Source: Sporosarcina oncorhynchi (lineage in GTDB: Bacteria; Bacillota; Bacilli; Bacillales_A; Planococcaceae). Taken from it: DNA of 64,000 nucleotides. How positions within the stretch are numbered: the stretch's first letter is position 1; each line of letters opens with the position of its first letter. A model generated the notes under the pieces. It saw only the letters and a list, made by a program, of their open reading frames with translations. It did no database searches and had not been told where the DNA came from. Positions 1 to 64,000 of the stretch are shown piece by piece. A program made the position numbers and the translations under genes. The stretch is from contig NZ_CP129118.1 in NCBI RefSeq assembly GCF_033304615.1, positions 2,662,001-2,726,000 of the forward strand, written 5' to 3'.

Positions 1-730
1 ATTCTGATGTTGCACCTAGAATGGACAACACTTTATCAATCACATAATTCCTTCCAGCATAAGCAAACTTTCCGCTTAACTCCATCGCGCGGTAATACAA
101 ATCCCCAAGTTCACTATTTAAATCAATTAATGTCGGTGCCTGCTCCATACTCTCACCCGGTGCCCGGTCTGAAAACCCTCGACCGTTCGCCAAGTTCAGA
201 AATCCACTTGCGGTCTTATGGCCAAAACCTCTACTTCCGAAATGATTGGCTACCCACACCGCACCTGTTTCCTGCTCCACTAAGAGGTCGACAAAATGAT
301 TCCCGGCTCCGACCGTTCCGAGTTGGTCTTTCGCCAACTTCTTCAGCTTATCGTGTTCCTGTTGACCGATTTCCTTATAGACGAGCCAATCGGGATCATC
401 GAACATCGCGTCGTCCACTCGCTCATTATTCTTACGCCCAATGCCAAACGAAATCATTGTCGCTATTTCATCCATTAGCCGCGGCAAGTCCTTTTCGATT
501 TCATTCCACGTTAAATTGGTTCGTACTGCTTTATTGCCGCAGGCGATGTCGTATCCAACGCCAGAAGGTGAAATCTGACCGTCATAGACAATCACGCCTC
601 CGACGGGCTGGCTGTATCCATAATGGCCATCTGCACATAACACCCCGCCCGCCACTTGACCTGTCTGTAAACAATTATCGAACTGGCGTAATGTATTGTC
701 ATCGTGAATCCCGTAAATTTTCTTTTTCAT
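1..730 (-). CDS. rtcB: RtcB-family RNA ligase, 3' end cut off by window
   Basis: The reverse strand reads from an ATG at 730 for about 243 codons without a stop and runs off the window start. The protein begins MKKKIYGIHDD and carries typical RtcB segments: a VGYDIACGNKAVRTN stretch (metal and guanylate site region), GAGNHFVDL, and VANHFGSRGFGH. RtcB enzymes join RNA 2',3'-cyclic phosphate or 3'-phosphate ends to 5'-OH ends using GTP and Mn2+. A GGAAG ribosome site lies about 7 bases before the ATG. The C-terminal part, including the guanylated histidine region, lies outside the window. Family assignment is firm. The physiological substrate in this host is not visible. Confidence 0.9.
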   Translation of the reverse strand, partial: MKKKIYGIHDDNTLRQFDNCLQTGQVAGGVLCADGHYGYSQPVGGVIVYDGQISPSGVGYDIACGNKAVRTNLTWNEIEKDLPRLMDEIATMISFGIGRKNNERVDDAMFDDPDWLVYKEIGQQEHDKLKKLAKDQLGTVGAGNHFVDLLVEQETGAVWVANHFGSRGFGHKTASGFLNLANGRGFSDRAPGESMEQAPTLIDLNSELGDLYYRAMELSGKFAYAGRNYVIDKVLSILGATSE

Positions 731-880
731 GAATGATGTCTTCCTTTCTAGAATTGAGTCCATTACCTTTCCCTTTCGCTACGACACCTTCCAAACCCTC
801 TTTTAGCAGTACGTTCTAAATCTTGGACAGCCTCATAAACTGAAAGAGAGAAAAGCTATACGAGAAAAGGAGATTGGGAC

Positions 881-1102
881 ATGTTCGCTATTCATTATTA
901 TGAGAATCGAGTATATGTATTTAACCATGCCAGCAATATCGTACCTTCCGCGCAGGAAAACGTCAGGATTAAAGGACGAAACGCAAAGGTGTTACATGTC
1001 GATCAAATAGGAGACCAAAAATACGCTGTAACTGTCGAATTTGAAAAAATCGTAGAAAAGAGAAGTACAGACCCGCGTGATTATAAAAAGAAGAAGCGCT
1101 AA
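881..1102 (+). CDS. Small basic hypothetical protein (73 aa)
   Basis: An ATG preceded by AAAAGGAGAT opens a 73-residue protein with a predicted beta-rich core and a strongly basic tail ending in KKKKR. No family is recognised. It has no signal peptide or membrane segment, so it is probably cytosolic. The basic tail could bind nucleic acid, but that is only a guess. It is divergent from rtcB, and the two share the intergenic region 731-880. The good ribosome site and codon use make it a likely real gene. Confidence 0.6.
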   Translation: MFAIHYYENRVYVFNHASNIVPSAQENVRIKGRNAKVLHVDQIGDQKYAVTVEFEKIVEKRSTDPRDYKKKKR

Positions 1103-1112
1103 TCTTTTATTG

Positions 1113-1154
1113 CTTGTGCATGGTACTTTACTCATGATGAAAATCATGCACAAG
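1113..1154 (+). terminator. Inverted repeat after the 73-aa gene, possible terminator
   Basis: CTTGTGCATG (1113-1122) pairs perfectly with CATGCACAAG (1145-1154) across a 22-base loop, 10 bases after the stop codon. There is no clear U tract, so a role as a weak terminator or mRNA stabiliser is tentative. Confidence 0.35.
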
Positions 1155-1328
1155 TATTCCTTCACTCTTTTTCGTCTCCATTTCTCTCAATCCCCTTCCG
1201 TTCAATCGTATGCAATTCACGCAAACTTTTGTTTTTCCCCCTCAACTTATTTCACTTTACCCTTTCCCGAGCTGTGACATCTTCCTCAAGCACACACTTG
1301 AAGACCAACGCATTTACTCACTGTTGAA

Positions 1329-1381
1329 TTGACATTGCATGAATCTACTTATATACGCATATCACGCATATCACGTATATA
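1329..1381 (+). promoter_or_regulatory. Promoter with overlapping operator for the MFS exporter
   Basis: A -35 box TTGACA (1329-1334) and a -10 box TATACG (1352-1357) are separated by 17 bases. Over and just after the -10 lies an 8-bp inverted repeat TATATACG (1350-1357) / CGTATATA (1374-1381) with a 16-base spacer. Inside it is a direct repeat of ACGCATATC. The layout is that of a repressor site over the start point. The rest of the 1103-1468 gap shows no gene. Confidence 0.6.
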
Positions 1382-1468
1382 TAGACGTGCAAAACGGCTA
1401 AATAACTGCTAAAGTAAATTAGCAAATCAATTCGATAGTTGCGTATATTGGAAAAGGGAGTTGCTGGA

Positions 1469-2983
1469 ATGGCAGATAAACGTAAGTTGCGACTCGTACT
1501 CGCAGGTATTTTGCTAGGTATATTAATGGCAGCAATGGATAATACGATTGTTGCAACTGCGCTTGGTTCGATATTAGGAGATTTAGGTGGCGTGGATAGT
1601 TATATATGGATTACATCGGCTTATGCAGTAGCTGTACTGGCGGGTATGCCGATTTTCGGTAAGCTATCGGATATGTATGGCCGAAAGCGATTTTTCGTGT
1701 TTGGAATCATTGTTTTCATGATTGGATCTGCACTTTGTGGTTTGGCCCAATCCGTTCCGCAACTTGCTGCTTTCCGGGCCATCCAAGGAATCGGAGGGGG
1801 CGCATTATTACCGATTGCTTTTACAATTGTATTCGACGTCTTCCCACCTGAACAAAGGGGTAAAATGACTGGTCTTCTTGGCGCGGTTTTCGGTGCTTCC
1901 AGTGTCATCGGCCCTTTACTAGGTGCATGGATTACGGAATCGATTAGTTGGCACTGGGTTTTCTATGTGAATTTGCCTATCGGATTAATCGCTCTCTTTT
2001 TAATCGTACGGTTTTATCATGAAGCGACAAAACCTTCAAAGCAAGTAATCGACTGGCTTGGTGCAGTAACACTTGTCACTGCAGTCGTCAGTTTGATGTT
2101 CGGGCTTGAATTCGGAGGAAAACAATTTGCCTGGTCTTCCTGGCAAAGCATAACGTTATTCAGTATTTTTGCTGTGTTTTTCATCACTTTCATCTGGGCT
2201 GAAACACGTGCTAAGGAACCGATCATTTCATTTTGGATGTTCAAGAACCGGTTGTTTGCTTCGTCGCAAATTCTTGCCTTCTTATATGGAGCGACATTTA
2301 TCGGTCTGACGATTTTCATCCCGATATTTGTGCAAGCCGTTTATGGTGGGTCAGCGACCAATGCAGGAATTATTCTAATGCCCATGTTGCTTGGTTCAGT
2401 TGCAGGCAGTGCACTTGGCGGGATTTTACAGACCAAGATGTCTTACCGTAAAATCATGGCCATTTCAGTCATCGCTTACTCAATCGGCATGATTTTAATG
2501 AGTACGATTACGCCCGATACTGCAAGAGGTGTTTTATCGACATATATGGTGTTTGTCGGTTTCGGCGTTGGCTTCTCTTTTTCTTTATTGCCCGCAGCTT
2601 CCGTGCACAAGATGGATTTCCGCTATCGCGGATCTGCCAACTCGACAAACTCCTTTTTCCGGTCATTGGGATTGGCGCTTGGCATTACGATTTTCGGAGC
2701 AATTCAAACAAAGATTTTGGCATCAGAAATGGCAACGGGCTTCGCAAAACTATCTGGTAATGGTGGAAGCGGAGTCGAATCATTCGGGAATATCCAAAAT
2801 GCATTCTTGCCCGAAACGCGAAAAATGATTCCGCCAGATGTGCTGGACGTCATTACGAATGCAATGTCCCACTCGATATCTTCGACTTTCTTATGGGCGT
2901 TAATCCCCGTGGCGATTTCCATATTCGCTGTGTTTTATATGGGACCTGAACGATTGGAAGTCCCTAGTCAACTTGAAAAATAA
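1469..2983 (+). CDS. MFS drug exporter, DHA2 (EmrB/QacA) family
   Basis: This 504-residue membrane protein has about 14 hydrophobic segments, the layout of the DHA2 family of proton-coupled multidrug exporters. Family signatures are visible: an AMDNTIVATAL motif in the first helix, GKLSDMYGRKR in the first cytoplasmic loop (motif A), and a GGGALLPIAF / GPLLGAW pattern around helix 5 (motif C, antiporter type). An in-frame TTG lies upstream at 1439, but the ATG at 1469 follows AAAAGGGAG at the right distance and starts MADKRKLR, so 1469 is preferred. The gene stands alone behind a promoter with an overlapping palindrome (1350-1381), which suggests control by a ligand-responsive repressor. No regulator gene is adjacent. 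Substrate unknown. Confidence 0.88.
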   Translation: MADKRKLRLVLAGILLGILMAAMDNTIVATALGSILGDLGGVDSYIWITSAYAVAVLAGMPIFGKLSDMYGRKRFFVFGIIVFMIGSALCGLAQSVPQLAAFRAIQGIGGGALLPIAFTIVFDVFPPEQRGKMTGLLGAVFGASSVIGPLLGAWITESISWHWVFYVNLPIGLIALFLIVRFYHEATKPSKQVIDWLGAVTLVTAVVSLMFGLEFGGKQFAWSSWQSITLFSIFAVFFITFIWAETRAKEPIISFWMFKNRLFASSQILAFLYGATFIGLTIFIPIFVQAVYGGSATNAGIILMPMLLGSVAGSALGGILQTKMSYRKIMAISVIAYSIGMILMSTITPDTARGVLSTYMVFVGFGVGFSFSLLPAASVHKMDFRYRGSANSTNSFFRSLGLALGITIFGAIQTKILASEMATGFAKLSGNGGSGVESFGNIQNAFLPETRKMIPPDVLDVITNAMSHSISSTFLWALIPVAISIFAVFYMGPERLEVPSQLEK

Positions 2984-3127
2984 CTTTTTTGAAGACCATC
3001 CATAACTAGCTATAAAACAAATAACTTTACGGATCCTGCATAATTTAAGAGTTTTGTAAGAATAGCACTGTATACTACTTAGTTAGACGATATGGTTCAT
3101 TGGAACAATAAACTAAATAACTGTTTA

Positions 3128-3167
3128 CAAATACCTGCACCGAACCACTAACCAGTGCAGGTATTTG
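3128..3167. repeat. 13-bp perfect inverted repeat in the chemoreceptor leader
   Basis: CAAATACCTGCAC (3128-3140) and GTGCAGGTATTTG (3155-3167) are perfect complements with a 14-base loop. They lie 65 bases before the chemoreceptor start. No U tract follows in either direction, so this may be an operator, an RNA leader structure or a weak terminator of the preceding MFS gene. Confidence 0.5.
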
Positions 3168-3232
3168 TATATACAGATATAAACTTAATCATAATTCCGT
3201 CTTGAGATTATAGCGAACAGGAGCTACACATA

Positions 3233-4771
3233 ATGAGCAAGTTACACAGAAACAGCCTGATGATCATTTTTGCATCGATTACGATTCTATTATCAATTAT
3301 TACAAACGTTCTACACAGGCAATTCAATTTCCTCAGTGATCATTTGATTCTCAATCGAATCGATTCGCTGAGTGGGAATCTTATAATCATCCGAAATCTA
3401 TTGTTTTTCTTTCCGATTATTCTTTTCATCGTTTCGATTGTCCTGCTTAGGATCAATAAGGAGTCCAAGTCGTTACCCATCCTGATTACATTGACAATGA
3501 CTTTTGGTAGCATTTCAATCATAGCTGCAGGTGACGGTCTTGTGGAATATCATTTCTCCATATTCATGGTCATTGCAATGATTGCGTTTTTCGATCAGAT
3601 AAAACTTATCATCATGAGTACATTGATTTTCGCTGTTCATCATCTGCTCGGTTATTTCTTCATTCCCGAATTAATTTGTGGAACGTCGGATTACCTTTTC
3701 ACATTGTTGCTTATCCATGCCGTTTACTTGATTTTGATTAGTACTGCGACTATTTTATTCATCTATACGAAACAAAAGAGCATCGCACAGTACGAAGAAA
3801 CAACTGCACAACAGCAGGCAACGATTCAGAAGGTGCTCGATAGTCTCAATCGGACAAGTTTATCAATAGCTGATTCAACTGATCACCTCTCTTCGAGTTC
3901 AGAGCAATTGGCTGGTGCAGGACTAGAAATTACTAGTTCAATCCAGACTGTCGCACTCGGTACTGAAGGGCAGGTAAGTAAGTTATCAACTGGCATTGAA
4001 AGCATTCACACGATTTCTGCACAAATCATGCAAATCAACGAACATGCCGACAATATGAATAACAATGCGAAAGATACATTAGAGCAAGTTTCCAGAGGTA
4101 ATGAAACTGTTGTCAGCATGGCTGAACAGATGGACAAAATTAATGAGTCCTCAACAATCGTCGAGCAACTGGTCAACGATCTGTCTTCTTACTCAAAGGA
4201 TATTGATACGTATATCGGATTAATCTCTTCTATTGCTGAACAGACGAATTTACTCGCGTTAAATGCATCTATTGAAGCGGCACGTGCAGGAGAACAGGGC
4301 AAAGGATTTGCAGTCGTCGCGGAGGAAGTACGAAAACTTGCTTCTCAGTCCAATAAATCTGCAAGTGATATTCAAACGGTCATACTAAGCATTCAAGAAC
4401 GTATTGGGAACGTGTCTACAAAAGTTCATCTGAATTTGTCAGATATTCAAAAAGGAACTGAACTAATCGGTGTGACAAAAGAAGTGTTTGAAGGTATTTC
4501 AAAGTCCACTAACCATGTCAGCAAACAAATTAGCGATATTTCTCTCGCTTCTGGTACGTTGCTAACCCATTCTGATAACACGCATGAAATCATGGACCAA
4601 GTGTCAGAGATTACAAACCACTTTGCGCAAGATATCGAGATGATTCTATCAACGACGGAAGAACAGTCCGCAGCTTCACATGAATTAAATTACATCTCCA
4701 GTTCATTACAGTTACTTGTAGATGAACTGAATGACCTCGTCACCATTATCACTGCTACACTGAACAAGTAA
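3233..4771 (+). CDS. Methyl-accepting chemotaxis protein with multi-TM sensor
   Basis: The 512-residue protein has an N-terminal membrane region (about residues 5-185, roughly six hydrophobic segments) and then a long cytoplasmic coiled coil. The conserved signalling hairpin is plain around residues 325-375, with [19 protein letters not shown] and [13 protein letters not shown]. It would signal to CheA/CheW. There is no large extracellular loop and no obvious HAMP domain, so the ligand is probably sensed within the membrane, or the receptor monitors a membrane-linked parameter. The start ATG follows AGGAGC. The gene is monocistronic and ends at a strong terminator (4778-4830). No che genes are in the window. 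Confidence 0.88.
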
Positions 4772-4777
4772 TAACCC

Positions 4778-4830
4778 AAAAAGCCGAAAGTCCCCGTACC
4801 TTTATAGGTACAGTGGACTTTCGGCTTTTT
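4778..4830. terminator. Bidirectional intrinsic terminator
   Basis: AAAAAGCCGAAAGTCC (4778-4793) pairs with GGACTTTCGGCTTTTT (4815-4830). It lies between the convergent chemoreceptor and diguanylate cyclase genes and has A/T tracts on both sides, so it can serve both. Confidence 0.9.
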
Positions 4831-4859
4831 ATTGTCCCTCCATCTAGTTGAAGCGCATA

Positions 4860-5927
4860 TTAATAAACGATTTGGTCACGCCCTTGTTCTTTTGCGAGAT
4901 ATAGCTTTCGATCCGCTTCCTTGATGGCATATTGTATGGATGAATCATTCGGCCATTGGGCAATTCCGATCGACACGGTGACGGATATCGCTTCGTCTTC
5001 TTTCACTTGAAATAATGTATGTCGAATCCGATTGTGCATAGCGCTTAGTTCATCCATCGCTTCCTTTTCGCTCCCTGCACAGAAGTACATTATGAATTCT
5101 TCTCCGCCATAACGTGCTGCTAATGTACGGTCATTCACGACGGATTTGAATATCTTCGCCATTTGAATTAGGGCTTGATCGCCTGCGGCATGTCCGTAAC
5201 TGTCATTTAATTTTTTAAAATGATCAAGGTCAATCATGGCGATGAAATGCGAGCTATTTTTTTGCTCAGACTTCATCTTCATCTCTGCAAGCCTAATACA
5301 TTCTTGCTTGTTCAGCAATCCTGTCAACTGATCATGTGTTGCCAGAAAACGCAATTGCGTTTTCATTCCAACCTGTTTGTTTTCAAGCTCTATCAGTACG
5401 TAATAGAGAATAGCGGCGCCGAGAAAAGAGAAATAGCGCATGACGAAAATCTGTTTCATAACGCTAAAACCGTCAGGAAGTATAAATATGAGCGGGATAT
5501 CCGATATGGCCCAGCAAATAGTGACAAGAATGATTTTATCCCAAGGTTTTCCGTTATTCGTAAGATAGTGAGCATAAATTAATGTAAAAATCGTGGGAAG
5601 CACCATACCGAAAAGCACGCCTGGAATCGCTCCAGTCCCACCAATGATAAAATAGCGCCATGCACTTGCTGCCAACAAAACAATCACCGTATTCGACCAT
5701 CCGCTAAATAAAGCCAGCATGATGAGTGGGATAAGCCGCAGATCGAAAATATACTCGCCGATTTGAATGGGGAGATAAAACATCGAAATGACAGTGAATG
5801 AAGTCATTAACAAGATTAGATAACGCAGTGTTAGCTGCCCAAATTTCTCCCGGTTACTAACCAATTGACTGATAATTAAATGGCTAAGCAATATCACGCA
5901 TAAATTAGATAAAACAGATTGGAGCAT
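4860..5927 (-). CDS. Membrane diguanylate cyclase (5TM sensor plus GGDEF)
   Basis: The 355-residue protein has about six hydrophobic N-terminal segments (residues 5-185) resembling a 5TMR-LYT-type sensor, then a GGDEF domain (about 193-355). The active-site loop is GGEEF (274-278) and the metal-binding aspartate region is MIDLDHFKKLND. It should therefore make c-di-GMP from two GTP. The usual inhibitory RxxD motif before the GGEEF loop is not present (the residues there are NDRT), so product inhibition at that site is unlikely. The ATG is preceded by AGGAGGAAT. This is the only evident c-di-GMP synthase in the window and a possible input for the PelD-type receptor at 46420-48597, although the genes are far apart. 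Confidence 0.9.
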   Translation of the reverse strand: MLQSVLSNLCVILLSHLIISQLVSNREKFGQLTLRYLILLMTSFTVISMFYLPIQIGEYIFDLRLIPLIMLALFSGWSNTVIVLLAASAWRYFIIGGTGAIPGVLFGMVLPTIFTLIYAHYLTNNGKPWDKIILVTICWAISDIPLIFILPDGFSVMKQIFVMRYFSFLGAAILYYVLIELENKQVGMKTQLRFLATHDQLTGLLNKQECIRLAEMKMKSEQKNSSHFIAMIDLDHFKKLNDSYGHAAGDQALIQMAKIFKSVVNDRTLAARYGGEEFIMYFCAGSEKEAMDELSAMHNRIRHTLFQVKEDEAISVTVSIGIAQWPNDSSIQYAIKEADRKLYLAKEQGRDQIVY

Positions 5928-6212
5928 GTGACTATTCCTCCTTTCTAGTTAAACGAGAAATGTTCTTAGGATAATCCCTCATTCTTTTTTCCTAAATTAT
6001 ACACTAGTGAAGTTCGTTTTACCTAGTTTTTTCGACAAAATTCGACATCCTCTATTTTCCATTACCGATCGCAAGCTATCTCTACACTCGAATATGTTAT
6101 GTCAATCAACTACGTCTTAAAAATAAGCTAGGAAACTGGAGAAGACTACAGAGTGTTGGCTGTCTTTTTAAAACGCCATTCAGAAAATACTTGGACATTG
6201 GTGCAGAATGAT

Positions 6213-6247
6213 AAAAAGAATCCTGCCAAGTCAGTGCCCGGCAGGAT
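6213..6247 (-). terminator. Intrinsic terminator downstream of doxX-like gene
   Basis: On the reverse strand ATCCTGCC (complement of 6240-6247) pairs with GGCAGGAT (complement of 6220-6227), and is followed by a U-rich run at 6213-6217. The remainder of the 5928-6299 gap shows no gene. It contains a TATAAT box on the reverse strand about 70 bases upstream of the diguanylate cyclase. Confidence 0.75.
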
Positions 6248-6299
6248 CCCTCTGTACACATATTAAGAATCATAGATCGTCTAAAAACAGCATGCTCTA

Positions 6300-6650
6300 T
6301 TATTTCCTGATTTTTAATACCCACCAAATGAGCACGAATTGCAATGGCAACCTCAACCATAATACAATTGCAGGCACATCATAGTTTTCAGCCGTTAAGG
6401 CCATATACACATTTACTGGAAAAACGAGCACTAGGAATACAGCAATTAATAATCCCGCTTGTTTTCTTGTACGTTTCATAAACAAACCGATTGCCAAGAG
6501 AATCTCCATGACACCGGAAATGTACACGATAGCTTTGCGAAAAGGCACCCATTCAGGCATAGCGCCTGTGAAAAACGGTTCGAGGATAAAATGACCGAAA
6601 CCTGCTGTTGCAAAAAATAAACAGAAAATATATAAAGCTACTTTCTTCAT
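6300..6650 (-). CDS. DoxX-family membrane protein
   Basis: The 116-residue protein has four hydrophobic helices with the pattern of the DoxX/DoxD-like family: an N-terminal FATAGFGHF segment, then GVMEILLAIGLF, and a central VYMAL region. Bacterial members are small integral membrane proteins, some linked to thiol or redox stress, and the function of most is unproven. The start ATG follows CAGGAGC. The gene is alone, ends in a terminator, and is followed upstream by the IS insertion 270 bases away. The gap 6651-6915 holds no gene. It contains only a short hairpin with a T run at 6877-6900. Confidence 0.75.
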   Translation of the reverse strand: MKKVALYIFCLFFATAGFGHFILEPFFTGAMPEWVPFRKAIVYISGVMEILLAIGLFMKRTRKQAGLLIAVFLVLVFPVNVYMALTAENYDVPAIVLWLRLPLQFVLIWWVLKIRK

Positions 6651-6915
6651 AGTGAATGCTCCTGACTAAACACAGTTTATGTAAGATTTTAGTATAGCAC
6701 AAGCATATAGAAATCCTTTATTTTGCATCCGCATGGCTCTTACATGTGAAATTACACAGCACCTTCCCCATATAGCAGAAGCATCCTAAATAAACATGCT
6801 GTTTTGCCAACAGAAATATACCCACTTACTAACCCGTTCAGTTGATTGGTACAAAAGATGAAATAACAAGCCAATTAGCATCGCATATAGCGGTGCTTTT
6901 ATTCATTTCATAAAC

Positions 6916-6922
6916 TTAATAA
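6916..6922. repeat. Left target-site duplication TTAATAA of the IS
   Basis: TTAATAA directly abuts the left end of the IS (6923) and is repeated directly after the right end at 8441-8447. A 7-bp duplication means both ends are intact and the insertion is a simple transposition product. Confidence 0.7.
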
Positions 6923-7019
6923 CTCAACTTTCGCACCAATGAATTCTCTGTAAAGCCTTGAACTGCCACCGTTCGAACTACTAGTAATTGTATGCTTGAC
7001 ATTGCATGTAAATAAAGAA

Positions 7020-7081
7020 AGACACCCTTCGGTTTGGTATAGTGGAGTTACCATACAACACTAACCATAGAAGAGGTGTCT
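7020..7081 (+). promoter_or_regulatory. Leader inverted repeat covering the transposase ribosome site
   Basis: AGACACC (7020-7026) is complementary to GGTGTCT (7075-7081), which overlaps the GAGGTG ribosome site just before the transposase ATG. In RNA read through from outside, this stem would hide the ribosome site, a known way for insertion sequences to limit transposase made from external promoters. Confidence 0.45.
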
Positions 7082-7086
7082 CTCCC

Positions 7087-8439
7087 ATGATAAACCAAAA
7101 ACCATGTAACTTTCAAATGCCAAACGAAGCAGAAGCTGCATTTAAAGAACTAGAAATTACGAAGCATTTACGAGAAGCCGGTATTTCTAAATCCTTCGGA
7201 TTTACCTGTTCCTATCTTTTTAGACTCGTATTCTGCCTGATTTTTCAGCAACGGAACTGGTTCTCGCTCCTGCAGTCCAAACGGGCGGGGGATCTGCCCG
7301 GCAAAGATACCGTCTACCGTTTCCTCGATCAGTCTACCTTCAATTGGCGTCGGTTCCTTTTGTCGCTCAGCAGTTCGGCGATTCGCAAAGTCGACCGGTT
7401 GACAGGACAGGACCGACGAAAAGTCCTGATTGTAGATGATTCCGCATACCGTCGAGATCGAAGTAAGAAAGTGGAACTACTCGCCAGGCTGTATGACCAT
7501 GCATCGGGTGGCTATTACAAAGGATTTAAGATGCTTACTTTGGGTTGGTCAGATGGCATGACCTTCCTACCTGTCGATTTTACGCTCCAGAGTTCTAAGA
7601 AGACGGAAAATGGGATAGCAGAAAAACTGGACAAGCGGACTTCCGGTTATAAACGTCGGAAAGAAGCCATTGAGAAATCAACAGATTTACTCCCCCAAAT
7701 GGTCCGAAGAGCATTACATGCAGGTATCGAAGCAGAATTCCTGTTGATGGATTCCTGGTTCACCATGCCTGCGCTGATTAAGAATGTTCTAGCCGAAGGA
7801 ATCGGTGTCATTGGGATGGTCAAAAAGAACAAGACCCGGTACTTTGTGGAAGGGAAACCTGTCGATTTGACTGGACTCTATCAACTGGCACGCCGTCAAG
7901 AAGGGCAGTTTGGCATCCTCCGTTCAATCTTGTGCGAGCTTTCCGACGGCATCCAAGTAAAAATGGTCTTTGTACAGAATAAGAATAAGAAAAGCGACTG
8001 GTTAGCCATCCTCTCTACAGACTGTACGCTTTCCGAAAAGGAGATTATCAAAATCTATGGTATGCGATGGGACATCGAGGTCTTCTTCAAGACGGCCAAA
8101 TCACTGCTGAATCTGGCCAAGGAGTTCCAGGTTCGGTCGTATGGCAGTTTGATTGGTCACACAACCATCGTATTCACACGATTTATCGTCCTCTCCTGGC
8201 AACACCACAATGAAGCAGATCCCCGGACACTTGGCGGGCTGTTCTACGAACTATGTGATGAAATTGATGACCTCGACTGGGCGTGCGCATTGCAGGAATT
8301 GATCGGGTTTCTTAAAGACGCACTAAAGAAGACGGGAAGACAAACCAGAAACTTGATTCAAAAACAAGTCCTGCATTGGATGGAAGGTTTGCCTTGTTAT
8401 ATCAGGGCTTATTTGCCGATTTCACTCTGCGAAAGTTGA
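7087..8439 (+). CDS. IS4-family DDE transposase
   Basis: The 450-residue transposase catalyses cut-and-paste movement of the surrounding element. The catalytic triad is visible: aspartate in LIVDDSAY (about residue 117), aspartate in LLMDSWF (222) and glutamate in YGMRWDIEVFFKTAK (331). The last segment fits the IS4 signature Y(2)R(3)E(6)K exactly. The ORF is open for 15 codons upstream to an earlier start at 7042, but the ATG at 7087 follows GAGGTG and is preferred. The TGA stop lies inside the right terminal repeat, typical of compact IS design. The frame is intact with no internal stop, so the element may be active. Confidence 0.93.
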   Translation: MINQKPCNFQMPNEAEAAFKELEITKHLREAGISKSFGFTCSYLFRLVFCLIFQQRNWFSLLQSKRAGDLPGKDTVYRFLDQSTFNWRRFLLSLSSSAIRKVDRLTGQDRRKVLIVDDSAYRRDRSKKVELLARLYDHASGGYYKGFKMLTLGWSDGMTFLPVDFTLQSSKKTENGIAEKLDKRTSGYKRRKEAIEKSTDLLPQMVRRALHAGIEAEFLLMDSWFTMPALIKNVLAEGIGVIGMVKKNKTRYFVEGKPVDLTGLYQLARRQEGQFGILRSILCELSDGIQVKMVFVQNKNKKSDWLAILSTDCTLSEKEIIKIYGMRWDIEVFFKTAKSLLNLAKEFQVRSYGSLIGHTTIVFTRFIVLSWQHHNEADPRTLGGLFYELCDEIDDLDWACALQELIGFLKDALKKTGRQTRNLIQKQVLHWMEGLPCYIRAYLPISLCES

Positions 8440-8440
8440 G

Positions 8441-8447
8441 TTAATAA
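8441..8447. repeat. Right target-site duplication TTAATAA of the IS
   Basis: Direct copy of 6916-6922, immediately after the right terminal repeat of the IS. Confidence 0.7.
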
Positions 8448-8889
8448 GAGACCATTTTTAGAAATATTACGGATATCTTTCGTATTATAACTGAAAGATT
8501 GACGTTATGAGATCGATACATAATTCAGGAATTCTTAACCGTCGGAAAAATGAAACTTTTAACACCTTATGAACGTATCAATAGTAGAACTATACCCGTG
8601 TCGCAAACGGACAATTATTTTGCATACAAATAGTTGCTTTGCGCTCCAGACGGCACGCTTTCCAAGCGAGTTACGAAGAACTTGCTTTGCCGTGTTTCTG
8701 TGTTCTTTACAGAAATTAAGGCAGATATGCTCGAAAAGCTACCGCTTTCGCTGATCCCTCCGGAGTCGGCCATCTTCCTCTCCGAGCAACAGAATGCAGT
8801 CTGTATAGAGCTTATTCAACAATAGGTCCATTTTGCGGAACAATCTAAGTTGCAATAAACATGAAATATTTAAGGAAGGGGTGTGTGGT
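8448..8889. other. Intergenic stretch without a supported gene
   Basis: Short frames on the plus strand between about 8569 and 8825 lack ribosome sites and resemble no known protein. The stretch 8634-8825 has a coding-like base composition and could be the eroded remnant of a gene disrupted near the IS, but I cannot identify it. Confidence 0.4.
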
Positions 8890-9066
8890 GTGAGTAAATA
8901 TCAAAAACGTATTGTTTACATCTCGATTGTAACACTTGTTTTCTTCATAGTATTATCACTTATAACGAAACACTGGGGATTCTTTTTATGGAGTTTATTA
9001 CCTATTTTTATGGTTTTGATGACTACATTTTTCACGAAGTATGACAGGAAAAGTAGTGGGGAGTGA
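8890..9066 (+). CDS. Small two-helix membrane protein (58 aa)
   Basis: A GTG start at 8890, behind GGAAGGGG, opens a 58-residue protein with two hydrophobic helices (IVYISIVTLVFFIVLSL and FFLWSLLPIFMVLMTTFF) separated by a short TKHWG turn. It ends in a charged tail. A longer frame from 8833 has no ribosome site. The family is not recognised. It is the first of three small genes on the same strand after the IS, and the gap of about 150 bases to the next gene argues against tight coupling. Confidence 0.5.
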   Translation: MSKYQKRIVYISIVTLVFFIVLSLITKHWGFFLWSLLPIFMVLMTTFFTKYDRKSSGE

Positions 9067-9220
9067 AAGGGCTTATTCAATCAGTGGGTGCTTTAACGGT
9101 ATATGGATTGTGCTTCAAAAGGGGCAGTTAGTATTAAGAGTCCTTTTTAACTTGTGTTTATTAATGAGGAGGCAGCCGTATTGTTAAGGAAGGAAATATA
9201 CAAATGCGGGGGGGAGGATT

Positions 9221-9601
9221 TTGAAAAATAATGGAGCATTAATGAATAAGACACCACTATTGCTTATCCTTTTAATCATAGCTGTGGGTTTAATCTATTA
9301 CAAAATGTATTTCACACCAAAAAATTCGCTTGAACTATATCAAGCACTGGCTTTCGCGGAAAGTTTTGAGAGTGTTCAGAAGAAGTTGATGGAAAAGGGG
9401 TATGAAGGCAATATTACAGAAGAAGATTTTAACGCTATTAAGGAGGGTTCGATGTATAAGCCTAGCCAGTTCACAGTCTTTGAATACTATGGTAAATCTT
9501 TTCTCATCGAGACTACTCCAGGCACAGAGCGCTTAAAAATTCTCTCCGTCAAGGAATTACCAGAAGATATTAGACGGTTCTTTTCGGAGTTGGCAGAATA
9601 G
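9221..9601 (+). CDS. Membrane-anchored hypothetical protein (126 aa)
   Basis: A TTG at 9221 behind GGGGAGG gives 126 residues. An internal ATG at 9242 behind GGAGC is an alternative. One N-terminal helix (about residues 12-28) would anchor the protein, leaving a soluble domain of roughly 95 residues outside the cell or facing the cytoplasm. That domain has a FESVQKKLMEKGY helix and a beta-rich second half, a layout seen in small secreted lipoprotein-like proteins of Bacillales, but there is no lipobox cysteine. No function is assigned. Confidence 0.55.
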   Translation: MKNNGALMNKTPLLLILLIIAVGLIYYKMYFTPKNSLELYQALAFAESFESVQKKLMEKGYEGNITEEDFNAIKEGSMYKPSQFTVFEYYGKSFLIETTPGTERLKILSVKELPEDIRRFFSELAE

Positions 9602-9683
9602 GAACAATCCTAACAATGGGTGCAATTCTGTAACAAGGATTTGTACCCTATTTCTATAGTCGGGCTAGACAGGAGGTTAAAAG

Positions 9684-9887
9684 TTGACGCTTAAATGGAA
9701 AAGGGAAAGTATAATATTCGATAGCTTGTTCGAAGCAGATGTTTGGGCCGATTCAATAGGAAACGAAATTTATGCAAAACTGTATGATGGTTATGACACA
9801 CTTGCGGAGATGAAGGAATTCAGGGTCTTTGCGAAAAAGACAATAGATAATGGATATAGATATAAAGTTTGGGTAATACCTTCTTAG
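9684..9887 (+). CDS. Small hypothetical protein (67 aa)
   Basis: A TTG start lies 7 bases after a perfect AGGAGG, giving 67 residues without membrane segments. The sequence alternates short strands and a helix and ends YKVWVIPS. I do not recognise the family. It follows two other small genes in the same direction. The following gap (9888-10098) has no gene. Confidence 0.5.
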   Translation: MTLKWKRESIIFDSLFEADVWADSIGNEIYAKLYDGYDTLAEMKEFRVFAKKTIDNGYRYKVWVIPS

Positions 9888-10100
9888 AATATCCAGAATT
9901 GGGATGCGTTTAAAAAATAAGACAAGTTTACTACAGCGACTTTCTGTTCGATAACGTACAATGTTCGTTTCATTATTAAACATCATCCTGTTCCATCTCA
10001 AACACTTTCCTCTTTCTGAACTGTCAGCAATTGCATGTATGGACTTTACGGCATTGAATGCAGGATTGCGGAAATGTTTTTCAGATTTAATTAATGAAAA

Positions 10101-10141
10101 AGCCAAGTACACTACCGTTTCAGACGGTAGAATACTTGGCT
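10101..10141. terminator. Strong intrinsic terminator between convergent genes
   Basis: AGCCAAGTA (10101-10109) and TACTTGGCT (10133-10141) form the outer stem and TACCG/CGGTA the inner one. T-rich sequence follows on the plus strand and A-rich sequence precedes it. It ends the PadR/DUF2812 operon on the minus strand. Confidence 0.85.
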
Positions 10142-10150
10142 CTTTCTTTT

Positions 10151-11251
10151 CTATACGTGCAACAGTTTCATTTCTCTTCGATAGCCTACAATAATCTTAA
10201 TGAGCATGCCCAGCCACATAATTAGGGTAATTCCCAATACTATTCGTAACACACCCATATAGGACCACTCGAGAAAAGGTCCTGGAACAACAAAAGTGTT
10301 CACATAGAATGATTGAGAACAGATAAGTAAAACAAATGCACCTAAACCTAGATTCATCCGGAAAGCCCTCTTAACATACCTTTTCTTCTCCTCGGGATCA
10401 TAAACGAAAGCAGGAATTTCTTCACCTTTTTCATACGGCATTGCCCAAATCGAATAATTGAGCCATGAAATATTCGATGTGAACTTTAGTTGCCAACCAG
10501 TCTCTTTATGAAAAGAATAGAAGTCCGTATTCACTTTAGGCTCAAAGTTCACTTCGTAGCCGATCAGTTGGGGGTTCTGTTTTCTAAATGTAAATACGGC
10601 CGCCCTTACAGACTCTAGCACTAAGCCTTCAGCTGCTAATTCCTCAAGCCATTCCTTCGTCTGCAATGGTTGATACATCCAACCCGGGCGCATTTTCCGA
10701 ACTTTTCTCCCTCTACTATTCCTATCGATTTCTGCCCCCATCTCATTCATTTCAAATTTTCGATAAGACCGGAATACAAATATTGTTAAGCCCGTTAACG
10801 TGATGAAAATTAGTAGCGGAATCGTCATAGGACCAAGCATGATTTTTCCTGTTATTACATGTGAAGATATTCCCCATATGAAGAAAAACGGGAGCATGCC
10901 AGATAGAATAAAAGTAGAGAATATCAAGAGCAAATAAGCATGCAATCGATTGCGCTTAAAGAGAGTCTCACGCATCGGAGTATAGGTGATTACTTCAGAT
11001 TCATTCTGTAAAATCTGCCACTTTCCAGATGATGTAACGACTTCCCAACCGGAATGTAGTAGTCGTTCTGGGACTTCAGCTTTGTCAAATTGAATTGAAT
11101 ATGTGACGTCAGCGCTCGGCCCCTCTTTAAATGTAAACGTCCGGAGAGTAGGATTGAATTCAATTAAATGAAAACCATTCCTTGCCATTTTGGAAAGCCA
11201 CTGTTCGGTTTCAGTGATTCGATAACTCCAAAACCATCGCATTTTCTTCAT
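10151..11251 (-). CDS. DUF2812 membrane protein of a PadR operon
   Basis: The 366-residue protein contains two DUF2812-like soluble modules, one at the N-terminus (about residues 6-70, starting RWFWSYRITETEQWLSKMARNG) and one in the middle (about 192-265, with TKEWLEELAAEGLVLE). Each is followed by two hydrophobic helices (about 100-165 and 300-360), so it looks like an internal duplication. DUF2812 proteins are regularly encoded after PadR regulators, and their biochemical role is unknown. The start codon overlaps the padR stop by four bases (ATGA), which implies translational coupling and shared control by the operator at 11598-11634. Confidence 0.82.
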   Translation of the reverse strand: MKKMRWFWSYRITETEQWLSKMARNGFHLIEFNPTLRTFTFKEGPSADVTYSIQFDKAEVPERLLHSGWEVVTSSGKWQILQNESEVITYTPMRETLFKRNRLHAYLLLIFSTFILSGMLPFFFIWGISSHVITGKIMLGPMTIPLLIFITLTGLTIFVFRSYRKFEMNEMGAEIDRNSRGRKVRKMRPGWMYQPLQTKEWLEELAAEGLVLESVRAAVFTFRKQNPQLIGYEVNFEPKVNTDFYSFHKETGWQLKFTSNISWLNYSIWAMPYEKGEEIPAFVYDPEEKKRYVKRAFRMNLGLGAFVLLICSQSFYVNTFVVPGPFLEWSYMGVLRIVLGITLIMWLGMLIKIIVGYRREMKLLHV

Positions 11252-11571
11252 ATGAATTCCCTCCTGAATCTTGTTGCATTCTTGTGTAGTTCCTCTAAAC
11301 GAACCATTTCCGCCTGCATGATCAGTTTCCCACGATCTGTTACCTCGTAAATTGTCTTTCGCTTTTCATCCGCAAAAACCGCTATCATCGCGTCTTTATG
11401 CATCTTTGTCAGTGTCCCATAGACAGTTCCAGATCCTAGTCTTAATCGCCCGTCTGTCAATTCTTCGACACACTGGATAATTCCATATCCGTGACGGGGC
11501 TCAGTCAGTGATAACAGTATGTAGAATGCCGTTTCTGTCATCGGCACATATTTCTTTATTAATTTTTCCAC
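11248..11571 (-). CDS. PadR-family transcriptional regulator
   Basis: The 107-residue protein is a short PadR regulator: a winged helix-turn-helix (about residues 10-85, with LSLTEPRHGYGIIQCVEE and LGSGTVYGTLTKMHKDAMI) and a brief C-terminal helix for dimerisation. PadR repressors bind long palindromes and release DNA on binding a drug or phenolic ligand. The AGGAG ribosome site and ATG are clear. A near-perfect palindrome over its own promoter indicates autorepression. The only co-transcribed partner is the DUF2812 gene. Confidence 0.9.
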   Translation of the reverse strand: MEKLIKKYVPMTETAFYILLSLTEPRHGYGIIQCVEELTDGRLRLGSGTVYGTLTKMHKDAMIAVFADEKRKTIYEVTDRGKLIMQAEMVRLEELHKNATRFRREFI

Positions 11572-11597
11572 AAAACTCCTCCATATGTCTCGTTGCT

Positions 11598-11641
11598 ATA
11601 TGTCATGCCGTGACTATATCACGACATGACATATAAAACAA
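11598..11641 (-). promoter_or_regulatory. padR promoter with embedded palindromic operator
   Basis: On the reverse strand a -35 TTGTTT (complement of 11636-11641) and a -10 TATAGT (complement of 11613-11618) are 17 bases apart. The spacer is filled by one arm of a 16-base palindrome: arms 11598-11613 and 11619-11634, one mismatch, 5-base centre. Bound PadR would block RNA polymerase directly. Confidence 0.8.
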
Positions 11642-11741
11642 CATGAACAAGAAACAAGTCAACGTTTTTTTTAATCTTGTTATTACGGTAAAGTTCCTAT
11701 AATTCAGTAGGCACGCTCTTTTAAAACGACTTTTTTCAGAT

Positions 11742-11778
11742 AAAAAACGTGTACTCCCTTCGAAAATGGAAGTACACG
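11742..11778 (-). terminator. Intrinsic terminator after lipoprotein gene
   Basis: CGTGTACT (11748-11755) and AGTACACG (11771-11778) form the stem, with extra CC/GG pairs inside. On the reverse strand a U run (complement of 11742-11747) follows, 10 bases after the stop codon of the lipoprotein gene. Confidence 0.85.
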
Positions 11779-11787
11779 CAGACTATA

Positions 11788-12492
11788 TTAATCTTCAAAT
11801 ACGATTGTAGATACTGCGCAATATTCTCCACGTGAATCTGTGAAGAATTCGATTTTACCACTAATAGGTAGTTCGAGAAGTTCAATTGTTCCGCTAAAAT
11901 CAGCTCCATAGTAATAAGCAAATCGTCTATGATCGAATCCTTCCGCCGTTTCCTGTCCGTCATCTTCAAACCAAGTGGCATCCAAATTCAATCCGTACTC
12001 TTCCAGGTCCGCAAAATATTGCTGGGCGACATTATAAGGGTTAGAGTCATGGCAGAACTTTCCTTGCCATATACCATTATCGCCGTTTTCCATCTCCGCT
12101 ACCAACTGCCAGTCGTCATACATTGGCATGAAGTAGCCGTTTGGATGATCGATATTCCCTTCATATAAGTCATAATATGGAGAAACTGCATAGAAAAAGT
12201 CTGGCGATACGCCGCCTTCATCTTCCCCCTCGCCAAACATTGTCGAAGGATCTTCACCTTCCTGCTCATCCACTTCTGTTTCTGCAGCTACGGTAGTGAC
12301 ACCCGTTTTTCCCGTGCTTGCTGTTTCTTCACTTGTATCGGTCTTTTCTTTCGCTGCTTCATCTTGTACCATCTGATCTACATTCTTGATCAGACTTTCC
12401 ACACTTTGGATCAACCCTTCAGCTTCACTACATCCTGACAGTAGCACCATCATTGCTATTACCGATATGCTACGAAATAGAATCGTCTTCAT
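11788..12492 (-). CDS. Secreted lipoprotein, acidic linker plus globular domain
   Basis: The 234-residue protein starts at the ATG at 12492 behind GGAGG. An upstream in-frame ATG at 12534 lacks a ribosome site. A signal peptide ends in the lipobox LLSGC with Cys21 as the lipid site. After it comes a threonine/glutamate-rich linker (about 45-95) and a C-terminal domain (about 95-234) rich in aromatic residues, of unknown family. It should sit on the outer face of the membrane. The gene is single, with its own terminator. Function unknown. Confidence 0.7.
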   Translation of the reverse strand: MKTILFRSISVIAMMVLLSGCSEAEGLIQSVESLIKNVDQMVQDEAAKEKTDTSEETASTGKTGVTTVAAETEVDEQEGEDPSTMFGEGEDEGGVSPDFFYAVSPYYDLYEGNIDHPNGYFMPMYDDWQLVAEMENGDNGIWQGKFCHDSNPYNVAQQYFADLEEYGLNLDATWFEDDGQETAEGFDHRRFAYYYGADFSGTIELLELPISGKIEFFTDSRGEYCAVSTIVFED

Positions 12493-12663
12493 TATCGTTT
12501 CCTCCATTTCCTTCAAACGTATACATTTCATCATATAAGCTGAAAGTTAAAGGAGCGTTAAATCAATTTTTCTATTTACGTCTTTATGACAAATGACATT
12601 CTACTAGTCAAATGACGAATTCCTAAGTCAATTCAACTACATTATTCCTTGTTACCGATACAT

Positions 12664-13188
12664 TTAATAATTTTGCAGTCGTTTACTAGCGGGAATTGCC
12701 TGAAGCCTTACTGCAACGACAATACCGAGTACCGCCCCGCTAATACTTGATACGAGAAACGGTGGCATGAAGAAGAAGGCAGTCACAGTCGTTCCCATTA
12801 GAATAGCGGCGTATGGAACTGCAAACAACGATGCAATCAATCCTGTCCCGATAATTTCGCCGACTGCCGCCATCCATGCACGCCCGGAATGTTTATACAT
12901 TAAACCCGCAAGCGTTGCACCGATCATTCCGCCTGGAAACGCAAGAAGTGAACCTGTTCCTGTTAAGATACGAACTAGCCCCGTCATGAAAGCGATAATG
13001 ACCGCGGGCAACGGTCCTAAAAGTATCGCTGCAACTACATTGACGGCATGCTGAATCGGATACGCGCGGGCAATTCCAGCGGGAAAGGAGACAAATGTTG
13101 AACCGGCAACTGCAATCGCTGTAAAAACCGTCATCAGCACGAGTTTCTTCGTGCTTATCCGATTACTGTTTTCGATTTTCCTTTCCAT
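12664..13188 (-). CDS. thiW: ThiW, ECF transporter S component for thiazole
   Basis: The 174-residue protein has five to six membrane helices and the ThiW signature region FPAGIARAYPIQHAVNV near the N-terminus. ThiW proteins are substrate-binding S components of energy-coupling-factor transporters and are thought to bring in hydroxyethylthiazole, the substrate of ThiM. The EcfA/EcfT module is expected elsewhere in the genome. It is the last gene of the thi operon and its start overlaps the end of thiE by 34 bases. Assignment rests on sequence pattern plus position beside thiM/thiE, as known for thiW loci. Confidence 0.85.
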   Translation of the reverse strand: MERKIENSNRISTKKLVLMTVFTAIAVAGSTFVSFPAGIARAYPIQHAVNVVAAILLGPLPAVIIAFMTGLVRILTGTGSLLAFPGGMIGATLAGLMYKHSGRAWMAAVGEIIGTGLIASLFAVPYAAILMGTTVTAFFFMPPFLVSSISGAVLGIVVAVRLQAIPASKRLQNY

Positions 13189-13817
13189 TGCAAGAAAACC
13201 CCTTTCAGCTCCAAAGTTGCATTCTCGACATCCTTTGCGGCAGCGATTGCTGATATGACTGAAATCCCGGATGCACCTGCCTGAAACACAGGTCCAGCAT
13301 TCGTCGCTGTAATGCCGCCTATACCCATAATTGGTAAATCCGGATAGAGACCGGACACTTCCTGAATCATCTTTGTACCCGCAACTGGTTTAGCATCCAT
13401 TTTGGACACTGTCGCATATACCGGCCCCATACCGATATAATCCGCTCCAGCGATTTTCGCCGCTTTCGCCTCTTCGACCGTATGGACGGAAACACCAAGT
13501 ATTTTAGTTGGCCCGATTTTCTTACGGACTTCAACTGCGCAAGCATCATCCTGACCGACATGCACACCATCAGCTTTGATTTCAATAGCTAGTTCGACAT
13601 CATCATTGACGATGAACGGCACGCCATATTGAGCACATAGCCGTTGACAACTTTGCGCGAAAGCCTTTTTTTCATTTCCTTGTAAAGCCTTTATGCCTTT
13701 TTCACGTAATTGAAAACAAGTTATTCCGCCTTTTAACGCATCTTCTAGAACAGACAACGGATTGTCCGCATTCACAGAACCCATGATGAAATACAAACCG
13801 TAGTCAACGTTTTCCAA
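13155..13817 (-). CDS. thiE: Thiamine-phosphate synthase
   Basis: ThiE joins hydroxymethylpyrimidine diphosphate to hydroxyethylthiazole phosphate, giving thiamine phosphate. The 220-residue protein shows the TIM-barrel motifs FQLREKG, PFIVNDDVELA, ADGVHVGQDD and MGIGGIT, all expected positions for phosphate and pyrimidine binding. The start is a TTG at 13817 behind AAAGGATG and overlaps the thiD stop by 14 bases. The downstream thiW start overlaps its 3' end, so the group is translated as a tight unit. Confidence 0.95.
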   Translation of the reverse strand: MENVDYGLYFIMGSVNADNPLSVLEDALKGGITCFQLREKGIKALQGNEKKAFAQSCQRLCAQYGVPFIVNDDVELAIEIKADGVHVGQDDACAVEVRKKIGPTKILGVSVHTVEEAKAAKIAGADYIGMGPVYATVSKMDAKPVAGTKMIQEVSGLYPDLPIMGIGGITATNAGPVFQAGASGISVISAIAAAKDVENATLELKGVFLQWKGKSKTVIG

Positions 13818-14643
13818 TCAATTCAACATCCTTTCGTTCCGCAAGCCCTCGTTTTCGAAGCGCTGCATGATGGGTTGGTCCGTGACCATGTCCGATTCCT
13901 AATCCATCCTCAATCGCCGCCTGAATGAACTGCTTTGCTTTGATGACGGCATCGCGAATCGTTGCACCTTTTGCGAGTTCCGCGGTAATTGCTGCTGCGA
14001 ACGTGCAGCCTGTTCCATGTGTATCTTTCGTTTGGATTCGTTCGCTCTTCATTAAGAAGTAATCGCCTTCTGCTGACATGAACAGATCTTCCGCGAATTG
14101 TTCATCTTCCCGATGACCGCCCTTCATGACTACGGCAGTGCAACCCATCTGCAATAACTGCTGTGCAGCTGACTCCATATGTGCTAATGATTTGATAGAC
14201 ATGCCTGTCAGCACTTCTGCTTCAGGGATGTTAGGTGTCAATAGTGTTGCAAGCGGAATGAGTTGCTCTTTCAAAGCATCAATCGCATTTTGTTGTAGCA
14301 ATGAAGAGCCGCCTTTCGCAATCATGACAGGATCAATTACGAGCGGAAATGATGGGTACCGCTTTAACGTATCCGCAACTGCCTCAATAATTTCCGATGA
14401 AAACAACATTCCCGTTTTCGCTGCACCTACCGTGAAATCATCTAGCACCGCTTCGATCTGCGAAACGACCATAGCTGGTTCAATCGGTTGGACGGCATGC
14501 ACACCAAGCGTATTTTGAGCTGTGACCGCAGTCAGCGCAGATGTCCCGAACGTGTCGAGCTCCTGGAATGTTTTCAGATCTGCTTGGATGCCTGCCCCTC
14601 CACCACTATCAGATCCTGCGATTGTAAGTGTCACTGAAGTCAT
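13804..14643 (-). CDS. thiD: Hydroxymethylpyrimidine/phosphomethylpyrimidine kinase
   Basis: ThiD phosphorylates hydroxymethylpyrimidine twice to the diphosphate used by ThiE. The 279-residue ribokinase-fold protein begins with the expected AGSDSGGGAGIQADLKTF motif and has the ATP/anion-hole segment DTHGTGCTFAAAI near residue 210. The ATG follows AGGAGG, two bases after the thiM stop. Presence of thiD and thiM with thiE and absence of thiC, thiG, thiF and thiS here mark this locus as a salvage unit. Confidence 0.95.
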   Translation of the reverse strand: MTSVTLTIAGSDSGGGAGIQADLKTFQELDTFGTSALTAVTAQNTLGVHAVQPIEPAMVVSQIEAVLDDFTVGAAKTGMLFSSEIIEAVADTLKRYPSFPLVIDPVMIAKGGSSLLQQNAIDALKEQLIPLATLLTPNIPEAEVLTGMSIKSLAHMESAAQQLLQMGCTAVVMKGGHREDEQFAEDLFMSAEGDYFLMKSERIQTKDTHGTGCTFAAAITAELAKGATIRDAVIKAKQFIQAAIEDGLGIGHGHGPTHHAALRKRGLAERKDVELIGKR

Positions 14644-14645
14644 TG

Positions 14646-15452
14646 TCAGAAAACCTCCTCTTGAATGAATAGTGATGCGTGATTCAGGTCTTTATCAGTC
14701 AGGAGATGAAGTGCATTCAAAAAATGGACCTCAAAATCCCCTGGCCCCTCAGTCCGCTCGGCCGCCCATTCACCAGCTTTTTTATAAAACGCTAGACTAT
14801 ATGCGACTGCTTCAAGCTTGTCGTTCTTGCCAACAGCTAGAAATGCGGCTGCAACGGCACTCAACAAACAACCCATACCCGTGATTTTACTCATGAGCGG
14901 ATGGCCGCCTGTAATCTGCAATACTTTTTCTCCATCCGTCACTAGATCCGTTTCACCTGTAACTGCCACTAGGCATCGATGGCGAACAGCCACATCTTTC
15001 GCAGCCCACTGAATATTAGCAGTACCTTCTCCGGCATCGACACCCTTCGCATTCCAGGCAACACCAGCAATGGCTGCAATCTCGCCGGCGTTTCCACGGA
15101 TGAGCGTTACGTCCAATTCATTCAGCAGTGTTGACACGGTCTGTTTACGAAACGTAGTTGCTCCTGCACCGACTGGATCCAATACGAGTGGATGACCATT
15201 GGCATTGGCGCTTTGCCCTGCAGCAATCATCGATCCGATGACCTTACTATCAAGTGTACCGATATTAAGAAGTGTAGCTGCAGAAAAAGCAGATACATCT
15301 GCCGCTTCTTCGATTGAAGCCGCCATAATTGGGGAAGCTCCGAGTGATAACAAGCCATTTGCCTGAAAGTTCGCCACAACGATATTCGTTATACAATGGA
15401 CGATCGGGCTTGTTTTACGCACTTCATTGAGCAATGGAATTCCTGCCTTCAT
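14646..15452 (-). CDS. thiM: Hydroxyethylthiazole kinase
   Basis: ThiM phosphorylates hydroxyethylthiazole for ThiE. The 268-residue protein carries HCITNIVVANFQANGLLSLG near the N-terminus, LDPVGAGATTFR (about residues 90-101), RGNAGEIAA and a KITGMGCLLSA anion-hole segment with the catalytic cysteine region. The ATG follows AGGAGG. It is the first gene after the TPP riboswitch, so the whole operon should be switched off when thiamine diphosphate is abundant. Confidence 0.95.
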   Translation of the reverse strand: MKAGIPLLNEVRKTSPIVHCITNIVVANFQANGLLSLGASPIMAASIEEAADVSAFSAATLLNIGTLDSKVIGSMIAAGQSANANGHPLVLDPVGAGATTFRKQTVSTLLNELDVTLIRGNAGEIAAIAGVAWNAKGVDAGEGTANIQWAAKDVAVRHRCLVAVTGETDLVTDGEKVLQITGGHPLMSKITGMGCLLSAVAAAFLAVGKNDKLEAVAYSLAFYKKAGEWAAERTEGPGDFEVHFLNALHLLTDKDLNHASLFIQEEVF

Positions 15453-15624
15453 ACTTGAACCTCCTCATTTAAAAGAGACCATTGCTGTTTTGTATATGCC
15501 AGATTCCCAAAATGCTTCTCACATTGACAACTTTTCAATTTGGACTCAAAAACCCCACCGTATTGTCTCCGTACCTCTTCACAAATCGTCATCCCAACCA
15601 CTCCTCTACTAATTTTGGAAAACC

Positions 15625-15666
15625 AAAAAAGCCGCTTCTCTCAACACGTACGTTGAAGAAGCGGCT
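15625..15666 (-). terminator. Riboswitch-controlled terminator of the thi operon
   Basis: On the reverse strand a stem of about 15 bp (AGCCGCTTCTTCAAC with a complementary arm, between 15630 and 15666) is followed by a U run at 15625-15630. It lies between the TPP aptamer and thiM, the expected expression platform for premature termination. Confidence 0.85.
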
Positions 15667-15703
15667 CGCAAATCGGCGTAAGATAACCATAGGAAGACAT
15701 GCG

Positions 15704-15800
15704 ATCCACTTCCCTACGCTGGTATGAGCCAGATCAGGTTCTAAGGGTCCGCATATTGATACACGTCTCAGTCTTTCACAAAGACTCCCCCAGTGGTTAA
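15704..15800 (-). promoter_or_regulatory. TPP riboswitch (THI element)
   Basis: The reverse strand shows the conserved aptamer pieces in order: ACCACTGGGGGAGTC, a CTGAGA loop, ACCCTTAGAACCTGATCTGG and ACCAGCGTAGGGAAGTGG, with outer pairing CCACT/AGTGG. This is the classic thiamine-diphosphate aptamer. It precedes a terminator and thiMDEW, so ligand binding should terminate transcription. Confidence 0.97.
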
Positions 15801-15821
15801 CTTAATTTAGTTTTCAATTTC

Positions 15822-15849
15822 ACTATAGCATAGATCAATCGATTGGCAA
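15822..15849 (-). promoter_or_regulatory. Promoter of the thi operon
   Basis: On the reverse strand a -35 TTGCCA (complement of 15844-15849) and a -10 TATAGT (complement of 15822-15827), preceded by TGC as an extended -10, are 16 bases apart. They lie about 20 bases upstream of the TPP aptamer. Confidence 0.7.
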
Positions 15850-15904
15850 GAGGTTCCAATCTTTTTCGAAAGAAAGTCGATGTATTTGAATGATAACTAT
15901 TCCT

Positions 15905-16318
15905 TCACTTTACAATCGTCACTGGGCATCTCATTCGCTTCACTGCTTTTTGGTTAATGTCACCAAATACCGAACCTTTGAAGGCGTTCAGACTATTACT
16001 TCCGATAACGAGATGATCCACTTCATTGGCATTGACATATTTGATAATCGTTGGACCGGTTGCACCTGTCAGTAATGTAATCGTCGGCTCAACTCCTTCT
16101 TGTTCCGCCAGCTTTACAATTGGACGGACATTTCTCTGTTGGTAAGCGTTTAAGTGTTCAACACTATTTTTCAGCAGGCGTTCATCTTCAACTTTATTAA
16201 AATCGGTGACGAAAATAATTTCCAGATGGGTATCTGGTAAATATTTGACGAGCGTAAGTGCGTGTTTCGTCGCACTGATTGCACTTTCAGAACCATCAAT
16301 GGCAACTGCAATATTCAT
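15905..16318 (-). CDS. Universal stress protein (UspA family)
   Basis: The 137-residue protein has the Usp fold: an N-terminal MNIAVAIDGSESA strand-loop, a central alpha/beta region and a C-terminal HLVIGSNSLNAFKGSVFGD-type segment ending CPVTIVK. In ATP-binding family members the C-terminal loop is G-2x-G-9x-G-S/T. Here the second glycine is replaced (GSNS) and the final serine is aspartate (FGD), so nucleotide binding may be weak or altered. The ATG follows AGAGGAGG. Single gene, function in stress survival inferred from the family. Confidence 0.88.
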   Translation of the reverse strand: MNIAVAIDGSESAISATKHALTLVKYLPDTHLEIIFVTDFNKVEDERLLKNSVEHLNAYQQRNVRPIVKLAEQEGVEPTITLLTGATGPTIIKYVNANEVDHLVIGSNSLNAFKGSVFGDINQKAVKRMRCPVTIVK

Positions 16319-16520
16319 AATCGACCTCCTCTACCTCTCATTGGTTTTACATAATAAAACTGATTGTATCAGACCTCGCACAGATTTCAATGAATGCGGA
16401 AAAACGATATACTTGTAAGTACCCTAAATGCATTTAAATATGCCTATCTTTCATACTGGATTGTTTCGTATAGAGTCAGGCATGTGATATGGTTACAGAA
16501 AAATGACAGGTGGTGCCGAA

Positions 16521-17636
16521 TTGAAATTCTCCGTTAAAAAAGTGCTTGGATACTGCCTTCTGCTCTTTTGTATCATACTATCTATCCTATTTGTTAATTT
16601 GAACTACACATTTTATGATCGGCCCATCGCCAAAGTGATCGAAACAGTACTTGAAGAAACAACTGCTACAACCGATCGCCACGGCAATGAAGATACATTA
16701 TTCACACAGCATATTACGGCCCAGATGAAAAACGGTCCCCAAAAAGGCATGCTGATTTCACTGCAAAACGATTATTCCTATTCAGGTGCCTATGACCAGG
16801 AATACCGAGTAGGGAATGATTTGTTTGTTCTTCCCGATGAACAAGTCGCTGGAGCAGATAATCTGACCGGTATTATTACCGATGTAAAGAGGGATAAGCA
16901 CGCATTAATTATCGCATGGATTTTCATCTTCGCATTAATGATTGTCGGCAAACGTCAAGGCGTATTTGCCATTATTAGCTTTGCCCTAAATGTCCTAATC
17001 TTATCGTTTGCACTCGATATTTATGTCAACAACCCCTCAGTGAATCTGTTGCTCATATGTGGGATTTGCATTCTGTTATTCACGTGCATCTCGCTTGTCT
17101 TCGTTAGCGGTTTCAGCGAAAAGACGTATGCAGCAATCGTTGCAACGTTAGTCGGAACCGTAGCTTCCTTGGCAATCGCATTGCTCGTCCTACGCCTTAC
17201 TTCGGACAACGGCCTTCGCTATGAAGAGATGCAATTCGTCACCCGTCCTTACCGGCTCGTCTTTATTGGCGGATTGTTCATCGGATCACTTGGTGCGATT
17301 ATGGATATCGCCATTACGTTATCTTCGTCGATGTTTGCGTTATACGAGAAAGATCGGTCACTGAGCAGAAAAGCATTGAAGGAATCCGGGATGGACATCG
17401 GCCAGGATATTATGGGGACGATTACAAACATTCTTTTCCTTGCGTACATTTGCGGTTCGATTCCAATGCTTGTCCTGTCGTTTAAAAATGGGACGCCATT
17501 AGGATTCACGTTTTCTATGAATTTGTCGCTGGAAGTGACCCGCGCCTTAGTTGGAGGGATTGGCATCGTGTTGACAATTCCAATTGCTGTCTATACATCG
17601 CTCTTTTTCATCGATAGAAAGAAGGCTCGCTTATGA
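16521..17636 (+). CDS. YibE/F-family membrane protein, first of pair
   Basis: The protein (371 residues from the TTG at 16521, which follows AGGTGG; an ATG at 16503 lacks a ribosome site) has one N-terminal helix, an extracytoplasmic domain of about 100 residues, and then about seven membrane helices. The helix region around residues 240-300 with GGLFIGSLGAIMDIAITLSS and SGMDIGQDIMGT is the YibE/F family core. The role of the family is not established. Its stop overlaps the next gene start by four bases (ATGA), so both are made together and probably form one complex. Confidence 0.85.
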   Translation: MKFSVKKVLGYCLLLFCIILSILFVNLNYTFYDRPIAKVIETVLEETTATTDRHGNEDTLFTQHITAQMKNGPQKGMLISLQNDYSYSGAYDQEYRVGNDLFVLPDEQVAGADNLTGIITDVKRDKHALIIAWIFIFALMIVGKRQGVFAIISFALNVLILSFALDIYVNNPSVNLLLICGICILLFTCISLVFVSGFSEKTYAAIVATLVGTVASLAIALLVLRLTSDNGLRYEEMQFVTRPYRLVFIGGLFIGSLGAIMDIAITLSSSMFALYEKDRSLSRKALKESGMDIGQDIMGTITNILFLAYICGSIPMLVLSFKNGTPLGFTFSMNLSLEVTRALVGGIGIVLTIPIAVYTSLFFIDRKKARL

Positions 17637-18397
17637 ATGCTATCGTCGTGCTTGCAGTTATATTATTCGCGCTCATGCTGTGGATAGGCGGAAAGAATGG
17701 ACTGCGTTCGTTCCTGTCGCTGTTTCTCAATTTCGGTGTGATCTTTTTCACACTCGCATTTCTGTTGGCACCTGCTGTTAACCCTGTCGTAGTGACATTT
17801 ATCGCCAGTGCTTTGATTGGCTGCATCAGCCTGTTTTTCATTAATGAAGTGAACCGTAAAACGATCATTGCATTCGTGTCTACGATGATCACAATTACGG
17901 TATTGCTCGTCTTCATTTTCTTCGTATCGGACACATTGATGATTCAAGGATTTGGTGAGGAAGAGACAGAGGCGATTAGCGGTTACTCTCTGCTGATTGG
18001 CATTGATTTTCTTAAAATCAGTGTCTCGGTCATTATATTAAGCACAATCGGCGCAATCATGGATGTTGCCATCTCCATTGCTTCTTCGATGCATGAAGTA
18101 CTTAAACGGAACCCTTCCATTAGCAAGATAGAGCTGTTCGCTTCAGGTATGGGAATTGGACGTGACATTCTGGGAACAGATACGAATACATTGTTTTTCG
18201 CATTTTTTGGCGGCTATTTGGCGCTACTCATCTGGTTCAAAGACCTCTCCTATTCCATCGGAGAAATCATCAATTCGAAAATATTCAGTTCCGAACTGAT
18301 GCTCATTCTTTGTGCTGGTACAGGAATTGCACTTGTTATCCCGATTTCTTCCTGGATCAACGCGCATTATTTAATGAAAACGAAAAAGTCTTCCTGA
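17633..18397 (+). CDS. YibE/F-family membrane protein, second of pair
   Basis: The 254-residue protein has about seven hydrophobic helices and repeats the family core of its neighbour: STIGAIMDVAISIASSMHE followed by SGMGIGRDILGTDTNT. It lacks the large outer domain of the first gene. The start ATG overlaps the upstream stop. The pair looks like an ancient duplication in which only one copy has the extracellular part. Transcription probably ends at the terminator at 18549-18593. The 150 bases before it have no convincing gene. Confidence 0.85.
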   Translation: MNAIVVLAVILFALMLWIGGKNGLRSFLSLFLNFGVIFFTLAFLLAPAVNPVVVTFIASALIGCISLFFINEVNRKTIIAFVSTMITITVLLVFIFFVSDTLMIQGFGEEETEAISGYSLLIGIDFLKISVSVIILSTIGAIMDVAISIASSMHEVLKRNPSISKIELFASGMGIGRDILGTDTNTLFFAFFGGYLALLIWFKDLSYSIGEIINSKIFSSELMLILCAGTGIALVIPISSWINAHYLMKTKKSS

Positions 18398-18548
18398 CAA
18401 GCTACCCGTGCACAGTGACAATTAGTTCACAGCACGAACCTTATGCACTGTCATTTTCAAGATGGAGGATAGACCAAGAATACATTGACTTTTCCTCCTG
18501 TGTTGAATTCCTGGCAGTATATAATTCCTGGCAACGATTTGGCTAATG

Positions 18549-18593
18549 AAAAAAGGAAACCAATCATGTATATCGCTGATTGGTTTCCTTTTT
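18549..18593. terminator. Bidirectional intrinsic terminator
   Basis: AAAAAGGAAACCAATCA (18549-18565) pairs perfectly with its complement at 18577-18593 over an 11-base loop. It lies between the convergent YibE/F operon and the small lipoprotein gene. Confidence 0.9.
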
Positions 18594-18655
18594 ACTTGTT
18601 TCTATTGACGTTCATTAGTTGTTTGATTGTAGGACTTCTACGTTGCTGACTGGAT

Positions 18656-18886
18656 TTACTTTGAATCGCTGTCGTCGGCTTCCGTATCTTCCGTTGAATC
18701 GGCGTCGTCCATATCTGTGTCTTCGCCTTCAACATCTTCTACACTTTCTTCTTCCGCAGCAGGCTGCTCTACTTCAGCAGGTGCTTTTCTAGCTCCACCC
18801 ATCTCGTTCCGGTCATCTTTCACATTACATGCCGTTAAAGCTGCAAGAAGCAAAATCGCGAAAAATAATGATGCTATTCTTTTCAT
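18656..18886 (-). CDS. Small acidic lipoprotein (76 aa)
   Basis: A signal peptide ends in the lipobox ALTAC with Cys20 as lipid site. The remaining 56 residues are almost wholly Glu, Asp, Ser, Thr and Ala, with a pI far in the acid range and no expected fold. It would be a flexible acidic tail tethered to the outer membrane face. No family is recognised, and such short acidic lipoproteins are common in Bacillales. The start ATG follows AGGGTGAGA. Confidence 0.65.
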   Translation of the reverse strand: MKRIASLFFAILLLAALTACNVKDDRNEMGGARKAPAEVEQPAAEEESVEDVEGEDTDMDDADSTEDTEADDSDSK

Positions 18887-19168
18887 GTTCTCACCCTTCT
18901 CTCTATGATGTTTATGTTAGAATACCCTCATTTATAAATATAACTCATTTCTCGTTAAGAATCCACGAATCCCCGTTTACTGAGCCTTTTCATCGTTAAG
19001 AGCTGCGTTATCTTAATTTTTATAGAATTATAGTTTAGCTATCTGTATAATAAAACCAACTACAACGTTCTTACATTTTAACGGAATTTGTCTATTTACA
19101 CCTATTCGTTCCACATCAATTATTCATTAAATTATTGAATCGTAGTATACAAAAAAAGGAGCTAACAA

Positions 19169-20212
19169 ATGAAATGCGATATATGCAACCCTACAACGAA
19201 AATTTATACGATCTATTTTGCTGACAATCAACGGATTGAACCTCTTTTGACCTATTTCAGTTCGTATCCTAAAACGGATTGGCATATGATTAACGACCGG
19301 ATGTTTTGGACGTTGGAACCGATCTTCTTCGACTTGATGGACTATGTACATGCTCACCTTGATGCGAGCGCTATTTATGCAGTAGAATCCGATCCCCATG
19401 ACCCACTTCGGGAACTGTATAAAATGAAACCGATTTTGGAATTTCAAGCGGAAAGAGAAGCCAGTTGGATTGATGAACTCATTCAGAAGAAAGCGATTCA
19501 AACACACTTCCAACCGATTGTAAAAATCACGGACGGGCATGTTTCCATTGTCGGCAATGAATTGTTGAGCAGAGGCTTGGATGAACATCAGGACATCATC
19601 TCACCGTATCATCTATTTGAAGCGGCAAGAAAACGGAATCGCCTTTTTGCACTTGACCGACTATGCCGATTGGAATCCATTCAAAACGCTGTGCCTGTTG
19701 CTGATAAATTAATTTTCATCAATTTCATTCCGACAGCCATCTACGTACCAGAACATTGCTTATCTACAACATTCGCCGCCATTAAAAAAGTCGGCATTAA
19801 ACCAGAACAGGTGGTCTTTGAAGTCGTGGAGACCGACAAAATTGAAGACATGTCCCACCTTCTTGCGATTTTGGACTACTATCGATCTCAAGGGATTAAG
19901 TATGCACTAGATGATGTAGGTACAGGCTTCAATGATCTGGACCTGCTGTCCCGAATGGAACCTGATTATGTAAAGCTCGCCCGTGAATACACGGATGGCG
20001 TCAGTACTGACCCCGAAAAATGGCAAGTCGCTAAAACGGTCATGGATATGGCTCATCAAGTTGGAGCACTCGCTCTTGCTGAAGGCGTAGAACAGGTGCA
20101 AGATGTTGAATGTTTAATGGAGATGGGCTATGACCTGTATCAAGGCTACCTGTTCGCGAAACCGAGTGACACACCTTTACAAGCTATCGACAGTCAATGG
20201 AAACAGACTTAA
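19169..20212 (+). CDS. EAL-domain c-di-GMP phosphodiesterase
   Basis: The 347-residue soluble protein has an N-terminal region of about 100 residues that starts with a CDIC (CxxC) motif, then an EAL domain (about 103-340). Catalytic positions look intact: ELLSR (131-135, the EAL-motif glutamate), INFIP, the glutamate pair in FEVVETD, DDVGTGF (248-254, metal site), the lysine in YVKL and EGVEQ. It should linearise c-di-GMP to pGpG. No GGDEF domain is attached. It is followed after 38 bases by an alpha/beta hydrolase gene on the same strand. As the only EAL protein in the window it is a candidate antagonist of the cyclase at 4860-5927. Confidence 0.9.
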   Translation: MKCDICNPTTKIYTIYFADNQRIEPLLTYFSSYPKTDWHMINDRMFWTLEPIFFDLMDYVHAHLDASAIYAVESDPHDPLRELYKMKPILEFQAEREASWIDELIQKKAIQTHFQPIVKITDGHVSIVGNELLSRGLDEHQDIISPYHLFEAARKRNRLFALDRLCRLESIQNAVPVADKLIFINFIPTAIYVPEHCLSTTFAAIKKVGIKPEQVVFEVVETDKIEDMSHLLAILDYYRSQGIKYALDDVGTGFNDLDLLSRMEPDYVKLAREYTDGVSTDPEKWQVAKTVMDMAHQVGALALAEGVEQVQDVECLMEMGYDLYQGYLFAKPSDTPLQAIDSQWKQT

Positions 20213-20250
20213 GCGTAAAATAAGTTACATATCATGCGAGGAGTATGCAC

Positions 20251-21201
20251 ATGAAAAGGAAAGTTATTATAGCAACAGGGAGTTTGATTGTAGCCATTTT
20301 AATCGTCCTACTTGTTGCAGGCAATTACTTTTACAATCAAGCTGTGAAAAGAGGCACAGACGTCGTTTTACATACGGAAGCGGCTTCGCTGAATTCACTG
20401 GCCAGTGAAGAAGATCAATTGCATATGAAAGAAGCGAAAGAGTGGTTCAATGATCAACAACCCGACAATATAACAATAAAAACAGATGACGACATTGAGA
20501 TAACAGCGCAGTTCATTGCACAACATGATTCTCAGCAAAAAGGGGTAATCCTTGTTCATGGATTTCGCAGTACGAGCGCGGATATGGGCAAGCTAGCGAA
20601 GTTTTACGCTGACGAAGGATTTGATGTTCTTCTGCCTGATGCGCGCGGCCATGGGGCAAGTGGAGGCGATTATATCGGGTTTGGTTGGCATGACCGGCAT
20701 GATATTATTCAATGGATCGACTTTCTCAAAAGTCATGGAAACAACCAAATCATTCTTCACGGGAATTCAATGGGAGCTGCCACTGTGTTAATGGCGAGTG
20801 GTGAAGAACTTCCTATTGAAGTGAAAGGGATTGTTGCGGACAGTTCCTATAGTAGCGTCAAAGAAGAACTCGCCCATCAACTGAAGCATATTTATAATCT
20901 GCCGGCTTTTCCACTGTTGGAAGTGACAAGCTTTGTCACAAATGTACGTGCAGGTTATACATTTGGTGAAGCTTCGGTCGTGGAACAAGTGAAGAAAAAC
21001 AATCGGCCGCTTCTGATTATCCATGGAGATGCAGATGACCTCGTCCCAACGGCAATGGCCCAGCAAATCTATGAGGCGGCAACTAGCGAAAAGGAATTAT
21101 GGATTGTTCCTGATGCTGGTCATACAAAAGCCTATAACAATAAAACAATCGAGTTTGAACAGTATTTGAAAGATTTCTTAGACCGGACTGTAGCGGATTA
21201 A
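20251..21201 (+). CDS. Alpha/beta hydrolase, membrane-anchored (YqkD-like)
   Basis: From the ATG at 20251 (GAGGAG seven bases upstream; an ATG at 20245 is too close to that site) the protein has 316 residues. It starts with a hydrophobic helix (about 4-25) that anchors a hydrolase outside or at the membrane. The alpha/beta hydrolase parts are clear: an oxyanion HGFRST loop, the nucleophile in GNSMG (Ser about 173), the acid in HGDADDLVP and the histidine in DAGHTKAY. Substrate unknown. It resembles B. subtilis YqkD by general layout. It probably shares a transcript with the EAL gene. Confidence 0.85.
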   Translation: MKRKVIIATGSLIVAILIVLLVAGNYFYNQAVKRGTDVVLHTEAASLNSLASEEDQLHMKEAKEWFNDQQPDNITIKTDDDIEITAQFIAQHDSQQKGVILVHGFRSTSADMGKLAKFYADEGFDVLLPDARGHGASGGDYIGFGWHDRHDIIQWIDFLKSHGNNQIILHGNSMGAATVLMASGEELPIEVKGIVADSSYSSVKEELAHQLKHIYNLPAFPLLEVTSFVTNVRAGYTFGEASVVEQVKKNNRPLLIIHGDADDLVPTAMAQQIYEAATSEKELWIVPDAGHTKAYNNKTIEFEQYLKDFLDRTVAD

Positions 21202-21273
21202 AACTAAATCTATACTTCTTCGGAGGCATTAGTCGAGCCCGTTCATTTCAACTGATAGATAGCGCATGTAAAT

Positions 21274-21313
21274 AGATCCGTATTCTGAATGATACTGTTC
21301 AGAATACGGATCT
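21274..21313. terminator. Intrinsic terminator, 15-bp stem
   Basis: AGATCCGTATTCTGA (21274-21288) pairs perfectly with its complement at 21299-21313, followed by CTTTCTATT on the plus strand. It ends the hydrolase transcript and overlaps the last codons of the convergent methyltransferase pseudogene. Confidence 0.85.
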
Positions 21314-21918
21314 TTCTATTGTCCGCTTATTATTTTTACATCGAATAGACAGAAACAGTTTGTTATATAACTGTTTTACTTCTACAACGTCTAGGCGGGA
21401 TTGCTGGATTATTGACATAGTATCCCTGTTTAAGTGGCAACCGTCACAGATTTTATTCCATAAAGGATTAAGCAGATCCTGTGTCTTCCCTAGTACTGGT
21501 TGTTCCATGCGTACATGTTCAAAAAACAGTATTTCTGCATTCGGTTTACTCACACGCTGAATTTCCGCCAATGCTGTAGGTGGATCGGGAATCGTGCAAA
21601 AGACAAGTGTGGCAATAACCGTGTCAAAAGCATTGTCTTCAAACGGCAGTACTTCGGCAATTGCTTCCACGACGTCAATTGGCACACTCGCTTTCCGCAA
21701 ACGTTCAGCCCCCCTTGCATGTATCAATGGGTTCGGTTCAACGGCAGTCACATGTGCTGCATCGCGATAAAATAGGGAAAATTGACGCCTGTTCCAGAAC
21801 CAATTTCTAATACTTTGCCTGTCGCAGAACGAACTAAATCGACCCGTACCAGTTTAAAACGCGTCGCTTCGAGTGGCTTCATAGCCATATCGTAAATCTT
21901 AGGGAACCAACTTCCCAT
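21299..21918 (-). pseudogene. Class I SAM methyltransferase, frameshifted
   Basis: Two overlapping frames encode one methyltransferase. The N-terminal part (from the ATG at 21918, MGSWFPKIYDMAM) holds the SAM-binding motif VLEIGSGTGVNFPY. The C-terminal part resumes with HVTAVEPNP and contains IATLVFCTIPDP, LFFEHVR and CDGCHLNR, typical of this small family (UbiE/Coq5-like fold). The shift is near 21774, in a CCCTATTTTATCGC stretch. Removing two T residues restores a continuous PYYRDAAHVTAVEP reading. The span of 620 bases is two more than a multiple of three, which fits a 2-base insertion. The gene is dead, or there is a sequencing error, or rarely used frameshifting. An earlier ATG at 21987 is open too. 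Confidence 0.8.
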
Positions 21919-22087
21919 ATACTCAACGCCTTTACGAAATAATAGTGTATGTCTGAGATTGTTTTGACTGGAACGGCTTTTACTCAATCACTTCGTTTTC
22001 CGCATACAAATAGCCTTATACGCAAATGTCGATACTGGCCCTACTCTTCGCCGTAAAAGCGCTTGTTTGCTTGCGAATAAGTGTAAC

Positions 22088-22582
22088 TTATATCGTTGCA
22101 CTTCCAGCTGCCGCTTGAGACGCTTTTGCATAATCGATTGCGACAACTAAGGACACAAGAAGCGTTTCCATGTCTTCCTGCAGCACTTGAATCTGATAAC
22201 TGTCTCCCCATGTAAACCACTGTTTATCGACTGATCCGATCAGTTCACCGTTTTGCAGCACTTCAAAATTCATATCCCATAGATTCCCGCGAACTTCAAT
22301 GCCCGCTGCATCTATCGTATAGTTCGCTTTGATAAACGTAAATTCCTTCTTAATAGTCATCCTTTCCTGCCCCACAACGTCCACGTAAAAAGTTGGCAAG
22401 AAACTGAATGACTTTTTGGTAATGAATGCAACTTGATTCATCGCCGTATCCATAATCGAATAGGTCTTCGGAATTTGCATTAAACTGCCTTCTATAAAGT
22501 ACACATCATGCTCGTTTTGGTCTTTTACTGTAAATTTTCCTCTCACACTAAAAACCTTCTGTTTAATATATAACTGCTTCAA
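22088..22582 (-). CDS. LURP-one-related (YxjI-like) protein
   Basis: The start is set at the TTG at 22582, where AAGGAGTG lies seven bases upstream and the protein then reads LKQLYIKQKVFS, the usual beginning of YxjI-like proteins. The longer frame from 22675 has no such support. The 164 residues form alternating strands, with repeated KFTVKDQNEHDVYFIEG-like elements, as expected for the twelve-stranded tubby/LURP-one barrel. It is cytosolic and its function in bacteria is unknown. Confidence 0.8.
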   Translation of the reverse strand: MKQLYIKQKVFSVRGKFTVKDQNEHDVYFIEGSLMQIPKTYSIMDTAMNQVAFITKKSFSFLPTFYVDVVGQERMTIKKEFTFIKANYTIDAAGIEVRGNLWDMNFEVLQNGELIGSVDKQWFTWGDSYQIQVLQEDMETLLVSLVVAIDYAKASQAAAGSATI

Positions 22583-22691
22583 GATGAACACTCCTTTCCG
22601 AATTTTCACATGTTTTCCTAGTACTTGTTTTACGTTCTTTCCCCTTAAAAAGTTTCGTTTTATCAAATCGGTCATTTAATCAAAAGACACG

Positions 22692-22732
22692 AAAAACCCC
22701 CGCTCCTCCACAATTAACCGGAGGAATGGGGG
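22692..22732 (-). terminator. Intrinsic terminator after gmhB-like gene
   Basis: A GC-rich 13-bp stem (22697-22709 with 22720-22732) is followed on the reverse strand by a U run (complement of 22692-22696). Confidence 0.9.
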
Positions 22733-22743
22733 CTTTAGCTATT

Positions 22744-23277
22744 TTACATTTCAGCAATATCTTGTTCAATCATCCACTTTGCCGCGCCAAGAAGGTCAGG
22801 AAACACAGCATCTGCGAGAGGATCATCTTTTCCAATGAATACCGTTTTCGTCCCAGCTTTCTTTCCCGCAATAATATCTGTGTCCGTATCGCCAACCATA
22901 TAGGAGGAAGCTACATCTACATCATATTTTTCTGCAAGGTCTTCAATCAGCTTACTGTTCGGTTTTCGGCAAACACAGCCTGCTTTTGGTTTATGGGGAC
23001 AATAAACAACTTCATCAACGACTGCTTGTGATTTTGCGAGTTCCTCAATCATATGAACATGGATCTTCTGCAATTGTTCTTCCTTCATATAGCCCAAGCC
23101 TACACCGCCCTGATTCGTGACGACAAACACATAATCAAAAATGTCATTTAACAAATGGATGGCTTCCGGCGCACCAGGTAGAAAATACAGCTGATCGGGC
23201 CTGTTGACAAACTTCACACGATCCGTCAGCACTTCATTAATAACACCATCACGATCGAGAAAAACCGCTTTTTTCAT
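22744..23277 (-). CDS. HAD-IIIA phosphatase, GmhB-like
   Basis: The 177-residue protein has the HAD catalytic start FLDRDGVIN (nucleophile Asp8, acid/base Asp10), VVTNQGG as motif II, CRKPNSKL with the motif III lysine, and MVGDTDTDI as motif IV. A CPH...CVC zinc cluster near residues 93-103 marks the GmhB subfamily, which removes the phosphate at C7 of heptose 1,7-bisphosphate. Related HAD-IIIA members act on histidinol phosphate. No other heptose gene is in the window, so the real substrate in this Gram-positive host is open. Confidence 0.85.
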   Translation of the reverse strand: MKKAVFLDRDGVINEVLTDRVKFVNRPDQLYFLPGAPEAIHLLNDIFDYVFVVTNQGGVGLGYMKEEQLQKIHVHMIEELAKSQAVVDEVVYCPHKPKAGCVCRKPNSKLIEDLAEKYDVDVASSYMVGDTDTDIIAGKKAGTKTVFIGKDDPLADAVFPDLLGAAKWMIEQDIAEM

Positions 23278-23537
23278 CGTTCCACTTCCTTTACGTTCAT
23301 ACTAACTCCTATTCTGTTCACATTTCTCCGAACAAGTCACCTGAGCATAAAATAATATCGGTTTCCTTTCATCTTGGAAAGTCGGTTTGTTATTTGAATC
23401 ATTTACGAGTAGAAACAGGAAATTGTTTCAAACAGGATGATTGAGGTCTCGTCCATTAACCTCTATCATATAGGAAATGTCTTTTCCAATTGAAGCACGT
23501 TCAAAATTAGGAACTATTACGAGGTGATGAACAGTCA

Positions 23538-24932
23538 ATGGTAAATGCTCAAACATTTGATTTTAAGAAAAATATCCCGTTGCTGGCCGTTCTCCTGTCA
23601 GGTGCATTCATTACAATTCTCAATCAAACCTTGCTAGCCACAGCACTGCCCCCCATTATGAAGGATTTGCGCGTATCGGAAAGTACCGTCCAGTGGTTGC
23701 AATCGATTTTCATGTTGGTTAACGGAATTATGATTCCTATCACTGCATTCCTGATAGGAAGATTTACAACCCGGCGATTATTTATAACTGCCATGAGCAT
23801 ATTCGCTGTCGGAACATTCGTAGCTGCTATCTCTCCAAACTTTTCGTTCCTATTAGTCGGGAGGGTTTTGCAAGGAGCTGGCGCCGGTATCATGATGCCA
23901 CTTCTGCAAACGATTATGTTCCTGCTCTTCCCCATTGAACAGCGTGGGAAAGCAATGGGGATGTATGGGCTGGTGATTGCATTCGCACCCGCAATCGGAC
24001 CGAGTCTCTCGGGCTACCTCGTCGATAACTTCCCTTGGCGAAGCGTCTTCTATGTCGTCCTGCCGATTACGCTCATTATTATCGTTGCTGCAGCCTTCTT
24101 ATTGAAAAACGTGACGGAACAGACGAATCCAAAAGTGGATTACTTATCGATTGTCCTATCGACATTCGGTTTCGGGGGTCTTCTATACGGTTTCAGTATC
24201 GCGGGTAATGTAGGCTGGTTGACTCCAAATGTCGGTATTGCAATGATAATCGGCGTTATTTCATTGTTCTTATTTATCCAGCGACAATTACGACTCGATG
24301 AGCCTATTCTTGAATTCAGGGTGTTCAAGTACCCAGTATTCGGATTGGCTACAAGTCTCGGGATGATTGTGTTTGCATCTATGATTGCAACAACCGTAAT
24401 CCTTCCAATTTTCATGCAAAATTTATTAGGCTTCAATGCCTTGTATTCTGGTCTGATGCTGTTGCCTGGCGCCATCGTCATGGGCATCATGAATCCAGTC
24501 ACCGGTTCATTGTTCGACAAATTCGGAGCGAAGTGGCTATTACGCGCAGGTTTCGCTATTCTGACTGTGACGACGTTCATGTTCGCAAACTTGTCTGAAG
24601 ATACGACGTTTACCTATTTGGCGATTTTGAATGCCGTTCGGATGCTTGGTATCGCGATGGTGATGATGCCGTCTACGACACTCAGTTTAAATCAGCTGCC
24701 GACCAAACTGATTTCTCATGGCACAGCGATGAATAATACATTCAGACAGATTTCCGGTGCTGTCGGTACGGCCGTTCTTGTTACAATTACCGTCACAGCA
24801 GCAACCGGTGACGGCACCATTGCTGGAGAAATTCACGGCGTCAACATCGCTTTTCTCGTAGCCGGATTCTTTGCTGCCATCGGTTTACTTTTGTCATTTG
24901 GCATTAACAATAAAAAGCCTGTTAAAGCGTAA
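23538..24932 (+). CDS. MFS exporter, DHA2 family (LmrB/EmrB-like)
   Basis: The 464-residue protein has about 14 hydrophobic helices. Motifs include ITILNQTLLATALPPI in helix 1, a GRFTTRRLF first loop, GRVLQGAGAGIMMPLLQ in helix 4 and APAIGPSLSGYLVD in helix 5 (motif C of drug/H+ antiporters). It is a second, clearly different DHA2 exporter from the one at 1469. The ATG follows GAGGTGATG. The gene is monocistronic, with a terminator at 24940-24975. Resemblance to LmrB suggests lincosamide or related drug export, but the substrate cannot be read from the sequence. Confidence 0.88.
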   Translation: MVNAQTFDFKKNIPLLAVLLSGAFITILNQTLLATALPPIMKDLRVSESTVQWLQSIFMLVNGIMIPITAFLIGRFTTRRLFITAMSIFAVGTFVAAISPNFSFLLVGRVLQGAGAGIMMPLLQTIMFLLFPIEQRGKAMGMYGLVIAFAPAIGPSLSGYLVDNFPWRSVFYVVLPITLIIIVAAAFLLKNVTEQTNPKVDYLSIVLSTFGFGGLLYGFSIAGNVGWLTPNVGIAMIIGVISLFLFIQRQLRLDEPILEFRVFKYPVFGLATSLGMIVFASMIATTVILPIFMQNLLGFNALYSGLMLLPGAIVMGIMNPVTGSLFDKFGAKWLLRAGFAILTVTTFMFANLSEDTTFTYLAILNAVRMLGIAMVMMPSTTLSLNQLPTKLISHGTAMNNTFRQISGAVGTAVLVTITVTAATGDGTIAGEIHGVNIAFLVAGFFAAIGLLLSFGINNKKPVKA

Positions 24933-24939
24933 CGGGTAA

Positions 24940-24975
24940 AACTTCCGCAGCAATTGTCTGCGGAAGTTTTTTTAT
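24940..24975 (+). terminator. Intrinsic terminator after MFS gene
   Basis: AACTTCCGCAG (24940-24950) pairs with CTGCGGAAGTT (24958-24968) and is followed by a T run to 24973. Confidence 0.95.
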
Positions 24976-25057
24976 ACACGTAATTAACCTCGTCTTAACG
25001 TTCAAGAAGTATCATTGACATTCAATTAAAAATACACATATTGGGAGATCTGTCCAC

Positions 25058-25642
25058 ATGAAAAAACGGTTATTGCTTTTGTTCATAAGCATATTAACGT
25101 TAGCGGGTTGCACGTCATCCAAAACGGAAGATGTTCAACCAGAGGCATCAAAAAAATCTGCGAATGCCCCGACAGAAACAGTCAGTTATGAGTCCGATTC
25201 CGTAGAACTAATGATTCCTGCAAGCTATTATTCGGATAAAGACGCGGATGCGGTCATTAATGATTTCAAGGCGAACGGTGTTGAAGATGCATGGCAAAAC
25301 GCGGATGGTTCTTTCACGTTGACAATGACACACGATCTTCAGATGCTGTTCAAAGTGTCTGTCTTGAACAGTGTTAAAACACAAAGCAAGGAGACACCGG
25401 AAGATGGGTTTTATCCCGCTATTAAAGAAATCATATTCAATGAGGATTTGACTCACATGGAAATCCTAGCCGACAAGCAATCTTTTAACGAAGAAAGTGA
25501 CAGGTTGAAAGTGGCTGAAATCGCAAACTTAATGACGTATTATCAGATTTTCGATAACGTGCCGGAGAATCAGGTGCATTTGGAAGTTACGCTGAAAGAT
25601 GAAGCATCCGGGTCGGTTTTCAAAACACTCACATTTAATTAA
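25058..25642 (+). CDS. Hypothetical lipoprotein (194 aa)
   Basis: A signal peptide with lipobox TLAGC (Cys18) precedes a Ser/Glu/Lys-rich linker and a globular domain (about residues 45-194). The domain alternates strands and helices, with YSDKDADAVINDFKANGVED near its start. No known family is recognised. The protein should be tethered outside the membrane. It converges on another lipoprotein gene with which it shares a bidirectional terminator. The two are not evidently homologous. Confidence 0.7.
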   Translation: MKKRLLLLFISILTLAGCTSSKTEDVQPEASKKSANAPTETVSYESDSVELMIPASYYSDKDADAVINDFKANGVEDAWQNADGSFTLTMTHDLQMLFKVSVLNSVKTQSKETPEDGFYPAIKEIIFNEDLTHMEILADKQSFNEESDRLKVAEIANLMTYYQIFDNVPENQVHLEVTLKDEASGSVFKTLTFN

Positions 25643-25650
25643 ATGCATAA

Positions 25651-25694
25651 AAAAAGTAGAGCGTCCAACGAATCGAATGGACACTCTACTTTTT
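25651..25694. terminator. Bidirectional terminator between two lipoprotein genes
   Basis: AAAAAGTAGAGCGTCCA (25651-25667) pairs with its near-complement at 25678-25694. The far arm touches the stop codon of the minus-strand lipoprotein gene. Confidence 0.9.
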
Positions 25695-26191
25695 CAATAA
25701 ATCATATACGTAATTGACCCTGTATTCCCTTCCACCCGGGCTCCACCGGGCTCATATTCTCCGATTGTGATCATTACGTGTGATCCATCATTTGCGACAA
25801 TCGTGCCTGTTACTGTGTATAAACCCGTTTCATCTTTCTCCATTTCTTCCAGTATGTCTTCAGAATGTCCAGCCGCTACAATTTCCTTGTTAAAACGTTC
25901 AACCATCGCGCGTAAATCAGGCTCACCTATTTCTAATACAACGTTTCGTATACCGCCCATATTCATATCTACGTTCACAATATATGATTCCGGTAACGGT
26001 ACGCCTTCCGGGAAGTTTTCAACTTCATCTGACATCGCCACTAACGTACTGACAGCTTCCTGAATAATATCTGTCGCTTTGGATTCGTCGGTAATGTCTA
26101 CTTCACTTGCGGGCTTTGTCTCATTTCCACATCCCGTTATAAGCAAGCCCAATACAACAAGCATTAACAGGGATAACATTCGTTTAGCCAT
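25694..26191 (-). CDS. Hypothetical lipoprotein (165 aa)
   Basis: The signal peptide ends in LLITGC (Cys21). The mature part has a helical segment (ATDIIQEAVSTLVAMSDEVENF) and then a beta-rich region in which PEGVPLPESYIVN, TGTIVANDG and VMITIGEYEPGG stand out. This resembles small secreted lipoproteins of Bacillales of unknown role. The ATG is preceded by GAGAGGAAG. Nothing in the neighbourhood defines the function. Confidence 0.7.
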   Translation of the reverse strand: MAKRMLSLLMLVVLGLLITGCGNETKPASEVDITDESKATDIIQEAVSTLVAMSDEVENFPEGVPLPESYIVNVDMNMGGIRNVVLEIGEPDLRAMVERFNKEIVAAGHSEDILEEMEKDETGLYTVTGTIVANDGSHVMITIGEYEPGGARVEGNTGSITYMIY

Positions 26192-26270
26192 ATTTTTTCT
26201 TCCTCTCTTTTGCTAGGTGTGTAACTAGTGTAAAGAGAAAAGGTTAAATGAAGGTTAAATTAAGCGAACA

Positions 26271-26975
26271 TTATTTGATTTTAAGTAAATCATAAGGGGT
26301 TATGATACCGATTAAATCTCCGTTGTGATCTGCATTTTCGGTAATAAGCAACGCTTCAAGCCGAGTGCCTCTTGTAATCGCGCGTTTGAAAAAGTTCTCC
26401 GCCTCATATACGGACAGATCCCTTTCGACAAACTCAAACGATTCTTTTCGTTTTTCATACCCATATACAGCGGAAAGTGTCGGTATTTCCCGGGGAATAG
26501 AATTCTCTGTCGATTGACCTGCTAACCAATATGTAATCCCCGCTGCTGTAATGAGACCTTTGAATTGACTATTTTCGTAAATCGGCACTTGACTGAATTT
26601 ATTATCTGTCATCAGTTTCAACGCTGCCGTCAACGGTTCCTTTGATTGCAGCGTATGCACTTTACATCCAAAAAGTGCACCGACTGTTAGCGGATTACTT
26701 AACTTTCGTTCGATTTCCTCAATCCGTTCCACAGTTTCATCATGCGGTTCCGCAATAACATAATCGACACCCGTCCTATGATGGACGATTGCATTTCGCA
26801 AGTCTCCATACTCCCGTAAATCCTCTTCATAATTTCGGACGACAGAGTTCTTGATTTTCGCCTTGTCTATCAACCTGTAAAACGGTAAATAACCACTTTC
26901 ATCGACTTTTCCAGCAAGCAATTTTTCAATCCGGTTATACGCGACAATAAAACGTTCTGAGTTTTTCACAGTCAT
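26271..26975 (-). CDS. HEPN-like plus tandem CBS domain protein
   Basis: From the ATG at 26975 (AAAGGAG nearby; the longer frame to 27032 lacks a ribosome site) the protein has 234 residues. The N-terminal part (about 1-95) is helical and contains GDLRNAIVHHRTG, an R-x4-H pattern typical of HEPN-type domains. Residues 105-234 form two CBS modules (VGALFGCKVHTLQ and the FVERDLSVYEAENFF to GIITPYDLLKI part), which usually bind adenine nucleotides. An adenosine-nucleotide-sensing protein with a possible RNA-linked HEPN domain is the best description. Whether the HEPN part has RNase activity is unknown. Confidence 0.72.
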   Translation of the reverse strand: MTVKNSERFIVAYNRIEKLLAGKVDESGYLPFYRLIDKAKIKNSVVRNYEEDLREYGDLRNAIVHHRTGVDYVIAEPHDETVERIEEIERKLSNPLTVGALFGCKVHTLQSKEPLTAALKLMTDNKFSQVPIYENSQFKGLITAAGITYWLAGQSTENSIPREIPTLSAVYGYEKRKESFEFVERDLSVYEAENFFKRAITRGTRLEALLITENADHNGDLIGIITPYDLLKIK

Positions 26976-27213
26976 TGAAGTCAACTCCTTTACGGAAGTA
27001 TACCCACAATTGAGTCGCACTGTGCATCTCAAGTTGAATGATGGTCATACATTTTTACTGACAACTTATAAGACACCGTCAACAACCACTCTACCTATTC
27101 CAATTTCCTTATACCGCTTGTACAATTTCTTACTGTACTTTTTGCATATGCTACGAAGACGTCGAATAGGTTTGTACTATTTTCGACAGGTTAACGATAA
27201 GGGGGTGAATAAT

Positions 27214-27411
27214 TTGGGACCAATTTTCGAACTGTTATCTAGGCTGAATCCCGGGACGGACGTAGAAGATGTTTTTATTAATGGACACGAGGAATCTGTG
27301 GATTCGTTTGCAGCTTTTAATCCTACGAGCGGATTAGCTACTTTCGCAAAAGCCAATGGTGAGATTTTAGTAGTCGATTATACTAGGATCGATGCGATCG
27401 AGTTTAACTAA
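27214..27411 (+). CDS. Small protein sharing a module with its convergent neighbour (65 aa)
   Basis: The preferred start is the TTG at 27214, behind AAGGGGGTGA. The frame upstream to 27010 is open but unlikely. The 65 residues consist of one small domain: a helix (IFELLSRLNPGTDVED) and then strands ending VDYTRIDAIEFN. The same pattern, including LSxLxPGTxVxxL, ATF and a VDxxxIxxLxF end, forms the last 65 residues of the convergent gene at 27433-28206. The two are therefore related. Function unknown. Confidence 0.6.
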   Translation: MGPIFELLSRLNPGTDVEDVFINGHEESVDSFAAFNPTSGLATFAKANGEILVVDYTRIDAIEFN

Positions 27412-27425
27412 TTCATCTTTTCTAT

Positions 27426-27454
27426 CAACTCCTTAAGAAAAACTTAAGGAGTTG
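27426..27454. terminator. Hairpin between convergent paralogous genes
   Basis: CAACTCCTTAAG (27426-27437) pairs perfectly with CTTAAGGAGTTG (27443-27454), loop of five A. It overlaps the final codons of the minus-strand gene, and T-rich sequence follows on the plus strand. Confidence 0.8.
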
Positions 27455-28206
27455 ATTTTATTGGCATCGACAGATAACACATGGTTTTCATCCTTAATGA
27501 ATGTTGCGATATTCGTATACACATTATAATCTGCGAAATATTTTACATATATGACTACACGATCGACAATGAGTTCTTTCACTTTTGTCCCTGGTGATAA
27601 ATTGCTTAGCAAATTGATAATAGGCTTATCTAGATTTCTTTCGATTCTTTCTAACATCGGTAATAACTTTTTAAAAACGACAGATTCCTGTTTCGTTAAC
27701 TTCCTACGAATACTTTCATTCACTTCTTCTTGCTGGTCAACAAAAGGAAGGATTTTCGTTTCGACTGTCTGTTCACTTTTACCGAATCGATTTTCTAACT
27801 TATAAAAATCATCAAAAGCAAAATCCATTTCTTCTAATCGAATAGAAAAGTATGTTTGCTTACGTATAAGCTTTCTGATCTTCTTATCGGCATGCTTTTT
27901 AACGTCATCCACATGATTATTCATATGCAGGTCGAAGTCTTCCAGAGAGTAAAGGATATTAGAAAGTTTACGACGAGTTGTTCGCTGATTTGCAGACAAC
28001 ATTGAATACTTTCTCGAAAGTTCATTCAATCTATCCTGTAAATCATTATATTGTGTGTCCAATCTCTCACTACTCGTCTGATGGGCTTTTTCTAGAGCAG
28101 TGATTTTTTCATCATACTGATTCCAATAATAGGAACTTTGATTTGTCGGGGAGTTTTTTAAGCTTTGAATATAGACAAACTCGCTATTCATATCCAACGT
28201 AAACAC
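27433..28206 (-). CDS. Coiled-coil protein with C-terminal DNA-adjacent paralogous module
   Basis: The 257-residue protein is mostly helical. Residues about 25-190 form long coiled coils rich in Lys, Glu and Asn (for example SERLDTQYNDLQDRLNELSR), and the final 65 residues form a small domain homologous to the whole product of the convergent gene at 27214-27411. The start is a GTG at 28206 close behind GGGAG; a TTG nine bases later is possible. There is no signal peptide or membrane helix. The arrangement suggests one gene gave rise to the other by duplication and gain or loss of the coiled-coil part. No function assigned. Confidence 0.65.
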   Translation of the reverse strand: MFTLDMNSEFVYIQSLKNSPTNQSSYYWNQYDEKITALEKAHQTSSERLDTQYNDLQDRLNELSRKYSMLSANQRTTRRKLSNILYSLEDFDLHMNNHVDDVKKHADKKIRKLIRKQTYFSIRLEEMDFAFDDFYKLENRFGKSEQTVETKILPFVDQQEEVNESIRRKLTKQESVVFKKLLPMLERIERNLDKPIINLLSNLSPGTKVKELIVDRVVIYVKYFADYNVYTNIATFIKDENHVLSVDANKINSLSFS

Positions 28207-28357
28207 ACTCTCCCTATGAACGATTTACAGTAGTATACGCCAGAAGCGTTAGTATTGTACCTATATTGGCTATAGAAGAAGAGATGCACATCTAATGATA
28301 GAATGAAGTGAAGAAAGTTATTTACCTGTCGCTAAAAGCAAAATAGAGGAGACTATT

Positions 28358-28978
28358 ATGATGAAAATCGCATTATTTGGAGCTACGGGAAGAGTTGGAC
28401 GTAGTGTTTTAGACAAGGCTCTTGCTTCAGGTCATACAGTTACTGTACTCGTTCGTACACCTGAAAAGCTGCCAGTTCACGATCGGTTGACAGTCATTCA
28501 AGGGGATGCTCGGGATGAACAGGCTATTTACCAGACAATTTCAGGTATGAATGTAGTTTTCAGTGCACTCGGGACAGACAAAACAACAACGCTGACAGAA
28601 TCAGTCCCACATATGATTCAGTCTATGAAGACTGTTGGAATCACACGCATTGTCACAATTGGAACTGCAGGTATTCTGGAAAGCCGTATTGAACCTGGGA
28701 AACTGCGATACGAATCAACTGAATCTCATCGTAAATTGACGTTTGCGGCGGAAGAACATCATAGAGTTTATGACTTGCTTAACGAATCGAAACTCGACTG
28801 GACAATTGTCTGTCCGACGTATTTGCCAGATGGCGATGAACAAGGCAACTATCGCGTTGAACGGGATTATTTACCGGAAAACGGCAAGCAGATTTCTGTA
28901 GGTGATACGGGTGCTTTCGCCTTTGATGAATTGCTCGCCTGCAAGCATGTCTGTTATCGGGTTGGGATTGCCTATTGA
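28358..28978 (+). CDS. NAD(P)-binding NmrA/SDR-like protein (YwnB-like)
   Basis: The 206-residue protein starts with the dinucleotide-binding motif LFGATGRVGRSV (GxxGxxG), followed by VLVRTPEKL, which binds the cofactor phosphate region, and VVFSALGTD. This is the atypical SDR_a5/NmrA group, which lacks the classical YxxxK and includes sensor-type proteins and flavin reductases. An AGGAG site precedes tandem ATGs at 28358 and 28361, and either could be the start. It lies upstream of an MBL-fold gene on the same strand, 67 bases away. Confidence 0.82.
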   Translation: MMKIALFGATGRVGRSVLDKALASGHTVTVLVRTPEKLPVHDRLTVIQGDARDEQAIYQTISGMNVVFSALGTDKTTTLTESVPHMIQSMKTVGITRIVTIGTAGILESRIEPGKLRYESTESHRKLTFAAEEHHRVYDLLNESKLDWTIVCPTYLPDGDEQGNYRVERDYLPENGKQISVGDTGAFAFDELLACKHVCYRVGIAY

Positions 28979-29045
28979 TGCTAGATGGTTTCAATTCGTA
29001 AACTAAACAGTAGCCCACATTTCATTCAAAACACGGAGGAGTTTT

Positions 29046-29966
29046 ATGACACGTAAACAACGCTATACAAACATAGATCATGCAGATACATCCACATCGC
29101 TAGCCGATCTTTTGAAATGGCAACTCGAGAGAAGAGCGAAGAAGAAGGATCTCGCCGATACAATAAAACAAGCTCCGTTTAAAGAAGTCGACACGTTAGT
29201 TAACAATCGGTCTGAGATGTCGATTACTTGGATTGGGCATTCGACGTTTTTGATTCAAATGAATGGCTTGAATCTGATTACGGATCCGGTTTGGGCGAAA
29301 CGGATGGGATTTGGTAAACGATTGACGGAACCTGGAATTGCCCTAGTGGACATGCCGGCAATTGATGTTGTGTGCATTTCTCATAGTCATTATGATCATT
29401 TGGACTTCCCTACGCTCAAACGACTGAAAGGCAATCCTACGTATTTCGTTCCGGTTGGTTTAGGTCGTGCGTTCAATAAGCGAGGATATAACAAAGTCGT
29501 CGAAGGTTCGTGGTACGATTCTTTTGAGCATCGCGGACTGAAAATCTCCTTTGTTCCTGCGCAGCATTGGACGAAACGGACACTTACCGATACAAACACG
29601 TCTCATTGGGGTGGCTGGATTATTGAGAACGAAGAGCGATCCATCTACTTTGCGGGAGATACAGCATACTTTAAAGGATTCGAGGATATTGAAAAAAGAT
29701 TCGATATCGATATCGTCCTCATGCCGATTGGGGCTTATGAGCCAGAATGGTTCATGAAAGCAACCCACATCACCCCTGAAGATGCGGTGAAAGCTTTTTT
29801 GGAACTGAATGCGAAGATGTTCATCCCGATGCATTACGGCGCATATCATCTGGCAGATGACACAGGACCGGAAGCAATCACACGACTCGATGCCGAATGG
29901 CAAAGACTTGGTCTGGATCCTGCTGAATTAAAGAAATTGCTCATTGGGGAAACATTATGGCCATAA
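29046..29966 (+). CDS. MBL-fold metallohydrolase (NAPE-PLD/RomA-like)
   Basis: The 306-residue protein has the metallo-beta-lactamase zinc motif SHSHYDHLD, then VPAQHWTKR, a FAGDTAYFKGF metal segment and the final histidine in PMHYGAYHL. The WIGHSTFLIQ and ITDPVW segments place it with the group that includes N-acyl phosphatidylethanolamine phospholipase D. A short helical N-terminus precedes the fold. The ATG follows GGAGG. It could cleave a phosphodiester or lactone, and the substrate is unknown. Confidence 0.85.
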   Translation: MTRKQRYTNIDHADTSTSLADLLKWQLERRAKKKDLADTIKQAPFKEVDTLVNNRSEMSITWIGHSTFLIQMNGLNLITDPVWAKRMGFGKRLTEPGIALVDMPAIDVVCISHSHYDHLDFPTLKRLKGNPTYFVPVGLGRAFNKRGYNKVVEGSWYDSFEHRGLKISFVPAQHWTKRTLTDTNTSHWGGWIIENEERSIYFAGDTAYFKGFEDIEKRFDIDIVLMPIGAYEPEWFMKATHITPEDAVKAFLELNAKMFIPMHYGAYHLADDTGPEAITRLDAEWQRLGLDPAELKKLLIGETLWP

Positions 29967-29970
29967 AAAA

Positions 29971-30016
29971 AGGCTGGGACAAAACACCTGAATATGAAGG
30001 GTTTGTCCTAGCTTTT
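29971..30016 (+). terminator. Terminator after MBL gene
   Basis: AGGCTGGGACAAA (29971-29983) pairs, with one mismatch, with TTTGTCCTAGCTT (30002-30014), followed by a short T run. An A run precedes, so it may also serve the convergent SLH gene. Confidence 0.7.
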
Positions 30017-30033
30017 GACGATTGCCTATACAA

Positions 30034-32298
30034 TTACAGTGCATCTGTGTATTCGAGTCCAGCCGGCAACAACTCAGACATGTTGATGCGGTCAAGCCCG
30101 TTTTTAATTTTAGTCGTGTAACCTTTTTTATGTGTATTCATATAGCCTGCCTTTGAACGGATCATCCGCTCAAATACAGCGACTTTTGAAGGGTCGACAT
30201 CTTTCCACATTTCATACGAATGGATAAGGTCTTCCAATGTCAAATGGACATAATCCTCTCCAACAAGCGTACGGTCAGGAGACATTTTATACCAGATGTC
30301 GCCATTCGGACGGATCCATTTAGCAACATCTTTTTCAATCGCCGACTGAATACTATTCGCCGTTTCTAAGTACGCTGGTTTACCCGTTTCCTTATAGGCA
30401 AGCAGCAGGATATTCATGCCTCCAAGCAGATGGTTCATTGACGCATGCGTCTTGACATTCTGCTTTGACGGGAAGTAATCCTGGATATAGAAAGCTGTCG
30501 CGTCGACTTTGATAATATTCTTTTTATTTTTTTGTGAAACGAGAAGATCCGCATAGTTGAGCAATCCATCATTGTAATCTTTGTGACCGAATGCTTTGCC
30601 TCCGTTATAAAGGAATAACGCAATTTGTTCGTTAAATCGTGTATCGACAAACGGTGCTGTTATGCCAAACAAATTCTTCAAATATGTGCTCGTCACTTCC
30701 GTCTCCCAATATTTCTGAATGCCTCTAAAAATTTCTAAATTGGCAAATGAATTATACAGCAAACTTTCGTAATAACGTTCCTCTGTTTCTGTATACTTGG
30801 CCATGACCCGATCTTCTTTCACGAGCAGTAGGTTCCGTCCATACGCTTGTCCTGAAGCCGGCAAGGGTTCGATTGTCGTCGCCATTTTATTATAAGGGCC
30901 ATTAGCTGTATACCACTTATTTCGCTTCTTGTAGTAGATAGCGGATTCGTGCATCCAGTCGTCCATTCGTTCATTGGTTGAAAACAACAATTGATCAGAT
31001 GCGAGCAACCAATGGTCGACGACATCATATCCACGTGATCGCAATGTATAAACCGATAGCTGTGTATCCCCCAGTCGAATGCCGCTGAAAGCTTCACTCT
31101 CATCTATTAGTTCACGTGTCTGGCTACTTTCACCATTTTTATATTTCAACGAAAGTTCCTTTGACCGGAAAGACTTCCCAATCATTTTCTGTGCTTTGCT
31201 TCCTTCTGCAAGCGTCTTTTCAAAGACACCTGTCGGATATGTTGTCATATCGAACCCGAATGTACCATCTGCATTTTTCTTAATCGGATAGCGATCATAT
31301 TTCCGCAACAACCCTCTTGTCACATCTTCCTCCACTTGTATAAGGTCAACTGAAACGGGCATACGCTGCGGATTTCTCAGTTCTGTGAAAATGAAATGAT
31401 CGCCATTTTGAAGTTGTCTTTTCGTTACATTCACAACCGCAGGGGACATGCCTGCAATGTTGTACGTATAAACAGTATCCGTTGAATGGGCATGTTTCTT
31501 TGTCTTTTCTCCAGCAAATTGCAAATAGGCATTGGATCGTAAATACGTTTTCCACTTTTTCGAGACCGGTACTTCTACGAAATTTTGTTCATGACGGACA
31601 GGTGTGAATTCTCCAAACGTTTCCGCTTTCGTGAATAAAACCGGTGCCGTCTCAGTCAGTTTGCCAGTCTTAACCATTGCACGATGCAGGAAAACGACAT
31701 ATGTCGCTCGATTCACAGCCGTTTTAGGGTCGAATGTGCCATCCTCTTTACCCGTTGTGATTCCATGTTGCGCAAGGATTTTCACACCTTCACGATGAGA
31801 TTCACTAATTCGATGCTGGTCTGCGAACTTGATTTCTTCACCTGTGTCTTCAAGCTTAAACGCTCGGACGATGACGGTCGCCATCTGCTCACGTGTGAGC
31901 GAATCACCAACCCCAAACGTTCCATCTTCTTTCCCAAGGAAAATTCCGGCCTCATACGTTGTCATAGCACCTTTTACATGTGAGGATTTACTGCTAACAT
32001 CCGTGAAAATCGGACGATAAGGTGTGTCGGGTAATTGGAAAGCTTTCGATAACAGATTTGCAGCTTGTCCACGTGAAACTTCAAGCGTCGGCCTAAACTG
32101 CTTGTCCGGATATCCATTAATAATTTCCAGATCGACTAATTGTGTCACTTCATCTTTTGCCCAGAAATCATTATGGATATCCGAAAAACTCTGCTCGATT
32201 TCCATCGAATTAGCACCGATTGTATTGCATCCGAACAAAGTGAGCAGCAGTGTAAGTATTCCTGCTAAAATCACTTTCGGTCGTGTAGAACTAGACAT
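30034..32298 (-). CDS. SLH-domain lipoprotein with C-terminal toroid-like domain
   Basis: The 754-residue protein begins with a signal peptide ending TLFGC, so Cys24 is probably lipidated. Three S-layer homology motifs follow (about 37-85, 98-150 and 158-212, with FSDIHNDFWA, FTDVSSKSS and FADQHRISES starts and repeated GKEDGTF turns), which bind pyruvylated secondary cell-wall polymer. The middle part (about 230-470) is beta-rich. The C-terminal 280 residues are helical with repeated aromatic pairs and resemble the alpha/alpha toroid of glucuronyl C5-epimerase-like proteins, a weak comparison. Having both a lipobox and SLH repeats is unusual. Role at the cell surface is inferred. Confidence 0.78.
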   Translation of the reverse strand: MSSSTRPKVILAGILTLLLTLFGCNTIGANSMEIEQSFSDIHNDFWAKDEVTQLVDLEIINGYPDKQFRPTLEVSRGQAANLLSKAFQLPDTPYRPIFTDVSSKSSHVKGAMTTYEAGIFLGKEDGTFGVGDSLTREQMATVIVRAFKLEDTGEEIKFADQHRISESHREGVKILAQHGITTGKEDGTFDPKTAVNRATYVVFLHRAMVKTGKLTETAPVLFTKAETFGEFTPVRHEQNFVEVPVSKKWKTYLRSNAYLQFAGEKTKKHAHSTDTVYTYNIAGMSPAVVNVTKRQLQNGDHFIFTELRNPQRMPVSVDLIQVEEDVTRGLLRKYDRYPIKKNADGTFGFDMTTYPTGVFEKTLAEGSKAQKMIGKSFRSKELSLKYKNGESSQTRELIDESEAFSGIRLGDTQLSVYTLRSRGYDVVDHWLLASDQLLFSTNERMDDWMHESAIYYKKRNKWYTANGPYNKMATTIEPLPASGQAYGRNLLLVKEDRVMAKYTETEERYYESLLYNSFANLEIFRGIQKYWETEVTSTYLKNLFGITAPFVDTRFNEQIALFLYNGGKAFGHKDYNDGLLNYADLLVSQKNKKNIIKVDATAFYIQDYFPSKQNVKTHASMNHLLGGMNILLLAYKETGKPAYLETANSIQSAIEKDVAKWIRPNGDIWYKMSPDRTLVGEDYVHLTLEDLIHSYEMWKDVDPSKVAVFERMIRSKAGYMNTHKKGYTTKIKNGLDRINMSELLPAGLEYTDAL

Positions 32299-32369
32299 AT
32301 TTCTTGTGCCTCCTATTTGGTAAAGCAGTTATGTAACAAGTAGTATGGATGCTGGTCATTCGAGTATGT

Positions 32370-32396
32370 AACAGCCCCAAGCTATTTGGGGCTGTT
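32370..32396. terminator. 11-bp hairpin downstream of the ECF operon
   Basis: AACAGCCCCAA (32370-32380) pairs perfectly with TTGGGGCTGTT (32386-32396). It lies about 140 bases after the anti-sigma stop and upstream of the SLH gene. The U tract is weak in either direction. Confidence 0.55.
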
Positions 32397-32535
32397 TGAC
32401 TTTCCTCTTCTAGCTGCTCATTCTTTTACTTGATGATTCTGCTTAAAACTCGTGAAAATATCATACGTTTCTATTAATATCATCATGCTATTGACAACAG
32501 AGACATTAACGGTTGGTTGACCTGTTTATCTGTTG

Positions 32536-33609
32536 TTAATCCTCAACGAGCCAGCGTCCAACACTTGGGTCCCATCCCATTTGGAACACTTGCTCAGCTA
32601 CACCTTCACGGCCATATTCATAGCGTACTTCGACTTGTTCATCAGTAATTGGCAGTACTTGACGATAGGACGCTTCTAAAAAAAGCTCGCCCAACCGGCT
32701 AATTTGTGAAAACTCCGGTGTCTGTGGTAATTTATTGGAACCAAATAACTTATCGTACATATACAAATCAAATGTCTGTGCCGGTGTGTACTCGGTCTCC
32801 ATTCGGTTGGTCAGATAATCCAAATACATCGAATCGCTTTGTTCTTCTGTTGCTGTACCGACGACTTGTCCGTAAATCTTATGGACAGGCGTAATAGTTG
32901 CTCCCTGGACCGTATTGTTTGCAGGGAAATGATTTAACAGAAAGTATTCTCGTGCATTCAACAACTGATCGTAGCCTCCAGCGATCGTGACACTTTCTGC
33001 TTCGTAATGCTTCATAAGTTCTGAATTTACCTCTTTGCCATTAATGCGTAGCTGACCATCTTTGAGCACAACACGATCTCCCGGAACCGCCAGTACTTCA
33101 TAATAAGCATCTGAATACGTCGGTAAATGACTTGTCGTACTTGTCATTGTGCGCACGACATCGCCTGCTTTATAAACAACGTCATCGTACAGATCTTTTT
33201 TCCGTTCGATAACAGTATGGAATGCGTATGAACTCCCCTTCAAGGCAAACCGCTCGTAATCGACGTAATACAATCCATCTACTTGGTCATAATGCGGCAT
33301 TGAGGAAAACGATTCATAGTCCACATCGGATAACTGCTTCTTTTTTTGCAAGGCGGAAATTTGCGCCAAGTCATCGAGTGGATCATATGGCGTACCTGGT
33401 CCTTCATCAGAAGACAGCTGATTCAACGGGTTTAGGCTAAAGAACAGAAACAATGCAATGGCAGGTATTGCGGCAGATACAAATAGTACAGGCCAGGAAG
33501 TCTTGCGGACGGGTGTCTGCAGTTTTTCATGTACGCCCCGTTTGATGCGCCTTTCCTGTTCGGAAGTATCGCCCATCATCTGATCGAGCTTTCGTTTCAT
33601 ATCACTCAC
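32536..33609 (-). CDS. Membrane anti-sigma factor with degenerate signal-peptidase-like domain
   Basis: The 357-residue protein has a cytosolic N-terminus (1-38), one membrane helix (about 39-60) and a large outer domain. Residues 170-194 read YEVLAVPGDRVVLKDG and then LRINGKEV, and 220-253 read REYFLLNHFPANN and on to YGQVVGTA. These match boxes D and E of type I signal peptidases (S26 fold). However, the box D lysine-arginine is replaced, the GDNR motif is absent, and no box B SMxPT serine is evident, so catalysis is unlikely. The start overlaps the sigma gene by four bases, the classical sigma/anti-sigma layout. I infer that it holds the sigma factor at the membrane and that its outer domain senses the signal. 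Confidence 0.75.
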   Translation of the reverse strand: MSDMKRKLDQMMGDTSEQERRIKRGVHEKLQTPVRKTSWPVLFVSAAIPAIALFLFFSLNPLNQLSSDEGPGTPYDPLDDLAQISALQKKKQLSDVDYESFSSMPHYDQVDGLYYVDYERFALKGSSYAFHTVIERKKDLYDDVVYKAGDVVRTMTSTTSHLPTYSDAYYEVLAVPGDRVVLKDGQLRINGKEVNSELMKHYEAESVTIAGGYDQLLNAREYFLLNHFPANNTVQGATITPVHKIYGQVVGTATEEQSDSMYLDYLTNRMETEYTPAQTFDLYMYDKLFGSNKLPQTPEFSQISRLGELFLEASYRQVLPITDEQVEVRYEYGREGVAEQVFQMGWDPSVGRWLVED

Positions 33610-34109
33610 TTGTACATTACCTCCTCGTCTTCTTCATCAAAATACGCTTTCAGTTGCTGTTTCGCTCTTCGAAGACGTGTTTTTACGGTGTTTTCATTCA
33701 ACTGTAAATAGCCGGCAATTTCCGTTATGGATTGTTCATCATAATAAAACAAAATTAGCGGCTCACGGTACTTCAATGGCAATTGGAACAAATTCTTTTC
33801 TAGCGCTGCTAACCTTTCCTGTTCAAGCAACACCTCTTCCGTCCCTTTTACAGATGTGAAGATTGTTTCGAAAACGACATCTTTTTTATGTTTCCACGAA
33901 CGCAGATAATCTTTTGAACGGTTGGCTGTCATTTTAGTTAAATAGGTTTTTAATGAAGCTTCATTGCGAAACTGATCGCTTTTTTGGAAGTAGGTAACGA
34001 ATACTTCCTGGACAACATCTTCAGCTGTCGACCAATTCTTTACGTATAAATAAGCGATACGCACTAAATAACGCGAATGCTCATTCATAATCTGCTCTAT
34101 GTCGTTCAT
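33606..34109 (-). CDS. ECF-type RNA polymerase sigma factor
   Basis: The 167-residue protein has sigma region 2 (about 8-75, with EDVVQEVFVTYFQ and SLKTYLTKMTANRSKDYLR) and region 4 (about 105-155, with LPLKYREPLILFYYDE and ITEIAGYLQLNENTVKTRLRRAK), and nothing else, as in extracytoplasmic-function sigma factors. It is the second gene of a three-gene operon: 20 bases after the polysaccharide deacetylase, overlapping the anti-sigma start. The TGAAAC/CGTC promoter before the deacetylase is the type recognised by Bacillus SigM/SigW/SigX-like factors, so positive autoregulation is likely. Confidence 0.92.
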   Translation of the reverse strand: MNDIEQIMNEHSRYLVRIAYLYVKNWSTAEDVVQEVFVTYFQKSDQFRNEASLKTYLTKMTANRSKDYLRSWKHKKDVVFETIFTSVKGTEEVLLEQERLAALEKNLFQLPLKYREPLILFYYDEQSITEIAGYLQLNENTVKTRLRRAKQQLKAYFDEEDEEVMYK

Positions 34110-34129
34110 ATAGCGAATCTCACCCTTTT

Positions 34130-35416
34130 CTATCGTCGCATCATGGTCCCATCCACGTACGCGGCAAATTGCTCAAATGACCGATTATCCGTCATTCCAA
34201 AACGACGTACTTCATAATTTGAATCTTTCTGATTTGCATAGCCTTCGATAATTGTAAAGCCGAGCAGCAGACCCGCTTCTTTCGCCGCTGACGTATACGC
34301 CTCATTATACTGTCCATATGGATAGGCCAAAGTGACAGCCCCTGGCAAATGCGTGATATTCGTTTGCAAATCTGCGAATATCGCTTCTGTAGATAGCTTC
34401 ATGCCGATACCGATATGCGTATCTGTCAGTTCGTGCAGTTCATCCGTATGTGCCTCAAATTGAAAGACATCTTTCAGTTTAACGAGGTCGGCAGCGGTTA
34501 AATATTGGATTGGACCGTCCGCATCGAATTGCTGTTCATCTTTCGCGATCAGTAAACGTGACGTTATAATATGCTGAGTCGCTGTGAACCCATATTGCTT
34601 CAATATTGGATACGCATATTCTTTCGATGACAATAATCCATCGTCGAATGTAATGAGCACCGCTTTAGCTGGCAATACGAGCCTACCTTCTAAGTAATCA
34701 TAGAGTTGCTGTGGCGACAGTGTTGTAAATTGCTGTTCCGCCAAATAGCCAATCTGTTCTTCAAACGCTTCTATTGAAACTGTACTCGCTGTAGTTTTCA
34801 TCTTTTCATGCGGAATCATATGATGATATAAAAGAACAGGTACTCCTTCATCCAGTGTGACAGAGGATTTATGTATATACCCAGGTCGCTCGCCTAGTGT
34901 AATAATATACCAGTTTCCCTCTTCACGAACGACCGAATAGCGATAGCCTTCTTCCAATTGCATGAAAGTGGGACTGTTTAAGTCGTTCTCCTCATGAACC
35001 ATTGTTTTTCGGGCAGTTTTAACTGCGCCGAATCGTTCTTGTTCAGTGAGAACCCAGATTTTATTCTGTTCAACTGTCCCTAGCCCTTTGCGTACATATA
35101 CGTTCATCTTCCCTAATCGAAGCTCATAGTAATCTTCATCTTCATCCACAATCACAACTGGCTGACCGGCTTCCAACTCTCCGACTTTTATGAACTTTAC
35201 CTCTTTCATATAAATCGGTTGGCGTTCCTGCAGCGTCAGTACCCGATCAAATTCACGTTTGACGACAGGCGGTTCGGTTTGGTTACTTTGCGCAAAGACT
35301 TTCCCCAACTGTTCATTGAAAAAAGCAGCACCTGCAAGCCCCCATTTGCCGCTCCCACTTACCATCCAGACGAACAAGCCTACAAATACTAGCCCGCACA
35401 TAAATTTTCTCTTCAT
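34130..35416 (-). CDS. Secreted polysaccharide deacetylase with SH3-like region
   Basis: The 428-residue protein starts at the ATG at 35416 (GGAGGG upstream), with a signal/anchor helix (about 5-22). Residues about 60-200 hold two SH3-like segments that usually bind peptidoglycan, and 205-428 the NodB deacetylase domain with LLYHHMI, LITFDDGL (metal aspartate), and a histidine pair in FEAHTDELH. The usual H-x3-H spacing is H-x4-H here, so metal binding needs checking. It is the first gene of the ECF operon, so cell-wall or surface-polymer deacetylation is probably part of the stress response it controls. Confidence 0.82.
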   Translation of the reverse strand: MKRKFMCGLVFVGLFVWMVSGSGKWGLAGAAFFNEQLGKVFAQSNQTEPPVVKREFDRVLTLQERQPIYMKEVKFIKVGELEAGQPVVIVDEDEDYYELRLGKMNVYVRKGLGTVEQNKIWVLTEQERFGAVKTARKTMVHEENDLNSPTFMQLEEGYRYSVVREEGNWYIITLGERPGYIHKSSVTLDEGVPVLLYHHMIPHEKMKTTASTVSIEAFEEQIGYLAEQQFTTLSPQQLYDYLEGRLVLPAKAVLITFDDGLLSSKEYAYPILKQYGFTATQHIITSRLLIAKDEQQFDADGPIQYLTAADLVKLKDVFQFEAHTDELHELTDTHIGIGMKLSTEAIFADLQTNITHLPGAVTLAYPYGQYNEAYTSAAKEAGLLLGFTIIEGYANQKDSNYEVRRFGMTDNRSFEQFAAYVDGTMMRR

Positions 35417-35450
35417 CCCTGTCCCTCCACTTTCATTCAAGCACCCTACA

Positions 35451-35476
35451 GACGGAGAGATTCAGAAAAAGTTTCA
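35451..35476 (-). promoter_or_regulatory. ECF-type promoter of the deacetylase-sigma-anti-sigma operon
   Basis: On the reverse strand TGAAAC (complement of 35471-35476) and CGTC (complement of 35451-35454) are separated by exactly 16 bases, the consensus of Bacillus ECF promoters. The start point would be about 28 bases before the deacetylase ATG. Confidence 0.75.
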
Positions 35477-35507
35477 ACTGATTTTAAAAAACTTTTTAAA
35501 ACCAGTT
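35476..35507. repeat. AT-rich palindrome next to the ECF promoter
   Basis: Arms 35476-35490 (AACTGATTTTAAAAA) and 35493-35507 are complementary with one mismatch. The palindrome abuts the -35 box on its upstream side, so it may act as an UP element, a binding site, or a terminator for upstream transcription. Confidence 0.5.
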
Positions 35508-35572
35508 CAGCTCAAGAACTATACCACTCCTAGCAATGTAAAACTCACATCTTGTGATCGGTTTGACCAACT

Positions 35573-35618
35573 AAAAAACCATCCTCTTTGAGTCTTCACT
35601 CAAAAAGGATGGGTTTTG
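35573..35618. terminator. Intrinsic terminator after DUF2200 gene
   Basis: A stem formed by the AAAACCATCCTCTTTGAG and CTCAAAAAGGATGGGTTTT arms (about 35575-35616) has T runs on both outer sides and lies 14 bases after the DUF2200 stop. Confidence 0.85.
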
Positions 35619-35631
35619 TGTAAAATGTATG

Positions 35632-35979
35632 TCAGCGTAGGATTTTCTCCATCTTTTTCCCCTTCGCCAATTCATCAATCAGTTTGTCCATATAGCGAAT
35701 TTCTTGCATAAGCGGTTCTTCGATATCCTCTACCCGTACACCACAGACGACGCCTTTGATTAGATTCCGTGAAGGATTCAGCTTTGGCGCTTCTGCAAAA
35801 AAGGTTTCAAAATCTGTTTCATTTTCCAGTACCGACTGTAACCTATTTCCTTCATATCCGGTGAGCCAGTTGATAATTTCATCAACTTCCTCTTTTGTCC
35901 GTCCTTTTCTTTCCGCTTTCGCGATATACAGAGGATATACGGTTGAAAAGGGCATTGTGAAAATCTTATGTGTTGGCAT
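35632..35979 (-). CDS. DUF2200 protein
   Basis: The 115-residue protein matches the DUF2200 pattern from end to end: [25 protein letters not shown] at the N-terminus as a run of separate motifs, [24 protein letters not shown] and a [20 protein letters not shown] segment. It is small, soluble and of unknown activity. The ATG follows GAGGAGG. It stands alone with its own terminator. Confidence 0.82.
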
Positions 35980-36117
35980 GACCTATCCTCCTCACACTCT
36001 AGTAGAAAGATTTCGCAAAGACTCATGAAGCTTTGGAGTATCCATCCCAAGTGACGTCACCACAAATTTTTATGCTTTGCTTAATAAACCTTCGTTTTCC
36101 AGCTAACGTGTTTCCGC

Positions 36118-36744
36118 TTACTCGTTCTCTCTCATTTCTACGGATGTCAATTCCGAAAACGTGAATTCCTCTCCATCTTCGTAAACGAAAATGGTTTTAA
36201 TCAAACCGACTTCAGGTGCGTAATAATGTATTGTTTTTCGACCTTTTACATCGTCCGTAATAATTGTTGTCACTTCAAGTACATTTTTATACGTACCCGC
36301 TGCAACCGGTATTTCCAAATCTTTTTGCGTTATGTAGCTGACAGAATCATCCCCGTCGTTCTTCTCCCACTCCGGCTTATTCGCGAGTTCCACTACAGCA
36401 GACTCTTCGTTTTTCGCCGCATTCGCAATATAAATCTGCTTAATCTCTTCGCTGCTCACTGCATATTCCTTAATCGACTCGTAGGCAATTCCGCCTCTTT
36501 CATGAATATACACCGTATCGGGTCCATCTGAATTCTCCGATCGGTTCACAACATCCGTGGCTTCCAGCGTTTTCCCGTCCGGATCATATTGTGCATACGT
36601 TCTAGCTGTACCAACTGGCGGGAAATAGATGGACACATCAATCGCTTCCGCATCTTTGGAATCAATCGCCTTTGGTCCGGACGTACACCCGCTAAGAAGT
36701 ACTGCCAATAATCCAATCAACATAAATAACTTTACATTTTTCAA
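36118..36744 (-). CDS. Hypothetical lipoprotein (208 aa)
   Basis: The start is the TTG at 36744 behind AAGGGGTG; the ATG upstream at 36831 is not supported. The signal peptide ends VLLSGC with Cys20 lipidated. The mature part (about 170 residues) is beta-rich: FPPVGTARTYAQYDPDGKTLE near the start in short strands, then KGRKTIHYYAPEVGLIKT and FTFSELTSVE at the end, a layout like outer-surface LolA/LppX-type or DUF-family lipoproteins. No function assigned. Confidence 0.7.
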   Translation of the reverse strand: MKNVKLFMLIGLLAVLLSGCTSGPKAIDSKDAEAIDVSIYFPPVGTARTYAQYDPDGKTLEATDVVNRSENSDGPDTVYIHERGGIAYESIKEYAVSSEEIKQIYIANAAKNEESAVVELANKPEWEKNDGDDSVSYITQKDLEIPVAAGTYKNVLEVTTIITDDVKGRKTIHYYAPEVGLIKTIFVYEDGEEFTFSELTSVEMRENE

Positions 36745-37146
36745 ATCCTTCACCCCTTTTACTTCCTTTATCTTATCATTTTTCCATGTGCTTGTGCAGT
36801 CAGTAGTTGGACAAGGATTGCGATTGTGCAAGTATATAGTCCGGCTTATACAAAAACGGAACGATTCTCCTCTAGTCGTGAGTGAATTATTGCAGATCAG
36901 CTATCGCTTCGTTTTGTGAATTGCCTCGATAGCTTCTTTATATAAAGCTGCTTTATGTCTGAAAATAACGCGAAAATGCCCGGTATCCTTAATCAGGTTA
37001 CCAGACATTTCGATTTTCGTACGCTGCTAATCAATGAACGGAAAGCTCCTGCCATACTTGACTTTCCATCGGCAGCTGACAACTCAACCGACTACTCAAC
37101 AACGGACGAAACCGGACAGCATTGCGTAACGCAGCATGCATCCGAC
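36745..37146. other. Intergenic stretch without a supported gene
   Basis: About 400 bases between the lipoprotein gene and cwlJ. Short frames on both strands lack ribosome sites and coding-like composition. No clear terminator or repeat was seen. Confidence 0.4.
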
Positions 37147-37587
37147 TTATCCGTTATACACACTGTCGCATGTATTAGGAAGCGGCTCATAAAAGCAGTG
37201 TTGTTTAAATTGACCCGTGAACGGTTGGTTATACCATGTCGGCGGACAAGGCCCGAACGGATTAAAATACCACAGTGCATATTTGGCCGGATGAACTCGC
37301 CAGTTTTCTAAGTTCTGCCTAGCTAATTTCTTTTCCACTTCACGCGCCCGCTGATAGAATAAATTCCCTTTTTGGACAGCCTCAAACGAATAGTTATTGC
37401 CTTGTACCTGAAAGATGACATCATTAATCGTTCTAACATCTCTAAAGTCCAAACAATTTGCGACTGCACGATTCACAATGACATTCCCCACATACAACAT
37501 CCCTTGCTTACCTTCACCCTCGGCTTCCGCCCGCATCATCCTTGCCATTACGTCAACATCTGAATCCCGATACTTCACTCTAGGCAT
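37147..37587 (-). CDS. cwlJ: Spore cortex-lytic hydrolase, CwlJ-like
   Basis: The 146-residue protein is a stand-alone hydrolase-2 (SleB/CwlJ) domain: MMRAEAEGEGKQGMLYVGNV with the catalytic glutamate, FEAVQKGNLFYQRARE, AKYALWYFNPFGPCP and WYNQPFTGQFKQHCFYEP. Length and motifs match CwlJ rather than the longer SleB. CwlJ resides in the spore coat and degrades cortex peptidoglycan during germination. The gene shows that the host sporulates. Upstream on the reverse strand, CATACTAT resembles a SigE -10, which fits mother-cell expression, but the -35 is unclear. The ATG follows a GGGGGTGGG stretch. Confidence 0.88.
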   Translation of the reverse strand: MPRVKYRDSDVDVMARMMRAEAEGEGKQGMLYVGNVIVNRAVANCLDFRDVRTINDVIFQVQGNNYSFEAVQKGNLFYQRAREVEKKLARQNLENWRVHPAKYALWYFNPFGPCPPTWYNQPFTGQFKQHCFYEPLPNTCDSVYNG

Positions 37588-37724
37588 TTTCCCACCCCCA
37601 ACTCTATAGTATGAGAAACTGGTGAATTAATGAACGTGACGAATGCCCAGACATGAATCAATTTATTTCCACTTGGCTCAGATAACGCTTGTACAAATTA
37701 GTATAAAACTACTAATCACTCTTT

Positions 37725-38393
37725 TTACTGAGCATAATCGCCTGTGTACTGGACAAGAGACACATCATTTACCCCTTCAATATCACTGATTGAATGAACG
37801 AAACCAGTATTATCATCTCTCAATCTAATTTCCACAGTCAATTCCGTAAACCCTTTGCGTACCGTCTTTGACTTAAGTTTCGTCTTCAGTTTCATGAGTT
37901 CCGTCCGTAACTCATTTACGGCTTGTTCTGTATGACGAATAATGAGCAAATATGATTGCTCCCTAATTTTTTGTCTCGAGAGAAAGAATACAACAAGTCC
38001 GATGACAAGCGATCCTCCTATTGCCAGTGGGTAAATTCTTGCTCCACATGCGATACCCGCAGCTAAAGACCAGAACATGTAAACAATATCTAACGGATCC
38101 TTCACTGCCGTCCTAAAACGAACGATACTGAGCGCACCAACCATACCTAATGATAAAATAATATTTGTACTAATCGTCATGATGACTAATGATGTAATCA
38201 TCGTCATCAGTACAAAAGAAATATTATAATTGTAGCTATACACGACACCGCGGAATGATTTCTTGTAAACCCAATAGATGAACATCCCAATTAAAAAAGC
38301 AAATAACAATCCAAAAATCATATCAACATATGATACAGTTCTGAACGCTTCAAGCTGTAAGACACTACTTTTGAAAAAATCCTGAAAGCCCAT
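37725..38393 (-). CDS. DUF4956 membrane protein, last gene of the Pel-type operon
   Basis: The 222-residue protein has four membrane helices (about residues 24-140) and a soluble C-terminal domain (about 150-222). The central GALSIVRFRTAVKDPLDIVYMFW segment, in parts, is the DUF4956 hallmark. Family members are often found next to VTC-type polyphosphate polymerases and CotH proteins, which is exactly the case here, and the activity is unknown. The start lies 21 bases after the VTC stop. It is probably an ion- or polyphosphate-related membrane partner of the VTC protein (inference). Confidence 0.82.
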   Translation of the reverse strand: MGFQDFFKSSVLQLEAFRTVSYVDMIFGLLFAFLIGMFIYWVYKKSFRGVVYSYNYNISFVLMTMITSLVIMTISTNIILSLGMVGALSIVRFRTAVKDPLDIVYMFWSLAAGIACGARIYPLAIGGSLVIGLVVFFLSRQKIREQSYLLIIRHTEQAVNELRTELMKLKTKLKSKTVRKGFTELTVEIRLRDDNTGFVHSISDIEGVNDVSLVQYTGDYAQ

Positions 38394-38414
38394 CTCTTCT
38401 GCTCCATTCTTGCC

Positions 38415-39125
38415 TCATTCTTTATAATGCTGCAATGTTTTTTCCCTGCAAAGTACATATTTTGAAATCGAAGACCGGATATGATTCATCGGCTGTATAA
38501 TTTGGCGAAGATGATCTGGAAGAAAAGAATCGAACTTCACTTCCATAATCGTCAATTCGGTCGGTAGTACTTCCTCGAGCACAAGACTCTGATCAAACAT
38601 ATCATACGTGTTGATGCCGGCAGAAAGTTTCTTATCAAATGTAATACGGACATTTCCCCACTCATATACATAAGCTTCACGCCAATAATCCACAATGACA
38701 CTTGGCCTAAATTGATAGGTTTTAAGTGCTGCATAAAACTCATGCAGCAATCGCTCTTCCCGCTTCAATAGAAAGGAATACTCGCCTGCCAGTACATTTT
38801 TATACTCCTCGTACGTAAGCGCTGCGGATTCTTTACAAACATATTCCCCAAACTTACTTTTTCTTTCTAAATTAATCGTTTCGTTACTATCGTTATACAT
38901 TCGAATTCGATACTTTTCTCTCCTAAAAACACCATCATTCTTAGTAATCAATGCACTACGTAGCGGATCATCAAAATAGAGACTTCGGATATTGTAGCCT
39001 TCATCATCAATAGAATGCTTATCTAATTCAAGAGCATTGGATAACGTGTTCTTCAACGATAAGTAATCATGTAAATGCAAATAATATTTTTGTTCTGTCC
39101 GTAAACTACGGCCACGTAACAACAA
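38415..39125 (-). CDS. VTC-domain polyphosphate polymerase-like protein
   Basis: The 236-residue protein is a VTC catalytic domain: RTEQKYYLH (first basic strand), IRSLYFDD, REKYRIRMY, NLERKSK and IMEVKFDSFLP supply the basic and acidic residues that line the catalytic tunnel in VTC4. Such proteins make polyphosphate from ATP in yeast, and bacterial ones are less well studied. The start is set at the TTG at 39125, two bases after the PelG-CotH stop and behind GGTGGAG. Another TTG follows at once at 39122. No membrane segment is present, so it probably works with the DUF4956 protein. Confidence 0.82.
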   Translation of the reverse strand: MLLRGRSLRTEQKYYLHLHDYLSLKNTLSNALELDKHSIDDEGYNIRSLYFDDPLRSALITKNDGVFRREKYRIRMYNDSNETINLERKSKFGEYVCKESAALTYEEYKNVLAGEYSFLLKREERLLHEFYAALKTYQFRPSVIVDYWREAYVYEWGNVRITFDKKLSAGINTYDMFDQSLVLEEVLPTELTIMEVKFDSFLPDHLRQIIQPMNHIRSSISKYVLCREKTLQHYKE

Positions 39126-39126
39126 T

Positions 39127-42100
39127 TTACTCCACCTCGAACTCTCTGACGCCGTCATGGAGGACTTCATCATCATCGATAGTCAGGTCAAATGCATCTT
39201 GGCGATTTCCATGTTCATCTCGAACACCTGACTTCCAGTAATATGTCCCTGGCGGCAATTTTTCTATTTCAATTGAATTCAATGAAATATCCTTCTTCTC
39301 AAAAACAATATCAGTGAACTCCAAATTCCTTGAAACGGCAATGTCATAAAACAATTCATCATCCTGCAAATCAAATGACAAGCCCCACGCAAACTTCAAC
39401 TTATCCCCTACGTCTTCAACATCATGCATATAATAAGGTTTCGGTTTTTCAAGGTCCTCGTAATACCTTCTAAGACTTGCCTCTGGTGTTTGTAATATGA
39501 TTTGTAATTCCTCATCGTAATCCCCTGCATGTGATGGCAAGAAATTCGTATCAGGATAACGATAGAGAAACGGTTCGACAATATCCCGATAGCGCTCTAA
39601 TTGCACTGCAATCGTTTGCTCATTTATATAATTTTTATGCAACTCTTCAATTTTCGCGGTTAACTTGTCCACGTTCCCTTGCTTTCTGAAATAGCGGTTT
39701 GCTAACTTCGAAACCCAATAGTTACTAATCCCTGTTTGAAACGTTTGCATCGTTTTTGCTTTTCTTTGAAGCTCCCATCCTCCATCATAATCCCATGGCA
39801 ATATGTACCATTTATTATTGTTTATTGGTGAATAGAGGAAAAAGTTGTTTGCTTCCGTATCCATATTATCCATTAGGATATTAATGGCCGTCCAAGTTAA
39901 AAAGTTCTCCTCATCGAAATGAAGACTCATTACATCTTCGATTGGCATGCTTAAATTGTTCACATCATCCAACATTTTGATCAATTTTCCATGCTCTTTT
40001 CTACCTTTCACTTCTAAAATAGTTTCAAATTTTTCCAAGTCAAAGTCTGGATCAGTTTCTTCTTTGATAAAATCTTCATATCTATCAAACTCGAAAAAGT
40101 TTACTTTATACAAATACCCATTCGGGTCAAGCATATGTGATTTCAAAAACTTCTTATTTGGCTGTTCAACGTGGGTAAACAAGCCATAATCTTCATAGGG
40201 CGCCTCTTTCGCTCCTGTTGATAAATCCTTCACATAAAGATGAATAAACTGCGTTCTTAAACTAGTGATATTAGGAATTGTCTCCATTAAGTCAAAGCTC
40301 AACTTATTACGGACGCGGGAGAATTCACTAATATGCTTGTTTAAATTGACTGTTTGCTGGCCCATATACAATCCCGCTTCGTCATTAAGCTTAATCCGAA
40401 ACGATTTCTGTGGCTGGTTCCATGCTGAACGTCCCCGTAGTTGTATGGTTGCATTTTCTACTGTCGTTCCATAGCCAAACATACCTGAACGCGGTGCATC
40501 TTCATCACTAAATCCTTCTTGCATAATAATTGGTAGTTTTTCACCAAAGGTTTTTTCCGTCTTTCGATTCAACCCATACCAATCAAGAGATTCGTCTTTA
40601 TTCTTCTTTTTAGGCAAAACCGTAATGTATAACGTTTTTAGAGATGAATCATCATCCCGCTCATAAAGTCTTTCATCTTCGGTAAGTTGTGTATTGATAT
40701 TGTTCGGCATAGAAGCACGGTTGACAATTTCTTCAACTTGGACATCCTCTTCCTCATTGCTTTCAATGGAACTACCAAACGTACAAGCTGACAGCAACAT
40801 CGTGGAAACTACTAATACAAATGCAGTGGATGCAGCTTTACCGAACTGCCTATGCTTTTTCCGTGCCGTCTGCAAAGTAATCGGCTGCGAACAAAATGTA
40901 TAGTAGTCGATATTGCGAAGAACATAGAGCAGTCTTGCAAAAACGAGCCCGACGGCAATCGCAGATGCGATAAACATACCTAGGCCATCAAATCCTACAT
41001 TCATCATCCAGTAGCTGAATAAAATATTAAAAATAGCAAACATAGCGCTAATGCCAAGCACTCCTTTACGATCATCAAAGTACATTAGAATGTGTGTCAA
41101 TACGAAAAAAATGATAAACAAGAAATAAGCCAATGACAAAATGATAAACAAGTCCAATTGCGCCATTGTAAATCCGATTTTTGGTAAGAACTTGATACCA
41201 AGAGCAATCGATAAAATCGTGAATAACAACTGCACTTCTACTAGAAAACTAACTTGCTTCATTAACGTTTTCTGCATTTGTTGCTTAGCCACTTTAATAT
41301 CTTGTATCGTTCCACCATTTACGATATTTAAATAATAGAGACGGAATTTCTCATAAAATGCTGTTTCTACAGAAACGACAAATGTAACAAATGTCGGCAA
41401 CACAGTTAAAAATGCATAGAATACAGGCAAGTCATAAAAAGGCATGATTAGAAATTGATCTGCAATCGATCTGCCGCCTGGGCTTAACCAATAGACGAAG
41501 TTATGCAAGTAAATACCGGAGTACACAAAGCAACCCGCAAAAAATAAAGAAGCATACTTCTTCATATAACCAAGGTACTCAAAATAATAGCCTTGCTCCG
41601 CCCTCGGAAAACGCTGTTCGAAATGGAGATTTGATAGAATAACAATTAGTAAAAACCCGATATCTAAACTGATTAAAGGAGTGACCGTAGAATCCAAGGT
41701 CGTCAAGCGAGATAGAACCCATCCACTACATACTGCTGCAACTGAGCCAATTGCAAAACCTCTTACAATTCGCACGTAATCTTTCAATGCCGATAAGAAG
41801 ACACCTTGAATCCATACGATGATTAGCAGCAAAAAGAAGAAATAGGCTGAAGCCTTATACATCCACCCAGCTGATACAGCACTCAAAAATAGTGCTCCTA
41901 CAACAGCGGCAATCGGTAGCATGACAATGAGTGCTCCGTAATAAGCTGACATTAAACGACTGTACTTCTTTTCATAGAGCATATCGGCTGTATAGCGTGT
42001 TAGCACCATTGAAATGCCACTTGTAAATACAATAGAAAAAATGAAGCAATAGGAAACGGTCGCAATATACAGTTCCCAATTCGCATAGCCCATTTGCTTC

Positions 42101-42252
42101 GTTGCTGTAATCCGTTGCAAGGCAACAATGAGCCCCATACTTAAAATCATCGGTCCAATAGTCGTAAGCGATGAATAGGCATAGGCTTTCAGTTGATTCA
42201 CCATTCCTTGCTCACGAAACATTTTTCTCAGCTCAAATCCTATGCCCGCCAT
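39127..42252 (-). CDS. pelG: PelG-type transporter fused to a CotH kinase domain
   Basis: This 1041-residue protein (ATG at 42252, GGGAGG upstream; another ATG at 42255) has two unrelated parts. Residues 1-470 are a PelG exporter of the polysaccharide-transporter superfamily, beginning MAGIGFELRKMF and with about 12 membrane helices. Around residues 470-490 lies a helix ending MLLSAC, a perfect lipobox (Cys490), followed by an acidic linker. Residues about 540-950 are a CotH-type protein kinase with DNMDTEANNFFLY (from Asp795) and LPWDYDGG (Asp821, Asp823), the expected catalytic and metal residues. A short beta domain ends the protein. The extra helix would place CotH outside the cell. It overlaps pelF by 20 bases. 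Confidence 0.85.
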   Translation of the reverse strand: MAGIGFELRKMFREQGMVNQLKAYAYSSLTTIGPMILSMGLIVALQRITATKQMGYANWELYIATVSYCFIFSIVFTSGISMVLTRYTADMLYEKKYSRLMSAYYGALIVMLPIAAVVGALFLSAVSAGWMYKASAYFFFLLLIIVWIQGVFLSALKDYVRIVRGFAIGSVAAVCSGWVLSRLTTLDSTVTPLISLDIGFLLIVILSNLHFEQRFPRAEQGYYFEYLGYMKKYASLFFAGCFVYSGIYLHNFVYWLSPGGRSIADQFLIMPFYDLPVFYAFLTVLPTFVTFVVSVETAFYEKFRLYYLNIVNGGTIQDIKVAKQQMQKTLMKQVSFLVEVQLLFTILSIALGIKFLPKIGFTMAQLDLFIILSLAYFLFIIFFVLTHILMYFDDRKGVLGISAMFAIFNILFSYWMMNVGFDGLGMFIASAIAVGLVFARLLYVLRNIDYYTFCSQPITLQTARKKHRQFGKAASTAFVLVVSTMLLSACTFGSSIESNEEEDVQVEEIVNRASMPNNINTQLTEDERLYERDDDSSLKTLYITVLPKKKNKDESLDWYGLNRKTEKTFGEKLPIIMQEGFSDEDAPRSGMFGYGTTVENATIQLRGRSAWNQPQKSFRIKLNDEAGLYMGQQTVNLNKHISEFSRVRNKLSFDLMETIPNITSLRTQFIHLYVKDLSTGAKEAPYEDYGLFTHVEQPNKKFLKSHMLDPNGYLYKVNFFEFDRYEDFIKEETDPDFDLEKFETILEVKGRKEHGKLIKMLDDVNNLSMPIEDVMSLHFDEENFLTWTAINILMDNMDTEANNFFLYSPINNNKWYILPWDYDGGWELQRKAKTMQTFQTGISNYWVSKLANRYFRKQGNVDKLTAKIEELHKNYINEQTIAVQLERYRDIVEPFLYRYPDTNFLPSHAGDYDEELQIILQTPEASLRRYYEDLEKPKPYYMHDVEDVGDKLKFAWGLSFDLQDDELFYDIAVSRNLEFTDIVFEKKDISLNSIEIEKLPPGTYYWKSGVRDEHGNRQDAFDLTIDDDEVLHDGVREFEVE

Positions 42253-43666
42253 CATGTCCACCTCCCATTGATTCATACAACCTACGATAATTTTTGATAA
42301 CATCATCTTGACGGTAATACCGTTCAACGCGCTTGTACGCATTTCGTGCCATTTCTAGACGTAACGCTTCGTCTTTATACAATTTAATGGCTGCATTTGC
42401 CATTTGCTCATAGTGCATAACCGGCACGACAATGCCAGAAGGACCTATACCATCGTCTATTCCTTCGAGTAACTCTCTGCAACTACCAACGTCTGTTGCA
42501 ACAAAGGGTTTTCCAGCAGCCATGCCTTCTAATATGGCTAATGGCTGACCTTCGCTAATGCTAGATAACACTAATAAATCCATCTTTCCAATGTATTCTC
42601 TGATGGGTACTAACCCTGTAAAGAAGACATCCTTTAATTCCAACACTTCGACCAGTTGCAAACACTCTTCGTAATAGTCCTCATTTTCTTCATAAGGCCC
42701 CAAAATATAAAAGACAGCGTTTGGCAATTTCTGTTTGATGAGTGCAAAACTTTGTAGCATCGTTTTAATATCTTTAATCGGAACGACGCGCACGATGGCT
42801 CCAATATAAAATTCATTTTCCGGCTTAGTAGAAGGCAATCGTTTGTAATCGACGACAGAAACACCGTTCGGAATGATTTCGATTTTTTCTTCCGCACATC
42901 CTAATTCAACTTCCACTTCTTTATTCCGCCCGAATAACGTCGTCACCCAATCCGAATGATTATAGGCACTTGAAGATAATCGATAGAAATATTGAATCCA
43001 CAAATCTTTAAAATATCCTTTTACCCAATCCGCCTTAATAATCTCTTCTTCCCTCTCACGCGAATAAATTCCGTGCTCTGTTAGTAAAAATGGCTTTCCA
43101 TGTACTTCATTGGCAACCGTTCCAATAATCCCAGCATAACCTGTTGAAACACCATGGTAGAGATCTGCTTTTGGAATATCATCCCGTATGATGATAAGCA
43201 ATGGTAAGATCATCGAGCGAACTGTCCAGAACATTTCTGTGAAAGGTACTAACGGATAGTGTTCTTCACATAATTCATGCAAGATGTCATAGAAATCCCG
43301 GCTAGTTAAAAAATCCGAAACATTGCTAAATCGTGGACTGCGCACCATTCTAATAAACGCTGGCCAATCCATCTCCCCTTCGCTCCCAAGCAAAGATTTC
43401 ACATTACGTTTTTCACCAATGGTCATTTTGAAGCTTTTCCCCCACTTGACCTTTTCTTCTAAATAAGAGTCTAAGAACGATTCTTTTACCTCAACGAGAT
43501 TGTCTGGCAACTCGTACTTGAACTGCCCTCTTTGCTTCTTCTCTGGAGAAATAGCATAAATTATAAACTCATGCTCTGGCATTTGAGTGATTACACTTTG
43601 GATCCAACTCGACACTCCACCTGTTACATAAGGATAGGATCCTTCCGCGATTATACAAATCCTCAT
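42233..43666 (-). CDS. pelF: PelF family GT4 glycosyltransferase
   Basis: The 477-residue cytosolic glycosyltransferase has the PelF start MRICIIAEGSYPYVTGGVSSW, an acceptor domain with LTEHGIYSREREEEI, and a C-terminal nucleotide-sugar domain with IIPNGVSV, GAIVRVVPIKDIKT and SSISEGQPLAILEGMA (catalytic E-x7-E type). In Pseudomonas, PelF polymerises the GalNAc/GlcNAc-rich Pel chain at the inner membrane. The ATG at 43666 follows GGGGGGTGA four bases after the DUF2194 stop; a GTG one codon earlier is possible. It is the most clearly recognisable marker of the operon. Confidence 0.93.
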   Translation of the reverse strand: MRICIIAEGSYPYVTGGVSSWIQSVITQMPEHEFIIYAISPEKKQRGQFKYELPDNLVEVKESFLDSYLEEKVKWGKSFKMTIGEKRNVKSLLGSEGEMDWPAFIRMVRSPRFSNVSDFLTSRDFYDILHELCEEHYPLVPFTEMFWTVRSMILPLLIIIRDDIPKADLYHGVSTGYAGIIGTVANEVHGKPFLLTEHGIYSREREEEIIKADWVKGYFKDLWIQYFYRLSSSAYNHSDWVTTLFGRNKEVEVELGCAEEKIEIIPNGVSVVDYKRLPSTKPENEFYIGAIVRVVPIKDIKTMLQSFALIKQKLPNAVFYILGPYEENEDYYEECLQLVEVLELKDVFFTGLVPIREYIGKMDLLVLSSISEGQPLAILEGMAAGKPFVATDVGSCRELLEGIDDGIGPSGIVVPVMHYEQMANAAIKLYKDEALRLEMARNAYKRVERYYRQDDVIKNYRRLYESMGGGHDGGHRI

Positions 43667-43670
43667 CACT

Positions 43671-45521
43671 TCACCCCCCTAGTCCCATCGAAAAATCATT
43701 GCCAGAAGCCTTAACTAAATAAACGCCTGTATCGATTTTCTGTACTGAACAATTCGTCAGTCTCCCAATCTTTTTATTCGTACGCAATATAAAATAATGC
43801 TCTTCTGCATCAGTATTTGTCGCAACTTGAAGCTTTTGTCCATCTTTTGAAACGATCATTCTGCTTTGTAGCTGGTCTGCCATATTGATTGCTGCATCTG
43901 AAGAAGTAATACTGCGCAACCATGGGTATGTCGTGTGCAATCTATCTAGCAAATGCTCAAAATCCTCATACAGACTCTTCCATGTTTGTTGACGTCCTCT
44001 TTCTTGGTCTAATAAATCATCTGGGTGAAGGAAATGTGAAAACACTCCTAAAGATGTAATCGTGTTCGCTTCTACCCATTTATTGTAATCCGTATCAAAA
44101 TAGCCGGATGTGATTCGGGGCATTTCCATAATTCCATCTGCACCTATTTCAAATTCCTGTACATACGATCGCTCAAACGGATCTGTCATATAGAGGGATG
44201 AAATGACTGCTAGTTCGGGCCAAGCATCCACCAACGCTTGTCTTCCTTCATGGCCAAGCACATTAGATGGCGGGACATAGGACATCACACTATAATTCGG
44301 AAATGCCTGCTTGAGATAACGCAATATCGTCTCTATAGACGCTTCCATTTCCTCAGCCTTTTCCCATGGGATATATCCGAAGTAATCCGCAATTTCTTTG
44401 TTCATCTGGAGCGACTGATGATTATAACCGTGTATGCCTATTTCGCCACCACTTTTAATAACCTCTCGGCCGTACCCGATAAGGTTATGCAGTTCTTCAT
44501 CGCCTAGATTGTAAAATGGCGGTTTAACATTATCCCCGTACGTTTGAATAGCTACCGCCGTGTATCTCACGTCATGGTTGTTAGCAACTTTAAGCATTTG
44601 TGGCCACCATATATCATGGAAAAATGTCGGAATGTCCATTTTGTATTCTTTATAAATGACGTCGTTTATCCCTTGAGGAATTGGTGCTGGAAAATCATCA
44701 ATGTAAAATAGCTTCGTATTAAAAATGGGGTAGATGTAGTCCGGCTCCATCATACTGATCCCGCCTGCAATCAATCCTCTAGCATCCTTTCCACCAAGGC
44801 TACTGCCATTAAAAATAACGAAAGCACCGTCGCCAATCTTCTTTTTCCACATCAAAGGACTTTGATCTGCCGTAGTCGCTAACAACTCCACACTGTCATC
44901 CAATTCCGCCGGGATAATATCGTTATAAATAAAGTCGCCGTCGTACTTTACCCCTTTTTGATTGATCAGGACGTTGGATGAAAGCCCAATACCATATTTC
45001 CCTTCTAAATAACCGAAGTTTACAAATCCTAATTTGCGATAGACTTTGTTAAACGCATCGGTAGGATTATCTGAGCGCATCCAAAACAGATGCCCACCAT
45101 TTTCAACATATTCAACAATATCTGGTATCTCATATTCCACACTATCTAAAGAGGATGTGAGCAAAACAGCTTGGCAATTTTTCACATCCAAACTGTTTGT
45201 ATCGAGATCGATTGTTTTATACGGCTGTTGCATATAACCGAGGACACGCTCCGTGTTCACTTTCACCTTTACGCTTAGCTCGTCCTCACCATCAAATGCT
45301 AAGCAATAGTCACGCTCGGACTTTTCGACTGCAGCTACTAATTTCGTTTCTGTTGCTAAATACTGTTCTTTTATCATTTGATACTGTTGATGGTTTTTCT
45401 CGTTATGATTAAACTCTAATACGAATTTGGACCTGGATAATTGCGTGACTCCAGCAAAAAGCAGGATAAATAGCATGATAATATATACTTTACGTTGAAA
45501 CCTTACATCTCTTTTCATCAT
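43671..45521 (-). CDS. DUF2194 polysaccharide-deacetylase-like protein in PelA position
   Basis: The 616-residue protein has one N-terminal membrane helix (about 12-30), so the rest is outside. The first 250 residues look like a DUF2194/glutamine-amidotransferase-like region (GGHLFWMRSDNPTDAFNK). Residues about 265-520 are deacetylase-like, with FYIDDFPAP (double Asp) and EIGIHGYNHQSL (His pair) as metal site. A PelA-type glycoside hydrolase region is not visible. It likely deacetylates the polymer during export, as PelA does. Its ATG shares the A of the upstream TAA stop (a second ATG at 45518 may be the true start). Confidence 0.75.
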   Translation of the reverse strand: MMKRDVRFQRKVYIIMLFILLFAGVTQLSRSKFVLEFNHNEKNHQQYQMIKEQYLATETKLVAAVEKSERDYCLAFDGEDELSVKVKVNTERVLGYMQQPYKTIDLDTNSLDVKNCQAVLLTSSLDSVEYEIPDIVEYVENGGHLFWMRSDNPTDAFNKVYRKLGFVNFGYLEGKYGIGLSSNVLINQKGVKYDGDFIYNDIIPAELDDSVELLATTADQSPLMWKKKIGDGAFVIFNGSSLGGKDARGLIAGGISMMEPDYIYPIFNTKLFYIDDFPAPIPQGINDVIYKEYKMDIPTFFHDIWWPQMLKVANNHDVRYTAVAIQTYGDNVKPPFYNLGDEELHNLIGYGREVIKSGGEIGIHGYNHQSLQMNKEIADYFGYIPWEKAEEMEASIETILRYLKQAFPNYSVMSYVPPSNVLGHEGRQALVDAWPELAVISSLYMTDPFERSYVQEFEIGADGIMEMPRITSGYFDTDYNKWVEANTITSLGVFSHFLHPDDLLDQERGRQQTWKSLYEDFEHLLDRLHTTYPWLRSITSSDAAINMADQLQSRMIVSKDGQKLQVATNTDAEEHYFILRTNKKIGRLTNCSVQKIDTGVYLVKASGNDFSMGLGG

Positions 45522-46414
45522 TACGCTCCTTCTGACCAGAACCTCACCATCGTTAGAGCTTGATTGGATAATTTGATTGGCGAGTTTTTCAAGCTATCCA
45601 AAGCTTGTTGAAGCCGTTGTACTGAACGGATTTCATAATAGACTTTCATCAAGCTTAAATACGCCCCCTCACTATCGGGCAATGCATCGACATATAAACG
45701 AGCCATTTTTTCCGCTTCCGCAAAGGATCCCAATGTCAATTCCAAGTTCACACATTCCTGATACGCCCATTCGCAGCACTTATCCAATTCAATCCATTTC
45801 AGCAGAACCGTGCGGTATGTGTACCGATATTTCAACAATGTCCGGTCATCTAAAAACCCACTTCTCATATAAGCATGCAACACTTCTGCGTAGGTCTTGA
45901 CGACTAGCTGATCGGTTGGATCAGATTCGAATTTCACAGCTAGGTCTTGTAAAGCGAGCTGTAATTTCCTCTTCGCTTCCATGATGGCACTTACTGCATA
46001 ATACGATGTTTCTTTGTCTTCATTGCTCACTGCACGCTGAAGTATTTCCAAGTAATTAACGGCATCTTGTTTCAACACATCAATGAGTACCTTTCTTCTT
46101 GTTTTGTTTTCACTAACAACCAGTGCATCTTCAATCGGTATGACATCAAGTTCTTGCTGCCGTTCGATTTGTTGATAAATCCCAATTCTTTTCACTTTAT
46201 GTTCTTCTGCCTGACGTGTAACAAAATCCTCGAAGTCCTCATTACTATCTCCAATGAGCCACTTCGGCCAAAAAGTCGGAAGAAGCCATCCCACACCAGG
46301 CAAGACAACGATAACGATCCCTTTCATAAGTCGATCTTGCCAAGACTTCCTATACAGGACATAAATTAGCAGGAGCGATAGTAGTACGTAAATACCGTAA
46401 ATGATCCAGAACAT
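45521..46414 (-). CDS. pelE: PelE-like membrane protein with helical repeats
   Basis: The 297-residue protein (ATG at 46414, AGAGGAG upstream, five bases after the preceding stop) has two N-terminal membrane helices (about 2-20 and 31-50) followed by a purely helical cytosolic part with TPR-like pairs, e.g. YVDALPDSEGAYLSLMKVYYE. Length, topology and location directly after the PelD gene match PelE, which in Pseudomonas supports the PelD-PelE-PelG synthase complex. Sequence similarity cannot be judged by eye, so the call rests on topology and gene order. Confidence 0.7.
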   Translation of the reverse strand: MFWIIYGIYVLLSLLLIYVLYRKSWQDRLMKGIVIVVLPGVGWLLPTFWPKWLIGDSNEDFEDFVTRQAEEHKVKRIGIYQQIERQQELDVIPIEDALVVSENKTRRKVLIDVLKQDAVNYLEILQRAVSNEDKETSYYAVSAIMEAKRKLQLALQDLAVKFESDPTDQLVVKTYAEVLHAYMRSGFLDDRTLLKYRYTYRTVLLKWIELDKCCEWAYQECVNLELTLGSFAEAEKMARLYVDALPDSEGAYLSLMKVYYEIRSVQRLQQALDSLKNSPIKLSNQALTMVRFWSEGA

Positions 46415-46419
46415 GCGAT

Positions 46420-48597
46420 TCACTCCTCTGTTAATGCAGTAAAGATCATGGAGTCATGTGTCAACCGGTTCACAATCTTTTCTCGATCTTCCATACTGGT
46501 ATTCGATAATAAGACAAGTAGATTCCCCTCTTCATCCAAGCCAAGATAATCTGTTTCTCTTAACTTCGTCGACAAATAATCTGCCGTATCGCTATTCGAC
46601 AAATCATACCGCTCAGCATTCAACAGTAAATACGGCACATTATATTCTTCAAACATCTTTTTCTTGGATGCGACTATTTCATTGAACACTTGTGGTTTCA
46701 TAATCATAGAATTCTCAAAGTACCGTTGTGATTCAGTCGCTGTAATATGCGTGAATGCTTTACTAAGTGCTGAAGAAATTAACTCTGTCGTGATACGGAA
46801 TAAGTTTTGGTGATACATTGAAAAACTTTCAAACGACAATCCGTCAATGGATATAATCGCGGTCACTTTATCGTTATAAAAAAGCGGTGCAACCATTAAT
46901 GGCACGTCATCTTGCAGACTCCCATTAATATAAATCTGTCCCGATTTAATCGTGGTATTTACATACTCATGCTCGGATACTTTCAAGGATTTCGGTAATT
47001 CAAATAAATCGTATCCAGAGCTTGCTATAAGGCGTAAATACGTTTCATGCGGGTTGACGATATAAATTTTGACTTTCTCCACTTGCATAATAGATTTGAC
47101 AACACTTACTGCAGAATTAAAGACATGTTCCGGCTCTAGGCTCTCTAATTCTTTTGTTGCCGCATAAATCTTTCCGTAACTATCCCCAGCATTTAAAATG
47201 CGTGTTTGAAGTTCATTCTTTACGTCACGAACGTCGGTATAGACACTGTCGAGAAACTCATAACGGTTGTTCAATTCATCCACTTTGTATTCCTGTTGTT
47301 TAATCGTCGTGTTTTTTCGTTCAATTGTATAACCGACAACTAATCCGACAAAGAGGTAAATAGCGAGTTGAAAGAAAAAATCAGTATCGTACGTCAACGA
47401 TATGAAATCCCGGCCGCCCTCAAGCTTCTGGTAAATGAACAACCCTGTTGATAGCACGACAGCAGTCATTGCCTGACGACTGCCGTGCATCATTCCAATA
47501 ATCGTGATATAAAATAACTTCAGATCAATCATGCCACTTCCACTGTTCGGATAAATCAATGTCAGCCAAGCGATTAACCCGAATGCGACGACGTTTTCTA
47601 GAGTTGGAAGTATCTTATCGAATACTTGACGAGCTTTTATACGCTTTGGCGAAACAGCGGGTTTTACAACTGCCTGCAGTTCTGCTCTTTCTTTCATAAA
47701 ATAGCTAGCTGTCTTTGAAAGTCCTTCTTCAATTGTATAGAGCGGGGACCAATCCAAGTCATGCATCAGCTTTTGGTTATCTAACACGGAATGATCAATA
47801 TCTCCGACTCTTTTTTCTTTATAGATGACTTCTGTAATAGGCTGAATCGCATCCATTACTTCAATAATGCGGTTTACTGATGTCTGCTTATTAACCGAAA
47901 GATTATAAACCCCTGTTTGAGTACTGTTTGCCCCCCGGTAAATTGCAAAGGCGACATCTTCGACATATATAAAGTCCCGTGTCTGCTCACCGTCTCCAAG
48001 CACAATTAAAGGCTGTTCCGTTAGTAGTCGGTTCATGAAGATGGAAATGACGCCCCCTTCTCCTAAACCATCTTGACGCGGTCCGTACACATTCGAAAAA
48101 CGAAAACCAAGTGTCTCTAAGCCATATAGCTCTCCCCACTTTTCACAGTACAGTTCCCCGCTCAGCTTACTAATCCCATAAGGTGAGATCGGAGCGCACT
48201 CCATCTGTTCCGTAATTGGCAACTTGGTTTGCAATCCATAAACAGCTGCAGAAGAAGCATATAAAAACTTCTTTACGTCATATTTTGCAGCCAGATTTAA
48301 TATATTCACAAGTCCGACGATATTCGATTCCGCATCATACGTCGGATCAGTAACCGAATTGGCGACACTTACTTGTGCAGCCAAATGGACGGCAACATCA
48401 ATTTTATGCGACCTAAAGATTTCCTCGCACTTCGAATCTTCAATTGACAATATATAACTATTATGCTTAAACGAGACGTTCTCTTTCTTCCCGGTCGTTA
48501 AGTTATCGATAATGATAACGTCATAGCCTTCTTGGTGAAAACGCTCGGCAACATGAGACCCGATAAATCCATATCCTCCTGTTACTAAAACCTTCAT
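46420..48597 (-). CDS. pelD: UDP-sugar 4-epimerase fused to PelD-like c-di-GMP receptor
   Basis: The 725-residue protein (ATG at 48597, AAGGTGGGG upstream) is a two-part fusion. Residues 1-310 form a complete extended SDR epimerase: GGYGFIG (7-13), SSAAVYG and the catalytic YGISK (Tyr140, Lys144), similar to GalE or GlcNAc 4-epimerases. Residues about 340-430 are about four membrane helices, followed by a coiled coil, a GAF domain (about 475-600) and a degenerate GGDEF domain (about 610-725). The cyclase loop is lost, but the RxxD inhibitory-site motif RETD (680-683) is kept, as in Pseudomonas PelD, where it binds c-di-GMP. It probably couples precursor supply to c-di-GMP-gated synthesis. Confidence 0.85.
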   Translation of the reverse strand: MKVLVTGGYGFIGSHVAERFHQEGYDVIIIDNLTTGKKENVSFKHNSYILSIEDSKCEEIFRSHKIDVAVHLAAQVSVANSVTDPTYDAESNIVGLVNILNLAAKYDVKKFLYASSAAVYGLQTKLPITEQMECAPISPYGISKLSGELYCEKWGELYGLETLGFRFSNVYGPRQDGLGEGGVISIFMNRLLTEQPLIVLGDGEQTRDFIYVEDVAFAIYRGANSTQTGVYNLSVNKQTSVNRIIEVMDAIQPITEVIYKEKRVGDIDHSVLDNQKLMHDLDWSPLYTIEEGLSKTASYFMKERAELQAVVKPAVSPKRIKARQVFDKILPTLENVVAFGLIAWLTLIYPNSGSGMIDLKLFYITIIGMMHGSRQAMTAVVLSTGLFIYQKLEGGRDFISLTYDTDFFFQLAIYLFVGLVVGYTIERKNTTIKQQEYKVDELNNRYEFLDSVYTDVRDVKNELQTRILNAGDSYGKIYAATKELESLEPEHVFNSAVSVVKSIMQVEKVKIYIVNPHETYLRLIASSGYDLFELPKSLKVSEHEYVNTTIKSGQIYINGSLQDDVPLMVAPLFYNDKVTAIISIDGLSFESFSMYHQNLFRITTELISSALSKAFTHITATESQRYFENSMIMKPQVFNEIVASKKKMFEEYNVPYLLLNAERYDLSNSDTADYLSTKLRETDYLGLDEEGNLLVLLSNTSMEDREKIVNRLTHDSMIFTALTEE

Positions 48598-48618
48598 TTG
48601 TTTCCCCACCTTTCTATC

Positions 48619-48655
48619 AAACTCACAATTGACAACAAAACTCACAATTGACAAC
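48619..48655 (-). repeat. Tandem 18-bp repeat before the Pel-type operon
   Basis: AAACTCACAATTGACAAC occurs at 48619-48636 and again, unchanged, at 48638-48655 (period 19). On the coding strand each copy reads GTTGTCAATTGTGAGTTT with a TCAATTG core. It ends about 20 bases before the epimerase-PelD start codon, so it lies in the leader or over the promoter. I could not pick a clear promoter; TATAAT boxes occur upstream at several places within 48655-48800. Confidence 0.7.
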
Positions 48656-48894
48656 AGTAATCATCGCTCAAGTTATTATGAAGTTGCCTTGCATACATTC
48701 AGTTGATTATAAAGACCCACGACAAAAGACTGAACTTTGCTTCACCACTTATATATTTGTAAATTATAGAACTTAATACTTAAAGAACTCTTAAACTTTT
48801 CTTACATCAGCACTATGTACATACTTTTTTAGCGTTCTAAAGTATGGGTATTTCTATAAACTCATGCCTCACACTCTATAAACCTATCCATGCA

Positions 48895-48928
48895 AAAAAC
48901 CGAAAATGCTAGGATATAGCATTTCCGG
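48895..48928 (-). terminator. Intrinsic terminator after the beta-helix gene
   Basis: On the reverse strand CCGGAAATGCTA pairs with TAGCATTTTCGG (complement of 48900-48928, one or two mismatches), followed by a U run at 48894-48899. It separates the beta-helix gene from the Pel-type operon. Confidence 0.8.
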
Positions 48929-48945
48929 TCAATAAGTAGGTTATT

Positions 48946-51099
48946 TTATTGTTTTGTTTTAATCATTTGTATTGACTCCATTTTACTCTCCATTGGTAAC
49001 TTGTCCGTCCGTGAATCTTTCCATGCATAGCCAATGGAGATTGCTTGCTGAGATTTGCCTACATCCGTGAGAGGAATTGCATATTCTACCGCAGTCGAAC
49101 TTACAGCATATCGGCCTGTTTGACGGTATGAAGTAACTTTAGACCAATTCCAATTGGTTCCGCCACTTCCGCTATATTTATATAATGTCCCGTTTTCAAT
49201 GAGATAACCGGATTGATTATCCGACCAATATGGAGATTCAAAGGCCGTTTCATCCTCTCCAGTGTCAATAAACAATTGGCCTTTCTCAGTCAGTAGATGG
49301 CCTTCAATTAGTACATACAATGTATCGCTTGTCATTACTGCTTTCATACTTCTAACATTTGACCCACTAGTACTAAGCTCAGGAAGTGTTTCCCAGTCAT
49401 CACTCATCCCGTCTATCGTAATGGTTACAGGCATGGATACAGGCGGTTCAACTGTTGACGGCTGTACCTCAGGCATATCCGGGATAGGTTCTGCAGGCCT
49501 CGACGCAGCGTTTGGCTTGTCGTATACAGGTTTAACAGGAACGAAGCCACTTATATATTCCGCTGCTCCTATGTCAATTCCCCCGCCAGCAATACGAGGT
49601 TGGTTGTAATAATCCACTGTCATCTTATCAACCAATTGCAATGTTCCGCCATCGACCGCAGGCGATTGACTCAAAACGTATGGACCGTTTTTCTCGATAT
49701 CTCCAAATCGTGGATCTGCATATATGGAATGCTTATCAAAACCGGTTGCACTTTTAAATGCCTCCCACGATTTATAGCTCACACCATCAAAACGCCAACT
49801 TTTCACATTCATGTCATCCGCGCGGTAATACAGATTATAGTCAATCACATTGCCGCGTCCTGTCTTCTCGCTGTTTTTGATAAATCTCTTTTCAGGAAAC
49901 GTATAAATGATATTATTCGCAAATGTATTATTCACGTTGTAATTTTGCAACGTGATTTCCCCATATCCTTGATGCGACGTATCGTTCATGTAAAGTGTAT
50001 TATTCACAATTCGATTGTTAGAAGCACCTCCATTGTCTAAACCGGAGCCGCCCATAATAATTCCTGCGCCATGATTATGATGTAAATAATTATTGCGCAC
50101 AGTTATTTGACTCGTTTCTTTCCCTTGAATCTCACTTGCCAATTCAATCCCAAAATTGCTATTAAACACTTCGTTGTTCTCTACAATTATATTCGTCCCG
50201 CCGTCCACATAAATGCCCGCAGCCGCTCGCTCTCCCTTATTTCCGTAAGCCGGATTCGTGGCAGTGTCGATATTGTAAACAAGATTATGCGCTACGATAC
50301 CATTTCGTGCTTGGTCAATACATGGGGCAGAACACGTTTTATAATGACCAATAATATCGATGCCAATATTATTGTTATCATGTACTTTATTATATTCAAT
50401 GACAAAGTCTTTCACGTTGCCATCCAATGTTAATGATTCACTCGAACCGGAAATTAGGTGATGAATATCGTTTCCGGTAATCTTGATGTCTGAAATCGGT
50501 GTTAGCGAATCCCCATACACGATAAGTCCATGCGCATTCCCATTGGTCGCATAGTTTGAGATGCTATGGATATGATTATCCGCGATAAGTATATGTGATC
50601 CGCCTCCACGAACTTTCATGCCGGATATATAATCACTACGGCTGTCCGTTGTGAACCCACGTATTTCAAATCCTTGCACAGCGACATAACTCGCTCCGCG
50701 AATTAACAGCAGTGTGTTCTGGCTACTTGTCGGTGTTATATTTTTCCCTTCTAGCACAGGACGCTCGCCCGGAAAAGCCTGAAACGTAATATAGCCTTCT
50801 TGAGCAGAACCAGATTGCCTAATTTGGACGAACTCTTCGTACAGTCCTTCTCGCACAAAGACCGTTTCTCCAGCAACAAGCGTATCAGCCGCTTTTTGGA
50901 TTGTTCTCCACGGCGCTTGTAGCGTCCCCGGATTCCCATCATCTCCACTAGTCGAAACGTAATACGCTTTCTTAGATGAAGTGTCACTCGAGTAAACAGG
51001 GGGCGACAAATAGACAATACCTATCATCAACGCCATAAGCGCGGTAAAACTTAGCTTGGAGTGCTTCATCATTTTGTTGTGTATCCTTCGTATGTTCAT
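48946..51099 (-). CDS. Secreted right-handed parallel beta-helix protein
   Basis: The 717-residue protein has a signal peptide (about 1-38) and starts its mature part with YYVSTSGDDGNPGTLQAPWRTIQKA, in short segments, the DUF1565-like entry to a parallel beta-helix. Repeated NN-rich turns (residues about 95-470) form the helix, as in pectate lyases and alginate or glucuronan epimerases. After a Pro/Glu/Val-rich linker (about 515-555) comes a C-terminal domain (about 556-717) resembling a family 9 carbohydrate-binding module. The likely job is cleavage or remodelling of an extracellular polysaccharide, perhaps the Pel-like polymer made by the next operon. The catalytic residues are not evident to me. 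Confidence 0.78.
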   Translation of the reverse strand: MNIRRIHNKMMKHSKLSFTALMALMIGIVYLSPPVYSSDTSSKKAYYVSTSGDDGNPGTLQAPWRTIQKAADTLVAGETVFVREGLYEEFVQIRQSGSAQEGYITFQAFPGERPVLEGKNITPTSSQNTLLLIRGASYVAVQGFEIRGFTTDSRSDYISGMKVRGGGSHILIADNHIHSISNYATNGNAHGLIVYGDSLTPISDIKITGNDIHHLISGSSESLTLDGNVKDFVIEYNKVHDNNNIGIDIIGHYKTCSAPCIDQARNGIVAHNLVYNIDTATNPAYGNKGERAAAGIYVDGGTNIIVENNEVFNSNFGIELASEIQGKETSQITVRNNYLHHNHGAGIIMGGSGLDNGGASNNRIVNNTLYMNDTSHQGYGEITLQNYNVNNTFANNIIYTFPEKRFIKNSEKTGRGNVIDYNLYYRADDMNVKSWRFDGVSYKSWEAFKSATGFDKHSIYADPRFGDIEKNGPYVLSQSPAVDGGTLQLVDKMTVDYYNQPRIAGGGIDIGAAEYISGFVPVKPVYDKPNAASRPAEPIPDMPEVQPSTVEPPVSMPVTITIDGMSDDWETLPELSTSGSNVRSMKAVMTSDTLYVLIEGHLLTEKGQLFIDTGEDETAFESPYWSDNQSGYLIENGTLYKYSGSGGTNWNWSKVTSYRQTGRYAVSSTAVEYAIPLTDVGKSQQAISIGYAWKDSRTDKLPMESKMESIQMIKTKQ

Positions 51100-51351
51100 T
51101 TGAAGCGGAGCTCCTTTCTATCTGAATAAATCATAAGCGATCTATGCAATTAAACTGTATCACGAACATTTCGAAATTAACATATCTCATCACTTTTATA
51201 TGTTAAGTTTTCAAGTGAAAATTTTACAAAGTATACAGGATTAGTCGATTGTTTGTACTATTTTTAGTTCTTAACGTGCAGCTTCTTTTTTATTTCTTCC
51301 CTATTAAATCCTAATGGTATACTAGACGCATATATATGAGGGGGACAACAA

Positions 51352-52638
51352 TTGAAAATCAAGTTTTTTTCAATTTTGTTTTCTTTGCTTGTACTCGTTG
51401 GATGCAGTTCTGCAGCTCCTAATTCGTTCACAGACGACACGGATAGTGGATCAGCGGAGCAGGATGTTGTTGAATTAGATGACACCTTAGACACCGTCAT
51501 AAACAGGGAAGAAAACGAAATTGAAACCGAAACGACTACAACCGAAGTAGCCAACACCGAAGACATTTCGGCAGAGACTCAGCTAGTGAATCCGCAATTG
51601 GAACGTATGAAAGTCCATTATATAGACGTCGGTCAAGCCGATGCCACACTGTTGGAATTTTCCCAGGGTGACGAAGATTTTCACATACTAATTGATGCAG
51701 GGAACTGGAATACGACAGATGTTGTCACGTATTTAAAACAGCACAATATTACCCATATCGACATTCTAATGGGTACGCACCCTCATGCCGATCATATCGG
51801 GCAAATCGATAAAATCATTGAAACACTTGTCGTGGATGAAGTATGGCTAGCCGGAGAGACTGCGACGTCACAAATATTCAGCCGGATGCTAGACGCCATC
51901 GAAACGAACGATGTCGGTTATTATGAACCGCGTACCGGCGATGTATTTGATGTCGGGCCACTTGTCATTGAAATACTTAATCCAACGGAACTGACAGGTG
52001 ATGTCCATAGCAGTTCCTTATCGATGAAAATGACTTACGGAGACGTCGCTTTCATCTTTACAGGTGACGCCGAAGTAGATGTGGAACGAGCCATCTTGAA
52101 TAAAGGCTTTGATGTACACGCAAACTTCTTGAAACTCGGTCATCACGGCTCGAAGACGTCCACTTCACAGGAATTCCTAAATGCCGTCGACCCTGAAGTC
52201 GCCATTATTTCTGCAGGCATCGACAGTCAATACGGCCACCCCCACGCGGAAGTCGTTGAAAGAGTTCAATCAAAAGGTATCGATGTGTACGCAACAGCTA
52301 CACAGGGCACAATCGTTGTATCAACAAACGGGCAAACATACGACATCGAAACGTTCAAAACAACGAAAGCTCCGGTAGTCGCTCCTAACAAATCCAGTGC
52401 GACAACTGTACAGAAACCAGTGACCGAAAAGGAGCCGGCACCTTCAAACTGTGTCGACATTAACATAGCGACGTATGAACAACTTCAACAAATCAAACAT
52501 ATCGGTCCTGTGCGAGCACAAGATCTTATCGCATTAAGACCGTTCAATAACGTAAACGATTTAAACCGCATTAAAGGAATCGGGCCAAGCCGCATTGCTG
52601 ATATCATTGCACAAGGCCTAGCCTGTACAGGAGGATGA
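51352..52638 (+). CDS. Lipoprotein with ComEC-like MBL domain and ComEA-like HhH
   Basis: The 428-residue protein starts with a TTG behind GAGGGGGAC. The signal peptide ends VLVGC (Cys18), followed by an acidic linker. Residues about 85-350 form the metallo-beta-lactamase fold of the ComEC C-terminal domain type: IDVGQADATLLE, GTHPHADHIGQ (metal site), FTGDAEVD and LGHHGSKTSTS. After a second linker, residues about 365-428 form two helix-hairpin-helix units (IKHIGPVRAQDLI, IKGIGPSRIADII) of the ComEA type, which bind DNA. It could be a surface nuclease or DNA-binding enzyme. There is no membrane channel as in full ComEC. It is the first gene of a four-gene group. Confidence 0.83.
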   Translation: MKIKFFSILFSLLVLVGCSSAAPNSFTDDTDSGSAEQDVVELDDTLDTVINREENEIETETTTTEVANTEDISAETQLVNPQLERMKVHYIDVGQADATLLEFSQGDEDFHILIDAGNWNTTDVVTYLKQHNITHIDILMGTHPHADHIGQIDKIIETLVVDEVWLAGETATSQIFSRMLDAIETNDVGYYEPRTGDVFDVGPLVIEILNPTELTGDVHSSSLSMKMTYGDVAFIFTGDAEVDVERAILNKGFDVHANFLKLGHHGSKTSTSQEFLNAVDPEVAIISAGIDSQYGHPHAEVVERVQSKGIDVYATATQGTIVVSTNGQTYDIETFKTTKAPVVAPNKSSATTVQKPVTEKEPAPSNCVDINIATYEQLQQIKHIGPVRAQDLIALRPFNNVNDLNRIKGIGPSRIADIIAQGLACTGG

Positions 52639-52641
52639 CAT

Positions 52642-52917
52642 ATGACGACAATTGAAAAAGGTGTTCTTGACCGGATTGAAGATGGACTGCATGCCGTTAT
52701 TATCGTGGAATCAGTGCAGCAAGAATTCATAATTGCCGCTTCCAAACTACCACCAGATGCAAAAGAAGGCATGTACTTCGAGGTATCCATTAAAGATGGT
52801 GATATTGTCGATCTCGCCTTTGACCAGCAAGAGACAGCTTTGATGAAGGAAGCAATCGAAGGGCAGTTGAAAAGACTTCAGGCAAAAAGCGGGAAAAGTC
52901 GTTTCAAGCGAAATTGA
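52642..52917 (+). CDS. DUF3006 protein
   Basis: The 91-residue protein matches the small beta-rich DUF3006 pattern: GVLDRIEDGLHAVII, then EFIIAASKLPPDAKEG, YFEVSIKDGDIV and a basic C-terminal helix. DUF3006 genes are commonly placed directly after ComEC-like MBL genes, as here with a three-base gap. The function is unknown; the coupling suggests it works with the lipoprotein or binds in the cytoplasm. The ATG follows AGGAGG. Confidence 0.82.
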   Translation: MTTIEKGVLDRIEDGLHAVIIVESVQQEFIIAASKLPPDAKEGMYFEVSIKDGDIVDLAFDQQETALMKEAIEGQLKRLQAKSGKSRFKRN

Positions 52918-52983
52918 CACCTCTTCCAGTCGACAGTCGAGAAAAACAATCTTATTCTAGATGAAATACAGGAGGTTTACATC

Positions 52984-55602
52984 TTGCAGATTATTATTTC
53001 ACACGTCAATACAGACTTTGACGCGCTCGCTTCTATGATTGCAGCAAAAAAACTCTATCCGGACGCGCAACTCATCCTTTCCGACAAACTGGAAACCCGT
53101 GTACAACGTTTTCTAAACATTTACCGAGATATGTTCGACTTTCTGCCAGCTTCACATGTGGACTGGGAAAACGTGACGGAAATGATCATTGTAGACGTCG
53201 CTTCGCTATCGCGCATCGGTAAACTCCCGTCCGATTTCGATCCGAACACGCGCAACATCATCGTCTACGACCACCATCCGAAAGATGAAAAGGATGTGCA
53301 ATATGATGAAGGCATCATCGAACTGACAGGCGCTGCCGTTACACTGCTTCTTGAAGAAATACAAAATCGCAATGTGCCGATTACAAGCTTTGAAGCCTCG
53401 TTGTTCGGCCTCGGCATCTATACGGATACAGGCAACTTCACATATAACAATACGACTGCGCGTGACCTGCAGATGGCCGGTTTTCTAGTCGGACAAGGCA
53501 TGAACCTTGAAATGATCCAGCGGTTCTCAGAGGAAACACTGACGCCTCCACAACAGCAATTACTGGAGAATCTTCTCTTGCATACGGAAATCCATGAAGT
53601 GGACGGTCTTGACATTGCCATCAGTACATATGCGTTGGAAAAGTTCCAGAACGGACTTGCTATGGTCACCCATAAATTACATGGCATGAAAGGAACGGAT
53701 GCAGCGATTGCCGTTGTCAAAATGAAAAACTCCGTCTGCGTCGTTGGGCGTGCGAATTCAGAACGGATTTCGCTTCAACCGATTTTGCAGAAACTCGGGG
53801 GCGGCGGTCATCGGCACGCGGGTTCGGCCACTGTTAAAAAAGGAGACCCGGACGCGATTTTAAAGCAAATCATTGAAGATCTTGACCTGATGCTTAAGCC
53901 CGCTATTACGGCTAAGGAACTAATGGCGCGTCCTGTGAAGACACTGTCGCCACAGACAACGATTGAAGAAGCAGGCCGTCTCATGTATCGGTACGGCCAT
54001 TCGGGTTATCCGATTGTCGAGGATGGCAAATTAGTTGGTCTGATTACGCGCAGGGATTTGGATAAAGCGAATCACCACGGGCTTGGACATGCTCCTGTAA
54101 AAGCGTATATGACAACGAATGTCATTACGATTGGTCCCGATGCGACGCTGGAAGAGATTCAGGAACTTGTTATCGAGCATAATATCGGCAGGTTGCCCGT
54201 TATCGAAAACCGCGATATCATCGGCATTGTTACACGGACAAATATTATTGAAGTGTTGCATCAAGATGTGTTGGCGGATGCTAAGCTTGAAGAAGGTTTG
54301 AGCACGGAAAAACTGATGGAAAAGATGGAACAACAGCTGCCTGAAGATGTCTACCGTCTATTGAAAGAGATTGGAGAGACAGCAAGCGAACTAGAGACGC
54401 CTGTTTTTCTAATTGGTGGGATTGTCCGGGACATTTTGCTCGACCGGCCGAATGAAGACATTGACATTGTAGCTGAAGGTGATGGAATTCGCCTTGCCAG
54501 GGGCTTGAAAGATGCGTATGGTGGTGAAGTTGTGGAGCATGAAAGCTTCGGCACGGCGACATGGTTGACCACATCTGGCTTATCCATCGATGTCGTATCA
54601 TCCCGTCTTGAATACTACGAAAAGCCGGCAGCATTACCGGAAGTCGAGACATCTGTATTAGGCGATGATTTGCAGCGGCGCGATTTCACGATTAATGCGA
54701 TGGCAATCCGGCTGAATGAAGAAGCATTCGGTGAACTGATTGACCCGTTCGGGGGGCAACTAGATCTTGTGAACAAGAACATTCGAATTCTCCATAACAT
54801 TAGCTTCATCGAAGACCCAACTCGTATTTTTCGGGCGATTCGCTTTGAAGAGCGTTTTGGGTTTCGGATGGATGAACAAACTGAGAAATTTGCACTCGAG
54901 TCCATTGATAAGGTCGTTCATGTATCTCCTCAACGGATTAATGAAGAGATGAAGCGACTCTTCAAGGAGGGTAAACCTGAGAAGGTGCTTCGCCGTCTGT
55001 TCCAGTTGCAAGTGTTCCAGCAATTTGGCATTCAGGAAGCGCAAATGGAAGCCGCATGTACATCAGCAACTACACTTGTGAAATTGTATTGGGAGCAGGC
55101 ACAGACAGAGTCCGCTATAGACGAGGAACAACCGAGCGCGTTCGAGTACTTCCTCTTGCCGTTCTACGGCGATGACAAACTTTTTGCGTCAGCGAAATTC
55201 GCTTTAACGAAGAAAGATTTGAATTTGCTCGAGGAAATTACAGAACTGCAAACAGAAACGAACTGGTCAGAGGCTACCCAACCGGGCGATATCCACTTGC
55301 GGTTGCATACCTATTCGGATGAAGCCATTCTTTTCGTACTTGCGGCGGAACAAATCCCTGGGCATGATTCCGTCATTGCTTACTTGCATCTTCGACGATC
55401 CCTGTCCAAGTTGTTGACAGGAGCTGATCTGATGACAGCGGGAATGAAACCCGGTCCGCATTTCTCAGCTATTTTGTTGAACATGGAAGCCTGTCAATTA
55501 AACGGAGACATCACCTCAAAAGATGATGCTTTGCAATGGCTTTCGAATTACGAGGAGAACAGGATCCGAGAAGTGACCGCTGATGAAATAGACACGCGTT
55601 AA
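52984..55602 (+). CDS. DHH-CBS-CBS-tRNA nucleotidyltransferase fusion
   Basis: The 872-residue protein combines three modules. Residues 1-300 are a DHH phosphoesterase (NTDFDALAS, DHHPKDEK at about 96-103, GGGGHRHAG near 270). Residues about 310-435 are two CBS domains. Residues about 450-870 are a class II poly(A) polymerase/CCA-adding domain with LIGGIVRDILLD, NEDIDIVAEG (metal aspartates), RRDFTINAMA and DPTRIFRAIRF. Such fusions occur in several Bacillota and other phyla and add A, or C and A, to tRNA. Whether this is the main CCA enzyme cannot be told. The start is a TTG behind AGGAGG. It ends 12 bases before a GNAT gene. Confidence 0.88.
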   Translation: MQIIISHVNTDFDALASMIAAKKLYPDAQLILSDKLETRVQRFLNIYRDMFDFLPASHVDWENVTEMIIVDVASLSRIGKLPSDFDPNTRNIIVYDHHPKDEKDVQYDEGIIELTGAAVTLLLEEIQNRNVPITSFEASLFGLGIYTDTGNFTYNNTTARDLQMAGFLVGQGMNLEMIQRFSEETLTPPQQQLLENLLLHTEIHEVDGLDIAISTYALEKFQNGLAMVTHKLHGMKGTDAAIAVVKMKNSVCVVGRANSERISLQPILQKLGGGGHRHAGSATVKKGDPDAILKQIIEDLDLMLKPAITAKELMARPVKTLSPQTTIEEAGRLMYRYGHSGYPIVEDGKLVGLITRRDLDKANHHGLGHAPVKAYMTTNVITIGPDATLEEIQELVIEHNIGRLPVIENRDIIGIVTRTNIIEVLHQDVLADAKLEEGLSTEKLMEKMEQQLPEDVYRLLKEIGETASELETPVFLIGGIVRDILLDRPNEDIDIVAEGDGIRLARGLKDAYGGEVVEHESFGTATWLTTSGLSIDVVSSRLEYYEKPAALPEVETSVLGDDLQRRDFTINAMAIRLNEEAFGELIDPFGGQLDLVNKNIRILHNISFIEDPTRIFRAIRFEERFGFRMDEQTEKFALESIDKVVHVSPQRINEEMKRLFKEGKPEKVLRRLFQLQVFQQFGIQEAQMEAACTSATTLVKLYWEQAQTESAIDEEQPSAFEYFLLPFYGDDKLFASAKFALTKKDLNLLEEITELQTETNWSEATQPGDIHLRLHTYSDEAILFVLAAEQIPGHDSVIAYLHLRRSLSKLLTGADLMTAGMKPGPHFSAILLNMEACQLNGDITSKDDALQWLSNYEENRIREVTADEIDTR

Positions 55603-55614
55603 GGAGATGACAGC

Positions 55615-56094
55615 ATGCGTATTCGTGAAATTGAAGAAAAAGACAATGGCCTAATCGAGAACATCATTAAACGTTCATTGGAATCATTCGGGTTGGCTAT
55701 TCCCGGCACAGCTTATTTTGACCCTCAGCTCGGCAGCCTAGCTCAATTTTACAAGCAACAACCGAATGCAAACTATTGGGTACTTGTTGACGACAATGAT
55801 CACGTCGTTGGCGGTGTCGGCATTGCGCCTTTCGGTCAGCAATCCGGTGTTTGTGAACTGCAGAAGCTTTATATCGCACCAAACGCGCAAGGCGGCGGTC
55901 ACTCCAAGAAACTGATGGAAACGGCACTCGATTTTGCACAACAGCATTATGCGTATTGCTATTTGGAAACGATGAACAAACTGGAAGTTGCGAATTCCCT
56001 TTACACGAAAGTAGGGTTCCAGCTTCTCGATGAGCCGCTGGACGGTTCAGAGCATTCTACGATGGATGCTTGGTATATGAAAGAATTAGCATAA
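55615..56094 (+). CDS. GNAT-family N-acetyltransferase
   Basis: The 159-residue protein is a GCN5-related acetyltransferase. The acetyl-CoA loop is the QGGGHSKKLM segment (about residues 95-104), preceded by LQKLYIAPNA, and the C-terminal segment YLETMNKLEVANSLYTKVGF follows in two pieces. Substrate unknown. It starts 12 bases after the DHH-CBS gene with AAGGAGATG, so it is probably co-transcribed, and the terminator at 56099 ends the group. Confidence 0.85.
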   Translation: MRIREIEEKDNGLIENIIKRSLESFGLAIPGTAYFDPQLGSLAQFYKQQPNANYWVLVDDNDHVVGGVGIAPFGQQSGVCELQKLYIAPNAQGGGHSKKLMETALDFAQQHYAYCYLETMNKLEVANSLYTKVGFQLLDEPLDGSEHSTMDAWYMKELA

Positions 56095-56098
56095 AAAT

Positions 56099-56136
56099 AG
56101 CAGGCACCCGGATCATGTCCGAGTGCCTGCTGTTTT
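56099..56136. terminator. Intrinsic terminator, 14-bp stem
   Basis: AGCAGGCACCCGGA (56099-56112) pairs with TCCGAGTGCCTGCT (56118-56131), followed by a T run up to the stop of the convergent minus-strand gene. Confidence 0.93.
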
Positions 56137-56654
56137 CATGACTCATCGATAAGAATACCTTCAAACGCAATTATCTGCTGCCGTGTGACTCCGAATTTTT
56201 TATACGTAATGCGTAGCCGATCGATTTCAGGAACGGGTTGATTTTCATCATATTCTACCCGTAACACAATACGAAAATTCGAATCCACTTTAAAGCCTTT
56301 AAGAGGCAATAAATGATCTGCCAATCCATCGTTTATAACGGTTTCCTCATTTAGCGCACCAATTTGATTCTCTGGTGAATTTTCTACATATGGCTGAATA
56401 CGAAAGGCATCTTCTTGTGTAAGGACGGTACCATCTTTTTTCAGTAACGCCACTTCCATCAATGTTGGACGACCAATCCCTTCCCACAAAAATTTATACC
56501 CCAAATACATCGCTTCCCCATTATCAAAATGCTCTTCCATTACAATCGTATGACTCCTTTTTGAGAATTCACCGTCCCGGATTACATAAGTAGCTGTCCA
56601 TACGACAGCTATGGCAATGAGCAAGAACGCTATTGCGATCAAGCCTTTCTTCAT
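56136..56654 (-). CDS. Membrane-anchored hypothetical protein (172 aa)
   Basis: One N-terminal hydrophobic helix (about 4-24) is followed by a soluble domain of about 145 residues that is predominantly beta, with EGIGRPTLMEVALLKKDG and RLRITYKKFGVTRQQ as the clearest segments. The family is not recognised. The protein is probably exposed outside. The ATG lies 39 bases beyond the stop of the next gene upstream on the same strand (GNAT/aminotransferase), so the two may form one transcript. Confidence 0.6.
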   Translation of the reverse strand: MKKGLIAIAFLLIAIAVVWTATYVIRDGEFSKRSHTIVMEEHFDNGEAMYLGYKFLWEGIGRPTLMEVALLKKDGTVLTQEDAFRIQPYVENSPENQIGALNEETVINDGLADHLLPLKGFKVDSNFRIVLRVEYDENQPVPEIDRLRITYKKFGVTRQQIIAFEGILIDES

Positions 56655-56692
56655 CTAATTCCCCCTCCCGACAAGCTCAATAGAAATCGTGT

Positions 56693-58285
56693 TTATTCTA
56701 AGCATGTGGGACGACACTTTTTCAAATGTTTCAGTACATCCAACAGCCGCTCAACGGCAACGTCTCCCACGTCGTTCATCACCGCAAGTTGCAACCAATT
56801 GCGCTCTGTCAAATACTCACTCTCATAATGCACTCGAAAACCGTTGAGAAACAAGTCGTCCCCAAGTTTCTTTGAAGATTCGTTAGGAGGCAGTTCAATC
56901 GTGAGCACATTTGAATTACTTGCAGTTTCTGCAGATAATAGACGGAAACCGAGATGCGCAATCCCTTCACGTAGCCGTTGTGTCTGTAAGTAGATGTGCT
57001 CGAAATGTTGCGTCGGACTTTCTAGAATATTCATGAGCGACTGATGCAATGCATTCAGTAAATTGGACGATTGCGTGAACGGGATGCCGCCTTTCATTCC
57101 GTAGAGGCCGAGGTCTAAATAACGCGGCAATGTTTCATCAGGCTCAATTTCTGCATGATGACATACAAAGCTGAGCCCCGCGTAACTCGCCAATCCTTTT
57201 CCACTGACAGAAGATGCAAAATCCACCTTCGTCAAATTGACCGGGATCGTTCCGAGGGAGCTAGCGCAATCGACAGCGACTCGGATACCGTTTTCCTTAG
57301 CGAGCTTCGTTAGTCGTTCCAAATCATTTACTATTCCTGTCGATGTTTCAAGATGTACAAACCAGACCCAGTCATAGTGATGTGATTGAAACTGGTCTTC
57401 AAGTTGCTTCATACAAAATGCTTTGCCCCAGTCCTTTTCCGAACAGTCAAACGACAAACCAAACCGTTTCGCATGGTCGGTTAAGCGACGGCCGAATTCA
57501 CCATTGACGAGAATAAGCCCTTTGCCAGCTATCCGTGACAACTGAGCGGCAACTGCATCGTTTGCGAGTGTTCCCGTTCCTTGCAGTAACTGTAGATGGT
57601 TCGCGCCAGTCAGTTCTTTTAACATGTCCGTCGTCGATGTGAGCAGCTGAGCGTAAGCAGGAGAACGATGGGAAACCGGTTCCTTCCCTAGTGCTTGCTG
57701 AACACTTTCAGCAATCGAGACAGGGCCAGGCAACAAATTCACCATTGGCAAGCCAAGACGTTTCGCCGCACCTTGCTCAAATGTATCGTGGACGATGATC
57801 ATCGGAATATACGTTGCTTCTTCCGTACCAACCGGTTCCGCAAACGGGACAAAACCCATTCTCGTATACAGTTTCAGTTCCCGGACAGTTCCCGAAATAA
57901 CTGCAGCATCATGCCCCGCTTTCAGACACCAATTCACTAGCGCTTGCATGAGTCCAAAAAACGCCCGTCCTGTTCGGTGCGCAGAGTCAATCGCAAGCAA
58001 TCGAATTTCTACCGGATTCTTTGGTGGATCTGCTAAACGATCTTCAATCTGTCCAATTTTATTATCCAATGAAAACGGACGTGTCGAACGCAGCGCAATC
58101 ATCCCGATAATTTCTTCTTCTTTGAGACAGAGCACATACGTATTTTCATTATGGAATCGGTCGACCATCAGACCATTTTCGTTCGGACGATGTTGTGGAA
58201 TTTCCTCCACAAACGTTTTATAGTTTAATTCATGAATTCGCTTCGCATCTTGCGGAAACTGAGCGATTCGATAATAGTAAGTCAT
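56693..58285 (-). CDS. GNAT domain fused to class V aminotransferase
   Basis: The 530-residue protein has an N-terminal acetyltransferase-like domain (about 1-165; IRLLAIDSAHRTGRAFFGLMQ is split over the acyl-CoA site, and the fold also recalls N-acyl amino acid synthases) and a C-terminal PLP enzyme (about 180-530). The latter starts NLLPGPVS, has QGTGTLANDA (phosphate-binding), AVDCASS with Asp339 and SVSGKGLASYAG with the PLP lysine Lys363. It resembles serine-glyoxylate or phosphonate-type aminotransferases of class V. A bifunctional transaminase-acyltransferase is plausible, and the substrate is unknown. The preceding 286-320 base intergenic gap (58286-58605) shows no gene. Confidence 0.82.
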   Translation of the reverse strand: MTYYYRIAQFPQDAKRIHELNYKTFVEEIPQHRPNENGLMVDRFHNENTYVLCLKEEEIIGMIALRSTRPFSLDNKIGQIEDRLADPPKNPVEIRLLAIDSAHRTGRAFFGLMQALVNWCLKAGHDAAVISGTVRELKLYTRMGFVPFAEPVGTEEATYIPMIIVHDTFEQGAAKRLGLPMVNLLPGPVSIAESVQQALGKEPVSHRSPAYAQLLTSTTDMLKELTGANHLQLLQGTGTLANDAVAAQLSRIAGKGLILVNGEFGRRLTDHAKRFGLSFDCSEKDWGKAFCMKQLEDQFQSHHYDWVWFVHLETSTGIVNDLERLTKLAKENGIRVAVDCASSLGTIPVNLTKVDFASSVSGKGLASYAGLSFVCHHAEIEPDETLPRYLDLGLYGMKGGIPFTQSSNLLNALHQSLMNILESPTQHFEHIYLQTQRLREGIAHLGFRLLSAETASNSNVLTIELPPNESSKKLGDDLFLNGFRVHYESEYLTERNWLQLAVMNDVGDVAVERLLDVLKHLKKCRPTCLE

Positions 58286-58605
58286 TGTTCCGCACCCTTT
58301 CTATGTAACCGGCTAACTGTTCAGTCCAACTGGCATTTCCGTCTTCACGTTTAACGTACTTGATTTTCCTTATCGTTCTTATTCCTTTTTGTCAATTCGA
58401 CAAACGGAGCGAAAAAACCTGCATCGTGACTAGTCGTTAGGTGTCTGTCAGTAGTTATTCACCCATTACAGTTTAGCGCAATTTTTAGTAGTAGTTATAA
58501 AGTAAAGCTTTTGCAAATAGGACGTACAAGCGGCATTTTTGATTCTCGACCGGATGATTATGGTAGGATAAGTTTATAGAATTGTAATTTCAGAGGAGTG
58601 GTTGT
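58286..58605. other. Intergenic region between divergent genes
   Basis: Contains upstream regions of the GNAT-aminotransferase fusion (minus) and the 416-residue protein (plus). No further gene or hairpin was seen. GAGGAGTGG at 58592-58600 is the ribosome site of the plus-strand gene. Confidence 0.4.
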
Positions 58606-59856
58606 ATGGATGAACGGATACAGGCAATTGCAAATAGAGCTTGGAAGGAATTCGGGCTTGAAGAGTATACACTTGAACGTTTTGCGATCTACGAAAAACG
58701 GAATGGGCAAGATTATACCGTCAATTTGGAGTGGTATCCAACAGACATCGAGGGGCCGGTGGATGAAGATTTGAACCCCGATGGCACGGCAAGTATTGAT
58801 TATGATATTCGTACAGGCCGTTTTACGAGTGTCATTTTCACGATGGGGAAAAACTTTTCGACGGTTGTCCCTTTTAAAGAACGGACAGTTGAAGAAGCGG
58901 CTGCCTGGCTGGAAAGCGTGACGGGTTTAACATACGAGCAAGACTTTTTCCCGGAATTGGCCAGCAGCAATGAATTCCGATTTGCTTCCCGCGTCGATGG
59001 CATTACACTGTCTCCTGGTTTTCACTTGAATGTGGAGATTGGCAAGGACGGACAGTTGATGGTGTTTTCAACGTACGGAGAACTGCCTAACCTTTCATTA
59101 ATTGAAAAACAGGTTTTCACTCTGACACTTGAAGAAATCGAACCGATCGTCAAAGAGCATCTAACGGTCGTCAACTTCCCTTCTGAAGCCGATGAACGAT
59201 TCGTTCCTGTTTACGCAATCGATGAAGTATATGTCACGGCAGACGGAAAACGCTGCATTCCTTTCAACATTGACGAACGGATGACTGAAGTTGACTACGT
59301 AATGGAATGGGAAGAGCCTCTCGAAGGCAAGATCGAACGCCGGTTCATCGATGCAGGCGAAGAAGTGAGTGTGGATGAGGCTTTTAACGCGGAGACACGA
59401 AGCGACAAGAATGAGCTAACTGCCGAAGAGCTCGATATATGCATTACGCTCGTGCGCGATGCTTTGCGGATGGAATATCCGGAAGATAGCGGTAAATGGC
59501 GGTTGCAAGAGCTTCGAATTGCCTACAACCAAATTGAGGCTTTCTGTTATACGGCGAGCAAAAATCAGGAAATCTTCCGCCCGAAACTCGTTACACTGAT
59601 TGACAGAAAGACGATGACTGTTTCGAACATCATCGATAATACGGCGATGCTTGCGATGTTCGATTCCTTTACTCCTGCTCCGGATACGAAAATCGGACAA
59701 GAAGAGGCATTCGAAAAAATGGTTCCCTACATCACATTAGACCCAGTGTATGTATACGACAAGATGCAGGAGAAATACGTCCTGTGCGGTTTGTTGGATT
59801 CGGATATGGCTATTGATGCCGTCACTGGAGACGTACTGGAATTACGGGACCTTTAA
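58606..59856 (+). CDS. Hypothetical protein with YcdB/PepSY-like repeats (416 aa)
   Basis: The 416-residue protein is acidic, with no signal peptide or membrane helix. Two related halves can be seen, each with a strand-strand-helix layout like YcdB/YcdC or PepSY modules: VDEDLNPDGTASIDYDIRTGR and VNFPSEADERFVPVYAIDEVY in the first half (in segments) and FRPKLVTLIDRKTMTVS with YVLCGLLDSDMAIDAVTGDV in the second. YcdB-type proteins are usually secreted, so a cytosolic form is unusual. Function unknown. It ends at the terminator at 59866. Confidence 0.6.
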   Translation: MDERIQAIANRAWKEFGLEEYTLERFAIYEKRNGQDYTVNLEWYPTDIEGPVDEDLNPDGTASIDYDIRTGRFTSVIFTMGKNFSTVVPFKERTVEEAAAWLESVTGLTYEQDFFPELASSNEFRFASRVDGITLSPGFHLNVEIGKDGQLMVFSTYGELPNLSLIEKQVFTLTLEEIEPIVKEHLTVVNFPSEADERFVPVYAIDEVYVTADGKRCIPFNIDERMTEVDYVMEWEEPLEGKIERRFIDAGEEVSVDEAFNAETRSDKNELTAEELDICITLVRDALRMEYPEDSGKWRLQELRIAYNQIEAFCYTASKNQEIFRPKLVTLIDRKTMTVSNIIDNTAMLAMFDSFTPAPDTKIGQEEAFEKMVPYITLDPVYVYDKMQEKYVLCGLLDSDMAIDAVTGDVLELRDL

Positions 59857-59865
59857 CGCCAAGCT

Positions 59866-59903
59866 AGTTGTGTGGTGCTCATTGCGCCACACAACTTTTT
59901 TTG
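59866..59903 (+). terminator. Intrinsic terminator
   Basis: AGTTGTGTGGTGC (59866-59878) pairs with GCGCCACACAACT (59884-59896) with one G-U pair, followed by seven T. Confidence 0.92.
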
Positions 59904-59914
59904 CTTGGTTACGG

Positions 59915-60535
59915 TCATGCACGAATGACATCCATAAAATGTTTTAAAATTCTTGCTGTCATCCCCCATATCGTATAGGAGCCGTATTCATAAAACCATT
60001 CTTCAATTGTACGCTTCCGCCATTGATACTGATCTCCATTTGGGATTTTATCAAAAGGAAACGACTGGGGCGGTGTGATATCCACGTCGATTTCATGCAT
60101 ATACGGCTCGTGGGTGAGCAACCATTGAAGGGGAACCGTAAATACTTCTTCTACTTCGTCCACATTGTAAGACGTAATGATCTCTTTCAAATCTACAATG
60201 CCAACGAACGGATAGACAACAAATGACAGAGAGCCCACGTACGGGCTAAGCGAGCCGACCACTTCTATCGTGTCAGGGCTGATGCCTAGTTCTTCATGCG
60301 TCTCACGCAAAGCCGCTTCAAGGGGCGATGCATCTGTCGCATCGATTCGTCCTCCAGGAAAACAGATATCCCCTGGCTGGAACCTCATCCGTGACGACCG
60401 AACTTCGAACAATACAGACCATTCGCCATCAACCTCAACGAGCGGAATAAGAATCGATGACCGCACAGCCGTACTTTCTCCGATGAATAAATCTTTACTT
60501 TCCAGCAACTGCTGTTTCCATTTTTCCAGTTTCAT
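59915..60535 (-). CDS. NUDIX hydrolase, CoA pyrophosphatase-like
   Basis: The 206-residue protein contains a full NUDIX box GGRIDATDASPLEAALRETHEELGI in pieces (GG-x5-E... REtHEELG) around residues 60-85, preceded by FQPGDICFPGG, which is the extra motif of the YeaB/NudL CoA diphosphatase group. It probably hydrolyses CoA or related dinucleotide pyrophosphates to pantetheine 4'-phosphate and nucleotide. The ATG lies behind an AT-rich AAACGGGGTGG sequence. No partner gene. Confidence 0.85.
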   Translation of the reverse strand: MKLEKWKQQLLESKDLFIGESTAVRSSILIPLVEVDGEWSVLFEVRSSRMRFQPGDICFPGGRIDATDASPLEAALRETHEELGISPDTIEVVGSLSPYVGSLSFVVYPFVGIVDLKEIITSYNVDEVEEVFTVPLQWLLTHEPYMHEIDVDITPPQSFPFDKIPNGDQYQWRKRTIEEWFYEYGSYTIWGMTARILKHFMDVIRA

Positions 60536-61048
60536 AATTCCACCCCGTTTTTCACAATGCTCTCTAAATTATACCAAAGTTCATGGAGAGGTTCTTTAGC
60601 AAGGGAAATTGACAATCATTCATGACATTAATGGTGTGAAAAATACAGCTACTATTCTTCTTCGTTCATGGATATCCTATCCATGCTTTCAAAAGTCCTT
60701 ACGTAAAATAGTGCTTCCTCTTTATTTTCGACAAATTCCACTCTTTTTTGCGGAAAATCTGTTAAAGTATTTAAGGTCGTTACATTCGGCAGCATGTCTA
60801 TTTACCGCTAAATCGGGTACTCCAATAGAAAGCCTGGTTTCAGTTCGAATTTTTCCAATACACTATCTAACGCTCATCCATTAATTAACGCTTGTATTGT
60901 ATGCCTACTATACATCAAAATGGTTTAGGGCGGAAAGCGCTTGACTGCCTTTGAACACGTTCAACAATAATTACGGTAGACAAGCAGCAATTGAAAAACA
61001 ATACGAGCAAGCTAGAGGATTTCATTTATAAAGGACAGGTGAACACGC
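60536..61048. other. Intergenic region upstream of gltS
   Basis: About 510 bases with A/T-rich, divergent-promoter character. No gene, riboswitch or strong hairpin was recognised. The ribosome site of gltS (GGACAGGTG) is at its end. Confidence 0.4.
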
Positions 61049-62236
61049 ATGATAGAAATCAACCAAATATCAACTTTATTTTTAGCGGCGGCACTGTATC
61101 TGCTTGGTATGGTACTCGTCAATAGAATCGGCATCTTGGATCGCTTCCTGATTCCTGCGCCTGTTGTTGGCGGCCTGCTATTCGCCGTTATGGCTCTCAT
61201 TCTCCAATCAACAGGCATTGTTGAAATCAAATTGGACACGTCGTTACAGTCGCTATTCATGATTGCCTTTTTCACGACAGTCGGTCTCGGCGCAAGCTTT
61301 AAATTGATTAAGCTCGGCGGCAAGCTGCTTGTCATTTATTTATTGCTCTGTGGTGTAACCGTATTCATGCAGAACGTGATTGGTGTCTCCCTAGCAAAAG
61401 TATTTAATATCGATCCATTACTCGGTGTCATGAGTGGAGCTGTTTCCATGAGTGGCGGACATGGGGGTGCAGCAGCATACGGTCAAACCATTGAGGGGCT
61501 CGGCATTTCCTCCGCTGTCACGATTGGGTTAGCTGCGGCGACGCTTGGCCTAATTTGCGGCAGTCTGTCAGGTGGTCCAATCGCTAAGTATCTAATCGGC
61601 AAGCATAATTTAAAACCGGTTGCAGGCACAATTTCTGAATTTGTAGATGAAGACGAAAAGCCTATTGGGCAGCATTCATTCATGGTCCAAGTTACGATGA
61701 TTACACTGTCCATGGCAGGTGGAACGATACTTGGCGACATGTTCACCCAAGCAACAGGTTTTGTACTTCCTGCTTATATAGGGGCTATGTTCGTGGCAGT
61801 TCTCCTACGGAATATCGTCGATCGTTTCTTACCGGGAACAGTTAACATGAGTGAAATTAACTTAATCGGGGATGTGTCACTCGCTATCTTCTTATCAATG
61901 GCACTCATGAGCATTAAATTATGGGAAGTGGCGGGACTCGCACTGCCGCTTGTCGGAATCATCCTTTTCCAAGTAATCTTCATTATCGGATTCGCTGTCT
62001 TCATTATGTTCCGCGCCCTAGGCAAAGACTATGATGCAGCCGTTATGGTCGCTGGATTCCTCGGCCATGGCCTTGGCGCAACACCGAATGCAATGGCCAA
62101 TATGGGAGCAACTGTCAATAAATTCGGTCCTTCCCGTACCGCGTTTCTTGTCGTACCAATTGTTGGCGCATTTCTAATGGATGTCATTTTCAGTGCACCG
62201 ATCATTATTACGACGATCAACCTCTTGGCACCTTAA
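61049..62236 (+). CDS. gltS: Sodium/glutamate symporter GltS
   Basis: The 395-residue membrane protein has about 10-12 hydrophobic helices and the GltS signature near residues 130-150, with GVMSGAVSMSGGHGGAAAYG split over the re-entrant loop and an equivalent second loop at GFLGHGLGATPNAMANM (about 335-352). These paired loops mark the inverted repeat of the family, which takes up glutamate with Na+. The ATG at 61049 follows GGACAGGTG. Single gene with its own terminator. Confidence 0.92.
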   Translation: MIEINQISTLFLAAALYLLGMVLVNRIGILDRFLIPAPVVGGLLFAVMALILQSTGIVEIKLDTSLQSLFMIAFFTTVGLGASFKLIKLGGKLLVIYLLLCGVTVFMQNVIGVSLAKVFNIDPLLGVMSGAVSMSGGHGGAAAYGQTIEGLGISSAVTIGLAAATLGLICGSLSGGPIAKYLIGKHNLKPVAGTISEFVDEDEKPIGQHSFMVQVTMITLSMAGGTILGDMFTQATGFVLPAYIGAMFVAVLLRNIVDRFLPGTVNMSEINLIGDVSLAIFLSMALMSIKLWEVAGLALPLVGIILFQVIFIIGFAVFIMFRALGKDYDAAVMVAGFLGHGLGATPNAMANMGATVNKFGPSRTAFLVVPIVGAFLMDVIFSAPIIITTINLLAP

Positions 62237-62287
62237 ATGTAAGGGTTCTCATAATCATGAGCATCCATTGAAGATAGGCAATTAATT

Positions 62288-62331
62288 AACAGGAGACAGT
62301 CACCTATCATCGTGATTGTCTCCTGTTTTAT
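62288..62331 (+). terminator. Intrinsic terminator after gltS
   Basis: AACAGGAGACAGTCAC (62288-62303) pairs with GTGATTGTCTCCTGTT (62312-62327), followed by a short T-rich stretch. Confidence 0.88.
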
Positions 62332-62400
62332 GTATGAAATCAGTAGGATTGGTCTACTGCAAAGAAACTATTCATGAGTGAATCCCGATTCAAAACAAAC

Positions 62401-62427
62401 AAAAAAGGACGGCTAAAAAAACCGTCC
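62401..62427 (-). terminator. Intrinsic terminator of the hydroxyacyl-CoA dehydrogenase gene
   Basis: GGACGG (62407-62412) pairs with CCGTCC (62422-62427). On the reverse strand a U run (complement of 62401-62406) follows. Confidence 0.8.
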
Positions 62428-62443
62428 CTTACTTAGTTGTCAA

Positions 62444-63343
62444 TCAACCTTTTAAGAAATCTGGATGTGCGAATGCCGGGTTTGGATACTTATAAAATCC
62501 TTCTCCTGTTTCACGACCCAGTTTTCCTTTATCAATATAATTTTCTTTCATCAGATCTGCCACTTTTTGTGCGTCCGGGTTTCCGGTTGCTTTCGCTTTC
62601 GCGGAAACAATATGATACGCAGTCGTCACGCCAACGATATCTAAGATGGCAAATGGACCAAGTGGTGCGCCTGTCCCAATCATCCATGTTTTATCGATTG
62701 TTTCGATATCAGCCACTTCTTTTGCAAGCAATGTTTGCGCTGCATCTAAAAACGGCACTAACAGGGAGTTCAAAATATAGCCAGGCTGCTCCTTATACAA
62801 CGGCAGTGGTACCATTCCAATCGCCGATGCGAATGTAAGCACATCGTTGAACACGGCTTCGTCCGTACCAGGATGCTTCATGACTTCCGCCGTATTATTT
62901 TTCCAAATTTCATTCGCAAAATGGAGTGCTAAAAATTTCTCGGGGCGTCCCGTCGCTTCAGCAAATTGACTTGGTAATAAAGTCGAAGAGTTCGTAGCAA
63001 ACACTGTTTTTTCAGGTGCCACTTCCCCTAGCTTTGTGTAGAAATCCGTCTTAATACTTACGACTTCAGGAATTGCTTCAATGACAAGATCTGCATTTTC
63101 AACCGCCTGTGCAAGGTCGCTATTGAATGAAAGCCGTTCAAATGCAGCGTCCAAATCTGCATCCGTAGCTTGTAAATCAGCTTTGTAATATTCTTTTAAT
63201 TTAGTAATACGCTCTTTGGCAGTGTTCAATGCTTCATCAGTAATGTCATAAACCGAAACGTTAAATCCTTTAAAAGCTGTTTGATAAGCGATTTGACTTC
63301 CTAAAACGCCACTTCCTGCTATAGTGATATTTTTATAATTCAT
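62444..63343 (-). CDS. 3-hydroxyacyl-CoA dehydrogenase, NAD-dependent
   Basis: From the ATG at 63343 (AAGGAGC upstream; a TTG two codons earlier is less likely) the protein has 299 residues, the length of single-domain-pair 3-hydroxybutyryl-CoA dehydrogenases. It shows the NAD motif ITIAGSGVLGSQIA, the VIEAIPE and TNSSTLLPS segments (active-site Ser/Asn region), HFANEIWKNNTAEVM near the catalytic histidine, and the C-terminal domain motif GPFAILDIVG. It oxidises 3-hydroxyacyl-CoA to 3-ketoacyl-CoA in beta-oxidation or butanoate metabolism. Single gene here. Confidence 0.9.
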   Translation of the reverse strand: MNYKNITIAGSGVLGSQIAYQTAFKGFNVSVYDITDEALNTAKERITKLKEYYKADLQATDADLDAAFERLSFNSDLAQAVENADLVIEAIPEVVSIKTDFYTKLGEVAPEKTVFATNSSTLLPSQFAEATGRPEKFLALHFANEIWKNNTAEVMKHPGTDEAVFNDVLTFASAIGMVPLPLYKEQPGYILNSLLVPFLDAAQTLLAKEVADIETIDKTWMIGTGAPLGPFAILDIVGVTTAYHIVSAKAKATGNPDAQKVADLMKENYIDKGKLGRETGEGFYKYPNPAFAHPDFLKG

Positions 63344-63446
63344 GATCAATTGCTCCTTTCAACCTATAACTCTCGAACTATCATTATTATATCGAAATAA
63401 CATAAATAGAACATCTTTTTTGCTTACAATTTCTATCTACTTCTCA

Positions 63447-64000
63447 TTACCCGTTCTGCAATTTGCTAACCTTCTGAGCCGTATGATCCATTTCCTCCGC
63501 TACAATCCGGCTATCGACCGTTAGATTTTCAATAATTTTGCTCATCTCCTGCAAATTGGCAGAGGTCTCTTCGACGATAGCTGCAAAATTATTCGTTGCA
63601 TTTTCGATTTCTGTTGACTGCTCAATCATCTCTGTCGAAGAAGATGCAAATTGGATAAGCTCTTCATCGAGAAACACTAGAGTAGAAGCGATTTTTACAA
63701 TTTGATTGGAAACTTCTTCAGTCGTCATTGTATTTTGTTCAATCTTTTCACTGCTCTCTGACATCATTCTAAAGGCGGCACGATTACTTTCATTCAGTTC
63801 AGCTAAATTTGATGTGATTTTCCCGGTAGTTCCATTCGTCACTTCAGCTAATTTCCGAATCTCCTCAGCAACGACTGCAAACCCTTTTCCTGCCTCACCA
63901 GCACGAGCGGCTTCAATCGATGCATTGAGCGCAAGCAAATTCGTCTGTTCCGAAATGCCTTTAATAAGAGCAGTAAATTCATTTGTCTCTTTCAATTTAT
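63447..64000 (-). CDS. Methyl-accepting chemotaxis protein, 5' part outside the window
   Basis: The reverse strand is open from the stop at 63447 to the window end. The visible 184 residues are the C-terminal half of a chemoreceptor signalling domain, with [37 protein letters not shown], in pieces, at the hairpin tip and a coiled coil behind it. The sensor region is missing, so the ligand is unknown. The end has no CheR-tether pentapeptide. It is a second MCP besides the one at 3233-4771. Confidence 0.9.

Follow-up and report, generated by a model that had tools for sequence, protein, structure and literature searches.

Introduction

Why should a Pel exporter be joined in one open reading frame (ORF) to a CotH kinase domain, and what does the cell make of the joined protein? 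The question is raised by seven tightly packed minus-strand ORFs that cover positions 37725–48654 of the window, a stretch of 64,000 nucleotides from the Sporosarcina oncorhynchi contig NZ_CP129118.1. A sequence-only reading had taken these genes for a Gram-positive Pel operon with rearranged, fused components, accompanied by a CotH/VTC/DUF4956 set that was thought to be undescribed. All features of the operon given below are on the minus strand.

Organization and Identity of the Operon

The close spacing of seven genes on one strand was confirmed by the ORFs, the refined gene starts, and Pfam matches; with starts refined by Shine-Dalgarno-like sites and the lengths of relatives, three pairs of neighbors overlap, by 4, 1, and 20 bases, and the other three are separated by 1, 1, and 21. 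The same gene order was found in 17 of 20 pel loci compared and in most of a larger set of 80 loci gathered with two CotH peptide patterns (80 of 93 kept), a recurrence that argues against a chance arrangement. A promoter scan gave no excess (29 found, 34.1 expected) and is silent for or against a single transcript. The region upstream of pelD (48598–48945), in which Rfam gave no match, holds a terminator-like site of the preceding gene (48930–48898), a tandem 19-base repeat (48656–48619), and the Shine-Dalgarno-like site of pelD. A c-di-GMP riboswitch before the operon was considered and rejected, Rfam at gathering thresholds having returned only a TPP element at 15694–15801.

The first gene (46420–48597; start set by its Shine-Dalgarno-like site and the lengths of relatives) encodes epimerase-PelD, a protein of 725 aa laid out, by Pfam matches and motif counts, as an N-terminal NAD-dependent epimerase, a membrane region, a GAF domain, and a degenerate GGDEF domain with the I-site RxxD (R680, D683) and R711. 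Pfam Epimerase matched at 2.1e-62 and GAF_3 at 7.3e-6 (26.9 bits, cut-off 27); there was no Pfam PelD or GGDEF match on this protein and no PelD structure among PDB searches made with PelD, and a weak profile match lies over a GGDEF I-site. All 64 full-length epimerase-PelD proteins, the window's included, retain the c-di-GMP residues R680, D683, and R711, the counterparts of which are needed in B. cereus, and all 64 have intact epimerase residues. Outside this set stand the proteins that are shorter than 700 aa or split: L098 (which has RETD), L149 (638 aa, RxxD absent near its end), L159, L134, and L135. The spacing of the three residues is 3 and 28, compared with 3 and 29 in B. cereus PelD (R363/D366/R395).

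The second gene (45521–46423) encodes a membrane/TPR protein of 300 aa, which we call a putative PelE from synteny and from homology to same-place genes of other pel loci (down to 8.2e-7, in L079), its TPR match lying below threshold and no family model exceeding its cut-off. The slot of the PelA-type deacetylase (43671–45521) is occupied by a DUF2194 protein of 616 aa (Pfam DUF2194 2.1e-152, with DUF2334 over and Polysacc_deac_1 under the cut-off), and PelF, a GT4 glycosyltransferase of 478 aa (42233–43669), matched the NCBIfam model NF038011 at 380.2 bits (cut-off 100; next model 85.3) as well as Pfam DUF3492 at 1.9e-80, with GT4 matches besides. PelG, the N-terminal part of the next protein, matched PF16933 at 9e-122 and 407.7 bits (cut-off 29). 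Profile models identify PelF and PelG at scores far above the cut-offs rather than below those of unrelated families, and not PelD or PelE; together with the c-di-GMP residues kept in PelD, these scores bear out the assignment to a Gram-positive Pel operon, and the locus is best explained as a Gram-positive Pel system under c-di-GMP control, of the type with CotH, VTC, and DUF4956. By analogy with Pel biosynthesis in B. cereus and P. aeruginosa, and judging from the conserved motifs, the epimerase on PelD, its motifs intact, probably makes UDP-GalNAc at the synthase, binding of c-di-GMP to the degenerate GGDEF domain of PelD would switch on PelF, and the chain would be exported by PelG and deacetylated outside the cell by the DUF2194 protein.

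Comparison with Known pel Loci

In the accessible part of its description (PMC7112168), the pelDEADAFG operon of B. cereus ATCC 10987 has in common with the present locus the PelD I-site and second arginine, followed in the same order by PelE and deacetylase (here both putative), PelF, and PelG, whereas here PelD bears an epimerase with intact motifs, and CotH, VTC, and DUF4956 come after. The components are fused, in that pelG and cotH are joined in one ORF, but they are not rearranged, since the trio comes after genes in the pelDEADAFG order. The flanking ORFs that were scanned include neither a separate galE nor a gene for a PelA hydrolase.

The trio itself proved to be no novelty: as far as the accessible parts of the two papers tell, a CotH/polyphosphate polymerase/DUF4956 set beside pelDEADAFG, with an epimerase on PelD, has been in print since 2020 for streptococci, clostridia, and actinobacteria (PMC7112168), and the accessory genes of S. 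intermedius were deleted singly in 2025 (PMC12345266). At our locus, Pfam places the trio contiguous with pelG, and the epimerase on PelD; the trio lies within the fetched stretch in 17 of 18 epimerase-PelD loci, the exception being L076. The streptococcal and clostridial pel loci, again in the accessible text (PMC7112168; SIR_1591-1594, PMC12345266; C. perfringens NELoc-2, PMC2879425), share the trio by pelG and the epimerase on PelD, but S. intermedius and NELoc-2 have a stand-alone cotH, changes in the epimerase residues are reported, streptococcal PelD is without a GGDEF domain, and DUF4832 is present; here, cotH is fused to pelG, the epimerase residues are kept throughout the 64 proteins, the I-site is present, and no DUF4832 match was found among the flanking ORFs scanned.

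The PelG-CotH Fusion

The fusion protein (39127–42252, 1041 aa) consists of the PelG exporter, a linker with an internal lipobox, a CotH kinase domain (Pfam CotH 2.9e-56), and a C-terminal tail modelled as beta strands, and has a full-length homologue in another genome. The CotH domain matches B. cereus CotH 5jd9 (E 1.3e-10), the spore CotH kinase, and is by sequence the same domain; the aspartates are aligned and their columns are invariant in a seven-row alignment, and we take these residues to be the catalytic ones. While the accessory trio is already known, the fusion is the part of the locus for which we found no earlier report, in a search of the published literature that did not reach supplementary figures.

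A sequencing or assembly accident is rejected, as 51 of the 80 CotH-pattern loci have the fused frame open (fused and unfused counts there are not frequencies, from the way the set was gathered), and so do 18 of the 24 genomes with PelG in the window's family. Frequencies come from frame lengths in genomes that were drawn or listed; besides these 18 of 24, a Bacilli draw had the fusion in 7 of its 52 PelG-positive genomes. L129, tallied as unfused among the 80 loci, is uninformative, its contig beginning inside the gene; an 818-aa PelG frame in genome G327 was rejected as a fusion, CotH being separate there (L066). PelG trees, built by quick searches and supported by SH-aLRT values alone, group the fused proteins in one clade, a single origin in the sampled trees, and a pelG gene and a downstream cotH lipoprotein gene would have been joined once, as far as these trees show. 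The broken frames of L159 were dropped from both trees, and the long branches L153 and L103 from the second; L103 is fused and falls within the fused clade of the first tree.

An Internal Lipoprotein-Type Signal at the Joint

The linker carries a lipoprotein-type signal (40783–40863) made up of the basic RKKHRQFGK, a short hydrophobic stretch, and the lipobox LSAC, the cysteine of which is Cys490 (codon 40785–40783). Although these are features of lipoprotein precursors, the signal does not stand at the precursor N-terminus, its cysteine being residue 490 of 1041, and PelG-CotH is for this reason not filed as an ordinary lipoprotein. All 62 distinct fused proteins (the window's, a 51-protein set, and 10 others; five of the 67 rows listed, L001, L055, L056, L057, and L059, repeat in truncated form genes that the count includes) have the lipobox letters, cysteine included, at the joint; they form one clade and not independent origins, though their linker has diverged to 27% identity. 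In the 51-protein set, position -3 is Leu in 45 and position -1 is Ala, Gly, or Ser in 51, and a hydropathy filter is also passed by 48 (L091, L092, and L127 fail); eight of the 10 others were fetched after the rule had been fixed, and seven of these pass with the filter, L199 by letters alone. As background in the CotH-pattern loci, 5 of 752 hydrophobic segments of PelG carry a lipobox, as do 9 of 558 segments internal to 98 other polytopic ORFs.

The net charge ahead of the cysteine is +2 to +6, and the uncharged span before it, 16.5 residues, compares with 15.2 in stand-alone CotH signals (n = 25) and with the longer spans of PelG, 20.3 (n = 605; spans below 14 excluded by construction). 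Mean pairwise identity in the 51-protein set is 0.27 for the linker versus 0.58 for PelG and 0.59 for CotH, and up to the start of the CotH domain, with D, K, and Y at its edge, the cysteine is the only linker column conserved in at least 95%, encoded by TGC in 27 proteins and TGT in 24. No other cysteine follows it in 50 of 51, which makes a disulphide unlikely. PelG has been modelled as a 12-helix bundle (PMC13254593, accessible part), an arrangement that would bring its C-terminus to the side of its N-terminus, taken as inside; our simple hydropathy count gave 11 segments in PelG and the linker one, not 12 plus one. The former CotH signal peptide may then have become an internal N-in/C-out lipoprotein signal after the last helix of PelG.

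Fate of the Fused Protein

A lipoprotein-processing site kept in every relative examined suggests that the cell lipidates and cuts the fused protein, and we put at somewhat better than even the chance that PelG-CotH is a polyprotein, lipidated and cut by signal peptidase II, with CotH thereby placed at the Pel exit. Lgt would lipidate the internal Cys490 and signal peptidase II would cut before it, so that PelG would be left next to an equal amount of CotH kinase, lipid-anchored on the outer face at the Pel exit; we infer the topology, the lipidation, the cleavage, and the kinase activity of CotH with its target. LspA is present in the genome, and unfused CotH proteins are often lipoproteins, 10 of 13 by eye, or 24 of 33 ORFs when fragments and ORFs from outside pel loci are counted too. 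In three CotH of pel loci that are not fused (L070, L071, and L073), the hydrophobic N-terminus has no cysteine, so a lipid is not needed everywhere. A known likeness is LtaS, described in the accessible part of PMC10865820 as a polytopic enzyme cut by signal peptidase I, with an extracellular domain after membrane helices and a signal-peptidase site; here, however, the site is a lipobox, of the kind used by signal peptidase II, and the two proteins joined differ in function. In our search of published papers, the phrase internal lipobox was not found and no such case was seen. An AlphaFold model of linker and CotH from the seven-row alignment was poor (pLDDT 50.2) and lends the proposal no support; the beta-strand tail was read from the best-scored part of this poor model.

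Clearly less probable, though still of appreciable weight, is a permanent tether, in which the joint is a further membrane helix and the protein stays uncut, its cysteine lipidated or not, so that the kinase is kept at the export gate. To keep two partners together is the simplest effect of a fusion, some unfused CotH are anchored without a cysteine, and in a published model the PelA-type deacetylase of B. cereus docks on PelG through a membrane helix (PMC13254593, accessible part), which makes modifying enzymes at the exit plausible; a plain anchor, however, requires neither an invariant cysteine with lipobox neighbors in all 62 proteins nor a hydrophobic stretch of signal length. A separate CotH product made from an internal start, which the signal would serve, could explain why a signal peptide was retained, but we hold it very unlikely, since a Shine-Dalgarno motif with a start codon within the 30 codons before the signal was found in 0 of 62 fused proteins, by a motif rule that is satisfied within the first 40 codons in 22 of 30 stand-alone CotH genes and, for VTC ORFs, at only 33 of 77 first starts. 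A start that does without such a motif would escape this rule. Slightly more improbable still is a lipobox left over from the cotH signal peptide and roleless since the fusion, with which the single clade and the resemblance of the joint to the signals of unfused genes agree, but not a cysteine kept in 51 of 51 proteins, its codon mixed, while the linker around it drifted.

VTC, DUF4956, and a Possible Supply of Phosphate

The two remaining genes encode a VTC-type polyphosphate polymerase domain protein (38415–39125, 236 aa, TTG start; Pfam VTC 1.7e-38) and a DUF4956 membrane protein, MgtC-like and with an ACT-like C-terminal domain (37725–38393, 222 aa; Pfam DUF4956 2e-11). A PDB search with the single VTC sequence led nowhere, whereas a profile of 25 relatives matches yeast Vtc4 3g3q at E 5.4e-18; 19 columns are invariant in the 25 sequences, among them K71, R73, R75, E87, K89, R160, E195, and K222, presumably the basic tunnel and the acidic metal ligand of polyphosphate polymerases. 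The DUF4956 protein has a weak MgtC/SapB match, and its AlphaFold model (pLDDT 74.7) has the MgtC C-terminal domain 2lqj as best PDB match (E 9.9e-4).

Little ATP is expected outside the cell, and a kinase at the Pel exit may for that reason be fed from inside: VTC would make polyphosphate, and the MgtC-like DUF4956 protein would pass phosphate or polyphosphate through the membrane to CotH. We consider it unlikely that all of this holds, namely a polyprotein cut by the lipoprotein signal peptidase and a kinase fed by VTC-DUF4956 that phosphorylates Pel or its neighbors at the exit. In its favor, among 20 non-pel VTC loci, hand-picked and not a random sample, DUF4956 lies beside VTC in 19; a CotH with a hydrophobic, export-type N-terminus (by eye) adjoins the pair in 11, and a different lipoprotein that bears a Cthe_2159 domain, judged by eye to be exported, in three. 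No CotH was found beside the pair in L171, L178, L180, L184, L187 (which ends inside DUF4956), and L188, where ORFs were scanned in part. The 24 short CotH loci that we take as spore-type (L006–L029) have neither VTC nor DUF4956 in their flanks, of about 1.5 kb at most per side, and, unlike the fused CotH, no export signal by eye, L029 being a fragment that cannot tell. The idea is weakened in that DUF4956 resembles MgtC and not a known polyphosphate channel, and in that the non-pel CotH are only distant relatives (E 4e-22 to 4e-12 for nine with a pel-CotH profile, two without a match). It is weakened also by S. intermedius, where deletions of CotH and DUF4956 changed aggregation and Pel and where the accessible text tells of no change for the VTC deletion (PMC12345266). 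The occurrence of VTC-DUF4956 with exported CotH outside pel loci contradicts a published statement and suggests a wider use for the trio as a module.

Implications

If the internal lipobox is used, PelG-CotH would be a polyprotein that occurs naturally in bacteria, with signal peptidase II acting within a polytopic precursor, and the role of CotH, VTC, and DUF4956 in Pel biosynthesis would become testable with one cysteine mutant in soil bacteria. The place where CotH works would, if the proposal is true, be fixed as well: outside the cell, at the Pel exit, beside the putative deacetylase. The intact epimerase and c-di-GMP residues, for their part, make these Bacilli candidate models for the regulated form of Pel.

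Organization and Identity of the Operon

Seven minus-strand genes occupy positions 37725–48597 of the window, overlapping by at most 20 bases or separated by gaps of at most 21, which bears out the tight same-strand packing described in the sequence-only reading. They encode, in order, an epimerase-PelD fusion, a PelE-like protein, a DUF2194 protein (putative deacetylase), PelF, a PelG-CotH fusion, a VTC polyphosphate polymerase, and a DUF4956 protein, with domains assigned by Pfam and NCBIfam. PelF and PelG exceed the cut-offs of their own family models by wide margins, and the claim that this is a Pel-type operon therefore holds: judged from its sequence, it is a Pel system, and it is a real operon of largely known architecture. 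The same reading took the combination with CotH, VTC, and DUF4956 (hereafter the trio) to be undescribed; however, PMC7112168 already describes the trio next to pelDEADAFG as well as a PelD that carries an epimerase. The account of C. perfringens NELoc-2 drawn from PMC2879425 includes VTC, neighboring genes, and a CotH that is encoded separately, whereas in the window CotH is fused to PelG.

What we did not find in print, PMC7112168 being covered in its main text, is the PelG-CotH fusion with an internal lipobox and the occurrence of the trio beyond pel loci. That main text contains neither the word "fusion" nor the word "Paenibacillus", and a literature search returned no publication joining Paenibacillus, PelG, and CotH; the paper does cover Brevibacillus, a fusion-bearing genus, and its supplementary figures could draw the fusion.

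Two tandem copies of a 19-base unit, TGTTGTCAATTGTGAGTTT, lie at 48619–48656 (minus strand), just before the Shine-Dalgarno-like site of pelD, and are possibly an operator. Immediately upstream of the operon, a 717-residue DUF1565 beta-helix protein that could act on polysaccharide is encoded at 48946–51099 (minus strand) and is followed by a terminator-like site, while downstream lie a polysaccharide deacetylase with a sub-threshold SH3 match (34130–35440, minus strand) and a protein of the Hydrolase_2 type, a cell wall hydrolase (37147–37587, minus strand).

The Epimerase-PelD Protein

PelD begins with an epimerase, which is followed by a membrane region, by a GAF domain scoring 26.9 bits (Pfam cut-off 27), and by a C-terminal domain with no Pfam match. 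A profile of 26 such C-termini has a weak match (E 9e-4) in a GGDEF protein; the alignment spans the inhibitory-site RxxD, the GGDEF signature itself being lost. According to PMC7112168, c-di-GMP binding by B. cereus PelD requires R363, D366, and R395; the equivalent residues R680, D683, and R711 are kept in all 64 epimerase-PelD proteins longer than 700 residues, the window included, a count that excludes five shorter or split proteins (from loci L098 and L149, from L159, which is broken, and from L134 and L135, which are split). The excluded L098 protein does have the RxxD motif. The 638-residue protein of L149, a pel locus with the trio, has no RxxD near its end and may lack the c-di-GMP domain, as streptococcal PelD does.

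The epimerase motifs GGxGFIG, Ser115, Tyr140, and Lys144 are likewise kept in 64/64 proteins, in contrast to the PelD epimerases of streptococci, clostridia, and actinobacteria, whose motifs are altered according to PMC7112168, where, in the part covered, those of Brevibacillus are suggested to be intact. The window genome has 18 GGDEF matches, among them a membrane diguanylate cyclase (5TMR-LYT plus GGDEF) at 4860–5927 (minus strand).

Occurrence and Origin of the PelG-CotH Fusion

The fifth gene of the operon carries PelG and CotH in a single frame of 1041 codons. A local frame accident is ruled out, since a genome of another family (G057) has the same fusion across its full length at 62% identity and the fusion is in open frame in 51 of the 80 loci that resulted from a scan of named genomes. 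Among 398 drawn Bacilli genomes, PelG scored above cut-off in 52, seven of them with a frame longer than 1000 residues, all fused; the window's family (261 genomes) gave PelG in 24 and such frames in 18, again all fused, and a phylum-wide draw of 398 gave PelG above cut-off in 13, with a frame of this length in the window alone. Fusion-bearing named loci are mostly from Paenibacillus, the other genera being Brevibacillus, Cohnella, Saccharibacillus, Ureibacillus, Rummeliibacillus, Psychrobacillus, Solibacillus, and Sporosarcina; Brevibacillus panacihumi is one soil bacterium that has it. The PelG part is absent from all 36 same-genus relatives compared but present in two further members of the genus in the family-wide survey, so that its distribution there is patchy.

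The fused proteins form one clade on a PelG tree of 72 rows (support 100) and on a second of 83 rows with an outgroup and a mixture model (support 99), both being quick searches with SH-aLRT support. The window PelG pairs with that of Ureibacillus manganicus within Paenibacillus and Brevibacillus rows, apart from the rest of its own family, which points to horizontal transfer. Tandem CotH pairs occur in pel loci L067, L068, L128, L145, and L154; in L128 (Saccharibacillus), one CotH is fused to PelG, and the other stands apart and has a lipobox of its own.

An Internal Lipobox at the Joint

CotH from unfused loci is a lipoprotein in 10 of 13 cases by eye and in 24 of 33 ORFs by script, and the counterpart of its signal peptide stands between PelG and CotH in the fused proteins. 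Lipobox letters are found at this joint in all 62 distinct fused proteins (the window, 51 named, and 10 others), and 48 of the 51 named and 7 of 8 proteins added later also pass a hydropathy filter; at the ends of hydrophobic segments elsewhere in the loci such letters are rare (5/752 in PelG, 9/558 in other polytopic ORFs). In the 51 named proteins, no part varies more than the linker (mean pairwise identity 0.27, versus 0.58 in PelG and 0.59 in CotH), and just four linker columns are conserved to 95% or more: the Cys and three that border the CotH domain. Both TGC and TGT encode this Cys among these proteins, 50 of which have no further Cys after it. Ahead of the lipobox lies a basic stretch (net charge +2 to +6), and the length of the hydrophobic span is that of a signal peptide, not of a membrane helix.

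The signal might also be there for the sake of a CotH translated separately. A Shine-Dalgarno motif with a start lies near the N-terminus in 22 of 30 unfused CotH genes; none of the 62 fused proteins has one within 30 codons before the signal, which makes a separate product an unlikely reason for it. If PelG is a 12-helix bundle, as modeled in the portion of PMC13254593 covered, the linker of the fused protein would begin inside and CotH would lie outside, our own hydropathy count for PelG being 11 segments.

The Trio Outside pel

VTC is present in 116 of the 398 Bacilli genomes, versus 52 for PelG above cut-off. In 20 hand-picked non-pel VTC loci, DUF4956 adjoins VTC in 19, and a CotH with an export-type N-terminus (by eye) stands beside the pair in 11, nine found by a pel-CotH profile and two more by Pfam. 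These loci go against the statement in PMC12345266 that its analyses did not find the three genes in synteny outside the Pel locus, although most non-pel CotH are distant relatives. In three others of the 20 (L169, L170, and L174), a Cthe_2159 carbohydrate-binding lipoprotein (by eye) replaces CotH after VTC-DUF4956. In L155 (9770–15681) and L158 (9839–14787), the trio, with a closely related CotH, stands next to a DUF3492 glycosyltransferase resembling PelF and to several proteins that match no Pfam family; PelG was not found in the fetched stretches, and the sets are perhaps another exopolysaccharide system. In a Planctomycetota MAG (L163, 4667–13965), VTC, DUF4956, CotH, and a beta-helix/NosD protein lie close together.

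VTC keeps its charged residues and matches yeast Vtc4, and DUF4956 is MgtC-like. A bold reading is that the two feed phosphate from inside to CotH as a putative exported kinase. As PMC12345266 reports for S. intermedius, deletion of CotH gave less Pel and deletion of DUF4956 more Pel, and either deletion reduced aggregation in artificial sputum; for VTC, the text covered reports no change, which weakens the reading of an internal phosphate supply.

Proposed Mechanism

In the most likely working, c-di-GMP would switch PelD, which would drive PelF; the Pel chain would be exported by PelG and deacetylated at its exit by the DUF2194 enzyme. The fusion would supply PelG and CotH together, Lgt would lipidate the Cys at the joint, and LspA, which the window genome encodes, would cut the protein of about 120 kDa into predicted parts of about 55 and 65 kDa. 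CotH would end as a lipoprotein beside PelG. That a polytopic enzyme can be cleaved by a signal peptidase is known from LtaS (PMC10865820), where the peptidase is of type I.
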